DNA from: Monosiga brevicollis MX1
Taxonomy: Eukaryota; Opisthokonta; Choanoflagellata; Craspedida; Salpingoecidae
Direction of reading: 5' to 3'
NCBI RefSeq assembly: GCF_000002865.3
Contig: NW_001865049.1
Location: 838,774 to 902,773 of the forward strand
DNA: 64,000 nt
The position numbers and the translations under genes were made by a program. Positions 1 to 64,000 of the stretch are shown here, piece by piece (the first letter of the stretch is position 1; the number at the start of each line of letters is the position of its first letter). Below the pieces are notes generated by a model. That model was given only the letters and a program-made list of their open reading frames with translations. It did no database searches and was not told the origin of the DNA.

Positions 1-269
1 AATTGTTTGAAGGAATGGCAATTATAATGGAAACTAGCCCTCGCTCCTTTCTCCCTTGGCATCTCAGCTCAAGGACAGCGTTGACAATCTACACACTTGG
101 CGCGACAAACCACAACCACAAAACGCGCAGACACCGGGAGACAGAAAGAGCTGGACCGTGCGAAAAGATACATTGATGGGCAAAGGCTGAGAAAACTGTC
201 AAAAAAAACCCCCCCCAGCGGAAGATTGGGCACTGCACTCAAATCAGAACCAACCATCGATTGGCTGTT

Positions 270-3200
270 CTATTGGCTGTTGACAAAATCTCGGTGGAGG
301 ACCTCGCCGTACTGCTCCACATCGTCGATAAACTGACGGTAGTGCACATCCCAGCGGCCACCCACGCGGGCCGAGTAATGTTCTGCAAGCTGTTCGCGCT
401 CCTCGTTTGTCAGAAGCTGGCCCAAGTTGAGATCTGTGAGCACACGGAAAAACTGGTCCTTGGTCACCACGCCACGATGAATTTTATCAAAATCCTTGAA
501 ATCGTGCTGCAGTAGCATGCGACGACGCTTGACCTCGGCTGCAATCACTTGCAGCGCCTTGTTCTCGTGGCCCGACTTGAGCTCCCGCATGCGCTCCTGC
601 GCCGCGAGCTCAACGCCGACAGGTGGAATCGTCTAAGAAAGGGCCGATCACCAAAGCGCCAAGTTAAAAAAAAATAGAAAACAAGAGCACACGCAAGCAT
701 TCATATCAAACTTTAGACCATCAACCATCACGAACTGCCCCACCAGATCACAAACAAAAAAAAAAAAGAAACATGGGTCGGGCGTAGCAAATCATCGTAC
801 CGGTACGGCATCGGCCAGGGGCTGCGTGTGCAGGTCGTCCAGCGTGAACACTGACTCGACATCCCGGCAAAAACGTGTGTAGGCCACAAAGTCATTGCCT
901 TGATCCATGATATGATAGTGCTCTTCCAGAGCACGCATTTCTGGCAAGGTGAGCTCAACTTTGGCCATGGACAGGCCGGCTCGGAACTGGTTCGCGGTGA
1001 TCATGCCCCGGCGCAGCTTGTCAAAGTCACGTAGGTGCTCAGAAATACGCATCCGCTCTTTGGCCACCAAGGTCTTGACTTTGGCAAGCACGGCCTCGAA
1101 GAGGGCTGGCTCGGCTGCCTCAATGGCCGCGCGGCGGTCCTTGTTCAAAGCATTGAGGCGTTGCGTGCCTTGCAGGGTCTTGTTTTCAAGCTTCTCCGAC
1201 GGCTCAATGTCCTCCAAAAAGTCGGCGTAGTTGATCCGATCCCCATCCATGTAGTACGTCGTGACGAGCGTCAGTTCGCGCTCGGAGAGGCGGAACCCAG
1301 CCGTGTCGAGCGCTTGTTGAAACTGGCGCGGCGTCACGCGGTTCTGCCTCGTTCGATCAAAATCGCGCAAGATACCCCGCACCTCCAATGCCTGCAATTG
1401 ACATGCGCACCACTTAATGAGCGATGTAATGTGCTGAGACCTCATCTCTCATTTTGAATTTGGGGCACGCTGCATAGAGACCCACCCGATTCCGCTTTTG
1501 TTGGCGAATGTTGTCCATGGCATCGTCGTACTCCGCAAAGGTCTCATCGGTAAAGCCTGTACACAAAGCATTGAAGGATAAGCCAGTTGCACAGCCCGCT
1601 GGCAGTTATGCGCCAGTGCCTCCTTGCAAAGAGGGGGTCTCGACAAACATGTAAAAGACAAAGTGCACAAACCCCGGCCATGCGCTTACCACGGGCCTCG
1701 GGTGGCTGGATGGTGGCACGAGCCAGTGATCGGGCCGTCGAGTTCAGATCGGGCGCCACGCGAGAGGCATCTTTCTCAAGCGCCGCACCGCCGTTGAGGG
1801 CATCATCCACATCGTGCACAAAGCGCCGCCAGTCCACCGTCGTGGGTGCCGGCCGGCTCGGATCGGTATAGGCGACTGTAAGGGATCGCAAAACCTCTGT
1901 CGGAATCTGCGGCACCATTACACGCAGTCCTTGTTGGAACTGAGCCGGCGTAATGAAGCCCCGACGAAGCTTGTCAAAGTCGCGCAAGTACTCGGCAGCG
2001 CGCAAGCTTCGTGTGATACACCTGACAACCAATGTACGAGGGCGACGAGACCAAACCGCGATGAGTAGGCTGTATGGGCCGTGAAGCACAACCCGTTGAA
2101 GACATCACCGAAACATGACGCACTTGGCAACAATCCAGTCACGAGCCGAGTCAATGTCCAGCTCCACGGCCGAGTCGTCTGAAACCACGTCGGCCAGTGT
2201 GGGGAAGTCGGCGACCGAGCGCGTGTCAAAATACAGCTTGTCCGTCAAAGTATCCGCTAGTTTGGAAACTATGGCCGTCGCACCACATTAAATTATGAAT
2301 GCAAAAAGGAAAGAAGAGGTGAGTTTTGATCAGCCACGGGCCACACGCAGGTTGTTAGGTTAGACATTGGTACGAGACAAATCCTCACCGGCATCAACGT
2401 GGGCCAAGAAGGCATGATAGTTGACATCCTGGCTCTCCGGGTGCCGAAAGTAGTCGGCTAGCAAGGCCACCTGGGCCTCTGAGAAGGGACGTTTCAACGT
2501 CATGTCAAGCAAGCGATGAAACTGAGTAGTGGTGACGCCCTTGGTAAAGCCCTAATAGCAAATAACCGCGCGCCAGGTGTGAGCGCTTTGGCAAAGGCAC
2601 AGCGCTCGCATGGGTGGAGCAAGGGGCTCTGGGCGAGCACAGACCAGGCGGCGATCAAATTCTCGAAAGTGTGGATAGGGATCAAGCCGCTGAGCCGAGA
2701 TGTAGGTGCGAATATCAGCAAGAAGCTCCTCGAGCTCAGGTGACATGGGCTGGCCTTGCCCTGCGTACTCGTGCACCAGCTCAGACCGCGTCAGCTCTCG
2801 GGTTTCCGCGGTGGGCTGCTGTGTCATGTCTTCATGCATGCCCGTCAAAAACGCTGCAGGAGCAAGAGAGGTAGGGCATTGTGAATGGACAAAAAGGCTC
2901 TGCTTGGCCAGGCGCTACAACGAGCATCGACCATGATCGAGAGTTGCATCGATCACAGCAAGGACTGGCTACGCGAGGGTCGTACTCTCATCGGCATCCT
3001 TGCAAAAGTCGCGATACTTGACGCCGCGGTCTGAGGTGTAGGCATCTGCGATGCGTTGCATGTCAGCCCGCGAGAAGCGCGGAAAGCCTACGATCATCGC
3101 CAGTGCGCAAACATGGTGAGAAGAACGGTAAGGCACTCGGATGTGCAGAAACTGAACCAGTGGGGGTAGGACGAACCAGGACCGGAACAGGCCAGGCTGA

Positions 3201-4472
3201 GACCACAGATAAACTGGTGGGGCGTGACGTGGGAAGAGCGCAGGCGATCGTAGTCTTGGAAAAATTGCAGTGCGCGTACGCGCCCCTTGTAAAAGGCCAA
3301 TTGGAGTTGGCGCAGCAGCTCGTCCACTGGCACCTCGGTGGCTGACACGACGGGCTCCCGACGTTTGAGGGTTTCGCGCAGACTAATGGTCACCGGGCGC
3401 CAACAAGCAGCCACATGAGTCGCGCACGCAGCCAATTTAGCTGAGCCAACCGATTCAAATCGGCGGCGAGTGATTGGTGGGGGCGGGTGTGCCAATGCAA
3501 TGCTTGTCACAGAAGGGGAGGGCGGGCATACCGCAAAGTGGTGGGCTGCTGGACTACAATACCCGCAACCTCGCGATAGAGCGGCATGTACTGAATCATG
3601 CCAGGGTCCTCAGGGTCGCGATGCTTCTCAATCACAATCTGTTGGATGTGACCGAACGGATGGCTGTCAAACAGAGGTGGCAGCAAGTGGTCCCTTCACC
3701 GAGCAAGGCAAGGGCGGTGCTGAAATGCCGCACCTGCAGGTCGACAGGAGTGAATGTGCTGGGGCGAGGCAGGTTGCGCTGAAACTGCGATTCAGTGACT
3801 ACACCGCGGTTCACACGGTCAAAGTCCTTGAAGGCATCGCGCACGCTGAGCCCATACGTGGCACAGTGCGTCCGAATTTGCTGTGTTGGACAAAGTGGAA
3901 GAGGAGAGATGCACGGTGTAAGCACACCCATTCCGAGTACCATGCGACGATAAAAGGCCCATGGGTGGTCAGCATACCTCAATCAGGCCGTCATATATGT
4001 CCTCCAGCTCCGGCTCTAGGAGAGAGGGCTGGGCAAAATCACGCACGCTGGCCTGGGGCACAAAGGCATTGGGATTGCGCTCAAGACCCTTGCCAACAAA
4101 GCGAGCGTCAACTGCGTCGCAGAAGCGGCGATAATCCACGAGATCTTTGGCGGGGCCCTCAAATGCTTGGTGCAGCTGTTGCAGCTGCTTGTCTTGCAAA
4201 CGCAGGTCTAGCTGGCCCAAACACCTGCGGAGATGAGTACGAGATGAGCGTTAAGTTGAACAGTCGGTGTACGTGCGCAGCTGAGACAGCGTGGGCTGGC
4301 CCCGTACAAATGTCCCCTGTGCATCCCTCGAGCCTGCGACGCACCGAGTAAACTGAGCTTTGGTGACGGTACCGGTACGCAGTCGGTCAAAGTCGTGAAA
4401 GAATTCGGCGATGCGTAGTCCACGTTTGGCCACCTGGGCCTGAATCAACGGCATGGGATCCTCGACCGCCAT
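270..4472 (-). CDS. Repeat protein with degenerate EF-hand units (EFCAB6-like)
   Basis: A multi-exon gene read leftward. At least eight exons carry a repeated unit built on a core such as DFDKLRRGMITANQF, followed by a second helix pair ending in motifs such as VDYRRFCDAVDA. I count about nine units, for example near 4440, 3830, 3240, 2540, 1980, 1350, 1020 and 500. Clear GT-AG junctions lie near 4353/4225 and 3977/3880. The stop is at 270-272. The start at 4472 (MAVEDPMPLIQ) is chosen because the repeat follows directly; an in-frame ATG at 4538 is possible. The loops have D at position 1 and G at position 6 but usually Leu, Arg and Gln at positions 3, 5 and 12, so most should bind calcium poorly or not at all. 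Such arrays are known in EFCAB6-type and other ciliary proteins; a ciliary role is inference. Exact exon ends were not all resolved. Confidence 0.75.
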
Positions 4473-5274
4473 GGCGGGCAGGCGTTGATTGCAACGCAAA
4501 AGACTCAAAGAGAGAGCAAAGTCAGCGACCCTGGCCAACTAAAGGAGCTTCGAGCTGAGCAGCCCTCTCGCGGACCAAGGAGCGGCAGCGACAGCTGCAG
4601 GCAGCCAACTACCAGCGCGCGGCGCGATCAAGGTGTGCACCAAGCGACCCGAATTCGCGTAGAGTCCAACAAGGACGGAACAATGAGGACAGTGTTGGAT
4701 CGCTGAGGCGGAGCCGATGAGCGGAGCGCGCTGTGCGAGAGTGAGACTGTGCACGCCTGAGTTTCAAGTCAAGGCACGACGTTGCGAAGCGCGACGGCCG
4801 TTGCTAAGAAAATGGGGTCAAAAACTACACCGCCAACACACACAGACCCCTCTTTCAAAAGGTATTTTACTTTTTGGAAAAGTGTGCTTATTATCACACT
4901 TCTGCAGCTCGCGTTGCTCGACGATTTTGATTTTTTTTTTTTTTCTTGTCTTTTTTCTGTGTGAAGGTACGAGCGAGAGAGGGGCAGCGCCCCAAGACCT
5001 GAAGCTGGACCGCCAGAGATCGATGGCCTGATGAGAGAGAAAGTGTTCATTGGTCCCCTTTTGGTTTTGGGTGGTTTATTTTTTGATTCATTGCTAGGAC
5101 CCATACATCTCCGAGCTGATACCTTTTTTTTTTGCCATCGCAGTCAAAGGGCAGTGTCCTTCCCTTCTTGTGAGCGGTTGCCGGTGCACGCGTGGCAGCG
5201 TAGCTTTCTGGCCGTGTTCGGCCTCTTGGGGTGCTTTTCATTCAAGCTAACGCCTTGCCTTCACTCCTACCACC
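4473..5274. other. Intergenic region between divergent genes
   Basis: About 0.8 kb separates the EF-hand repeat gene (leftward) from SF3B6 (rightward), so it presumably holds both promoters. A T-run lies near 4930-4944. No conserved coding signal was seen. Confidence 0.5.
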
Positions 5275-6133
5275 ATGGCCTTTGCGAGTGGCAACCAAAC
5301 GCGGAACACCAACGTGAGTCGAGTCTAGCGTTGGCGCGCTGGGCATTGGCTGCTTTGTTGCGCTTGCCCGCCCGCACCGTGCATTTGCACAGACGTGGGC
5401 GCACAAAGACATGCATCAGCATTCGCTCTGGATTGGACCCTGCGTTGTGTTTGGTACCACTGCATCACTGGCCTGGTTGAGGCCAATAAGTGGTTCCTGC
5501 AAGCTACTCACTCACATTGCATGCGCTTCCGGTGCTTTCGCGAAAATAGGTGCGTCTGCCGCCCGAGGTGAACCGCATTCTCTATGTGCGTAACCTTCCT
5601 TTCTCCGTCACAACGGAGGAACTGTTTGAGTTGTTCGGCAAATATGGCCCCATCCGTCAGATGCGCACAGGCAACAAGCCAGAGACCAAGGGCACGGTAT
5701 GCTTCGATCTTCCTCTGGCTGGACCGCTCCTGCCTAGATGACCTAGCTCGCCTTGGACGGCGCTTACCCGACGAATGATTGCTTGCAGGCTTATGTGGTA
5801 TATGAGGACATTTTCGATGCCAAGAATGCGTGTGAGAACCTCTCCGGTTTCAACGTGATGGGCCGATACCTCACTGTCGTTTATCACCAAGTGAACAAGG
5901 TATGTGTTTGCGCAGGCTCTGCAGCGGAGAAGCCGAGTGTTTTGTGGCCAGAGGATGGTCCAACATGCGCCTGCTGGTTTTATCTGGCTCTGGGATGTTT
6001 TGGTAACCCGCTGTGCGTTCCGGCTGCGTCACAGTTGTATCAAAAGCTGGATCGCAAGAAAGAGCAGGAGGAACTTGAGAAGCTGCGCAAAAAAGTCAAC
6101 GCCAAGGAGCGTGATCAGGATCAGCGAGCATAA
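5275..6133 (+). CDS. SF3B6: Splicing factor 3b subunit 6 (p14), RRM protein
   Basis: Four exons, all in phase: 5275-5313, 5550-5696, 5789-5899 and 6035-6133, giving a 131-residue protein (the human protein has 125). Donors are GTGAGT, GTATGC and GTATGT. The chain keeps the family hallmarks: [17 protein letters not shown] at the start of the [27 protein letters not shown] and [11 protein letters not shown], then a charged C-terminal helix. In the family, p14 sits in the SF3b part of the U2 snRNP and contacts the branch-site region and SF3B1. The start ATG at 5275 lies in the context CACCATGG and is followed by only 13 codons before the first intron. Nothing odd was seen; function is assigned by strong sequence recall. 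Confidence 0.96.
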
Positions 6134-6842
6134 ACATGTGCATGTGTGCCGTGGCAGCGCCGTGGCCCGAGGAGGTGGCTCGACATCAATCGAGCTGTGA
6201 GCAGAAGGTTGTCAGGTCTTGTATGTGGCCATCGTGAATGTCTGTGTATTGTGAGTTGTGTGTGCGTGTTTTGGATCGAGACTCCGGCCACTTGTGGCCC
6301 CATATTCCATCAATTCAAGCAGTCACTTGATCCTTTTCTTTTTTTTTTTTTTTGGATGGGTGGGCTTGGCACCATTGCCTACCATCAACAGTCGCGACTG
6401 GTTCATGTCCACGTCCACGATCTTGCCAGTCTGTGCATTTCGTTGCGCGCAGGATCGATGACGCACGCTTGCTCAATCCTCCGAGTCGCAATGCCGGGGG
6501 TTTCTACATGCCCAGTCCCCTATGACTACGACCATGGTCCTGAAACGCCAAGCCTCTAGTGCAAGAAAGTGTACCCTCCCTTTCATTCGCGCTCTCGAAA
6601 GCTCTCTCCCTCTCTCTAAAACTCTCGCTAAAAATCTCTCAAATCTCTCTCTCTCTCAAACTCTCTCACCATTTCATCACTTCTCTCTCTCTCTCTCTCA
6701 AACTCTCTCACCAATTCATCACTTCTCTCTCTGTCCCCCTCTCTCTCTCTCTCAAACTAACTCTCCGTCTCAATCTCTCTCTCTCTCTCTCTCTCTCTGG
6801 GCTCCGTCTCTCTCATATTTAATTTCGTGCGACCGCGCCAAC
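6134..6842. other. Intergenic region upstream of the PPxY membrane protein
   Basis: No gene was seen. A T-run at about 6340-6353 is followed from about 6594 by a long pyrimidine tract that runs almost to the next start codon (listed separately). Confidence 0.5.
6594..6816. repeat. Long imperfect (CT)n tract next to a start codon
   Basis: About 220 bases made mostly of CTCTCT blocks, interrupted by AAACTCTCTCACCA and CATCACTT units that are themselves partly repeated. It ends about 26 bases before the ATG at 6843. It could act as a promoter or initiator element or lie in a 5' UTR; this is inferred from position only. Confidence 0.8.
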
Positions 6843-7833
6843 ATGTCGTACTGCGGAGATTATTGCACCTTTAGCGACGCCTGCGAAGGGTACTCGGCTG
6901 CCTGTGTGTCATATTGCTCTAATCGCTGCGTTGTACGTACTTCATCGTTCGTGGTCGAGGCCCTGGAACTCGGTTGATCAGCTCTTGTGACGCCAGCTCA
7001 ACACCATGGTTCAGCTGGCAAGCAATGGGTCTGGTGCTCAAACTGCACCTGGGCGCCGGCTCCCCTTAGGAATGCTGCAACGGTGATCAAGACCTCATCT
7101 CCTCTTTCAGATTTTATTACTGTGAGCTTGCGCTGCCCTGCGACGCGCCTTTGGTCGCCTTTGGTTGATGCAAGCGCGCTGCCCTCATGACACGCCGTTG
7201 CACGCTAGACCCGGGGGGCTCCAGCTCTTCATGCACTTGCCGTTTGTCTGGTGGTACGAGACCCTCGATGCTCTTCTTTCGCGTCGATTTGCCAGACAGC
7301 TGGACACTGCCTGAAGCACAGTGAGGCATTGGGCTTTGTTTCTTCCGGAATTCACCGACCATGGCGTGTTTTGTTGCTCTGCTGCAGGCGCGATTGCGGG
7401 CATTGTTTTGGGTGCCATCTTCTTCATCGCTCTGTGCTGCATCATTGGCATTTGCTTCCGTCGCCGCGCTCTCCGCATTGAACGCTACCGATCAGTCGAC
7501 GGCAGCACATTCACGGTATGGCCCACGCACCCCTTTCTTCTGCACCATCACAGAAACTTTGAGTAAGCCTCCTCATTGTTATTCGGGGATGCCGCGAACC
7601 GACTACACCCGCAGACTTCGACCGTTCAGCCTCGCCAGACAGCCCGCGTGGTGTATTCTCCGGCGCCTCCTACATATGGCACCACCGCCGCTGGCCCAGT
7701 CCCGGGGCCATACCATTCACATCCAGCCCCGGGCCCCTATGCAAATCCCGGATCAGCCATCTATCCCCCCACTGCGGGTGCACCTTATGCCGGACCGGCC
7801 ACACCCTCGGCTCCACCAGCCTATACAGAGTAA
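6843..7833 (+). CDS. Small one-pass membrane protein with PPxY tail (Shisa/STMC6-like)
   Basis: The first exon (6843-6932) encodes a cysteine-rich stretch (MSYCGDYCTFSDAC...CSNRCV). A tiny exon at 7111-7121 gives FYYC. Exon 7388-7515 encodes the membrane helix IAGIVLGAIFFIALCCII followed by CFRRR. Exon 7615-7833 encodes a Pro/Gly/Tyr-rich cytoplasmic tail with APPTYG and a terminal PPAYTE. Phase matching requires one more short exon near 7000-7035 that I could not fix. The order Cys-rich ectodomain, helix, basic stop, PPxY tail matches the Shisa/VOPP1/WBP1/CYYR1 superfamily, known or proposed adaptors for WW-domain NEDD4-type ubiquitin ligases. No clear signal peptide was seen, so the true 5' end may be missed. 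Length is about 155-160 residues. Confidence 0.6.
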
Positions 7834-7912
7834 TTCATTCATTGTACAGAAAAGCGCAGGAGAGCGCTTGGTCCAAACCCAGCTGAGCTGCTTCCCTGCC
7901 GTTGTTTGATAT

Positions 7913-8123
7913 GTGAGCCGGCCATTCCCGGCAATGTGTGCGAATAGAGAAGTTGGACAAAGCCCCGCTATCAGTGATGCGTGAGATGGCTATACCCGTT
8001 AATGTGTGCGAATCGACAAGTTGTTCCAAGCCCCACCACCCATTCTGCCCCATCTGGCTATACCCGTCAACAATGTGTGTGAATGGTAGAGAGAAGTTGG
8101 TCCAAAATCCCAGCCATCAATTG
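7913..8123. repeat. Three imperfect tandem units of about 70 bp
   Basis: Units begin near 7913, 7981 and 8051 and are about 68-73 bases long. Each carries GGCTATACCCGT (or a variant), then AATGTGTG(C/T)GAAT, then AAGTTG..CCAA(A/G)..CCC. They lie just downstream of the PPxY protein stop. No coding sense was seen. Confidence 0.75.
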
Positions 8124-8738
8124 GAGGAGAGATGTTTTCAAGATGCATCATCGAGATAACACCAGCGCAAGCGCTATCCCTCGCCACTGCCGTGTCAATG
8201 ACTCTCATCGAGAACCCAGGCGGCGAGCCGCATGCTGTCTTGCCCCCTTGCCAGTCCCTTGTTCCCCCCTCCTCCCCACTCCCACCTTTCAAAAAGTTTT
8301 CAAATCTCGTTCCTGTTATGACAAGAATACGTGTCGGCTCCATGGTGTCGGACCAGAAACTGCAGCATTGATCTGCGGCACGGGCTGCCTCGTGAGAAGA
8401 CGTCCCCGCACTTTCAAACGTCTTCTCATACTGTTTTTCAATAAATGTATCATTGTGCTCAGAAATGCGTTTGCAAAGGTACATCTTATCTTGCCCCTGG
8501 CCTTTGGAATGCGGATTTGAAAAGTTTATGAGTGGTATCCCTAAATTGAGTGAGACTGCGGAACGGCAGCAGAGGGAGGATCAGCCCAAATCAACCCACA
8601 ATATGCGCTGCAATAGTCACATGGCCCCGACAGAAAAAGTGTGATTGTGATCTTGAGCGATCCACAGCCATAGCCATGGCATGCAGGGAAAGCGCATACG
8701 AGACTAGCGAAGCTAGAGCGTAGCACGCCCAAAAAAGC
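8124..8738. other. Intergenic region, nothing recognised
   Basis: This lies between the ends of the PPxY gene and the leftward PD-(D/E)XK-like gene. It holds an AATAAA at about 8441 on the + strand that could be a polyadenylation signal. No conserved coding exon was seen. Confidence 0.4.
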
Positions 8739-10376
8739 TCAAGTCACATGAACCAGATTGTGTTGTTTCAAATATGCTACGAGAGCGTCGTGGTTGTACC
8801 AAGGCGGTGCCCCGCGCTTACCCCAGCTGCTCTCCTGGTTCTGCGATAGTTTGAACTCCAGGGGGAAAGGGTTCTGCGCGTAAAACGCTCGTCCCTGATC
8901 CTCGCCACCCTTGATGTGAATAATGGCCTCGTAGATGGCGGTGGACGGATGGCAGGACCCGCTTCGAAGACCTTTCACCAATGCATCTCTTGTTGCACTT
9001 TCGATGCTCATCTGCCGAAGGAGAGCATAGGCTTGCCTGCGATAGCGTGTTTCATGTAACAAGTTGCTATAGGCAACGCTCATAATCTCTTTGATGTCAT
9101 AGACATCCTCGCCGTTGCGTTCTTCGATTGCAGCGTCGATCCGCCGCACCAGGTTCGCATTGTCTTCCTCAAACTTGAGCGCACGGAATACAAACGACGG
9201 TAAGGTGATGTTCATGTCATTGTCGTCTGTGTATCGTAAATAGAGAGCATCGTGGTCTCCCGGGTCAACTTTTCCAGCTTTCCGAGTCCAGGCGTCAAGG
9301 GTAATGGAAAAGTCACCGTTTCGCCAAGCACTCTTGGCCTGCTGGGTCAATGGCTGGGTACCCACATCCCAGGATAGTGCGACAGTGACCTCGTGACTCT
9401 CCGACGGACGTTGATACACCACGACGCCCGCCCGGAAATGAGCGGCTTCATCAACCGCTGGTTCCAAGTCAAAGGTATGGTAGACCTTGATGATGATCAA
9501 GAACCGTAGCGAGTCCTTGAAGGTATCAAAGTATTGTGTGACTTGTCGTTTCATGCTGGCTGCGTCGCGGTTGCCATATTCGAGCTCAAGAATCAACAGA
9601 GGGTGGGGTGTGCCCTTGGAGTCCTTGACAAGGATGGCGCCGTCTGGACCAAAAGGCGTAGGTTCGAGTAAGGTGTCGCTGTAGTATTGCAATCGTCCAG
9701 GCTTTCCCGTCTTCTTGTTGTGCGCCTTCGAAATTAAAGCGGTTTGGACTCCGCATTCTGTCGTCGCGGATCCATGCACATATTTATCTGCACAGGTGAG
9801 GATGAACTTGTTGAAATCTGCGTCCCACCACCACTTGATACCCTTGAAATCACCAAGACCACACATGGCGCGCGTAGTTGCTTCGGCGCCCTGACGTGTA
9901 ATGTTGACACCGGCCACCACACCCTCGCCGTGCACGCCATAATTTTCGGCATGGGCGACGGCCCTTTTCAGCACGGCCAGAGTCAGGTCTTTATCGCCGT
10001 CCGCAGATTTGAAAACTGGTGCGTCGAGCGTATCTTTCAGTACCTTGCTGCGCTTGGCTGGCGTGAAGCTTGACAGCATGGCTTTTGCCCGCGTGCAATT
10101 CAGCAGTTTGATGAGATGGATGCACGTCACCTGAACCTTCCCATTATAAACAGAAAAGCGAATACTCACGTGCACTGCCCGAAGCTGTTCTAGTTTTGCG
10201 AGGCAGCTTGGAAGCTTTGCACTGTTTACCGTAAAGTGAGACCTGTGTGAGTAGAGCATTCGAGGGGTGTGAAAGTCAGGCTCGCCGGTTGACGCCAGGT
10301 TGAATGGTCCAAAGCGATCTGGAAATTGAAGGGATGTACCGAAACAGAATGCGTGAGTACGATTGATACCTTCCAT
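8739..10376 (-). CDS. Uncharacterised protein with PD-(D/E)XK nuclease-like core
   Basis: A long open frame without an obvious intron (545 codons from 10376; an inner ATG at 10079 is the more likely start for the conserved part, about 447 codons). Near residue 270 of the long form the pattern GPDGAILV, then a loop, then LLILELEYGN fits the Asp...Glu-x-Glu/Lys spacing of PD-(D/E)XK nucleases such as the Uma2 group. It is followed by a helix with QVTQYFDTF and the strand LRFLIIIKVY. The third catalytic position is Glu rather than Lys, so activity is uncertain. Being nearly intronless among intron-rich neighbours may point to recent transfer or retroposition. I do not recognise the rest, and no function is claimed. 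Confidence 0.6.
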   Translation of the reverse strand: MEGINRTHAFCFGTSLQFPDRFGPFNLASTGEPDFHTPRMLYSHRSHFTVNSAKLPSCLAKLEQLRAVHVSIRFSVYNGKVQVTCIHLIKLLNCTRAKAMLSSFTPAKRSKVLKDTLDAPVFKSADGDKDLTLAVLKRAVAHAENYGVHGEGVVAGVNITRQGAEATTRAMCGLGDFKGIKWWWDADFNKFILTCADKYVHGSATTECGVQTALISKAHNKKTGKPGRLQYYSDTLLEPTPFGPDGAILVKDSKGTPHPLLILELEYGNRDAASMKRQVTQYFDTFKDSLRFLIIIKVYHTFDLEPAVDEAAHFRAGVVVYQRPSESHEVTVALSWDVGTQPLTQQAKSAWRNGDFSITLDAWTRKAGKVDPGDHDALYLRYTDDNDMNITLPSFVFRALKFEEDNANLVRRIDAAIEERNGEDVYDIKEIMSVAYSNLLHETRYRRQAYALLRQMSIESATRDALVKGLRSGSCHPSTAIYEAIIHIKGGEDQGRAFYAQNPFPLEFKLSQNQESSWGKRGAPPWYNHDALVAYLKQHNLVHVT

Positions 10377-10511
10377 ACGGGGATGTTAATCGGAATATTA
10401 ACTTATCTCCCCCAACTTCAACACACTCAAACGCTACATCCCCCTCGTATTTCAAGTAGCGTTCCAAACGAGTCTCACAAGCAAACGGACGGACTTCAAG
10501 GCAGTGTGGTG

Positions 10512-10596
10512 GTCCTTGTCCTCGTCGTCGTCGTCGTCGTCGTCGTCCTTGTCCTCGTCGTCGTCGTCCTTGTCGTCGTCGTCGTCGTCGTCGTGG
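10512..10596. repeat. (GTC)n trinucleotide microsatellite
   Basis: Runs of CGTCGTCGT broken by CCTTGTC spacers, about 85 bases. It lies between the divergent PD-(D/E)XK-like gene and the tyrosine kinase. Open frames through it code only for Val, Asp or Thr/Arg runs and are not taken as genes. Confidence 0.9.
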
Positions 10597-10725
10597 TTTG
10601 AGACACGGAAGCACCTGGCTTTGCCGCGGCGCGGTGAGGCGTGCATGGCGTAACGGCGTTGGCAAGCTGTAATGTGAGTCCTGACGTTTTGGCGTGTTTT
10701 GCCATTAGACGGCGTGTCGATCGGC

Positions 10726-13700
10726 ATGGCGGCCGTCGATGAGACCGACTGTTCGGCTGATCCCATTCAGATCCAGCGCTCCTCGCATTACGAAAGCTAC
10801 TATGACCCGCACACGGGCAAGGTCGGTTGGACGGAAGCTCACTAAACAAAGACCCGAGCATCCCCCTCTCGCTGCATCGCTGTGCCCTTGCGCTCGTTGT
10901 CCGCCTCCTTTTCCTCCTCCTCCTTCTACCAGGTTTTGCTTCTCGTTCAGGAGCCGCTTGTCGCCTCACACTGTGGTAAACTGCCAATTCACAATGGTAG
11001 GCCAAACTCAATCTCATGGCTCGCTCAGAGTGGATGCCCAACAGCACCAGCAGCCTTTGCATGATATGTCGCGCGGAATTTAGCTTCTTCTGGCGCTGGC
11101 GCCATCACTGCCGGTCAGTCTGTCCGTCCGCTGCGTTTCCTGTGGCCTACGTGACTTTTTTTTTTTTTTCATCTTGCCTCACCTGAACCACATGACTGTA
11201 CACATTTGCTCTTGCCTCTGGTTTCAAACTCTCGCCGTGGACGGCAGCATCTGCGGCCGCTTGGTCTGCCATCCATGTTCGCGCCAACGTCACCCCCTGC
11301 TTGCTGACCATCGGGTTTGCTCTCGCTGCTACTCGTACGCGATGGCCGACGCTGCCGGCCTGCTTTTTTGCGAGTGGTATCACGGAAAAGTGGACCGCGC
11401 GCAAAGTGTGGCACGTCTCCGCAATAGCAACTGCCACGGTGATTTCCTTGTGCGCGAGTCAAGCACTCGCGACGGCTTCCTCGCCCTCTCCTTCATCTCT
11501 TATGACAAACTCGTCCACTACCTGGTTCGTTTCATTTATCAAGCAGCAGCTTGTTCCGTCTGCTCATGCTGTATCACACACGTCAAACATTTGCCGGGCT
11601 CCCCACTAACACCTTCCTGTACCCTTTCGCCGCCTTTGTCTCCTGCTAGATACGCGGCAAGGCCGGCAGCTGGTTCATCTTTGACGCACACCGGTATGCC
11701 ACGGTCCAAGCCCTTATCGATAGCCTACACCAGCAAGGTGTTCTCCAACGCGCTGCTCCCGTCATCAATACGGAAGGGGAGCTCATTGACGGTGACCTCG
11801 AAAACTGCCCCGAGTGCCGCGTCCCTATCCCAAAGGCGGTTCGTACATCCCCGCTGGTCGGCGCACACACTTCTGTTGACCCGCATTTGACAGCTGCACT
11901 GAACTCTGAATGGCTTGGGTATCGACACGCCTTGCCGCGCATAGGATGCGTCCACTTATTTTTGCAAAGCCTGCGGCACCCGCATCCGGTCCTCCGAGGA
12001 ACAAGTGGCCATGTACCGCCGTCACACGGCAGCCCGCTCCGCTGCTACACAGCCCGCTGCGGCACGAAACTCAACCATCCGCGACACTCATGGTTACGTA
12101 CGCATTGATGATGCAACTTCTGACAAGCCGCTGGCGGCCAATTCAGGTATGGCGATGCGTATGCCTACCATTGGTGCCACGTTTTGCACTGTAGGACCGT
12201 CGTCTCACCGAGTTGCGCTTTCCCGATTTGCTCTTAACATTTAAAAAATTTCAGGCATGCTCCCGGCGCACGCGAGCTCTGGTAAACCGCTCATGCAGGG
12301 CTTGCGCAAGGCGCCCCTGCCTCCGCGTTGGCGCAACGACAAGCGGGCCCTCATGCTGGCTTCGCACAGCATTGCCGTTCAGGACGTGAGTCTGGGCGCT
12401 GTCCTGGGCACGGGCCGCATGGGTACTGTCCGCCAGGCCAAGCTCCTAAGTAAAACAGTGGTGTGCAAGATGCAACCCAATTCCAATGCCTGCCTGCACG
12501 AAAGTCTTTGCTTGCTGGGCCTGCAACATGAAAACGTCGTCGAGATGGTGGGCGTGGTCTTTGAGGACGAGCCTTTTCTCATTCTTGAGTATTGTGCCAA
12601 CCGAGACCTGGCCAGGTGCGTTGCTCAGGGAATCAGGATTATAATACCCTTGCAGACAGGATAGGCTCTTTTGCACGCACTTATGTTTTCTGGCCGCGGT
12701 GGTGGACGTGTGCGTGTAGCTACCTTCAGACCCGAGGCCGCTCGCTCGATGCCTTGCTTCGACTACGCGTCATTGCGCAGGTCAGCCCCTCTGCCCCCGC
12801 TCCCACACCGTCACCAACAGGATAGGCAACCGCGACTACTGTGACGTGCTAGCCACCAACAATGACTTGCCCGTGTCTCTGTCAGGTTGCCAATGGGCTA
12901 GAATATTTGGCCTCTCATACAATTGCCCATGGTCAGTCTCACGCGATGGCCGCCACAGTCAACGCCAGATCACGCACCATCTGACCATTCGCGCCTCCTT
13001 TCTGTTTGGTGGTCTGCGGATAGGCGACGTGGCCGCACGCAACGTGCTGGTCACGCAACACATGATCTGCAAGCTAGCTGACTTTGAGCTTGCGACCTGG
13101 GACGGGTCGGTTCTGCAAGACTATGCGCGCACCATTCCCTTGCGCTGGAGCGCTCCCGAGGTGCGTTCGTTTGGCCTGTGAGGTGTAGCCAACATGAAAG
13201 CACTGATCCCGATAGCCATGCGGCCCCGGTTCAAACTCAATCGCCATTTATCTTTGTCAGATCCTTTTACATGAGCTTCCTACCATCTTCAGTGATGTCT
13301 GGGCCTTTGGTGCGTGCAATGCCTTTTTTTCCATGCTGCCCCATTCGGCACGCACTCACCTGCCATCGCTTTTGATCGGCTACACAGGTGTGTTGGTGTG
13401 GGAGGTGTACAAGGATGGTGCCAAACCTTTTGCCGAACTCAAGCATGAGGACATCAAATGCCTTGTTCAAGGCGGTGGACACATTGATTACCCCGGCGGC
13501 GTAGGTTCCCGCAACGCCCTGTTTCACTTTTCTCCCTTTTGTTTTACCTCTTTTTTTTTTTTGAAATCCGGTCGCCCTGCCTCTCCTCACGCTCGTCCCT
13601 CCTCTTCACCCAGCTGTGTAATCGCAAAATATGGGAGTCAATTATTGAACCCTGTTTCGCAACCGAGCCCACACAGCGACCCGGCATGACTGACATCAAG

Positions 13701-13742
13701 GATCAACTCGAGTTTTGTATTTCGGAGAAGGAAGGAGTGTGA
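10726..13742 (+). CDS. FYVE-SH2-zinc ribbon-tyrosine kinase
   Basis: Thirteen exons whose phases all agree: 10726-10821, 10933-10975, 11029-11113, 11248-11524, 11650-11838, 11945-12146, 12255-12615, 12720-12780, 12886-12931, 13024-13160, 13261-13309, 13388-13500 and 13614-13742, giving 595 residues. Domains: FYVE at about 47-106 (EWMPN, CMIC, RWRHHCRICG, HRVCSRC); SH2 at about 116-212 (WYHGKV, GDFLVRES with the phosphotyrosine-binding Arg); a four-Cys ribbon at about 225-250 (CPECRVP...CKACG); kinase at about 325-590. The kinase keeps GTGRMGTV, the VVCKM Lys, the HES Glu, the catalytic Asp in HGDVAARN and IPLRWSAPE. It has HGD in place of HRD and DFE in place of DFG. FYVE fingers bind PI3P on endosomes; SH2 binds phosphotyrosine. 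FYVE-bearing cytoplasmic kinases are, from memory, one of the choanoflagellate-specific groups. Confidence 0.92.
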
Positions 13743-15090
13743 TTAGAAGAGCCTGAAGGATTTGCGATTAGCGTTAGAATAATTGTCAACCCTGTGAACC
13801 GTGTTTTTGGCGTGAGCATGCCCGAGTCTTTCCCTGAGAAATCGATTGTTCGCATTGATATCCCGTGCCACTGATCTTCAAGAACAAAGGTTTTTGTTTT
13901 CACACATTTTATCGTAATTTTCGATTCATTTTGATTCATAAGTGGATCCGTGACAGACATGTGTTTTGATCGAGACGTCACCTCAAGGGAGAGAACGGGA
14001 CCAGAGTGGTATCAAAAAAAAAAACCTTGATGACTTTCGGCTCATGACTTTTGGGCGTGTGAAAGCTCACCCCGGGAGCACCACCTTCCAAAACCCTCTC
14101 AAGATGTTTCAAAATTTGAAGTTGCTACGTAATCAGGCTCAGGCTCCTGGCTAGTTTTCAAGGCGGCTAGGCCTCGAGTCGAGTGTCAGGCTCCAGCACG
14201 TCTGGACTGGAGGCCGGTTTTGGGTTGCGATGAAGCGCGTAGACCCCACGTTTCCTGGCACATGCCTTGGGGCGCTAAGCTTGTGACTACTGTTGTTTTG
14301 GGCAAGGGACGGAGCGAGAGCTGTGATGGTGTCTTGAGGTCAATTGAACCAGCTGCGGTCGGCAAGCATTCACAGTGACCAGACCAGGTGCACCGTTAGA
14401 CTTGCTGCAGAGCCGCTCGATCCCAAGGATACGGAAAGTGCAACCCGACGGACGTCTCTCAAACCTCTCTCAAAACGCTTCCTCAATCCTAAGTGAGAGT
14501 TTACCCGTAGTGACCGACATTGAGTGTGCGAAAGCAGTGGGAATGCTCAAATGCGTGGAAGCGGGGATTAGACGATACCATCAAGTCGTAGGCAAGTACT
14601 TTCCTACGACTCTACTTGAGGTCTAGCTGCCTTTTGGTCGCGAGTACGATTCGTCGTCCCGTACTGACATGTGAGACAGCACACGGGCCAGCACCCTGAG
14701 TATTTCTTGAGACATCCCACATCTATTCGTACTTGCACAAAAGTCATGATGTGATATGAAGCATCACCACAAGTCCGACAAAGATCAAAAGGAAGAACTC
14801 GAGCTAGTGCTGGACACACGAAGGGGCGAGTTGTGTCTTGAAACGTCCAGGACCACACAATGCCATAGGGATCAAGCTGAGGGTCAATACCGAGAAGCGC
14901 ACGAGTGAAACAGCCCGAATTCAGAGCCAGGGTGCTAATGAGCCTCAATCGTCAGTTGGAGCAAGACCTACTTGTGTCAGGCTTCAGCACGTGAGAAGCA
15001 CGGATTTGACGCTAACACCTTGTTAGTTTGCAATCGATCGTTCCAAGTTCACCTGTACCATCAGCCACGCTATCCTTGCCAACCTTCATG
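13743..15090. other. Gene-poor stretch downstream of the kinase
   Basis: No intact gene was seen in about 1.3 kb. It contains one decayed transporter fragment (listed separately) and otherwise unremarkable sequence leading into the tandem arrays. Confidence 0.5.
14838..14930 (-). pseudogene. Relic fragment of the neighbouring MMPL transporter
   Basis: On the minus strand this stretch reads CFTRALLGIDPQLDPYGIVW then SWTFQDTT. That lines up with IPLRALLSIGLTLSFVYGIA then VWTFQVST of the intact gene at about 18275-18350. At DNA level AAGCTGAGGGTCAA and GAGAAGCGCACG are shared. Membrane residues are replaced by polar ones, and no flanking exons of the transporter were found, so it is a short decayed copy rather than a gene. 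Confidence 0.6.
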
Positions 15091-15390
15091 CTGTTGGTGA
15101 TAGAGTGAGTTGGCGTTTGTTTCTTCGAAGCCCTAAGACGATCGCTGACCTCAGCCGCTGAAATAATTGCTGAGCTCAGCAAATCAAGACGAGTCTGTTG
15201 GTGATAGAGTGAGTTGGCGTTTGTTTCTTCGAAGCCCTAAGACGATCGCTGACCTCAGCCGCTTGAAGTAATTGCTGAGCTCAGCAAATCAAGACGAGTC
15301 TGTTGGTGATAGAGTGAGTTGGCGTTTGTTTCTTCGAAGCCCTAAGACGATCGCTGACCTCAGCCGCTTGAAATAATTGCTGAGCTCAGC
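15091..15390. repeat. Three tandem copies of a 104-105 bp unit
   Basis: Copies start at 15091, 15195 and 15300 and are almost identical. Each contains GTTGGTGATAGAGTGAGTTG, CTAAGACGATCGCTGACC and, near its end, a palindrome TTGCTGAGCTCAGCAA (perfect at 15167-15182 and 15272-15287, imperfect in the third copy). No coding sense was seen. Confidence 0.92.
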
Positions 15391-15577
15391 GTTGGCGAGC
15401 AAATCGAGATGATGAGTTGGCTATGAGCGTCAAGCCTTGAGTATGAGAAACGGCTGAGCTCAGCAGATTGACACGGACGCAGTCGTTGGCGAGCAAATCG
15501 AGACGATGAGCTCAGCTACGAGCGTCAAGCCTTGAGTATGAGAAACGGCTGAGCTCAGCAGATTGACACGGACGCAG
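15391..15577. repeat. Two tandem copies of a 93 bp unit
   Basis: Copies start at 15391 and 15484, directly abutting the previous array. Each carries GTTGGCGAGCAAATCGAGA, GAGCGTCAAGCCTTGAGTAT and CGGCTGAGCTCAGCAGATTG, so the GCTGAGCTCAGC palindrome of the first array recurs. The array ends about 124 bases before the likely start of the second PD-(D/E)XK-like gene. Confidence 0.9.
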
Positions 15578-15700
15578 TCGACTGAATTCAATTGCGATGG
15601 CAATGCTGAAATCTCGCATTTTTTTCGCCCTGTTAATGAGAGCATCCATAGCACATCTTCTGCTTCGTCCGTCGCTACTCATTTCTTGCTCCTCGCCACA

Positions 15701-16579
15701 ATGGACGAGGCACCAACTCCCACGGCCCCTTCCCGGGGCGCCAGCGAGGAGGTGTGGCAGGCCAAGCTCTTGGCGCACTGGGGCGAATCGGAAAATACAA
15801 ATGGTTGGAAGTTGCTCACGGGCAAGAATAACGGTGATTCTCTCGACATTGAGTCAGATGATGCCAAGGCTAAGCTCGGTGCCTGGAAATGGTCCACCGA
15901 GCACAATGAGTGGGCTTTGGACAATGGAGTGGAGGAGAGAAGTCGCCTTCGCATGGACTTTCTCTTCAGCCGTGCTGTTAAAATCGATAAAACGGATGCG
16001 ACCGAGTATCTAGTGGTGGAAGTGAAGGTGAGTGTGGCTGGAGAATACAGGGGGAACTGTGGTGGGTGGAGGCTTATTCATGCAGCTCATCATTGCCTCA
16101 AGGTCGCCCGCTTGCATGAAGGTGCCTATGGCTACAAGGCTTCCGAGACGTACGGTGCCATCCAAACGGAAAAAGAGAAAAAAGTGGACGATGCTTCTCA
16201 AAAGTGGGCGCTTCAGATTCCTAATGGCAGAGGGGACTACCTGTGCACCAGCCTTGACATTCAGAAATGGCGTGCCCGCAATCAAGCCAGATGCTACGCA
16301 ACCATCCTGCGCACACAGCTTGGCTCACCTTGTGTCCAGTACATGACGATCATTGGGGTCGACAAAGGTGGTGATGACCAGAGCTCTACCATCTCGAGCA
16401 CTCTTCGGAGACCATCATCGGGCATCCTTGGTCGGTTTTACGCGGACAACAAGAGGAGCAACGCCTTTGATCTTCGCATCCAGTTGATTCAGTCCAAGTC
16501 TGTGGATACTTCAGCTATTGGTGTAGACAAGCTTGCAGCGCAGCTCCAGGTTGTCTATTTGTTTGAGGATGACGAGTAG
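15701..16579 (+). CDS. Second uncharacterised protein with PD-(D/E)XK-like core
   Basis: The likely start is the ATG at 15701 (MDEAPTPTAP); an in-frame ATG at 15563 falls inside the tandem array and is less likely. A 75-base in-frame segment at 16028-16102 begins GTGAGT and ends CAAG, so it could be an intron or be translated. Without it the protein is 267 residues. The core RLRMDFLFSR, loop, EYLVVEVKV has the Asp...Glu-x-Lys pattern of PD-(D/E)XK nucleases, and is followed by a Gln/Tyr helix (RNQARCYATI) and the strand VQYMTIIGV. This arrangement resembles the gene at 8739-10376, though overall likeness is weak. No domain fusion was seen. Function is unknown; a nuclease fold is inference. 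Confidence 0.6.
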   Translation: MDEAPTPTAPSRGASEEVWQAKLLAHWGESENTNGWKLLTGKNNGDSLDIESDDAKAKLGAWKWSTEHNEWALDNGVEERSRLRMDFLFSRAVKIDKTDATEYLVVEVKVSVAGEYRGNCGGWRLIHAAHHCLKVARLHEGAYGYKASETYGAIQTEKEKKVDDASQKWALQIPNGRGDYLCTSLDIQKWRARNQARCYATILRTQLGSPCVQYMTIIGVDKGGDDQSSTISSTLRRPSSGILGRFYADNKRSNAFDLRIQLIQSKSVDTSAIGVDKLAAQLQVVYLFEDDE

Positions 16580-17248
16580 CTATTGCCTTCGAACACTTTT
16601 CTCAGCACCCATTGTGAGTCTCATCGCTGAACCCCCAGAGGTTTGATACATCTTTCCACTCACTGACTGACACACTTTGAGGTGTGCGTCGCAATAAGAA
16701 CGTTCCTGTTTCTTCTTGTCGTGTTTGACACGACTGTGAGGACCGTACAACAGGTTCAATTGACAGCACGAGAATTCATGATGGGGATTCCTCAGACCAC
16801 TTTTTTTCGTAACTTCCTCATCACCCAAAAGTCTGGCATCGACATCCCGTAGAACCTGTCAGGGCCGCATACTTCAATCTCGCAAATGAAACTGCTGGGG
16901 AAACAGGGGTTTAATAACAGTCGTGGGAAAAAAAGCCAGCAGTAACATGTACATAGGGTGCCTGCAATCACCCAAAAGTCTGGCATCGACATCCCGTAGA
17001 ACCTGTCAGGGCCGCATACTTCAATCTCGCAAATGAAACTGCTGGGGAAACAGGGGTTTAATAACAGTCGTGGGAAAAAAAGCCAGCAGTAACATGTACA
17101 TAGGGTGCCTGCAATTTTTCTAGAAATGTTATTTAAAAATGTCGAGGTTGGCGCCAAAGGCACGGCAATGGGTGCGTCAGCTCGAGCAGGAGAGGGATCA
17201 TGCGTTGCGTTGGATGGCGGTCAAGCATTCAAGAGCGCACAAGCCGAG
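16580..17248. other. Intergenic region with an exact duplication
   Basis: This lies between the second PD-(D/E)XK-like gene and the 3' end of the MMPL gene. Apart from the 147-bp duplication (listed separately) no gene was seen. Confidence 0.5.
16821..17114. repeat. Exact 147 bp head-to-tail duplication
   Basis: Copies 16821-16967 and 16968-17114 appear identical base for base, each running from TCACCCAAAAGTCTGGCATC to AGGGTGCCTGCAA. Because 147 is a multiple of three, the minus strand stays open across both copies as a 49-residue repeat. That frame has no family likeness and lies past the transporter stop, so it is taken as non-coding. Perfect identity implies a very recent event or an assembly artefact. 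Confidence 0.95.
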
Positions 17249-20200
17249 CTACACGTGTGCATCCATCTTGAGGGTCCCGACGGCGTCCATGTCTTCTGCC
17301 TCGGGCATTCGCGAGGGCCACCAGTTGGCCGTTCCAATCAGACTCATCATGGCCGGTACCACCATTCTGCGGGTCCAAATCATATCGTCATAGAATTGGC
17401 CAGTGAGCACAGCTACACATGGGCGCATGCGACAAGCCCACAGCAAAGCGCAGAGGTGCTTCTTACGTTCGAACAATAAAAGTGTCAATCAAGACTGCCA
17501 AGACCAAGAAGAACGCCAATTGGTTGAGAATGGGCTCGGTGGAGAACAGCTACAGCACCGCAGGGCACGTGAAGGGGTAAGAGTAGTCCAGCCCGCAAAG
17601 CCCACACACTTGTGACAAGTCCTACCAAGCCGACAAAAGCCACAGCCATAATCAAGCCAGCAGCAGTGATAATGCCACCCGTTTTGGTTAAACCGGTGAT
17701 GATGCTGGTGCGTGCATTGTGGCCTGCTCGCCGAACTTCCACAATGCTGCGTGCACATGACATTGTTTTCACCAATGCCAACGGATGGTTCTAGCGTTAG
17801 AAATGGTTTGTGCGCCAAGCCAGACAAAAAGCTTCTGCAGGTGCCAATGTATTCACCGTACCGAGACAGCAAAAACACTTCATAATCGAGCTGTAGGCCA
17901 ACCAGTACGCTAAAGCTGAGAACAGGTGTGATCCACGACATGGAGCCCTAAGGGAAAAGCGTGATAAGGGTGCCAAAGGCGCAATTGTGAGCCTCATGAT
18001 AATTTCTCATTGGGTCAAAGTGACAGGAGAAAAAACAACAACAACAACACCACCAGCGACAACGACAACAACGACAACAACGACAACAACAACAACAACG
18101 ACCAGATCATACCGTGCCCTCAAGTCCCGCAAAGTGAAGTCCGTCGAGAATGCCAAACTATCATTGAGGCAAACACGCACGGCCGGCTGAGTGATTCAAA
18201 GCAAAGCATGACTAGCGCCACGGTGGCCCAAATACGGGTAGACAGCCACGAGATGCTCCCAGTGCTGACCTGGAAGGTCCAGACAGCAATGCCATAGACG
18301 AAGCTGAGGGTCAAACCAATGCTGAGAAGCGCACGGAGTGGAATTGCCACGGATCCAAATGCCAGACCCACGAGCACGACCACCACGGCGCTCGTCACGC
18401 CAATGGCCGTTGGAAAGAGGTCATACACTATGCCGCCGGCAAGGCACCCGTGCTAATATGAGGCCTCTATATTTGAAGCGAATTGGACAGAAAAGCCTAT
18501 CAAGACAATTGGCGTGGACAGAGCAAAGATTCAAACACACCCTTGTCCTGAACGTCAAGCGTGGTGGCACCGCCTGATGCAAAAAACACTTCAAAGCGGC
18601 CGTCCACCTGATGCATAGCTTCTTGTGCCGCCTACAACTCGATCGAAAAAAACAAAAGCGTGAGAACATACATCATGCGACGACCGGCAAGCTCTTGGAT
18701 GCCCACACAAATCCTTTGCCCACCTTTCGAGCATCTTGCAACCAAGTGTTACCACGAGGGCCAAAGGGGTCGAATTGCAGCTCGGCCGTAAAGTACATGC
18801 TGGTAGCATCGCTGCTCACATACGTTTCGCGACCCTGCGTTTGTCCCAAACGGCAAGCGCATGAGTAGGCTGAGGCGAGAGTGTTGAGTGCATGTTCATT
18901 CAGCCACACATGAACCACGTACCAAGCAGGCAAGGGCGCATTCAGCCATGCATTTGTAAACGCTGATGCACTTGGTAATCTCTGATGCTTCCACCGGTTC
19001 ACCCTTGGCCCAAGCAATGCCAGAAAAGTCGACATCACTTGTGATGGGGTTCTACCAATGCGAGCAAGGATGTCATTTATTTTAGGCTACGAGTCTAAAC
19101 ACATCAGATCGGTCCCTAGCAAAGGAGGGCCGGGCACAACATAAACCGGTGCTCAAGCGAGCAAATACCAACCAGCTTGTTCCACACAAGATCAAAGGTA
19201 AAGTTGAATGCGTCTTGGGTCAGAACGCTTTCGTTGCCGGTGCTTGCCGAAATCAAAATATTATACGGGTACAAGCGACCAGGTCCAAAATTGTCGCTCA
19301 GATCGGCATAGGTGTGGCTTGCACCTGTTGGCCATCGACGACGCAAAATTAGCAACAATGCACTTGAGCCTATGGCAAGCTTCTGGACCTGCAAGCGTGG
19401 CCTAAGGAACGCACCGGAATTGCGAGGCGTTGCCTCCAGGATGCCCGACGATGTTTTAAACTGGACACCACGCCAAGCACAGGGTGCAGCCAAGCCAATC
19501 ACCAGCAAGCTCTGCATCAGGTCGAGCTCTTGATGAGTTGGCGCTAGCAGAGGCCGTGGCCAAAACCAATGTGCGACGAATACTTGTTTTCAAGCAACGT
19601 ACAAGGCAAATGGCCACGGGTCGACGCGTAACGGCACAGCCCAGCTTATACCACCTGGTGCACAACCTCATTCATGTGAGTTTGCAGAGGCAGACAGGCT
19701 CGAGGACTCGAACAGCGATTGTTCAAATACATATTTGGCAAAGAGCTTTTCCTTGGACCATTTCATTCAGGTACCCACCAAGTTTCCCGATCGTGTTCCG
19801 TAACCGAGGTAGCGGAATCTACCAAGCCTTGCTGAATAGTGGAGTGCTCCTGTGCCACAGCAATGCACCCATCAGCAAGTGAGCCGAGGAAGCAAGCGAA
19901 GGCCGATTGTAGCAATGGCTTTTTTTTTTTTTTTTTTTTTTTTTTTTCTTTCAGGAGAGCGGGGGGCGGGCCAGCTTTGACGCACGCGAGGCATCAGGGG
20001 CGCCGTTTCATGGTCTGATTCAGAGCCCTTTCCACACAACCAGCTGCATTAAGAAGCACAAGCAAATTCCATCCCGCGCGAAAGGCAAGAAACATGTGAG
20101 ATCCTTGAGGGCAAAGCATTATGGAGACCGTCAGTGCAATGGCGGATGCCTGTCAGATTGGTGCAGTGCGTCGCACCGTTGCTTGGTGCTGCGCTTGAAG

Positions 20201-22559
20201 AATTCGGGAAAGGCTAGGAGTAGCGCCGGCGTCAAGCTCAAATTGACGAGAAGCACCACAAGAAGGGTAATACCCGCTCCCACGCCAGGCGTACGAAGCA
20301 ACGCCACTGCAATTGATTGGTGTGAAGAGGTCAGCTCAGGGCGGCTGACAACGTTCAAAGTTTACAGGAGTCTGCATGAGCCAATCAAAGCGAGCTGACC
20401 TGGAAAAAAGCAAAGGCCAAAAAAGCACAAGGCCAAAGTAAATCCAGACACGGAAATGGTATGTCCGGCCGTGTGCAACATGCGCCTGACAGCATCCACA
20501 ACTGGGGTGGCCTGCAGCAGCTCTTCGCGGTAGCGCGAGAGAAGAAAGAGCGAGTAGTCTAAACGTGCCAGGCATACGGGAGAAGGCACGCGTGAACACC
20601 TGCAGTGCATGCGACAGGGCACTTTGGGGCTGCAGCATGTTCATGAATGAGAAACCACATAGACACACCGATATTCATGGCAATGCCGGCGCTCATCATC
20701 AGGGATGGCGTAAAGGAGATGACGTCCGTTGAGAGTGCAATGGGATAAACAAACATGAACGACACCTGCCAAATTGGGAGAAAATGGTGAAGTGATAGCC
20801 AACAGCCCAGGGTCGGACGATAAACAATGGCGGGTCGAACGTGAGCCGTACCAGAATGGCAACAATCATGTTTAGGACGGGAATGATGAGGAGGCGCACA
20901 GAACGCAGGACGTAGCTGCAAGGTAGAGCAACGTGTGCAGTGAGCAAAATTTGATCAGCATTTTAGCAATGCACGCAAGCCGAGCCCAAACCGCTTACGC
21001 CAACACAGCCAAGGCCACTGGAAAGGCAATACCATCCATAATAAGCAAATCATGCTCGGTGCCTAACATGACGACATGCCATGCCAGAAGTTGAGCCATG
21101 CCCATTCACTTGTCATGAGTTGAGTGCAACAGCCTGGTTGGTCATCTGCTTGCGCCCCCTAGCTGATGGTGGACAAGCCTGACTGACTGACCCTTGGTAA
21201 TATCGACAGCAAACACCAAAGTGCCCGTGACACCGGCCTGCACAGTTATCGAGCCAAGTGAAAACGCTGGGCGTGAGCAAGGCAAGCCGCAGATCGGGCA
21301 AGAAGGGCAGTGCGACGTTGGCGTTAGATTTGCGCAAGCACTGCAGCTGGCGCACCTTGGCATCTGTCATCATCTTGGTTCCGTTGTTCAGCTGGGAGCG
21401 CAAATCGGCAAGCATGTTGCGAATCCCGGTGTCGACCTTGGCATTGGTAGGAAAGTATGTCTGCGGCAACAGCCGGCCAAGGTCAAACCCCGTGCAGCGA
21501 GCGTCCCACACAATACCACCACTTGCAAGCCTTGAGGGTCCCATGCCTGTAGCATCATGATGGTCATGGACTGATTACACGTGGTGGTGTTACAAAGCAG
21601 CTGTTCAGCGACACTCTATCGTGTCGAAACAATTTTCTTGGTTAGCATGCATCACGCACATGCTCCTTGATTCTGTCAGGGCAGGGCGTTGGGGGTCAGG
21701 CCAACCTCAAAGACCGAGTTTTCCTGGATAAGGTTGTAGTAGCTCTGAATGGAGCTGGCGTTGATAAAATATTGCGGCCTGGTGATCGGGGGAAGCGAGT
21801 GGCACGGAGGCTGAGACGCGTCGACAAGCTTGCTACAGAACAGCAATGATTTCAACAGCTCACCATTCTTTGAGCAGATGGGCTGTGAGGTGATTGTTAA
21901 AGGTCCGGGTGTCGTTGCCCAGGATAGTAGCACCAGATGTCCGCTCGAGCAGGACAATAAGCGGCGAGTGCGCGTTGATGGAGGGAAAAGCGGCTTCCAG
22001 CGCCGCCTACGCCGAGCCATGCCGTCGAACGTTTGTTGTGAAAAGGCGAGGCACGACGTTGTACAGCTGCATGCATGCCATGCTGCACGGGTTGGCTTGG
22101 TTTGACAGATCACTAACCGTGGCTCTGGCGGCAGCTGAGTGTGGCGGCGCCGCCATGTTCAAAGAAGTAGCGGAGAGAAGCTTTGGGCCCTGCAGAGGCC
22201 GGGCAGGAATATCAATGCATGGCGCAATCAGTGGCGTTTGTGGACAAAAAAAAAAAGAGATGATCGGGTGGCAGCCATCAGGGAAGTGGCTGACAACTTG
22301 GCCCGAGGCATGCGAGGCGAAGGCACTGGGGTTGATGTCTCAGAACATGGCTCGCTATGAAGTGGGTATTGAAGCATGGCAGCTGCGTAGCACGGTCGCG
22401 GGGAAGGCTTACCAAGGCCAGGCCAATGCCGAGCATGACGGCCCAAAAGGCCAGCATAATGTAGCTGAACCGGTTGAGAAGGGCCACATAGCGGGCAACC
22501 AGACCCCGGGGCTGCATCCCGGCGATGGGACGGAGATGATTGAGACGACTTTTGCTCAT
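17249..22559 (-). CDS. MMPL-type RND superfamily membrane protein
   Basis: An intron-rich leftward gene. Two RND repeats are visible. The first, near 20130-20620, has DYSLFLLSRYREEL, the strand TISVSGFTLALCFFGLCFFP and GVGAGITLLVVLLVNLSLTP. The second, near 17260-18430, has SFVYGIAVWTF, ITPVLSFSVLVGLQLDYEVF, LLSRYGEY and a C-terminal NWWP. An extracytoplasmic stretch (AFPSINAHSPLIVLL, near 21990) fits the first large loop. The N-terminal helix FSYIMLAFWAVMLGIGLAL lies just before the first donor (near 22411). The start at 22559 (MSKSRL) is chosen; an in-frame ATG at 22739 is possible. MMPL proteins move lipids or other hydrophobic cargo using ion gradients; the substrate here is unknown. Several exon borders are unresolved. 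Confidence 0.8.
18032..18102. repeat. (ACA/ACG)n microsatellite in an MMPL intron
   Basis: About 70 bases of AACAACAAC and GACAACAAC units inside the transporter gene, in a stretch between coding exons. Confidence 0.85.
19920..19947. repeat. Homopolymer T tract
   Basis: About 28 consecutive T on the + strand inside the MMPL gene. The length is likely to vary between strains and to be error-prone in sequencing. Confidence 0.9.
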
Positions 22560-23265
22560 TTCCGACCCCTGATACTTGCAGGACCAGGGCGACTGTTGAC
22601 GTGGCGCGCAGGTGCGTAGGCCTTGGCACGGCCGATGCAGAGCTGGCAACGCTGGCCGGACCAGATTCAAAGCCGCATCAGGAGGGGTGAGTCCCTTTGT
22701 CGTGTTGAACAAAACATCCAAAACAGCAGCGTTCTGCAACCAATGCGGTGCCGCGCGCGTCTCACCTCAGCTACCGTTGCTCCTCCCTACTCGTGACCAA
22801 CGCCGGCAGCGGCGCAGTCGTTCAGATGATGAGCGTCAAAGCGCGCGCGCGCGGCGCAGCCGTGTGTTGTATCTGTTGTTGATGTGTAAAATGACGTAAC
22901 GTGAACCATCATCACCTCGGATTATTGCAACAACTCCGACTGCAACAACCTCTATATTCACTTCAATAACTCATGTTGGATCGGTTATTATAACAGCAGC
23001 AAATTAATGTTTTTGGACATTAAGACTGGTTGTGATGATTGAAATTCAAAAAGTTATTTTGATCGCGCTCATCACCCATAGTTGGGGCGAGTGACTTTGG
23101 ATTTTAGATCCAAAAAAAAAAAAAAAAATTCAGCTGCATTGTCGGCGCACGATGCTGGCTTTGCGCCAAGAATGACAGGGCCTGGAAGTATAGATCGATG
23201 GTGGTGGAAGGCTTTTGACTGAGTGCGCTGAAGCTCAAATGCCTCGGATATGATGCAAATAACAT

Positions 23266-23310
<45 letters not shown>

Positions 23311-23570
23311 GCGAGCATATCGTCGCGAGAAGCATAACCAGAACCACCGATTCATCGTCACGACATGGTCAGAGTCGGCCTGATCCCGACACGCTTGGCA
23401 AAGGCATGCTAGGTAGAGAGGTGGTGCATTTTCTACATGATCAAACAAAATTTGCTCTTGGTCTTGCTTGTCGCCTGCGGCACAGGTGCGTCCAGCCTTG
23501 ACTCCATAGGCTTGAACAATTCGTCTCGACTACGAAAGAAGTGCCGTGCGTGGAGCACTTTCAGGCCCTT
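22560..23570. other. Intergenic region upstream of the MMPL gene
   Basis: About 1 kb between the transporter start and the 3' end of the Rab-Roco gene. It holds an A-run near 23111-23127 and a (GT)n microsatellite at 23268-23309. No coding exon was recognised. Confidence 0.5.
23268..23309. repeat. (GT)n dinucleotide microsatellite
   Basis: Twenty-one near-perfect GT units in the intergenic region downstream of the Rab-Roco gene. Confidence 0.95.
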
Positions 23571-26500
23571 TTAGGATTCCCGCCCAGAACCGCACATCCA
23601 AGCCTTGGGTAAGCGTGCACAGTGGCTGCAATGGCGACGCAAGCAATCAAAGCCTCGGCATCGGGGACCAATGACACCTACCAAGGCTTCCAAGTCTTCG
23701 CTTGTGAGCGACATCAAGAGGGCACCGTCAACTTGATTTTGATGGAATGTGGCTTCAAAAGCACGGATTGGGGTCGTCCTGATCCAGGCCACCACCTGCG
23801 CCACGCTCCAGCTGGCAGGGTCGCTCGCAGCTGCTTTGGTTTTGCTGGACTGAGTTGGGACCCTTGAAGGATTGCGCTTGATGCTAGAGGAGCGCTTCAC
23901 TGGCGCTGCCGGGGCGGCAGGTAGAGGCTCGCGTGGCGCCAGTTGGCTCTTGTCTTGCACATATTCCTCATATGCACTCTGCAAGTGTGGGAGCGACTCT
24001 CGGGCTGCATGGCTGAACGCAAGAGTCAAATTCAAATGTGTCTGGGCCAAGACCCGTAGACCTTGGCCTCCGTGTCCATCTGGGGGTCCAGCAGTTTTTT
24101 GCATGTAGTTCCACAGGCGAAAAGGGGAATTGTATAATGTGACCTGCTTCAGAAGACTGCGCACAGTTGGCGGGTTGTTGAAGGGAATGCCCATGTGCTG
24201 CTCCAAAAACTCACGGGCTGCAGCCACGGTGTGCTCGTTAACTTGCTGCGGAAGTCGCTGCTCCAGGTCGTAGCTGGAGAAGAAACTCTTCATGTGTGGA
24301 AAGCCATCCGCATCCTCCGTAACCTGGACACGTGGAAACGTCAATTGGATTCCAGAATTCACCGGCCCCCGCGCACACCAAACGGATGCAGTCAATGGTG
24401 AGACCAGTCAGGTTATGTCGTTTAACATCTGATGCCTGACGCACGGAGTGGCGAGCGTACCGGGCCGCTAAAAATGGGCAGGATTCGTGGGAAGCCTCGC
24501 GCACGCTCCAACGCAACAGCCACCATGAGCTCAAGCATGAAATGATCCACTTGGGCCAGCCCAACATCCTCTTCCATACGCTCCAGGGATTTGGCTGACA
24601 CCAGCGGGACATAGACCAGGCTATCCACGGTGCCCGAGCAGGTCAGGTGAACAATGTCTAGGATGCAAAAAAGCAGCTGATGGTAGTGCGCATCCAGCGG
24701 CCCCGATCTCACCTCTTTGCAAGCGCCTCGAGGAAGCTAATGTCAAAGCGCTTGCCATGCTCCAGATTTACCACGTCCAGGAAGCTGCTGATGTGATCTC
24801 CACTATGTCCAATTGTGTGCAGGCTGAGCTCATTGGCAAACGTGGCTGCCCCTTTGGTTGAGTCGGGCTCGTGACTGCAGGGAAAAAAAAGAAAAAGTCG
24901 CGAGGTGGTCCGGCCAATTAGCCAATTATAGGTGTACGTTAAGGCAATGGGCGTGTGGCTAGGATTGCATGCCGCCAGGGGGACATACCGATACGATATA
25001 AACACGTGATAGAATTCTGCTTGCAGCTGGATGGGTAGAATGCTGCCCATTTGGTCCAGGACGTCAGGGCGAGAGAGCGTGCAGGAGTCAAGGTTCAAGA
25101 CCTGCTCCTTGCGGTAAAAAAAGTCTCGCACAACACTAATCTACATGGTACAACGGTGGTTTAGAGCTCCGACCAAAGTGAACTTCCCATCAGCCTTGTT
25201 GTGGGCCCAGCTTGGACCGAATCCAAGCCAGGCGAAAACCTACCGGTAGCAAGGTGTTCTCACACACTTCAATCAAGATGTCGTATTTCAAAGAAAAGAA
25301 CGAGCCTTTTAACACATCGGCAATCATTTCATTAATCTACATGTCATGGTCACGGTGCTCGTTAGCACACAGCTCCAAGCGGGCCCACATAGTGAGGGCA
25401 AGAGGCTTCAGACTCCACGGGATATCAAAGCGCGCACCTGATGGATCAGACCAACAGCATTTTTGGCGTAGAAACGCACAACAACGCAGCCGAGCTCACG
25501 GTCAGACTCAAGGTCAACCGCGTGCTGGCCAAAATGCACGCGGGATAAGCTCTTGGACAGCAAGGGTCGTCGCGTTATTGAGGCGCTGCCTTCTGCTCGG
25601 CTCGTCATCTCAGCCACCAGCTATTGTGATAAACCCGACATGTCAAACGAAGTCTTGGTCAGAGGTTGCTGTGTGCAACTTCCCTCTCCCCCTTCTCCCT
25701 CTCCCAACAGCGGCGCAGATGAAAAGCAATCATGCGCACATTAAGACGACCTCGGGACACACACACCTTATCGTAGAAACCTGCTGGTAGATTTGTTCGA
25801 ACTTCAAGCTGTTGATGCGTTACAGTTGCAAAGCGCGAAAGAGTTTCGCCCATGTATGGTGCAATATACAGCTATCATCAAGGGGAAAGGTAAACTTGCA
25901 TGAGTGTATGAAACCTGGGAAGAGCGGTCGGTAGGCTCACGCTCGCTAACCTCTGTTGGGCAGATGTCCTGTTGGGGCAAATCTGGCTGCCGTCGCGATA
26001 GCAAGCCTGGTATCAAGTATGCGGCACTAGTGCCATACGTAATGGGTACTGCCACTTTGAACTACAAGCGCGAGGGTGGGATGTCAAGTGTGTGAATATG
26101 CACGGAGGTGCGTCCAACTCGAGGCAGCCAGAGCACGTGCTAGGGCGCAGCTTTGTATCAGCCAGAATAGCATCCCAGTCACCCGTTGCTACAAACCTGC
26201 ATCATCAGCGCGAGAATTTGCTGCTGCTGTTGCTCATCCAGGTTGCGCAGGCGGGCATCCGCTTCAGAAGCACGGCCCAGAAAGTGTCTCACAAGTTCGG
26301 GAACAAGCACGCCTTCCTCTTGCAGGAGCTTAAAGTCATCGCTGAATTCAACTTCAGTGTCCAACGACAGCCGGTGAAGGCGGAAATCTCGCACCAGAAG
26401 CGTCATGTAGCTGAGTGGCTCGATAGGGTTGAGCACAACCACGTGTTCGAGCTGTGCCGAGTTGAAATGTGTAATTGTGCCCAACGCATGAATTGCATCT

Positions 26501-29500
26501 ACCCACTGCGCACCACGCATGGGGTCAACACACATGGAGGGTGAGGCCAGGACGGAGCAAAAGAACCCGCTGTAAAACAAAGCAGGGGCTTGCTTGTGGC
26601 ACTTTGACTCGTAAGCCGTCCTTACCTTGCGAAAGACAACATCCGAGGTTGGGGTGCGCTGACTCGTTTGAAAGGTTTCATCGTACAGCTCGGCGAGATC
26701 GCTTAGAGTGACCGTGCCCAACCCAGCTAGGGGCTGACCATGACGCTGGCGGATGGCGCGGCATGCCTCGCTGACCACTGCTTCATCCTTGACGGGGTAG
26801 GCTAGTGTGTTGATCAAATCCTGCCATACCCGGAGCTGAAGTGGCACATCCATGTTGGCAATCTCGCTCGCGTTGAGCGCATCTTGTAGCTGGGTGCGCA
26901 GCTGCTGCACGCCCGCGTCTTGCCCGGAGCGGGTATTGTCCACAGCAAAGTAGCACAGCGAGGTCGATGAGCTGTTGCTTGGCATCACAAGACGATTGGA
27001 GATTTCGTGGTGCCGCTGTGCCAGCTCACGGCGAATGCCGTCCGAAATGAGCTGTCGGGCGGTCAAGTCGGGTACTGCATCGGCGTAGGTCCCTACTAAA
27101 AAGACGGGACCGTAACTCGAGGTGGAGACCACCGAGTTGCACCACGACAAAAAGTGCTCGAGACCGGTGTAGCTGTCGTCTGGGTGCAAGCTCTCGGCCT
27201 GGCTAAAGTTGGCTAGAAGCTCTGTCATTGTGAAGAAGATGCAAATCACATTGCCCGAGCGCAAAAAACCTTCCACCAGCGACTTGAACTCCAATTGACC
27301 CCCCATGTCGAAAAAATTGACGTGTGTGCCCTCAGTCTGTGATCTGGAGGCACGCCAGCTGTGAGCGAGTCTGGCGGACCAAAGAGGACCTCTCAAGGGG
27401 TGTTGATGCATCAGCGTGACGCGATGAACGTACTCGTCTAACGAAGCCAAGATGATCTGTTGTTGCGCCCGCGTCATTTGAGCCGTTTCGGCCATGTGCG
27501 GCTGCGTGGCAGATAGGCGCTGGCCTCTTGTGTTCTTTGCGCTTTGGGAATGGCGACGTTGGTTACGCGAACGGTCGGGCTTTTTCTTCTTCTTCTTCTT
27601 ATTGTTGTTGCTGTTGTTAGACTGCTCTTCGCTGTCGCCGGTTTCGGCGAGGTCCAATGGCAAGCGTGCTTCGGCTTCCACGACGAATTGGAACTCGTAC
27701 CCCTCACGCCCTGCACTAAAGTCACGAGGCGCACTCGCAGGAGCTTGAACATTGAGGCCTCGAGATGTGTGATTGATACCATTTACCTACAGATGACACA
27801 GGTAGACAATCAGACAACTCTGGTGCCCCGGGGCACATATATTTCACCCAGGTGCGTGGCCAACATACATACCTTGACAAAAGCGTCCTGATCCAGCAGG
27901 ACATGGTCCTGATCGAGCTGACATAGTAAATCCATGCGATCGCCGCCACGCGTGGAGATACGTTCCTGTTCATGGTGAAAGAAGCATCCGGTGCGGGACA
28001 AAGATGCTTAGCTGTAGATGCTCAACTGCAGCCTGACCCAGTTTCTCAAGAGCACGTTGGTTCTTGGTGAGAGGAGGCGGAGCTGGCAGACCTCGGAAAA
28101 TTCGATGTTTTGTAGCGAGCGCGCCGTGGACGTTTTGCCTGCGGCACCGGGGCCCACTAAAACACAAACGACACAACGGTTCTTGGTCATTTTTCCTTGA
28201 GCGTCTTTGAGAGCAGCAATGAGCTTCTCCTCTCGCGTCAATGTGACCAGGGTTTCGGCTTGCAGAGGTATGCCATCGGCAGCTCGCGTGACCCTACGAG
28301 CCAGAGTAAATTCATGCTAGTGAAAGTGATGGTCCGCCGAGGAGCTGCTGGGCCACCAAAGTGCAGAGTCGAAGACCATTGGCGGAGGGGCGAGCGAGGG
28401 GTGGAGGCTTTGTAGCGAGATGCTGACGTACAGGGCGAGTGCACGCTTTGCCATGGTTTCAAATGTCACATTCACATTTGCAGCCGTTTTGGATGAAACT
28501 TCGAAATAGTCCATGTTTCTCGCATGGGCCCAAGCCGTCGCTTCCTGAGAGGTCACGCTACGGTGCTGACCATGATCGACATGGGTCCCGACAAGGCAGC
28601 ACTTGACACTTTCGTGGGCATGCTTCTGAATATTCTCGAACCACTCTGGAAGGGCATCAAAGCTGTCCTGTCTCGATGGAACATGGGGCAGGATCAATGG
28701 AAGGTGAGTGTGTGACACGCCGTTGCATACGGCGGTAGAGCACAGCAGAAACAGCACTACTCAAAGGCTCGCTGGTGGAGGGAAAATAAAAAAGAGATGG
28801 GGCAAAGCCTGCTTACGCGATCGGCCACGCTGAAAGCAAGGAGAATGGCGCGTGCCCCACGATAATAGGAATAGGTGATGGCTCTAAGAACAGGACGTTT
28901 GCAGCAAGGAAATCAGTGACTGGGGCGCCATCGTCCAGCCAAAAATGATGAAGCATCCTCGCTAGTATCGCCCGTGTTTTCTCGAACCTACCGGAAGCGC
29001 TCCGCTCCAGCGGTGTCCCACTAAAGAGGGGCATATCCACCAAACAAGATGAGGATTAATTTCAAGGCACTGCCGACAAGAAACTTTGTCATGCAATATA
29101 GGGGCCAACTGACTATCTGCAACTTGACTGCTACGCCGTCCACACCAATAGTCTTGAGGTCCTGGAGTACAAACATCAGCAGAGCCCGGGTCGAGTGTCA
29201 TGCGCAGCGGTATTGAGTAGAGAGTCAAGCCTTGATCCTGGTACATAACATAGCATTGCATTCATCAACACCCACAAAATCAACGCCGATGGTAGGGACA
29301 TGCTGCTCGAGAAAGGGTTTGCTAACGAAGCGAGCGATCAGCGCGCTCTTGCCGGTTGCGGTGTTGCCCACGACGAGAAATTTCAAGGTGCTGGCAACAC
29401 GCAATGCAAGCAGAGACCCAAAAGATCAGGGCGCAGTTTTTGGGCAGAGTCCAATACGGCCATGCATCAATGGCATGCGGAACATACTGCTGCGCGCGCC

Positions 29501-29603
29501 CGAAGGACATGGACTCCTGCTGCGGTGCTCCATCAGGGTCCTCGCTGTCATCGCTTCGCGGATCACGACGCTTCTTCCTATTCTTTGCGGGCATGAAGGA
29601 CAT
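23571..29603 (-). CDS. Rab-like GTPase fused to Roc-COR-TIR-SAM
   Basis: A leftward gene whose exons join in phase. Rab part: exons 29603-29488, 29390-29276, 29161-29114, 29020-28992, then two more. They give GNTATGKS (G1), TIGVDF, WDTAGAERF (G3), ITYSYYRGARAI, LVGTHVDH (G4, Thr-His for Asn-Lys) and EVSSKT (G5). The donor at 28431 joins the acceptor at 28293 in phase to VTRAADGIPLQAETL and the Roc P-loop GPGAAGKTS. Roc continues with ERISTRGGDRMD, FFDMGGQLEF (G3) and VGTYAD (G4), interrupted by a Lys/Asn-rich insert. COR follows to about 25400. TIR at about 25040-24460 has YHVFISYR, SFLDVVNLEHGKRF, EALAKSLVYVPLVSAKSL and DHFMLELMVAVALE. SAM near 23800 has WSVAQVVAWIRTTPI and LMSLTSEDLEALVG. 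Roco proteins are large regulatory GTPases; TIR and SAM act in immune or death signalling. COR exon ends were not all fixed. Confidence 0.82.
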
Positions 29604-29731
29604 GCTGACGAGTCCCGCGGCAGTCGCTAGCAAGTTCCATGTAGGATCTCAGCAAGGTTGGCCTTGAAATCGCTGCCTTAGGGTATATCAAAGCTCAACT
29701 CATCCTGCCCCCCAGCTCTCTGCAGCCAGCG

Positions 29732-29733
<2 letters not shown>

Positions 29734-29798
<65 letters not shown>
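29734..29798. repeat. (GA)n dinucleotide microsatellite
   Basis: Over 60 bases of nearly pure GA, in the region shared by the two divergent gene starts. On the minus strand it is a (CT)n tract upstream of the Rab-Roco start region. Confidence 0.95.
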
Positions 29799-29799
<1 letters not shown>

Positions 29800-30008
29800 C
29801 GGACGAGAGCATCAAATGTCCAATTTCGATGCTGTTGGATATTGCTGCTGTTTGGAGAGTTATTGTAGTGTCCGCAATCCTTATCATAGATTCTTCATTA
29901 AATCACTCGTGAAGAAGTTGTCGATATATCTGCTGTTATTCGCTGTCGGTTGCTATTCCTCAACTTTTCGAAAAGTAACACAGCCTGCTTGTTACGGCTA
30001 CTTGTTAT

Positions 30009-30039
30009 GACATTCTGACATTCTGACATTCTGACATTC
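30009..30039. repeat. Four copies of the octamer GACATTCT
   Basis: Perfect short tandem repeat, about 250 bases upstream of the PH-MICAL start. No function is known. Confidence 0.9.
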
Positions 30040-30286
30040 CAGTCCAGGGTCCAGAGAGCATTTCGGAGAGAGAGAGAGGGTCTGGAGCGATATGATGTGC
30101 GCGGCGACAGTGACGACGACTCGGGTCGCGGCTCTGCTGGTGGTGCTGGCGTGATCAGGACAGCCCCCTTGTTTGCGGGAGGTGGCAGAGGGGTGTGGGG
30201 AAGGTTGGGGGAGGGTGTTGGCTTTGGACATTTTGGGTGGGGCTAGCCTGAGTGGGGCTTATTCCAAGGCGGACGGTATCGGCGCC

Positions 30287-33200
30287 ATGGCGGAGCCAAC
30301 GCTCGAGCAGGCTTGGTTTACCTGGGAGAAGACCGAGTATTCGGGCAAGCGCGTGCGCCTCATCCTCAAGCCCACGCAGCTCTTACTCTACGCTGGTCTT
30401 GCCCGAGATGGCCTTCCCGTTGGCCTCTTAAAAACCGTACGGACTGCAATGCTCTTCATATACCCTCTTTTTGCGCACACGCACGCCAACACGGCTTTCC
30501 AACGCCGCCTTGCGCGTTTGTCTGTCCGGTTTGCAGGTGGACCTCTTGAAAATGCGCGCCATCATGGTCAAGGTTTGTCGCATCTTTATCAACATTGAAG
30601 AACAAGATCAATTGCTCGTGCTTCTGGCCGATGATGAGCCCGAGGCCAACGACTGGTAGGAGTCCATGTCATGTGCTGCTGCAATGGTTGAATTTTCCCT
30701 GTTCTCGCTTGCTCTGGGACCTTCGTCAACTCCATCTTGTTCCACCTTCCTCTTAGGGGCGAGCGGCTCGATCTACAGGTCAATGCACAGCTTCGCCTCC
30801 AGCTCCAAGAAGACATTCGTCGTGCCGAGATGAAGGCTCTCGAATCAGAGGCCGCAGAGGCCACGGGGGTCGATGCAAAGCAGCCACCCGAGCCAACGTC
30901 GGCCAAGGAGGAGCCTGCAGATATCAATGCAGCTCCTCTGCGCCAAGCCGCTCGTCCGCCTGCGGCCCTTCCAAATGTAGAACCACCTCGCACGGACCGC
31001 CAACTCGCCGAGGAAGACCGACAGCTTGCTGAAAACGGGGACCCGCGAAACGAAGCTTCCCTGCAAGTTCTGCAACGCCCGCGCATGAGCAGTGCCGCAA
31101 GCCACTTGCCGCGCCGTGATACCATGCAAAGCGCACTCCGGCTGACACTTGATGCTGGCGTCATCAGCATGTACGCTGGGGCGTCCGCGGATGGCAGCTT
31201 GGGCGTAAAAAGCGGTATGTGATCGAGCCATCAGCCATGTCACTTTGGGCCCATGTTTGCCAGTCACCTGCCTGATCTGCCATGCCTCCTTGTCAACTCA
31301 TTCTGCCCGCTGCCTGCTGGCTGTTTGGCGGCTTGGTTTGGGCCTCCAGGCGAAATTCCTTTGGCCCACCTTCGGAGCGTGCGCGTGGACGAGCATCGGC
31401 TTCAACTCATTACTGCAGAAAAAACCTGGGACCTTGATGTTGCCTCGCCTGAGCAGGCTCAGGTACGCCAGGGCTGCAAGTCAGATCGCAATCCTAAATC
31501 TGCTGCCGGCCATTGTAGCCCCCCCTGCCTCGGTCCATGGTCTATTGTGACTTGGAGATTTCACTTGCGATTTTTAAATTTTCTGTGCAGCATTGGGCCC
31601 AACTAGTGCAGGATGCTCTCGAGGAGATTGCGCTTCGCGAGGTCAAGCAACTTCATCTCTCACTTTCGGGAACTTCAGGTTCGCGCCCTTCCTTGATTGA
31701 TCTTCAAGTGCTAGTCTCCTCATACATCAATGCACATTGCCGTGTCAACGCTCATGCTTATCCGCCCCTTTTGCCTGCGTCCGTCCACCAGACGATAGCC
31801 CCAGTACCTCGACAGACAGTCCTTCTGGTGCCATTGCGGACACGGTGTGCTAGCTTGCCCATTTTCACCGCTAACGGGTTTGCAAAGGGTCCTCTTGTGC
31901 CAGACACTGGCAAAGCTCACGGACGCCGGTGTTTCTCTAGTATGAGGGCTGGCTGGAACAGATGATCTCGCTCAAGCAAGGGCGCGAGCGACGCTACGCC
32001 GTTGCGGTCGGTGCATGACTATCCTACACCCAATCTTTTCATTCCATCTCTCCTTTGGTTGGAGGCTGAGGGCTCACGCCGTCACGGCTCACTTGCATGC
32101 TTCACCCTCCCACCAAACACATGCTCGACCCTCCACGTGACATCGAGCAGGGTGGGCGCACGCTGCAGCTATATGCCAAAGCTCCTGCCCATCCCGGCCA
32201 GCCGCCACGACAGCGTCTTGACATGGTTCGCTTGACCCACCTACAATCAGTCTACATTGAAGACCTGAGTTTTCATCTGGTGCTCCCAACCATGACCATG
32301 ACCTTCGTGGCACCAACCGAGGTTGGTTTGAAATGCCTGAGCTTATAAAGAGGCAGCACGCCTGCTTCGTTTGGTCGGTGGCTCGCATCAGCTTTGCTTG
32401 ATTGTGTTTGGCACCTCCCGTGCAGGATGAGTGCATGACTTGGACCAAAGTTCTTGCCCACAACAATCACGTGCCTGCACACCTCTCGCCTCAAGTCATG
32501 CAACGAATGAACGACGCTCAGGCTGCCAAGGTGAACACCAAATTGGCGCATCACCTGGTTTCTGCTTGACTACCTGCCTGCCTGCCTGCCATACGCATTC
32601 CTTTGCTAATGGCAATTTCTCAAGTATAGGATCCGCAAGGCGAGTCGAAGGCTCAGCTCCAGGCCATGTTGGAGGAAACTCGGCTCTCGTCTCTCGCTCT
32701 CATGGCCTCGAGCGTCATTTTTGCTGGATTTGTTCAAAAGTGGCGCCACCGAAAACCTCACCTCTGGCAACAACGGTTAGCGCAGAATCCGTCCAAAGGC
32801 TCGCTTCGGTCTGTCGGTGTTTTGAGCCCAGGCTCACGGCCTCATTTGTGCTGCCCTTCCCCGTGTCTCAACAACAGCTATGTCGTGCTGCATCAAAGCG
32901 GTGTTTTGCACTTTTTCGATCGCGTGTGGACACCCGAGTCCGACCAACAGCCGCGACGCAGCCTCCTAGGTACCGTTGAGCTGTGGTGTGCTCGTGATTT
33001 AGCTGATCGTGAGCCACTCATCTGACTCAACAACCTCGGGTGGCATCGCAGTGAGTGGTTGTCTTGGGGTGGAGTATGGCGAGGATATCTTGGATGGAAC
33101 CACCGTTGATTGGACAGATGTGCCTGCCGAACATCGCCTTTCTATTGTGTATCCCCAGCGCACCTATTACTTGTGAGTAGATGACCCGAAAAGGGAGAAA

Positions 33201-36200
33201 GGGTTGCCTGCCTAATCAAGCCCTACCTAAAAGGAATTTGCCTCCAGCCTCCCTTTGAGAGGCTCCTGGGTGTTGCATCAGTGTTCTCACGAAACCCGCT
33301 GGCTACCAGGCATACATCTAACCCCTTGACCTGCCAAGATTTTGTCCTTGCTTTGCAAGATGCGGCTGGTCTGGATGAGCCTGAGGACTCTGCTGGCCCA
33401 CTCTTGGAGGCACCAGTGGAAGACATTGATGAAGGCAAGCTTGAATCAAAGCATGGGCATGCCTGGCTTGTGGTCCCTCGACCCCCCACTTTTTGAGTTG
33501 TTGTTATTGTTATTGTTATTGTTATTGTTGCTTTGCTTGGATATTCCCTTGACCTCAAAACCTTCATCAACCATTGAACTTCTGTTGCTGATAGACTTGG
33601 CGTCCTTGGTTCCTTACGTTGAGCTCAACAACGAAGGTGCGTGGGCGCTTTGCAATAACCTTCCAAACTCTTTTTGCACGCTCTGTTGTCCGCTATCGTC
33701 CCGATCCTCATGTGAGAGCCCGCTGTATTTGCTGGCATGTGCATCTAGGCGATGATCGTCACATTTACATGTTGGCTAGCGACGTCATGGGCGAACCGGA
33801 AACATGGGATGCTGCTCAGTGGACCAAGTCTAATGCTGCTGAGGCTACCCAACCCTCATCTTTGCCGGAGGACAATGATGATTCGGTGGACATGGCTGAT
33901 CCCACGTACAGCCTTCTGCCTGTGCGCATGTTGCATGCACAGAATCGTGCCGCTGATCCGCCACGCCCAGTCAAGGCCTCTCATCAAAGCCACGGATCAA
34001 TGGCCGGTGATTCTGATGACGACGTAGTGGCCTATGCGCACGATACGGATGATGATGACGACCGCGGTAACACATCCCTGACTGTTCCAGCCAATGGGCC
34101 GCACCGCCACGATCCTGATTATCAGAGAGTGGAAGACATTCTGCTGGATGTAACGGCGCTCAGTGCGAGCCAGGATCATCTTGTAAGCAGCAGCGAGGAA
34201 AGTGATGAAGACATGCCTACACCTCCCTATGCCGATGTGCGCCGTTTGCTCGCTGAAGGCGATGATGCATTGGCTACCCCTCGGTTGCCACCACGCAACT
34301 ACGATGCTACCTTGTGGTCCAATGATACCCACCAGGTAAAACCAGACACCGATCAACTTGAGAGCCAACACGCTCATGGTGAAGAGACCTTGGAAGCAGC
34401 AGTCGCCGCCAGCCAACACGTGACGCCACGTGACCGTCGCACCCGGCCTCGCTCCTCTCAAGTGCGATCCAGTCCGCGCCGATTGCCGCGCCCCCCTGGA
34501 GCCAGCCCAGGCAGCGGAGCCCCAACCCCCAAAGGTGGGACCATGCAGCGGCAGCAAGCCGTGCAGACCAAGGGCGATTTGGATCAGGCCTCGACGCCGT
34601 CCGCACCGTCGCCGTTGTCCTCGAAAGCAGCAGCCACCCTTGCGTTGAAAACACCACCAGTTGGAGGATCACACTCACCTCGAGATATCGCTCCTAGCAT
34701 GAGTGGAGTCCGCGATCGCATTCGTGAGCTCAATTCTCGTGTTGATCAAGCAAGTAGTCCTTCATCGACCGCCCCAGCGCTTCCGCCACGCTCGGCACGC
34801 CCATTGATGCGCTCAGACAACAACACCATCCAACCTGCAACTGCAAGCATGGATCAAGTAGGTGTATTTGTCTCTCTGTTTGTCATTCTGGACTGAAATG
34901 TTGCTTCGTCTCACGTCCAGACCAACCTTTGCAGGGGCTCGTCTCAGCGCGTGCTCAGCTGCGGCGGGTGTCGAAGCGACGGCTCCCAGTGCCTCTCAAC
35001 ATCAAGTCCATGCGCCGTCGTAAGTTTACTCCCTTGTGTTTTATATCCGACACGCCAAGCTTTCTGACTCCCCCAAGAGCGGCTTTCCTGGCCTGAAAAT
35101 TTGATGGCCGCTTCTTATTCTCCTTCGCCTCGACTTTAATAGCGTCAGAGCCCGTGGGCCCTGGCCGAACGATGCCCCCAGCACCCACGACCGTCGCCCC
35201 CGATCCGGTTCCAACCAAGCGTGGGCCACGCATGCGCTTGCGTCGTTTCCGTTCAAAGGCTTCCATGGAGCCCGTGCCCGAGGCGACGCCCGTTACCAAG
35301 CCCGCCAACAAGGCCCCCAAACTCGGCAAGAATGATCGTCAGGCAGGCAAGACCTCTGGCAGTCAAGGAAACCTGGCCACTCAAGCTTCAAAACAAACTT
35401 CTCCGCCCCAGACGAGCTCAGTGGACGCTGGCCAAGGGTCAACGGCTCGGTCCGTCCCCTCCGGGCCGAATAAAGGCCCAGCAGCGTTTGCGACAACGCC
35501 CGCAGCGGACAACCAGCCAACTGCAGCCGTGGTGGGAGACGTCCGTGCGCGCTTCACCGAATTTTTGGATGCCGGTGATTTGCCAGAGATGATGGCGGGC
35601 TTTCAGGCCGTGCTGCAAGCGCTGGGCGCACAGTCGTGGCTCGATCAGCCAAACTTTTACCTTCGCTTTCGCACTGCTGTCACGCCTCATCTCAATTATA
35701 AGCAGAAATCTGTATTCAAGGTGAGTAGCGGGTGGTGAACGCCCAGGTCAGCGACAGACCTTAATCGCTGGGATGCACCAGCGCTAATGCCTGCCTGCCT
35801 ACTTGCGCATGTCTGAACCTCCTCGTGATAGACCATGGACCAACAATTTCACCATTGCGGTTCGCACTTCAACGATTGTTCGCGGCTATCTGTGGTGGTG
35901 ATCGGTGCTGGGCCTGTGGGCTTGCGCACCGCAATCGGCATGGCATTTCTTGGTGCCCGCGTGCGCATCCTGGAGAAGCGGCGCACGTTTGGTCGGCACA
36001 ACATTTTGCATCTTTGGGAATGGGTCTGCAACGATCTCCTGAAGCTAGGTGCCAATGGCGCGGAGATCTTGGGCAAGGTATGGCCTGTGACCGCTCACCC
36101 TTGCGCCTACACCCTGGGATCAGGCCCGATTCTCGTCCTTGTGGTGTTCTTCATCACAACTGACCGCGGACGTCATTAATTGCGATAGAGCTTCTTTCAC

Positions 36201-37448
36201 ATTGGCACAAGACGTCTGCAACTCATGCTGGCGCGCATGGCGTTCCTTGCGGGCGTGGTCTTCCATGTGAACATGGAAGCTGTGCAGTTGGAGGCGCCCT
36301 CTGCCACCGATCCGAATTCCGTCAAGCTCTATCGCCTGGAATGCCGACCGCGCCACGCAGATAAGCGAGCGCCGCGACTGTATCTGCCATGCCACGTTCT
36401 TTTGGACGCGTCTGGTGCCAGCGACGGTGTGACTGACGGGTTGGGTTTCAAGCGCAATGTCATGTCCACGAGCGCAGCTTTGGGCTTGGTGGCTCATTGG
36501 ACCAAGGGGCGATCCCAGCAGGAGCGCGACATGGAAGAGTTTTCCTGGTCACGACAATACAACCAGGCTTTGTTCGGCAAGCTGCGTGCCCTTGGTGCTG
36601 ATCTCGAGAATTGCGTCTATTATTGCAGTAGCACGCATTACTTTATCATGACGCCCAAGCGGCAGAGCCTGCTTGACTTTGGCGTGCTGCGGGAGCCCCG
36701 TAGTTCATCCTCCGAGCTTGTCAAGTCGGACAATCTTGACCAAGCCAAGCTGCGCGAGTATGCGCGCATGGTTGCTGCCTTCTTTCAGCTACCCAACACC
36801 TGTCCCTTTGCGGAGGAAACTGGCGGGGCAATGCTGTTTGACTTTAGCAGCCGACGGGCGGTGACACGGGCCTGTCAAGTCCTGACCGACTCAAACAGTG
36901 GTCAACAGGTCGTTGTCATGCCGGTTGGAGATGCGCTCTTGGAGCCCTTTTGGCCCGAGGGTCTGGGCATCAACCGTGGTTTTCATTCGGCGCTCGATGC
37001 GGTACGGAAACACCTTTGTCAAGGCCTTGCCAGTCCCGGGTTCCACACCCGCTTGCACGTACACACACACGCACACACACACACGCAGACACACACGCAC
37101 ACACGTTGATTTTGTTTTCTCCTCATGCGCATGCGATCGTCGGCTCTTGGGTAGATTTGGGTGATTCAAGAGTACTTTGCTTCCGGTCATTCGCAAGATA
37201 CAGAGGCCTTGATCTCCGCACGAGATGACCTGTTTGCCATTCTCAAAGGGCTATCAGCGTTCACGAAGGCAAACATCGTGGCTCCCAACGTCCGGGCCTA
37301 TGATTTGCAGCCAGAGACACGCTACAAGGTTTGGGCAGCCCGCAGTCGGCCAGACACAGACAGCGCTATGCTTCTTAAGCAGCAATCGCTCGCCCGGCCC
37401 TATAGCGTGGCGATTACAGGCTCCGTGGCTGACAGTTTTGATGCATAA
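30287..37448 (+). CDS. Multi-PH protein with C-terminal MICAL-type FAD monooxygenase
   Basis: One long spliced gene. The start ATG at 30287 is in the context GCGCCATGG. About five PH-like domains come first: about 30287-30800, 31150-31650 (GEIPLAHLRSVRVDEHRLQL), 31945-32520 (YEGWLEQM...ERRYAV), 32700-33490 (AGFVQKWRHRK...RYVVLHQSGVL...RTYYLHTSNP) and 33600-33840 (WRPWFLTLSSTTK...YMLASD). A Ser/Pro/Asp-rich linker (33850-34860) and a basic Arg/Lys stretch follow. From about 35540 the chain matches the MICAL oxidase: GDVRARFTEFL, GAGPVG (FAD fingerprint, about 35902-35919), LEKRRTFGRHNILHLWEW, QLMLARMAF and, near the end, VRAYDLQPETRYKVW. MICAL oxidases use FAD and NADPH to oxidise actin methionines. 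The CH and LIM domains of animal MICALs are absent; the protein ends after the oxidase. Some internal exon borders are inferred. Confidence 0.8.
33498..33530. repeat. (TTGTTA)n microsatellite in a PH-MICAL intron
   Basis: Five or so TTGTTA hexamers between the fourth and fifth PH-like domains. The frame on one side ends just before it, so it lies in an intron. Confidence 0.85.
37061..37105. repeat. (AC)n microsatellite in a PH-MICAL intron
   Basis: ACACACAC blocks with CGCACA and CGCAGA interruptions, lying in the intron that splits the oxidase domain after VLDA-like sequence near 37000. Confidence 0.9.
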
Positions 37449-37594
37449 GGTGCTTACAGGCACGGCTTTTTCGAGCCTCGATTGAAATTGATGACATTGT
37501 GTTGTAGGGATTTTGTCATGTGAATTTCGATTCACCACACCAGCTGCAGTGGGTTTGCGGGCTCTTGGTCGGTTTTCTGCACGCAGAAATCATC

Positions 37595-40500
37595 TTAAAG
37601 CTTAAGAACTTTGCCCTGAGAGGTAGGGGGTAGGTAGCGCAGAAACCAGGCCAAGGTGCGCTCGTCACGGTCACGTCGGTGTTGGGGTTGAGTAAAGCCG
37701 TGTCCTTCACCAGGGTAAACCACGAGTTCCGTGGGCGTGCGCTGCAGGCGAAGCTGTCGATGTGCAACGATCGAGTTGGACACCATGCAGATGTCGTCCT
37801 CTTTGCCATGGAGCAGCAGCTGTGGCGGGGCGGAGGCAAACAAAAAAGTGCGGGCTTGGTGAGAGAGCCGGCGCTGAGAACAGGCAAAAGGATCATGGGA
37901 ATACAGGGATGCGGCGAGGCAGGTCTCAAACCGTCGGCGTCTTGATTTTGTGCAACAGGGGAAAGACGTCGCTGTGCGTATGGCGTTCTTGCAGGGGCCA
38001 GCTGAGGTCACCCGAATACTCAAGTTCCCAGGTGAAATCACCACCTGTTTGTGATCATCAGAGCGCGGGCACACACGGAACAAGAGCGCGAGTCAAGTTC
38101 AAACCAGTGCTCGATGGGTTTGCAACTGGAGTGAGGATCATACCTTCAAGGCTCATGTAGCGTCCAAAGACAAATCCGTACATAGCGACGGCGCACTTGA
38201 AAGCATCGCAGGTAGCTGAGGCACGGAGGCTCATGAAGCCACCGTATGAGCCGCCAAAGATGCCCACACGGTCTTCAAAGTTGAGACTTTGTTGTGAGCG
38301 CAACGCTTCAATGCCTGGGCGGTCACCGTCATGCGCAACAGTAAGCTGGGTCAAGGTTCAGGCATGGGGGTGGTACAGATGCCGAGGCTGCATCAGACAG
38401 ACAAACCAGCCAGAATGTCTCCGAGATCAGCGTCCAATTGGCCTTGGCATTGAATATTAGCCTGCCAGTTTTAGCAATAAAAATAGCAGGGTCAGGCTGG
38501 GAAGTGATGCTCGCAAGCAGAGCATGAGGTGTGATGATGAATGACTTCACGAAAGGCATTAGGAAAGAGTATCTCATACTTGCGAAAACTCGTTGCCAAA
38601 GCCCAGCGTGCCGCGGAAGAGGGGCATGAAGACCCGGTAGCCACCCTTGATCAAGTGGCTGTGGCCGAGAAAAGCAGGAAAGAGAAAACAATGCACAAGG
38701 AAGACCACCGCGCATGAAGACAGGCGCCGCGCAGGCAACTGACGAGCCTCGAAAAGATTGAGCATGCGCGGCACTGGGATTTACCGATAGGGGTAGCGCG
38801 TGGGATCGGCTGCAATGCTGCGACGTTGTGTGAAGCCCACGGCGGGACCACCGTGCGCGTGCACCAGCAGCGCAGCGTCGCGGCGGGTCGCTGACCGCAA
38901 TGGCAGTGGAGTAGCAAGACAATCGGCGTGAGTGCAGCGGCTCATGAAATTGGGAGGATCCATGGCCAATCCGGGCGCAGTGCTTACAGTTTGAGAAACA
39001 GACGAGGCCTTGCACGTCGCGACCCTGAGGACCCTTCCACTGCACAATTTGCACGTGCAGATCAGAAAAGTCGTCGGGCTGGGGCAAAGGCACCGCCAAT
39101 GGCTCGGTATCAGGTGCCGTTTGCAGAACAAGGCGGGGGTAGCTACAGAAGGTGAGGGCAGCGAGCAGGGGCGCCCGAGGCGATGTGTGCGGTGAGGTTT
39201 TAGGTGAAAAAAAAAACCCAAGAAAACAAATACCAAAAACCTCAAAAAAAAAAAAAAAAAAAAAAAGAAGAAATTAGAAAAAGAAAACACAAACACAACA
39301 ACCACTCAAAAGCTCTCACTTGTCAATATCTTCAGTCTCATAGGCCAGACCATGTTGGCTAGAGGCCATAGCAGCGCAAATGGGAAGCGGCAACGGAATG
39401 CGCTCTTGCGAGGCGAGGTCAATCCAGCTGGAGATTTCTTGGGTGCCTTGGAGCACAGTCAACGCAACTTTGTTCTCCTCCGGCACCCATCCAAAGGTCT
39501 GAAGCGGGCAGGGTCAGGCAGAGCGTCAGCGCACGGGCAGAGCGAGAAGACTTAAAACGCGGCCACGGGGCCGAACATGGCTCATTTGTACGTTATTCGC
39601 ACCTGAATATGCTCGTCTTCACCCGTTAGTGGGGTTTTGGGCCAGTGCTGACCTTGGCGGTGTGCGTGAAAGAGACGGCAATGGGTTGTGATGGGGCGCT
39701 TGGTCTCATAATTGGCCTACCACAGAGAAAAAGAAAGTCTAGTTCAGCACCCAGTAGCAGGCACAGTGGCTGGGTCCCGCCAAGGGTTTCCATCGCCATG
39801 CCAGCAAGCTGCGCACCGTGTACAAGACATCGTCCGCTGTGGCGCCAAACTTGAGTTCGCCCACCCGGCCAGCGTCAAAAGTGATCTAGGTCCGGCAATA
39901 GGAACGACCGGGACAAGGGTGAGGTCCGGATGTTTGATGTTATTTAGTTTGGAAAGATGAGGCATATGCGCTGAGACTTTAAGCCGCGGAGGGAGGTGCA
40001 CGTGGTCCGCTCTCATGGTTTGGTCTCACGCACCATGTGTGGCTGTGCTTCGGGTTCAAGATCGCAGGTAAACCATTCACCACGTTCGGCTTCTTCAGGA
40101 ATGATGCTCTTCATCACCGCATAGGCCACACGACGCCCACAAGCTATAAAGACGGGGCGATACGTTGTTTGTGCAAGCACAGGACATTGTCAAGGAGCGT
40201 GCGAGCGCGAGGCGCAAAGATGTAGGCCTTCACCTACCAGAGATGGCCAAGCGCTCAGCCTTGCCGGAGACCGCAGCAATGGGGGTCCAAGTGTTGGTGA
40301 TGGACGAGTACATGCTGAGTTGCAGGTCATGGATGACGGGTGGGTACACCTCAATGCCTCCCTCCTCTGGAGCAACGCCAGGACCAGACATGAAATGGTT
40401 TGGGTGAGACAGAGCAGCGCAAGGACAGCGAGATGTTGACAGCCGTGGAATGACCACCCAATCCTAACCAATGGGTTTGCCAGAGAGGCAGGCCAGAAGA

Positions 40501-41090
40501 GGTGCGCCGGCCTTGGTCACGGTGGCCACAACCTCGCGGCATTGGGCTGGAAGCGTGGTGAGAGCTTCCAGCGCGCCCATGGCACCTGCATGTAGCTTGA
40601 AGAGCTCCTAGACGCCGAGTAAGGAACAAAAAAGTGCAGCTCAGCAACCCTAAGCCGTCTTCTTTTTTTCTTTTTTGAGGCGGGGGGGTGGGGGGGGGAG
40701 CACGCCGTGGGTCGGGGCAGGGTTTCAAGTGCGCACCTGACCACGTTTGACAATGCTGAGGCCAGCAGCGGCACTGGTGGTAAGAAAGGTGAGATCTTTG
40801 AGTTCATCGCGGGCAGTCATTCGCAGATCGCCAGCACGCAGCGAAGCATGCTGGCCGTTGGAGAGATACTATGGATGGCCAAAAAAAAGAAAGTGAATTG
40901 GACTTGGGGTTTGGAGGAGGTTCCGAGCCATGCCTTTGCCTCGGTACGCCGCGGGTGATTTACTACGAACCGCCTCCAACTCGCTCTGGCCGGTCCAGAG
41001 GATAGCCTTGACATGTGTGAGCGCCAAGTCAGCGCCACAATATGCCTTGAGCTTGGCCGGCAAAGGCCCAACTGCCTGCTTGGCTGCCAT
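37595..41090 (-). CDS. S9 (prolyl oligopeptidase family) serine peptidase
   Basis: A leftward gene starting at 41090 (MAAKQAVGPLP) and ending at 37595. Upstream exons encode short propeller-like strands (for example FGWVPEENKVALTVLQGTQE near 39470 and VHDLQLSMYSSITNTWTPI-like sequence near 40300). The catalytic half follows: LQIVQWKGPQGRDVQGLV-like strand near 39050, LLVHAHGGPAVGF near 38850, GGYRVFMPLFRGTLGFGNEF near 38600, then the nucleophile elbow GGSYGGF (Ser codon 38247-38249), LLLHGKEDD with the acid near 37800, and GEGHGF with the catalytic His near 37700. The S9 triad is therefore complete. It resembles acylaminoacyl or dipeptidyl peptidases, but the sub-family cannot be fixed by eye. 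No signal peptide was seen, which favours a cytosolic enzyme. Many introns are short, and some propeller exons are uncertain. Confidence 0.82.
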
Positions 41091-41480
41091 GCTATCGCTT
41101 CAATCTACGACAATTCGGTCCGACAAATGCAATCTTGGATCAAGCAAGACCCAAGTCGTCTGGTCTGATGATTGTCACTGACAGCTCCCGAAAAAAAAAA
41201 ATAAAAAAAAAAAAAAAAATCTCTCTCTCTCTATATTTCTCTCTCTCTCTCGACTCCTTGTTGCTTTGTCAGACTTTTTGCTACGACATCATCGTATGGA
41301 TGAAGGTGTGTGCTATGGCGCCATGGCACATGGCATGGCGGGCTGATGGGGGAGGGGGAAAGAGGAGGCGGGGGGAGGGTTGGGCGAAAAGCCTGAGTCA
41401 ATTTGGTATGGACATGAACATGGGAAGGCTCGCAGTCTCGCACTGCACAAAGGGTCCCGCATGGTGCTTGGTCGAGGGGC
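41091..41480. other. Intergenic region with an A-run and (CT)n tract
   Basis: It lies between the S9 peptidase start and the 3' end of the methyltransferase. An A-run at about 41190-41219 is followed by CTCTCT at 41220-41252. No gene was seen. Confidence 0.6.
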
Positions 41481-42404
41481 TCAGAGCTGGACGTCACGGT
41501 GCACCCAATCGGTCCAGCGATGGGCCACTGGTGAATCGTGGGGCATGGCAATGAGCGGGGCGACATGGCAATGGGTATCACGAGTCTTGTCATCACGTGG
41601 TACTTGGTGGTGAAGCTGTCGTTCGAGGTGTTGCACGTCGTGGCGTTCGGCCTGGGTACGGAAGCGGTGCAAGGGGATGGCCACGTCGACAGCGTGTTGG
41701 ACCAGCATGCCCTGGTCCTGGAAAGCTTTGATCAGGGAGGTTGTGTCGGTGCACAGCAGGGGAAAGAGGATGAAGAGCGGTGGCGCACGTCCGCTCTTGG
41801 CAAAGCAGTGCATAATGTTTTGGAGGACCTCACTCGTGACGCTGCCCATGGGCTCGGTGGCCAGGATAATGTCGCTGTGAGCGATGATGCTTTCTTCCTC
41901 GGCAAGCAGTTTGCCGTGTGCCAAGTCGAGCTCGAGGATCTTGTCAAAAAGGTGCATGTTGAGTCCATAGGCGAGGGCCTGTGCATTGGTGTCCAGACCC
42001 ACGACCAGAGGCAAGGGGCCACGCTTCTGATGGCGGCTAAAGTAGACGGCGTCGGCGTGGTCGTCGCGGTCGGGCTGCTCGAAATGTTGGTACAAGTCAA
42101 ACGAAGCCATATTGAATTTGATGGGAGCAGCAGTCAGACCAAAGCCGGCGGCCAGCTCCAGCACCTGCAGCGGATGGGTGGTGTGAGCGCCGAGGTCGCG
42201 CAGCGCCCCCTCGATGATGGGGGCAGTCAGCTCCGTGGGACAGTATCCAATCTCATCTAGTTGTCGCATGTACGTGGCAAAATCATCGCCCTCCAGTGGC
42301 ACGAGGTTATCCGTGCTGCCGGCCGTCGTCGCAGGACTGTCCTTGTTGTCCACGGGCGAACTCAGATCGGCCAGCTGCTGGCCGTGATTACTGCTTGACA
42401 TCAT
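41481..42404 (-). CDS. Putative class I SAM-dependent methyltransferase
   Basis: A single open frame of 307 codons from the ATG at 42404 (MMSSSNHGQQL); longer in-frame starts up to 42515 are possible. Motif I is LQVLELAAGFGLTAAP near residue 80, and a second strand-acid element is PLVVGLDTNAQALAYG near residue 130, a fair match to the nucleotide-binding half of class I methyltransferases. A later strand reads SDIILATEPMGSV. The C-terminal quarter is rich in His, Asp and Arg and has no family likeness; a missed intron near 41640 might replace it. The substrate is unknown. The gene lies 0.4 kb from the S9 peptidase start on the same strand, with no sign of a shared role. Confidence 0.6.
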   Translation of the reverse strand: MMSSSNHGQQLADLSSPVDNKDSPATTAGSTDNLVPLEGDDFATYMRQLDEIGYCPTELTAPIIEGALRDLGAHTTHPLQVLELAAGFGLTAAPIKFNMASFDLYQHFEQPDRDDHADAVYFSRHQKRGPLPLVVGLDTNAQALAYGLNMHLFDKILELDLAHGKLLAEEESIIAHSDIILATEPMGSVTSEVLQNIMHCFAKSGRAPPLFILFPLLCTDTTSLIKAFQDQGMLVQHAVDVAIPLHRFRTQAERHDVQHLERQLHHQVPRDDKTRDTHCHVAPLIAMPHDSPVAHRWTDWVHRDVQL

Positions 42405-43173
42405 GATGAAGTGTTCGGTGTGACTGTGCAAGTTGTTGCCGTTGCTGATGGGTCCCTTGAAATTGTGAAGCAAGTCGAGAACAAGTTGAGTGTGCGAGCA
42501 GGAGGTGGGGCGCAAGGGCAGCCAGGCTTGTCGTCACCGACGAGTCGAGTCGCGAGTCACACACTGCAGAGAAAAAGCGAAAAAATAAAAAAGATAAAAA
42601 TAACACACAAAGTGTGTGTGAGAGATGTAACTGTCAAGATGGGGCGTGTAGGAGCCCATCATAGGAACGCGCTACTGCTTCCGAACCGCGCAAGCGGCAA
42701 GCGTACCACCCCGACCATCGCGCCCCATTGCACACCAACACGACGGCTGACCCATTACCCGTTGCCGTTTGACCAAACATGACCATTGGGCCCATCACAA
42801 TCACAAGAGCAGAGAGACAGCAGAGAGAGAGCAGAGAGAGGAGCTCTCCAGCTTTTCGGGGCATATGGGACATTGACGCTCACAAACGCTTTTTCGCTTA
42901 TGCGCTTATGCGCTTATCCGTGATGAAAGGTGTGTGGGGGTGCAGCGGCAAGGTGTGATGAAAAGGGGTTAAAGTGAGACATCATGTCACACTTGGATAT
43001 CTCGTCTGATGACAATGATGAATCCGGATGTGTGAAGAATGAATTGTGTATTCTTGCATCTTCTTCATCTGCTTCTCTATCGTCTTCTGCGCTGCAAGTG
43101 CTGGTTGGCCTCCATCCAGGTATGGGCGGGTGCCTCTGTTAAAGCAGATGCAGGCGGATGGATGTGTTGGGCT
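42405..43173. other. Intergenic region, short repeats only
   Basis: It contains A-rich sequence near 42580-42600, a GCAGAGAGAG-type tract at about 42811-42842 and three copies of CGCTTATG at about 42895-42915. No coding exon was recognised between the methyltransferase start and the phosphotransferase stop. Confidence 0.5.
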
Positions 43174-45263
43174 TTAGTTACCCCGCACCTTGGTGTCCTT
43201 GCGAACAACAAAGCAGTTGAGACTCAGGCCGTCGCAAATGTCCAGCACGGCGCAAAAGGCATAAATCACTAAGGAAGATGGTCGCCAAGGGGCGGGTGAA
43301 GGACGGCGGGTGAGAGAGCACAAGGGTAGCAGAACCAGGGTTTCGTGCCAGTGCTTTGTCATCTCCTTTCTAAAACGCCAACTTTGCTATCCTCATTTGG
43401 GCTGTGAAATGACCAACGCACAAAAATCGATACACCAAAAGGCGATGGCAGCACCACAGCGCGCTTGATGGCTCAGGCCCGTAAACTCGGTCATCATAAA
43501 GACCACAGGCACCAAGTGGGCAGGATCAAATTGCGCCACGGGTACCTAGTGGCAGAGAGGACAACAAGGGTCAGTGTGGCGTTGAATCCTAAACACCCGA
43601 GCCACACAAAGACTAGCAATGCACCTTGGCCATATGGGCCACGATGAGCTTGCAAGTGAGCTTGGCGGAGGCACAACCCCAGCCTAGGTTGAAGAGGGCC
43701 GGCATCTGCACGCCGTGACAAGAGCAGGTTGCGTGAGTATCACTGCCCAAGTGGGCCATTGGGTTCTCGATGGGCGAGGCCAACGTCTCTTGCACCCTGC
43801 TACGCACGCACGCACCGAGGCATAACTGGGATAGCTTTGCATGTTGTGCACGCCAAGCATGAGGGCAAACATGGGCATCAGCGGCGACAAAATGCTTGTT
43901 TCCGCGATAGTAGTTCCCTCTGGTCCTGCAAGAGCAGAATGCAGCCACCATGCAGCCAGGCAGGCACACACACAGGCACCGACGCAGGAAAAATAAAAAC
44001 AAAAACGAAAAAAAAAAAGTCGCGTAGGTGGGTCAGCATAGACAAAGGAATTCAATGTGGGGCCAAGAGGCATCGGGGATCCGCCATGTACACGCACCGG
44101 GGCCGCCCTCAAAGATGCTGAGCACGAGGGTGATGGCAGTGCCAAAGATGGCAATGTACGGCACAAAGAGGTAGAAGAAGCGAAAGCTCAGACCACCCAC
44201 AGTCCAGTCCCAAAACTCCTCGCCAAAGTAAGCCGTCAAAAGCATGGCTCCGATAATGACATAATGCGTCTCCGTCACATCCACCCTGGAAGCAGCAAAG
44301 TGGATCCATTTGGAGAGAACATTCCAAATGTGAGCAAACCGTCTCGCTCGCAAAACATGCGTCATGGCACAGCGTCTTTTAACACGGCGTACTCGTGAAA
44401 TTTGAGGCGGCCCTTGACATAGCATTCCCAGTGCGTGGCATAGTAGATCGCAGCCGCGACCACAACCAAGATAAAGCCAGCATAGCTGTCATGCGTCTAA
44501 AGCCAGCATAAAATCAAGGCCACCAAGCCCAATTACACCAACATGTCAGGTTGTGTCGCGAGAGAGAAAAAAAGGAGGGAGAGAGAGGGAGAGAGGGAGG
44601 GAGGGAGGGAGGAAGGAATGAGCAAGCACGACAAGCAAAAAACACCTCACCTGTAGCATGACGGTCACGCCAACAACGACAACGACGGTGGACACGGCAT
44701 CACAACCATGGTCAAAGAGTTCTCCCAATGGAGATGCATTGCCTGTGCGTCGCGCCTGCTTGCCATCCAAGTTATCCATGGTTTGATAAAAGAATAGTCC
44801 CAGCGCCGTCAAGACGTAGGCCCAACTGGGGACCTGTGGGACACAGAGCACACACGTCACTGAGCCTGGTGCTACACGATGAAGGAGGGACATGGCAACG
44901 GAAGTGCAGCAATAAAAAGCCTACCGCGACGGCAGATTGGACAACCCCCAACTTGGCGTGTAGAAGCGTAAGGTGGGGCTAGATGCTGAACAGCGGCGAA
45001 CCGAGTTTTGCCATGTGGCAAACAAGTGCTCTTACCTGCAGTTGGCGATCCAAAAAGGAGCGACCTTCAACGCTATATTGGTGCTCTGCCAGGCTACGCA
45101 TATGTGGCACGGGCCACGTGATTCGACATGTAACAGGTTTTGAAGCTGAAAACACCAGGGCAAGAGAGAAGAAAGGGCGAGTCAAAGAAGCAACAGGGTC
45201 GGCTTACCCGCGCAGAACCTCGGGCTTGAATAGCCGGAGCTTGGGTTTTGTTGATGCAGCCAT
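43174..45263 (-). CDS. Choline/ethanolamine phosphotransferase (CDP-alcohol type)
   Basis: A leftward gene starting at 45263 ([19 protein letters not shown]) with many introns. The next exon gives [19 protein letters not shown], matching the N-terminal region of CEPT1/EPT1. Exon 44833-44655 carries the catalytic CDP-alcohol signature D-G-x2-A-R-x8-G-x3-D-x3-D as DGKQARR...GELFDHGCD. Then come [20 protein letters not shown] (near 44470), [20 protein letters not shown] (near 44260) and [20 protein letters not shown]. The C-terminal exon ends [20 protein letters not shown] and two more residues before the stop, close to the family tail. These enzymes move phosphocholine or phosphoethanolamine from CDP-alcohol to diacylglycerol in ER or Golgi membranes, the last step of the Kennedy pathway. 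Choline versus ethanolamine preference cannot be read from this. Confidence 0.9.
44575..44617. repeat. (GGGA)n-rich purine tract in an intron
   Basis: GAGAGAGGGA and GGGAGGGAGGGA units in the phosphotransferase intron following the exon with the catalytic signature (minus-strand pyrimidine tract near an acceptor). Confidence 0.85.
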
Positions 45264-45283
45264 GGTCTTGAGGTGGGAAGGTG

Positions 45284-45760
45284 TCAAATTTTTCGATAAT
45301 AGTGCCCTGCTGGGTCGGTAAAAGGGACGTGCTGTTCTTGAGCCGACAAACGGGCCTGAACCAGTTCAGTCTGAAGCACGAGCCCGACAAGGTTGCAGAT
45401 GGTGGAGCACAACCCCCCAAAAGCAAGGCAAAAAAGCAACAGCCGGGCAGCATGTGAGCGCGCCGCAGGCGCTTGCTGGTTTCTCGAAATAGCCTTCACA
45501 GCGCAAGCCCCTCTTCTTCGATCCCGACACGAGGGCACGAGGGTACCTGGCAACCAGAAGACTATAATGCACAAGACAATTGGTCCATTCACTCGTAACC
45601 AAGCCGCACAGCAAGGCAACACTGCCCAAAGCCAGCCAAGTCTAGTGCGAGCTGCCAAAATAATCGGAGAGGAGGTTGCCGCTCTCTCAGAGCCTCGAAA
45701 GGTAAGAGGAAATGCAACAGCTGTTGTGGACACGAACAACTCCTTGCTTGTGCAAGACAC
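45284..45760 (-). CDS. Possible small hydrophobic membrane protein
   Basis: An open frame of 158 codons with at least two hydrophobic stretches (NGPIVLCIIVFWLPGTLV and LLLFCLAFGGLCSTICNLVG) and a polar C-terminus ending AGHYYRKI. It ends only about 20 bases upstream of the phosphotransferase ATG on the same strand. It could be the 3' part of a spliced gene or a chance frame. I do not recognise the family, and codon use was not tested. Confidence 0.3.
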   Translation of the reverse strand: MSCTSKELFVSTTAVAFPLTFRGSERAATSSPIILAARTRLGWLWAVLPCCAAWLRVNGPIVLCIIVFWLPGTLVPSCRDRRRGACAVKAISRNQQAPAARSHAARLLLFCLAFGGLCSTICNLVGLVLQTELVQARLSAQEQHVPFTDPAGHYYRKI

Positions 45761-45915
45761 ACACGTCGTCTGCAGGTGTTGTCAGAATGTATTGTCATCA
45801 TTTTATTTCCCATGACATTGTTTTTTTCACACAATTCAGATTTCATGATGAGGCTTAACAGAGGACTGGTCAATTGAAACACTTAGGGGGCGAGGGGATT
45901 GAGCTGGTGGAGGGA

Positions 45916-48900
45916 TCAACTGGGGGCGGGTATTGAGCCTGCGCGTTTACACGAGACAAAGCCGACGACTTCTTCGAGAGTGAGGAGGATCGTGGTAGGC
46001 CAGCTGGTTGGTTGCTGCTTGGGGCTGCTGCCGTGCAGCGTTCCGGCCAGTCGAGCTGTGAGATCGGCGAGCGTCATCACCTACACAGGTGGCCGGCAAT
46101 TGCGCGCAGCAGTGAGACCATGTACCATGTAACATGATGCCATCAGCCAGCGAGTGGGTCAAAGAAAGGAGGTTACGCACCGTTGATTGTTCAATGCTTG
46201 CAGTATTGGCTGGGTGAAATTCATACAAGCCCGACCCTGGTGTTGCGGGTTCAAGCAAGCCATGCAGCACAAACGTGCCGTCATCGCCGCCATCAACCAT
46301 CAACCGTGTCTGATCCGCTTGCAACAGCCGCGCCAACACCTGCGTCTGTCGTCGCTGCGTACGCTGTCTAGAGTACGGGTATTGCTGTCGAGTAAAGGCG
46401 GGCAGAGGCTGGGTTGCGTTGGCACGTGTGCTGGAGCGGCAAGCCAAATCATCTTCCTGCCAAAAGCTGCTCTGCGACACCGACACCGAAACTGCACCGG
46501 GATTGGTTGAGCCCGCGGTGGCCGCAGGGGACGGGCGCCAGCGATCCACAAAACGGCCCAGCACACTAGGCTCACGCAAATCAGGGAAGCTGCTCCGTCG
46601 ACCCAGCTCGCCGCTCGTCCCCACTGATAAACTGGCTTGTGACATTTGGCTCATGCTCTTGGGAATGGGTGATTGCGATGGTAAAAGTGGTCGCGAGGGT
46701 GGGGGCGGGGGTACGGGCGGGAGCGGCAATGCTGGCGCATCATGCATCACGGGGCTCGGGGGCAGCAAGGACGGACTCAAATCTGGAGTCCATGGCGGGG
46801 GGACGCTCTCCAATTGTGCTGGCATACTCATGGCCAATCGGGGGCTCATCAGCGCGAGCTCGTTGCCTGGCGCCGCTTCGGGTCGAGTCCAGGAGACAGT
46901 GGGGCCGTGGGTGCGGCGATGTTCTGGTTCGGCGCCCAGGGATGCGCGCGCAGCAGCTCGATGCCGGGCCGCCCAGCGAGCCGCACTCCAGCGGTACAAA
47001 TGCCCACAAGCAGCCCCCACAGCAGTGCCAGCTGCCAGTGCCGCCTGCCGTAGGGCTCGGCCTCCTTGGCGCACCCTATGTGCCAAAAAGCAGTCAGATG
47101 CACGTATCACACTGCAGACTCAAGAACACACCAAGACGAAGCACAACCACAACATTCAACCACATGGCCTCATACCTCGAGGCCCGTGCATTGTGGGTTG
47201 CTGCATCTTCAGCGCCGTCTGGCGCGGGTCGGGGGTGTGGGGGGCTGGCATACAGCGCAGGAGAGGATGTGCCTTTGACAGGGCCAACGTAACCGGTTGC
47301 GGGCTCGCCGGTCGCGACGGCGGGCTCAGTCCAGGCATGGCGGTGCGAGCACATGCGCTCCGGACAGCACATGCGCATGAGATAGACAACAGCGCACAGC
47401 AGGATGAGCGAAATCAAGGACGAGAATAGGGCCAAGCCTGTGGCCCAGCTGAGATGCAGGGCATCAAAGAGGTCACCCAGGCCAAAGCCGCCGCCGGAGG
47501 TGACCTCGTCATCAATTTCAGGATTAAAGTCTTCCACACAGTCCTCCACAACGGTGTTGTTACAGTCACAGTCGCAGCCCCCCAGACAATAGCAGACGGC
47601 GGACGTGGAAAAGGTGACGCTTTTATTGACAACAAGGTAGCCGACGGCATCGAAGACCAGGACGTCACAAAAGTGATCGCCAGCTTCCTCGCTGACCACG
47701 TAAATGGGGAGCTGAAGCTGGATAAAGGACGTGATTTCGCGCTCATAGCTGGCTGAGCCTCGCGCGTTGCCATGACAAATGACGCTCACAGACACAAGGG
47801 CCGTCATGTTGGGACAGTTGGAATAGATGTTGGCCAATATAAAGCCGTTTCCAGAGAGAGCCTCGAAATTGGGTGAGCCGAGCGCCAGTGTCATGTCGCG
47901 GCACACAGCCGTGTAAACGGTGAGGTCATCAGCATTGACAGAGATGGTGATGCTGCTAATGTGCTGCTCCACTGGAAAGCGGATGCCATACCGGCTTTCC
48001 TCGTCATCCTCAACCTGGGCAAACCCATACGGATTGTAGGCAGAGAGAAGGTTAAAGGGTCGCTTACCAGCGTTGACCAGGGCCTGATCGGCGAGAAAGA
48101 AGTCGCGCGGCTGATTATTCAAGCACGTGCCCTCGCTGACGCCGCAGCCTCCGCCCTTGCCATGCAAGTAAAAGGCTAGGGGCTCCACGCCGATCTTGTC
48201 GCAGGTGGAACCCGTCATGTCAATGTCCGACTTGTCCACGACCAGGTAGGTGTCCATTCCATCCTTGGTCTGCTCGTGGGTATGCCAGTTGTCAACCGTC
48301 TCCAAAATGGGAGCCAGCAAGGTTTTGGAGCTCATGTCACGCAACTGCACAGGCGTGGCAAAGTCCCCGCCAAAGACGACGGACACTGCACCGTCGCTCG
48401 TTAGACCCCCGCGTAGATGTGGTCCCACCTCCAAGACGCCCTGACAGCGAAAGTCGGCGTACTCGTCTGGCAATTCCACGGTGCAATCCGGGCTGGCAGC
48501 CGGCACATCATCCTGTGTGGCATGGCTGTAGCCGGGACCCACAGCGTACTTGCGGTAGATGGAGACGTACACCTTGAAGCGGATGTGGCCCGGATCAAAA
48601 TCATAGACGCCGTACCAAAGCTCATCCGAGTATCTGAAGCAATGCGCGCTTTGTTGGCCTTTGCCAAAGAGGCCGCAGTCCAAATTGGCCCGATAGCTGT
48701 CGGTGGGCATGCCAATGCCCAGCTGGTCTGCTGTGGAGCAGCGGCAGCAAAAGCCTTGGGAGCCTTCCACCTTGGGCGCGATCAAGGGACAGACAGGGCA
48801 GCAAAGTGAAAAAGAGAAAAAGAAAACAAAGAAATAGCATGATGAGGATGAGTGCAGGCTACCTGTTTGCAGACTCAAGGGGGCAAACACGAACAAGCAC

Positions 48901-49477
48901 TTCAACAGGTCAAACCATTGATAGAGAGCCTTGACGGACGGCTGCGACCAGACTCACTTTCTTGCCACCCCCATCAATGAGCCAGCCACAGCTGGGACTG
49001 GAGTGGTACGGACTGTCTTTACATCCCGTCTTGTCTCCTGAGCCAAAGAGGCCACCCAGTAGGGTTTGAACGGGTTGAGCGATTTCGTAGGGTTTGTTGT
49101 TGACTACACCACGGTAACGCAGGGGGTATTCAATCTAACCAGACACACGCTGCTGTTAGCAAAAGGCTCTGGTTCGGTAAGCAAGCTGGCGCAGGCCGCA
49201 CCGATACACTGGTTTTTTGCACCACAATGATAAACTCATTCTCGCTGTCGCTGATGGCCCCATCCTCCGTGCGAGACTGGGTGAGGTGATAATACTCGCC
49301 ACCGCCCGTGCTGCCCAAGACGCCAAGATTGAGAACCATCTTACGCTCGCAATTGGGCTCCAGGCTTCCATCTCGCAAACACCGTTCAATCTGCCCAGCT
49401 GCTTTGATTTGGGCTTGAACAGCAGGGGATAAACCCATGATCGTGAAACAGGCCAGCAATGCAGTGAACCAGAGCAT
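45916..49477 (-). CDS. HAP2: HAP2/GCS1 gamete fusogen
   Basis: A leftward gene. The start at 49477 gives a signal peptide (MLWFTALLACFTIMGLSPAV) followed by IKAAGQIERC, as in the family. The second exon reads YPLRYRGVVNNKPYEIAQP and SPSCGWLIDGGGKK; the long third exon (about 48770-47165) opens EGSQGFCCRC. The HAP2-GCS1 block is clear: STCDKIGVEPLAFYLHG, GVSEGTCLNNQPRDFFLADQ and GKRPFNLLSAYNPYGF. A membrane helix (WATGLALFSSLISLILLCAV) lies near 47400. A long cytoplasmic tail, rich in Pro, Ser and Arg, follows in at least one large exon (about 47080-46195), ending near 45916 by phase. HAP2 drives gamete membrane fusion and shares the class II fusion fold. The join between the membrane part and the tail exon is likely but not proven. 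Confidence 0.92.
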
Positions 49478-50694
49478 GGCGCTGGTGTGGCAGCGCCGAG
49501 GATGATGGCCGTGTCTCTCTAATGACGAGTCCACTGGAACCCGCTCGACCAAGTAGTGGCGGCAGAAAATGCGGCATGCCAACCTTGAGCGGAAAAGTTG
49601 CTTCGCGTTGCTATCTCCCTAACCAGGACAACCTTTCTTTCCAACGCCATCGCCACCAGGGTGGAGGCAGATCCCATTGCTACCACAACCGATCGAGTGA
49701 GAATGATCGCACCAGCCATCCCAGCCGCTTTTTTCATTGGGCAAGTTGGGGTCGGGCGCTGGTTCGGCACCCGTTCAAAATCCTGTCCGCAGTTTTTTTT
49801 CCGCAAGGGCCATCACGCTGACATATAAAACGCGACCAAAATCACACTTTAAATACATTTACTGCTTGTAATGGTCACTAGTTACGCTTGCTGTAAAGTG
49901 CGTGACATTGGGCTGTTGCCGTGCATGCAGGTATGCGCGGCGGACAGAGCCGTTCTCGGGTAACGACGAACAGTGGCACGACGATGGTATCACAACCATC
50001 GGCATGGCGAAGGAGTACAACGCACAACGCACAACGCAGAACAGGCTCCGCTCAGCTTGGCTTGGCTTGGCTTGGTGCACTGCCCGCTTGCGGACATTCA
50101 GATCCCATTGCCACCTGTCGTTGCGAATCCCATGCGTGCATTCGGTGAATCGTGCGTTGAATCTGGCAGCTTCCGCGTCACACTTTTCCCACTTGCGTTC
50201 ACCACTTGACCCCACCGAGTGCAACAGGTTAGTCCAGCTGCCGCCGCCTCATTCCTCGACCCCAACGAGATACTCTCCAGTGGGCAGGAATTTCTCTGCT
50301 TCCATGCAGCTATTGTTTGAACGCTGTTGGCTCTTTCACGGGTGGTGATCCAACTACACCTGCAATTGCTCTCTGCCAGAGACACCCGAAGCTGCCTGCT
50401 CTCACGGGCACCCATCCTGTACTATAGCTTGCGCAGCCCATTTTCCGGATCGTCCGGATCCTCGTCGTGTGCTGCACCCAGTCCAAGGCAGCCCGACCCG
50501 TGCCCCCTTTGCCTTGCACCGAGCAGGCAAAGGTTGATATCACGAGGGCCTCGGTTTTCTCGTCCACTTGCAAGCCGCCTGCACACGAATCGCTCCAAAA
50601 GACATTGCTGCTTTTGTACGCGCGCACGGCCTGTTGTCGTGTCTGAAGCGACTTCCTCAAGCCGCCTGTTAGCTCGCCTCTTGACACCCTCGTC
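49478..50694. other. Divergent promoter region between HAP2 and the peroxidase-like gene
   Basis: About 1.2 kb with no convincing exon. It contains a short (TTGGC)n run (TTGGCTTGGCTTGGCTTGG) at about 50058-50077. Both flanking genes encode secreted-pathway membrane proteins and point away from each other. Confidence 0.5.
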
Positions 50695-53600
50695 ATGGCG
50701 ACAACAACGCCGGCACAAAAGTTTCGTGCTGGAGTTGGCCGGCGAGCCGTCTTGATCTGTGCTTGCGCCTTACTCGGGGCTTTGGTTGCCCCGACTGCTG
50801 CCTACACAGACCTGGATCTCCTGGAGTACGCACCACTAGACGGCTCTCACACGCGCGATGGCCACGTCGGTGCCACCTTGCACTCGCGTTGGCAGGGCGT
50901 GCCTCGCGTGCGGCGAGCCGATGCTACTTATGATGCACACAGCCAAAACACTGACGAGACCCCTGATGCCCATTTGGCGCCGGCCCCACGTATTGCAGTG
51001 GATGCTTTGCTTCCGGGTGTGATGCCAGATGGCGTTTCTCACACCCACAACGCGCTGCTGCCCTACTTTGCCCTCTTTGTCAACCTTGATCTCCTGCAGC
51101 TGGCTGAACAGGAGCGGATTTGCCGAGTCAATGCCACTGCCACAAACTGCACCGTTGCTATCAACAACGCAAGCTCCGTGCTTGACGCCTCGCAGATCTA
51201 CGGCGTCAATGCTGCTGATCATGCCCAAATCCGCACTGGAACCGATGGTACGATTCGCACCTTGCACACGGGGGCACTTGAGCATCTGACACGGTGCCAA
51301 GGGCTGGCCTGCGTGCTGGCCACCCACGTCCAATCGAGCACCCGTGGTCTGGTGACCGCCTTCAAGCTGATTTTCGAGCGCGAGCACAACCGCTGGTGCC
51401 GCACGCTGAAGCATGCCTTCCCCAGCTGGGGGGATCAGGAGCTCTTTGATGAGGCACGCAAGCATGTGATTGCCGTGTTGCAGTCAGTCACCTACGGCGA
51501 GCTTCTACCAGCACTCCTGGGTGAAACCTGCCCCCGCATGGATGGCAACTCCTTGGATACGGGCACCGAGTACATGCCGGAGGACGATAGCGCTCAGGTA
51601 CGAGGGCTAGACACGCGCTCGACCATTGTCATCCCCGCGTCGTGCCACTGCCCGTGGTCTTAGACCTGTCCCATCTCACAGTAATTTGGATTGGTTTTGC
51701 TTTTGTTCGCTCGTGGCGCTTTGAACCTTGCTTTTAGGTGGGACCCGAATATGTTGCGGCGGCAGATCTGCTCATGGCCACGGTGCCTCAGCGAGTAGAG
51801 CGCCGTGCTGTACGCGACAGGCGCGTGGCCCGCGACGCTGAGGTGCACGATCTGTTGGAGAATCTACTTGACAACACCACCATAACCATTGAGGAAGTGG
51901 CCACGCTCATTCTTGGCGCCACCTACCAACCCGCCAACCTCTTTATGGGTGAAGCCAGCAACAGTGCCATTTCGCGCTTTGACATTGTTGAGAGTGCCAT
52001 TGAACGGGCCCGTGCCCTGGGCGTAGTCCCGTACAACCAGCTGCGCCGCGCATACGGCCTGGATACGGCTGCCGACTTTGACGAAGTGACCACCGACGGC
52101 CGTATTGCTTACCTGTTGCGCACCAGCTATGGTGCCAACATTGAAGAGTTGGACGCATTTGTTGGAGCGGCTGCCGAGGAGCCCATTCGCGGCAGCATCT
52201 TTGGCGAAACACTCTCTCGCGTAATTTGCGGAACCTTTGCCCGCCTGCGCAAAAACGATCCTCTACACTACGAAAGCGGCGCCCACTTCAACGCGTCTGA
52301 GCTTGGCCGCCTGCATCGCATTAGCCTCGGCAACATCCTGCGTGCCAACGTGCCCGAGCTCGCGAGCATCAACCTCAATCGGGTCTTTTACCTGCCAGAG
52401 CCACAGAACACGGAAGCCGTCAACGTCGACTGCGTTGTTTCGGAGTGGATGACCACCGGTCCCTGCTCGCATTACTGCGGCGGTGGTTCCCGCCCGCAGG
52501 TGCGCAAGGTGCTTCGTGCGCCGCGCGGTGCTGGTCTTCCCTGCCCCGAACTGCGCCGCGCTGTTGGCTGCAACTTGAAGCGCTGCACGGATGATGACTT
52601 GAGCAACATTAGCGCCACGCGGTCCTGTGTTGTGGGATTCTGGGCCAACTATGGCCCATGCCTCAACGGGTCTCAAGTTCAGGGTCGCCCAGTGCTGCGC
52701 CCTCCCACCACGGGTGTGGATGACTGCCCCGACGTCGAGCGTCGCATCTCGTGCACAGACAATATGCTGACTGCTGCCGAATTGGAGGAGGCCGACGACG
52801 ACGCCCAGCTTCTCGAGCCTACCGAGGAGCCTGACGAGGACGAGAACGAGGAGGACGAAGGAGAGACCGAGCCGGAGACGTGCGTCATGTCCGACTGGTC
52901 GGAGCTCTCTCCCTGCAGCCGTTCGTGTGGGGGTGGTGTACAAATGCAGCAACGGACCATCATCTCGCGCCCTTCGTACAAGACCAAATGCCCGAGCTTG
53001 GTCAAGGTGATGCAGTGCAATCTGCATCCCTGTGCTTCAACCCCGCCGACAGCGGGAGTTGGCACAACCACATCCACCGATGATGCAGGTACCGAGGCCA
53101 GTGCGGGCCAGGCATCTTGTGCCGGTCAGGTAGTTGTCCTTCAGGGTCGCCGTCAGCAGGCGTGCAGTGACTTGGCGCACGGCGCCACCTGCAGTTGGCT
53201 CACCGAAAACGAGATGCAGCGGTGCTCGGTACGTTTTGAAATAGCCTCCGTGCTCTTGCCTGCATGTTGCGACGGGTTGTCGTGCTTGTGTCGCGCGTCG
53301 GCATAGGGCCAGGAGCCTGCATCACCCTTTTTTTCAGTACCACGGGGCCTCACTCACACATCTTGGCGGACAATTCCATGCGCTTTTAGGTCTCGTGCTC
53401 CAATGGCACGCTCAGTGCGGCTGCCTGCATCACCGTGCAGAACGAAAACAAGGACCTCTCCGAGGCCGAGAATGGGTCAGGGGATAGCGGGTCGCAGGTG
53501 GGCGGTGATGACGCACGGGGCAAGTACGGTACCATCACCGCAATGTTGGTCGGCGTGGCCCTGGTCATTGGCCTTTTGGCTGCGGCATATACATGGCATC

Positions 53601-53938
53601 GCCACCGTAACTCGGCGCGTCAAGAGCTTTCGTCTTCGTTGGCCTCGTCCACCCTGACCATGTTATCAGATCCCACCATGTTGGATCCCGTGGCACCCAT
53701 GACCGCGCCCACCAATGCTGGCCTGTCGCCGCCGGGTCGCCTGAAACGTCGCACGTCAGACCTATTGCCCGTTGGTGAGCACGAAAGCATGGGTGATTTT
53801 GACACAGAGCCCGAGGCAAGCACAGCGACGGCTGTGCGCGCCCCTGCTGGCCCGGGTCTGCATGGTCGCCACGGCTATGAACGGCGTGCCTCACTCAAGT
53901 ACATTGGTGGTTTGGAGAACCCTCAGTCTGAGGCTTGA
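50695..53938 (+). CDS. Membrane-anchored animal-type peroxidase homologue with TSP1 repeats, heme ligands lost
   Basis: Three exons in phase: 50695-51597, 51739-53227 and 53390-53938. A signal peptide (VLICACALLGALVAPTAA) is followed by an animal heme peroxidase-like domain, with SSVLDASQIYG (calcium loop), IFEREHNRW and SVTYGELLPALLG. At the distal site the usual D-H-D reads FVNLD, so the heme-linked Asp is Asn and the distal His is Leu. At the proximal site the usual RFGHT region reads ADLLMATVPQRVER, so the His is Ala. Three TSP1-like repeats follow (starting CVVSEWMTTGPCSHYCGGG, CVVGFWANYGPC and CVMSDWSELSPCSRSCGGG), then a Cys-rich stretch, one membrane helix (ITAMLVGVALVIGLLAAAYT) and a Ser/Pro-rich tail. 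It is probably a cell-surface binding or adhesion protein rather than an enzyme. Confidence 0.88.
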
Positions 53939-54477
53939 GACACGACAAGAGGCAAGCTATCCGCACCATTCTGCTGTGCTCTTCAAGCGTTTTTTCGGCC
54001 ACTTCCCCCACAAACCCTATTTCCATTGTCCAAGTGTTGTCACGTCAACATTTTGGCCGGAGAGTCAACTCGCTTCGTCAGCCTGCAAATAATATGATCT
54101 ACACCAAAAGTTCCACCTGAGCCTGCCATGGCGAGCCTGTTGGCGTTTGATGTGTCTCCGTGCCCTAGCATGCGGGATGCAAATACACGAAGCGCAGCGA
54201 AGCATCGGGGCTCGTTTGCTTTGAGCTTTGGCGACAGATCGATTCATATCAGACACGTGACATTTTCAATTGATTTGATGTATTGCAGTTTGACACCGCT
54301 GTAGCGCTTCCAGCCGCGTCTGGGCGGCCGACCCGCGACACGCCAGCCTAAAAAGGGGCCAGATGTTTGCAAAGAATGCAAGGATGTCCGTCAAGCATGC
54401 AAGCCGTCAAGCTCACACATGAAAAGTAATTGAGACATGCAACAGGAAACACATTCAAAGATGGGCGGGAGACATGA
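53939..54477. other. Convergent intergenic region
   Basis: It lies between the 3' ends of the peroxidase-like gene and the TPPGSD-repeat gene. No gene or repeat was recognised. Confidence 0.5.
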
Positions 54478-55888
54478 CTAGACTTCATCATCCGAGTCAG
54501 GCGGAGTGACAATTCCATTGTCGTCCGAGCCTGGCGGGGTAGCCGGGTTGAAGCCACCCTCGTCCGAACCAGGCGGGGTTGGCACGTGATCGTCGTCTGC
54601 GTCGGGCGGCGGAGTTGTGGGATCGTGGAAGGTCTCTTCCTCGTCATCAGATCCAGGAGGGGTGGCAATTCCATCCGACCCCGGCGGGGTGCTAATTCCA
54701 TCCGACCCGGGCGGGGTGGTGACAGTGTGACCAGCGCCCTCGGCATTTGTGCGCGACGCCACGGGAGTCATATCCACGTCGCGGGGATATTCAACAACAT
54801 CAGCTCCAGGGTAGGCATAGGGGAGAGTTGAACCGAAATTGGCCATGGCCTCCTTTTGCTCCTCAAGATAGGCCTCCTCCTCTTCACTGTCAGACACGGG
54901 TGGCGGTGTGCCGGGTGGCGTGTGCGGACCACGTCGGCCTAGGCTCATGCCAACTGAGGCAGAAATCAAGATAATAGTATGGCACGGGAGAAGGGGGTGG
55001 GGGGAAGAGGGCGAACAGGTGAGCTCTCATCAGAGTCAATGGGGGGAGCGAACAAATGAACAAATGCAAAGGCACGAAAAAAAAAGCATAGAGGGAAGGA
55101 GTCAGCACGTACCAGCAGACGGGGCCGATGTGGTTTTTCGGGATTGCACAGTAGCTGGCGCGGGACGTCGCTGCTGTACGATGCCGTGTGACGGTGAAAG
55201 GCAAGTCATCGTGTCACAAAAGTATTGTACAAAAACAAACAAGCCAAACAAAACCAAACAAAGCAACGGTGTTGGCGAGCGAAGCAGTGTGAGAGCAACC
55301 AGGGCAGACGGGACAGTGGCTGGCGCAGGATAGAAGCATGTCTTTTGCGGAATGCATCCTGACCAACCTCGGGACTGATGGGTTGTACCACAAGATCCTC
55401 CACCTAGCCAAATGCGGGAGGGGAGGGATGCCATTGGATGAAAACGGTGACACCCACGGGTTGTGCCATTGAGGGGTGAATAATAGGAGTAAAGGGCAAC
55501 AAGGTTGCGCGACTCACATCGTGATGATCGGTTGCTGCTCGCTTTTTGTGTTGACGCTTCGGCTTGTCTCCCTCGAGCTGCGGGGTGACGTATTGAGGGG
55601 TTGCAGGGAGTCAAGGTGGCGGATCGCTGGCGGGATGTCTGATGCGGGGTGCAAAGAACACGGGAGTGGCGTTGGCTGCAAGGGTACCTCGCGTTGCTGA
55701 GCCATGCGGGCCATGGCGATTTTGGCCTTTTCCTCGATGGAGGCGGTCTGGTCTTTGCTCAGCTTGACCTTGATGGTGACCTTGGAGGCAATGGCTTGAT
55801 TACGGATGGCCTTGAGCTCTTCCATTCGACTTTGCAGCAGCTCTTCTGCCGTAGTCAGCGGCCCCGTGGCCCACTTGGCGCGCCCCAT
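54478..55888 (-). CDS. Acidic protein with TPPGSD repeats, unknown family
   Basis: The start at 55888 (MGRAKWATGPL) gives a helical, charged N-terminal exon (EELLQSRMEELKAIRNQAIA, then MARMAQQRE before a GTACCC donor). A short exon near 55172-55113 (QRRPAPATVQSRKTTSAPSA) follows. The last exon (about 54955-54478) opens VGMSLGRRGPHTPPGTPPPV and carries at least five TPPGSD units plus TPPPDAD and TPPDSD variants among Asp/Glu runs. The TP sites look like targets of proline-directed kinases; that is inference. A nuclear role would fit the charge pattern, but no domain was recognised. Confidence 0.6.
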
Positions 55889-56222
55889 GTTGCAGTTTTG
55901 AATGGCTTGGAGCGACCGTGAGCACGCCAGCTGAGGGCCGGTCCACCGGCCCGACCTCTCCCTGAGAATTAAAAAAAAAAAGGAAGCAGCAGAACAAAAC
56001 AAGAGAGAACGTCTCTAGCTCACAAGAGAAAGAGAGAGAGAGAGAAAAAGAACAAGAATGCCAGTCAAAACCCGCTGACACGAATCAAGCCGTCTTGACC
56101 CCGCGAAATCGCCGGTGCGGCCGGATCCAACAGCAGCAGCAGGAAGAGGAGAAAAAAAACAAAAAAACGGGCTGTTGATGGCTCTGAACGGTAGTGTAAC
56201 TTTTATCACGCTTTTGAATGGG

Positions 56223-56253
<31 letters not shown>

Positions 56254-56344
56254 AACTCTCTCTCAAACTCTCTCTCGCTCTCTCTCTCTCTCAAACAAAC
56301 GCGGCGCGTTTTTGATTGAGCTTTTGCTTTGCGACCTCGTGCAG
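55889..56344. other. Divergent promoter region with pyrimidine tract
   Basis: It lies between the TPPGSD-repeat gene (leftward) and the pseudouridine synthase (rightward). It contains a GA-rich run near 56031-56050 and the (CT)n tract listed separately. Confidence 0.5.
56221..56293. repeat. (CT)n tract next to a start codon
   Basis: CTCTCT blocks with CATCAAACTCTCTCTCAAA interruptions, ending about 52 bases before the ATG at 56345. The composition and the interrupting units closely resemble the tract at 6594-6816. Confidence 0.9.
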
Positions 56345-57455
56345 ATGGCTTCGGCGCTGCGGCAGCGGCTGCTGCGGGCAGTGATTTACGAGGTTAGGCA
56401 GATGTCTTGGTGTTGTTGGCGCGCTCAGAGCACAGGGTTGGCTTTTGACTCATGATTGCTTCGGCTCGCTGCCCCGTCCCGCCCTGGCTCACTTGCGGAC
56501 GTTGGACGTTGATGACAGGATAACCACTTGGTGGCCTTGAACAAGTGGCGCGGCCTGGCCGTGCAGGATGCCGCGGGTTCACCATCAACCGTCCTAAGCA
56601 ACGTGGACGTCTTTCAGCAGAATAAGGATGGCTTTGTGCCTCGGTACGAGACTACAACCGTGGCCTGCCCTTGTTGATCCTGCCGTTGCTCTGCTTCACA
56701 CATATACCCGCCCTCAACGGAAACTGGCTTTTGGCACCACTCTTTATCCTCCCTCTAGGTTGGCGCATCGGCTGGATCAAAACACAACCGGCGTGCTGGT
56801 TCTGGCCAAAACGGCAGAGGCAGTCTTGCGCTTGAATCGCCTCTTCCAGCTTGGCGCCGTAGCCAAAACCTACGAGGCCGTGCTTGCAGGCCAAGTCACC
56901 AAGCCCACGGGCACCCTGAAGGGCATTCCCGAGCTGATCACGGAAGAAGAGGATGCGAATTCAGAGCTCACATCCAATCAGCCCCTGTTCAAGACATCAG
57001 CGAGCTGGAGCCATAGTACAGCCCAGAGCCACTACACCGTGCTGGCCTCAGCACAAGTCAATGATGGCCGGCCGAGTCGCACCAAGCCTTGGCTGACACG
57101 TGTGGAGCTGCGACCCACCACGGGCTACAAGCATCAGCTACGCATCCAATGTGCCGATGGACTGCGCGCGCCCGTGCTGGGGGACAAGCGCTATGGTGGA
57201 GGTCAGGAACAGGTCTCGCCCATCATTCTTCAACATCTTCAACGCCATGGTTTGCGCACCGCGGCCCACCCCTATGGCCTGGTCATGCACCTACACGCCA
57301 AACAGCTTGTTATCCCAGGCTACAATTGGGACGGCTCAGACCTGGTCCTTCGCGCCACGCTGCCAGACCACATGCAGCTGACCATCGACGCCTGCGGGCT
57401 GCATCCAGACCAGCAGTCAAGACCGACCCGACAGCCCACTCGACAGACAGCCTGA
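56345..57455 (+). CDS. RluA-family pseudouridine synthase
   Basis: Three exons in phase: 56345-56392, 56519-56643 and 56759-57455, giving 289 residues. The chain shows NHLVALNKWRGLAVQDAAG (motif of the first strand), then LAHRLDQNTTGVLVLAKTAE with the catalytic Asp at codon 56775-56777, KTYEAVLAGQVTKPTGTLKG, TRVELRPTTGYKHQLRIQCA and APVLGDKRYG: the RluA order is complete. The enzyme converts uridine to pseudouridine in rRNA, tRNA or mRNA. The N-terminus (MASALRQRLLRAVIYE) is short and basic and might be a mitochondrial presequence, as in RPUSD3/RPUSD4; this is inference. No S4 domain was seen. The start follows a (CT)n tract. Confidence 0.93.
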
Positions 57456-58042
57456 TGAGTGTGAAGTGAAATGCACCTCTCCTTCCCTTTTTTTTATTAT
57501 CATCATTTTTTTTGGCGGGGTTGTTGTTCACCACCCCCGCCTCGCTGGCCGTCGGGTGGAAGCGTCTGCGACGCGCACGAATTGAAGCAAGCTCGATCAG
57601 TTTTTTTTTTCTGTCTTTTTTCAGAGAAGCCGTTGATGTCAGACAACAACAACGGTAATAATTGTAAGACAAGTTGACTGCGTTGATCTCGGAGCGGTTT
57701 CCGGAGCGTGAGTTGGCTCCGTGGAGCTGCGTGGCTCCGTGGAGCCATGCACGTCGGCAGCGCTGGCAATCAACGGCCCGCCTGCCCTTCCAGCTCAACC
57801 AGGTCTCTCATTTTTCCTGCTGGTACCAGCCCGATACCTCTTCCTCCTCCTCCTACCTGCCCATCCAAAGGCGACTCACCAGACAGCACATCCCGACCAC
57901 TGATCAATTCCCACACACACATCCCGCTGCCAGCTCCATCCAGCTCCTGCTCCTGTTCTCGTGGAGGGACGGGACGGTGGGTTCATTTTACAAATCACAA
58001 CGCCCACAAAGAGTGTTGGCGTGTTGTCGCGACCATCACACC
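57456..58042. other. Intergenic region upstream of the zinc-finger gene
   Basis: It holds T-rich runs (about 57486-57512 and 57600-57610), a GGAGCTGCGTGGCTCCGTGGAG direct-repeat patch near 57715-57745 (the GTGGCTCCGTGGAGC core occurs twice in part) and open frames with no family likeness. It is probably promoter and 5' UTR. Confidence 0.4.
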
Positions 58043-59679
58043 ATGCAGCAGACGCTGAGTACGGACGCCATGCCAGCCGCAAACATGCCCTGTACCGCCA
58101 ACGGCCCTGCCAACCAAAACCAGGGTCGCCCCCTCAAGCACAATGGTCAAGCTTTCAAGTCGGGCGATTGGATTTGCCCCGGCTGTGGCAATCACAACTT
58201 TTCCAAGGTACCAAGACACTGCTTTGCTCGCTTGTCTTTACCTCCTCCCCACATGCATGGCGTGTGTGCAGCTCCTCGTCGCTTCTTGCTCCAACGATCT
58301 CACCATTGGCGTGCGCTTGTGGCATTCTAGCGCCGTATCTGCCACAACGCCAAGTGCCGACATGATCGACAAAGGTAAGCTTCAACCCATTCAACGAGGT
58401 GCAATCAGCGCTTTGCTGATCACCAACATCAATCATTGCCATCCAAAGCCTCACTGAACCTGACCTTGTTCGTGCCAATGTTAGCACCCCGGGACTTGGA
58501 GTTGCCCCACCAAGTTCGGAAGAACTGCAGCAAGCCACCTCCACATTCAACAACGCCGCAGCAACCAACAACACAGCGCCCGCTTTAAGATTGCCCACGC
58601 CAAATCCGCACCAAACCCAACCGTCCTTGACACACCCATTGGCACAGAGCCAAGCTGAACTTTTGCCCCAGCTTCGGGCCCTCACGGGCTTGCCAGCCGA
58701 CGCCTCGGAAGAAACCATTCTGACTGCCCTCCTCATCCAACGCACCCAGGCTCTGCACGGGCAAGCCCCGCAATCGCAACAGCAGCAACAACAACAGCAA
58801 CAACAGCGTCATCAGCAGCATCAGATCCGCCAGCGCTCGGCATCGCCATCACAATCTGTGCGACACCGCCCCAACCCGGCTGCCCCGAGCGCCTGGTCCT
58901 CTTGGAGCAATCCTGGACTAGACCACCCCACCTACCATCATGGCGCCATGACCCCTGAACCTCACCCTTCATGGGATACCAACAGTCGTTCTCAATCCGC
59001 ACCCAAGCATGCGGCCCGCAACATCTTTGACTGGGCTTCCAGCGAAAATGAGCCGTCGGGCCCCTCCCCACTACTCGAGCAACATGGCGATCTGTCTATT
59101 GAAAATGACTCACCATTGCCCGCCGACCTACTGCGCGCCCTTTCCCCATGGCCTGACACCGGAAGCATCACCAACACGCCATGGTCACCCTCGTAAGTCC
59201 AATCCCGCCCCTTTCAGGGGTTGGTCCATGATTCGCATAAAATGCGGAATTGCGCGCGCATGCCCATGGGGGGACAGCTCATTTGTTTCCCTGTCTCTTG
59301 TTTGATTGCGATGGCCAATCATAGCTTGCCATCGGACATGGCATCACCACTCAAATGGAATAGTGAAGCATCCGTACCCTATGCCACGGATCCCACAGAC
59401 TCTTGGAACCGACCCGAGTCACCTACATTGCGTGTTGCAAATCCAAGCCCACTCGACATGGGCCTGCACTTTACGGCACAGCCCGTTCAAGCAGGTTTGG
59501 CTCAGCCCGCTACAAGCTCCCACTCGTCTTCTGAGAAGGCGCTTCAAATGAATGCCAGCAGCGTGCCCTTCTACCCGAGCCCAAATCTCGGGCAACTGGC
59601 CTCGCGGCGACCATATCGAACAAGCCATTGCGCTGCCTTCCCCGTGCACCAAACATATTCCTGGAGCGCCGTGGCTTAA
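58043..59679 (+). CDS. RanBP2-type zinc-finger protein with Gln-rich region
   Basis: The start at 58043 (MQQTLSTDAMPAANMPC) is the first ATG in frame before the finger. Exon 1 ends GDWICPGCGNHNFSK at a GTACCA donor. The next exon gives RRICHNAKCRHDRQ, completing a finger of the RanBP2/ZRANB2 type, which binds GGU-containing RNA in the known members. Spacing is C-x2-C-x10-C-x4-C, two residues longer than usual in the second knuckle. The third exon (about 58488-59193) is long and disordered with a Q9 run near 58780 and a possible short helix (LLPQLRALTGLPADASEETI). The last exon (59325-59679) is Ser/Pro-rich. The long disordered region with aromatic and Gln patches fits an RNA-granule or splicing factor, which is inference. 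Confidence 0.75.
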
Positions 59680-60078
59680 GACCCCGTAATCCATGAGGAG
59701 AGTCTTGGATTTTATTTTCAAATGGTCTGGCATGAACGTATTCCATAAGGATGTGCCTCTTTGTGCCATATTCATATCTTCGCTTTGGTACTGCGTATCT
59801 TGAAGAGCTTCGTGGCAATGACGCCGCGCACTCTTCTCAAAACTTTGGATCACACAAAATTGATCATAAATCGCGTTTCAGAATTTCTGTTGTTCCTTTT
59901 CTGTCAACTGTTTGGTTTGTGCATGAAACCTGGACCATGCTCATGGATAAACAAGAGGTGAAAATTAAATTGCAACTCAGTTGCATGTGAACCCGCACAC
60001 AGATAGGTAAGCTCAGACCGCCCCTTCATGAAACAACGACAGCAACAAGAAAGGCTGCAAACGAGCTCAAAAAGGAGC
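59680..60078. other. Convergent intergenic region
   Basis: About 400 bases between the stops of the zinc-finger gene and MCM9. No gene or repeat was recognised. Confidence 0.5.

Positions 60079-64000
<3,922 letters not shown>

Follow-up and report, generated by a model that had tools for sequence, protein, structure and literature searches.

Does one stretch of the minus strand in Monosiga brevicollis MX1 encode a single protein that joins a Rab-like GTPase to a Roco-type switch, a TIR domain and a SAM domain, or do two genes lie side by side? The window (the whole stretch of DNA analysed, 64,000 nucleotides) had been described in an earlier note as carrying the domain order Rab, Roc, COR, TIR, SAM on in-phase exons. 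A Pfam scan and two paralogues in the genome, L046 and L047, bear this out, and all parts were found in that order. An Unc18 exon of this genome is 56/56 identical to PDB 2xhe, in keeping with a choanoflagellate source. We read the locus as one gene for a single 1342-residue Rab-Roc-COR-TIR-SAM-CaaX protein. Taken jointly with the working proposed for it below, this reading stands at about even chances.

The gene structure, the domain order, the conservation between paralogues and the motifs are the direct results of this analysis. The gene has 20 exons, all in phase, with GT-AG introns (Table 1). Spliced alignment of the L046 protein recovered 18 of the 19 model introns identically; the start codon, the first exon and the first intron are placed from the open frame and splice sites only. 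The earlier exon model was right to put the in-phase parts in one gene, but it overlooked two introns and the 3' end. One long exon, 26179-27786, was dropped in the spliced model, where introns 27433-27344, 26625-26506 and 26196-26062 are cut from this exon or its end. The first of them was hidden within an apparent single exon. Intron 23681-23568 sets off the last exon, so the gene ends 138 bases past the end given earlier, in a CaaX box. The former stop at 23571 was rejected because the SAM domain there is without its last helix; the added exon raises the SAM scores and matches L046. With the former 3' end, the whole protein scored 20.5 bits for SAM_2 and 22.2 for SAM_1. The final model reaches 28.0 bits (Pfam cut-off 20.5) and 25.1 bits (cut-off 23), respectively, and the SAM segment alone 32.3 and 30.3 bits.

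Table 1. Exons, domains and motifs of the gene, in positions of the window.
Feature	Position	Strand	Remarks
Whole coding span	23433..29603	-	20 exons, 1342 aa
Exons 1-5	29488-29603, 29276-29390, 29114-29161, 28992-29020, 28817-28883	-	
Exons 6-10	28432-28667, 28092-28293, 27873-27965, 27434-27786, 26626-27343	-	
Exons 11-15	26197-26505, 25951-26061, 25767-25871, 25438-25620, 25244-25336	-	
Exons 16-20	24989-25140, 24713-24874, 24461-24620, 23682-24323, 23433-23567	-	
Rab-like GTPase domain	28440..29389	-	aa 40-201, exons 2-6; G1 GNTATGKS, G3 WDTAGAE, G4 THVD
Rab-Roc linker	28191..28292	-	aa 205-238; conserved as protein versus L046
Roc GTPase domain, long basic insert	26875..28190	-	aa 239-576; P-loop GPGAAGKT, G3 FFDMGGQ, G4 GTYAD
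COR region	25021..26874	-	aa 577-966
Divergent TIR domain	24246..25020	-	aa 967 to about 1110; Glu1061 in LEL, codon 24532-24530
SAM domain	23508..23819	-	aa 1253-1318; last helix from exon 20
CaaX box CLIM	23436..23447	-	aa 1339-1342, after basic stretch SKTKSKF; predicted prenylation site

L046 has the same domain order and a CaaX box. The protein encoded in the window guided the building of its model, in which 947 of the 1286 aligned residues are identical, and all 18 comparable introns match those of the window gene in residue and phase (the alignment program itself set 17 of them; the other has an assumed GC donor in L046). This resemblance in identity and introns is beyond chance. A first exon of L046 that came from a forced alignment across five introns was set aside as unreliable; shortly upstream of the L046 Rab there is an in-frame ATG. 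Between the two genes synonymous sites are nearly saturated, so the pN/pS values are rough: COR, TIR and the Roc without its insert lie at 0.08-0.14, SAM at 0.31, the Roc insert at 0.43 and the tail at 0.80. The Rab-like domain evolves faster (81/159 residues identical) than COR (336/390).

L047 consists of Roc-COR-TIR-SAM. Genome searches gave no Ras match for a Rab in L047, and one of these searches also missed the Roc of L047 itself. Likewise, no CaaX box was found in it, and Pfam gave no match of useful E-value for two open frames upstream. A Rab in L047 from the first alignment was forced, at noise level, and was discarded. The core thus seems to require neither Rab nor CaaX, with the absence being soft, as the search that missed L047's own Roc indicates. 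The association of Rab with CaaX is drawn from three copies, the window gene and L046 with both and L047 with neither detected.

The Roc profile is matched by all three paralogues. The Roc segment with linker, taken apart from the Rab and with intron 27433-27344 still in, scores 34.8 bits (Pfam cut-off 27); for Roc-COR, after this intron is taken out, the score is 35.6 bits. The long basic insert is located between the Roc P-loop and G3. The COR-A match also recurs in the three copies, in all of them below the curated Pfam cut-off of 35.3. It has E 1.8e-6 and 28.3 bits on the segment, and 4.6e-5 and 23.8 bits in the final model. A COR-A profile search of the genome gave no matches. Roc-COR as a single sequence matched no Roco structure in PDB; as a profile it reached 4wnr, a leucine-rich-repeat protein, at only 0.16, ranked under two Hsp90 rows. 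Searches for Roc-COR relatives in bacterial/archaeal and viral collections returned 108 and 48 pattern matches, none confirmed, in non-eukaryotic sets that are uninformative on orthologues.

At the other end of the chain, L046 finishes in CIVM, also after a basic stretch. The tails are otherwise diverged, with 5 of 20 residues identical between the two proteins. A CaaX box with Met as X favours farnesyl.

The TIR domain is divergent in its profile scores. TIR_2 is matched at 8.7e-4 (20.2 bits) on the segment and 0.0061 (17.5 bits) in the final model, under the Pfam cut-off of 28; the match recurs in the three copies, again below cut-off. A TIR_2 search of the genome gave 9 matches, all of them outside this locus and the loci of L046 and L047. 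A three-sequence TIR profile had nine PDB matches at E<=1, eight of them to TIRs of SARM1 or of flax resistance proteins; the best E is 0.16, where SARM1 is tied with a flax resistance protein. Two of the three TIR members also show a weak SAVED_TIR match in PADLOC (0.0069), and two of three a weak TIR-like FxsC match in NCBIfam. The fusion could be real and its TIR a non-enzymatic scaffold, the protein being a trafficking or signalling adaptor instead of an NAD+-cleaving effector. In its favour, the TIR is divergent, SAM and Roc-COR are assembly modules, and the Trp of the motif, four places ahead of the candidate catalytic Glu, is His or Asn here. Nevertheless, that Glu, in LEL, is unchanged in all three copies, and the stretch FLDVVNLEHG / FFDVVSLEVG is akin to FIDVEKLEAG of SARM1. 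Glu1061 would thereby stand at the position of the SARM1 catalytic Glu. A scaffold TIR falls a little short of an even chance.

In the Rab-like domain, Ras is matched at 3.5e-57 and 193 bits over aa 42-201 of the final 1342-residue model, and at 176 bits by the domain alone. Rab1A is the top PDB match (1e-42), and 57 of the 60 best PDB rows, out of 898 matched, are named Rab, Sec4 or Ypt1. Two motifs are altered. In G3 the Gln of WDTAGQE has given way to Ala, and in L046 to Ser (WDTAGSE); the NKxD of G4 is replaced by THVD, or TQAD in L046. These substitutions suggest a domain that lacks the usual cycle of a Rab. They would also fit a pseudo-GTPase, retained just as a protein-binding fold. However, the domain keeps the P-loop Lys-Ser/Thr, the switch I Thr and the G4 Asp, along with the remainder of the Ras profile (L046 scores 177 bits), and THVD is similar to THLD, the G4 of the LRRK2 Roc, a domain that binds GTP. 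We consider a pseudo-GTPase less likely than not. The earlier note had seen the Rab as a membrane-addressing unit. This is still plausible, but an internal Rab cannot bear its own prenylated tail: no prenylatable C-terminal cysteines follow its G domain, the chain runs on into the linker, and the CaaX box is at the protein end instead.

The junction between Rab and Roc bears on whether there is one gene or two. The proposed joining of 28432 to 28293 gains support from L046, whose Rab/linker intron lies at the same residue and phase. The sequence of this intron is unconserved (local score 12; 300 shuffles gave a mean of 9.5 and a maximum of 15), and AATAAA, ATTAAA, AATATA and AATGAA are absent from it in both copies. 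The linker is conserved as protein. In aa 202-238, 18 of 36 residues are identical to L046, with pN 0.305 and pS 0.698 over 36 codons; in aa 205-238 the base differences are 11, 9 and 21 at codon positions 1, 2 and 3 (34 codons). M239 (28190-28188) is the first Met in the open frame from 28316, so the linker in the window holds no in-frame ATG. Of three ATGs upstream, with frames assigned by hand, two lie in other frames, and the third, though in frame, comes ahead of an in-frame stop (28319-28317). Protein-level conservation together with the lack of an in-frame ATG argues against a separate Roc start, and an independent start at M239 was disfavoured. Two genes, a small one for the Rab that stops near 28317 and one for Roc-COR-TIR-SAM from M239, are therefore very improbable, even though read-through of the intron meets that stop, M239 sits 12 residues ahead of the Roc P-loop, the Rab diverges faster than the remaining protein and is not detected in L047, and the linker of L046 contains ATGs of its own, which makes a separate start there less firmly excluded. 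Against two genes, the place of M239 is taken by Thr in L046 and by Lys in L047, the junction intron keeps its place and phase and has none of the four hexamers named above in either copy, and the Rab of a gene that stopped at 28317 would lack C-terminal cysteines to prenylate.

We compared the single protein with known systems. The earlier proposal of a switch of the Roco type linked to TIR and SAM is upheld. The two comparisons offered with it, NLR-like and SARM1-like, found no support in the tests made. NACHT, NB-ARC and LRR families are all absent from the Pfam scan of the final model; the rows for AAA_16 and nSTAND3 are weak, stay below cut-off and fall on the Roc P-loop. SARM1 has the order ARM-SAM-SAM-TIR. 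Like it, the window protein combines a TIR with a SAM and has the candidate catalytic Glu; the best PDB matches of the TIR profile are also to SARM1, though only at the E given above. Conversely, its TIR is ahead of a single SAM, there is no ARM family in Pfam, and GTPase modules stand instead. By anything tested, the protein does not appear to be a SARM1 orthologue.

Like the Roco family (LRRK2, Dictyostelium and bacterial Rocos), it has a Roc with a COR-like region behind it in the same chain, and G3 (DMGGQ) and G4 of the Roc type. It differs in the long basic insert from P-loop to G3, in a COR below the Pfam cut-off and in the lack of a Pfam-listed LRR or kinase. It adds the Rab in front, and TIR, SAM and CaaX behind. 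A TPR-ROCO-TIR protein is described in the red alga Chondrus crispus (PMC11378527), so ROCO with TIR in a eukaryote is not new in itself. Trichoplax Roc-COR proteins appear in a figure with TIR in its legend (PMC4104024). The passages on these proteins in both papers make no mention of Rab, SAM or CaaX, unlike the protein described here. Choanoflagellate TIR proteins include Kinase TLRs, Kinase TIRs and SARM1 homologues (PMC6040629). In the parts of that paper concerned, TIR is joined to other signalling domains, as it is here, the partners named being Ank, Arm and SH2; words beginning with 'Roc' are absent from its main text. A myotubularin survey gives two Roco proteins from Monosiga, and their layout is absent from the passages concerned. 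In the open-access literature searched, neither Monosiga brevicollis with TIR, Rab and SAM domains together nor a Roco with Rab and TIR domains together was found, and the full combination is likewise absent from the papers searched.

The nearest pairing of Rab and Roco on membranes is Rab29-LRRK2, two separate animal proteins (PMC12337188). Here they form one chain, with a Rab nearest Rab1 in PDB and no kinase family in Pfam. The sections of PMC12337188 on this subject report that LRRK2 is recruited to membranes by Rabs and that a Rab29-bound LRRK2 tetramer was solved. According to the same sections, the role of Rab29 is context-dependent and the relevance of the tetramer is still to be established. 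The part of PMC6337361 that deals with Roco proteins records the postulate that they are G proteins which dimerisation activates. The LRRK2 cycle proposed there has GTP favouring the monomer, so that clustering of the TIR domains could belong to either nucleotide state.

Our best reading, at the even chances already given jointly to it and the single protein, is a lipid-anchored Roco in which a nucleotide-dependent dimer change clusters TIR and SAM. We infer its lipidation, nucleotide control, clustering and NAD+ cleavage, and any role in immunity. The CaaX box would be farnesylated and, with the preceding basic stretch, provide a membrane anchor. At the N-terminus, the Rab-like domain, having lost its usual hydrolysis residue, may be a built-in regulatory element, slow or locked. 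It could meet Rab partners, or dock on its own chain as free Rabs do on LRRK2. Roc-COR would shift between monomer and dimer with nucleotide. Dimerisation, aided by SAM-SAM contacts, would gather the TIR domains. Once clustered, these may recruit further TIR proteins or else cleave NAD+, for which all three copies keep a Glu at the expected place.

The broadest reading goes further and is, in our judgement, rather improbable. It would make the protein a previously undescribed membrane-anchored switch of Rab, Roco core, NAD+-cleaving TIR and polymerising SAM, a self-contained counterpart of Rab-LRRK2 with SARM1-like or NLR-like output. If this is true, the fusion would count as direct evidence for a Rab-Roco link that is older than animals or that came about on two occasions.

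LRRK2, the Roco of Parkinson's disease, is brought to membranes by free Rabs. Rab and Roco in one chain, in two old choanoflagellate paralogues, offer a natural linked version of the pair, which could be studied without needing to match a Rab to a Roco. The CaaX box would be a simple candidate means of membrane attachment. Finally, TIR and SAM at the far end suggest that Roco switches may drive TIR outputs beyond the NLR and SARM1 families.

We found two paralogues of the studied gene elsewhere in the genome by searching with its COR-TIR, Roc and Rab pieces: L046 (C37) and L047 (C52). The gene model was assembled manually on the minus strand from open stretches, which were joined at GT-AG sites and with homologous reading frames. 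It was afterwards corrected with the aid of a paralogue. The final model has 20 exons encoding 1342 residues with no internal stop, and its 19 introns, all GT-AG, measure 79 to 149 bases. Two introns that the earlier note missed appear in the paralogue-aided model. A spliced protein-to-DNA alignment, with the L046 protein as query, recovered 18 window introns, each in agreement with the hand model; the first intron falls outside the query. The L046 model was itself guided by the window protein, so the two models are not fully independent.

Features in the window, and identity of the protein segments between the window copy and L046
Feature	Position	Strand	Identity	Remark
Studied gene	29603-23433	-	947/1286	aligned residues
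Rab			81/159	
Linker	aa 202-238	-	18/36	
Roc without insert			192/230	
COR			336/390	
TIR			125/144	
TIR-SAM spacer			96/138	
SAM			37/63	
C-terminal tail			5/20	
Rab/Roc junction intron	28294-28431	-		138 bases
Stop in Roc frame	28319-28317	-		
M239 codon	28190-28188	-		first Met after the stop
Missed intron	27433-27344	-		
Missed last intron	23681-23568	-		
SH2-like stretch	11084-11890	+		by eye (WYHGKVDRAQSV...FLVRES), within open frame
MICAL Rossmann domain	36189-37109	+		87.1 bits
HAP2-GCS1 gamete fusion factor	47094-48953	-		open frame, strong match, 186.1 bits; sexual fusogen in a choanoflagellate
Haem peroxidase-like (animal-type), then thrombospondin type 1 repeat-like	50647-53306	+		two open frames, by eye
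RNA pseudouridine synthase	56598-57455	+		66.9 bits
Unc18				one exon 56/56 residues identical to PDB 2xhe_A, 'UNC18', an entry from the choanoflagellate Monosiga brevicollis

The domain order proposed earlier (Rab, Roc-COR, TIR, SAM) is recovered in the final model and in L046, with COR-A and TIR_2 below their Pfam cut-offs (in the final model, 23.8 bits vs 35.3 and 17.5 bits vs 28). In the same scan Ras scores 193 bits, SAM_2 28.0 (cut-off 20.5) and SAM_1 25.1 (cut-off 23). The whole-model Roc score (127.7 bits) comes mostly from Rab; the segment without Rab gives 34.8 bits against a cut-off of 27. On segments of the window protein COR-A gives 1.8e-6 and TIR_2 8.7e-4, and each profile matches all three paralogous copies. 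Over the whole genome (39.5 Mb, 57 contigs), the COR-A profile gave zero matches, and TIR_2 gave nine, none at the studied locus or either paralogue. Against PDB, the closest match of the Rab domain is Rab1A (1e-42), and Rab, Sec4 or Ypt1 names stand on 57 of the best 60 rows of 898 matched. A profile of the three TIRs reaches nine PDB sequences at E<=1 (best 0.16), namely six of SARM1, two flax resistance proteins and one acetyltransferase subunit. Roc-COR met no Roco structure in PDB as a single sequence. As a profile it met 4wnr, a leucine-rich-repeat protein, at 0.16 only and amid unrelated rows.

L046 has the same domain order as the window protein. Its 18 introns match window introns 2 to 19 in residue and phase, one of them through an assumed GC donor. 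This intron lies within Rab (L046 3237-3385), where the alignment program instead picked a later GT donor with a 14-residue insert; its place is not independent, because the donor was assumed against the program's choice. The first exon of the L046 model is unsettled. The duplication is old, since synonymous sites of the two copies differ almost to saturation (pS 0.754 overall). On the model that still lacked the first of the two missed introns, pN/pS is 0.08 to 0.14 in COR, TIR and Roc outside its long basic insert. It is higher for Rab (0.46), the linker between Rab and Roc (0.44), the Roc insert (0.43) and SAM (0.31), and reaches 0.80 for the tail.

L047 carries Roc-COR-TIR-SAM, with 483 of 1078 residues identical to the window protein; its SAM scores 55.6 bits on exons spliced by eye. 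Genome searches gave no Ras or Roc family match in its region. L047 likely lacks Rab, but this is not certain, because one of these searches also missed its own Roc. Long open frames (L047 222-3059) lie upstream and are possibly its N-terminal part. Two stretches of them gave no useful match to Pfam.

Rab and Roc-COR-TIR-SAM very probably form a single protein. Between the window and L046, the 34 linker codons after the junction (aa 205-238) differ 11, 9 and 21 times at positions 1, 2 and 3. Over aa 202-238 (36 codons), pN is 0.305 and pS 0.698. This third-position bias indicates that the linker is translated in the Roc frame. After the stop in the Roc frame, the first Met of the window copy is M239, downstream of the conserved linker, which argues against a separate Roc start. 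At the place of M239, L046 has Thr and L047 has Lys. The L046 linker contains ATGs, so in that copy the single-protein case rests on the shared intron. Conservation of the Rab/linker intron between the window and L046 was not above 300 shuffles, and four polyadenylation-like hexamers sought in it were found in neither copy. The length of the junction intron is divisible by three, and an in-frame stop stands close to its end. A transcript that retained this intron would encode a short form of Rab, without C-terminal cysteines.

Rab retains the P-loop, the switch I threonine and the G4 aspartate. Its G3 is WDTAGAE in the window and WDTAGSE in L046, and its G4 is THVD and TQAD, respectively. In a Ras-like protein, such altered motifs predict that hydrolysis is slow and nucleotide binding weaker. 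In TIR, Glu1061 (within LEL) is invariant across the three copies. By eye it lies at what we take to be the position of the SARM1 catalytic Glu. The last exon ends in SKTKSKFCLIM in the window and in KKRSAAKVCIVM in L046. Basic residues precede both CaaX boxes, and the rest of the tails share little. Met as the last CaaX residue favours farnesyl. Inspection by eye shows no CaaX box at the end of L047. The box is present in both copies with Rab and absent from the one without a detected Rab, three copies being too few for a rule.

ROCO joined to TIR is already known and is not new here. Passages of earlier papers describe TPR-ROCO-TIR in Chondrus (PMC11378527), TIR as a domain listed for Trichoplax Roc-COR proteins (PMC4104024), choanoflagellate TIRs joined to kinases, Ank, Arm and SH2 (PMC6040629), a few SARM1-like TIRs in choanoflagellates (PMC13142454) and, in 2010 and with no layout given, two Roco proteins in Monosiga (PMC2927912). 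We found no Rab-Roco fusion or Rab-Roc-COR-TIR-SAM order in the part of the open-access literature covered. We class the window protein as a variant of the Roco family whose layout is new. Roc and position are the grounds for this, because COR-A scored below its cut-off.

Structure, order, conservation and motifs are the part that our analysis shows; beside them we propose a working. Passages of published accounts report that Rabs bring LRRK2 to membranes and that a Rab29-LRRK2 tetramer is solved, its physiological relevance remaining to be established (PMC12337188). They also postulate dimerisation as an activator of Roco proteins, and GTP favours the monomer in a proposed LRRK2 cycle (PMC6337361). 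In the Monosiga protein, a predicted C-terminal lipid would anchor it to the membrane and the N-terminal Rab may be a slow or locked element. Nucleotide would govern the Roc-COR dimer change, SAM would mediate clustering, and the output may pass through TIR.
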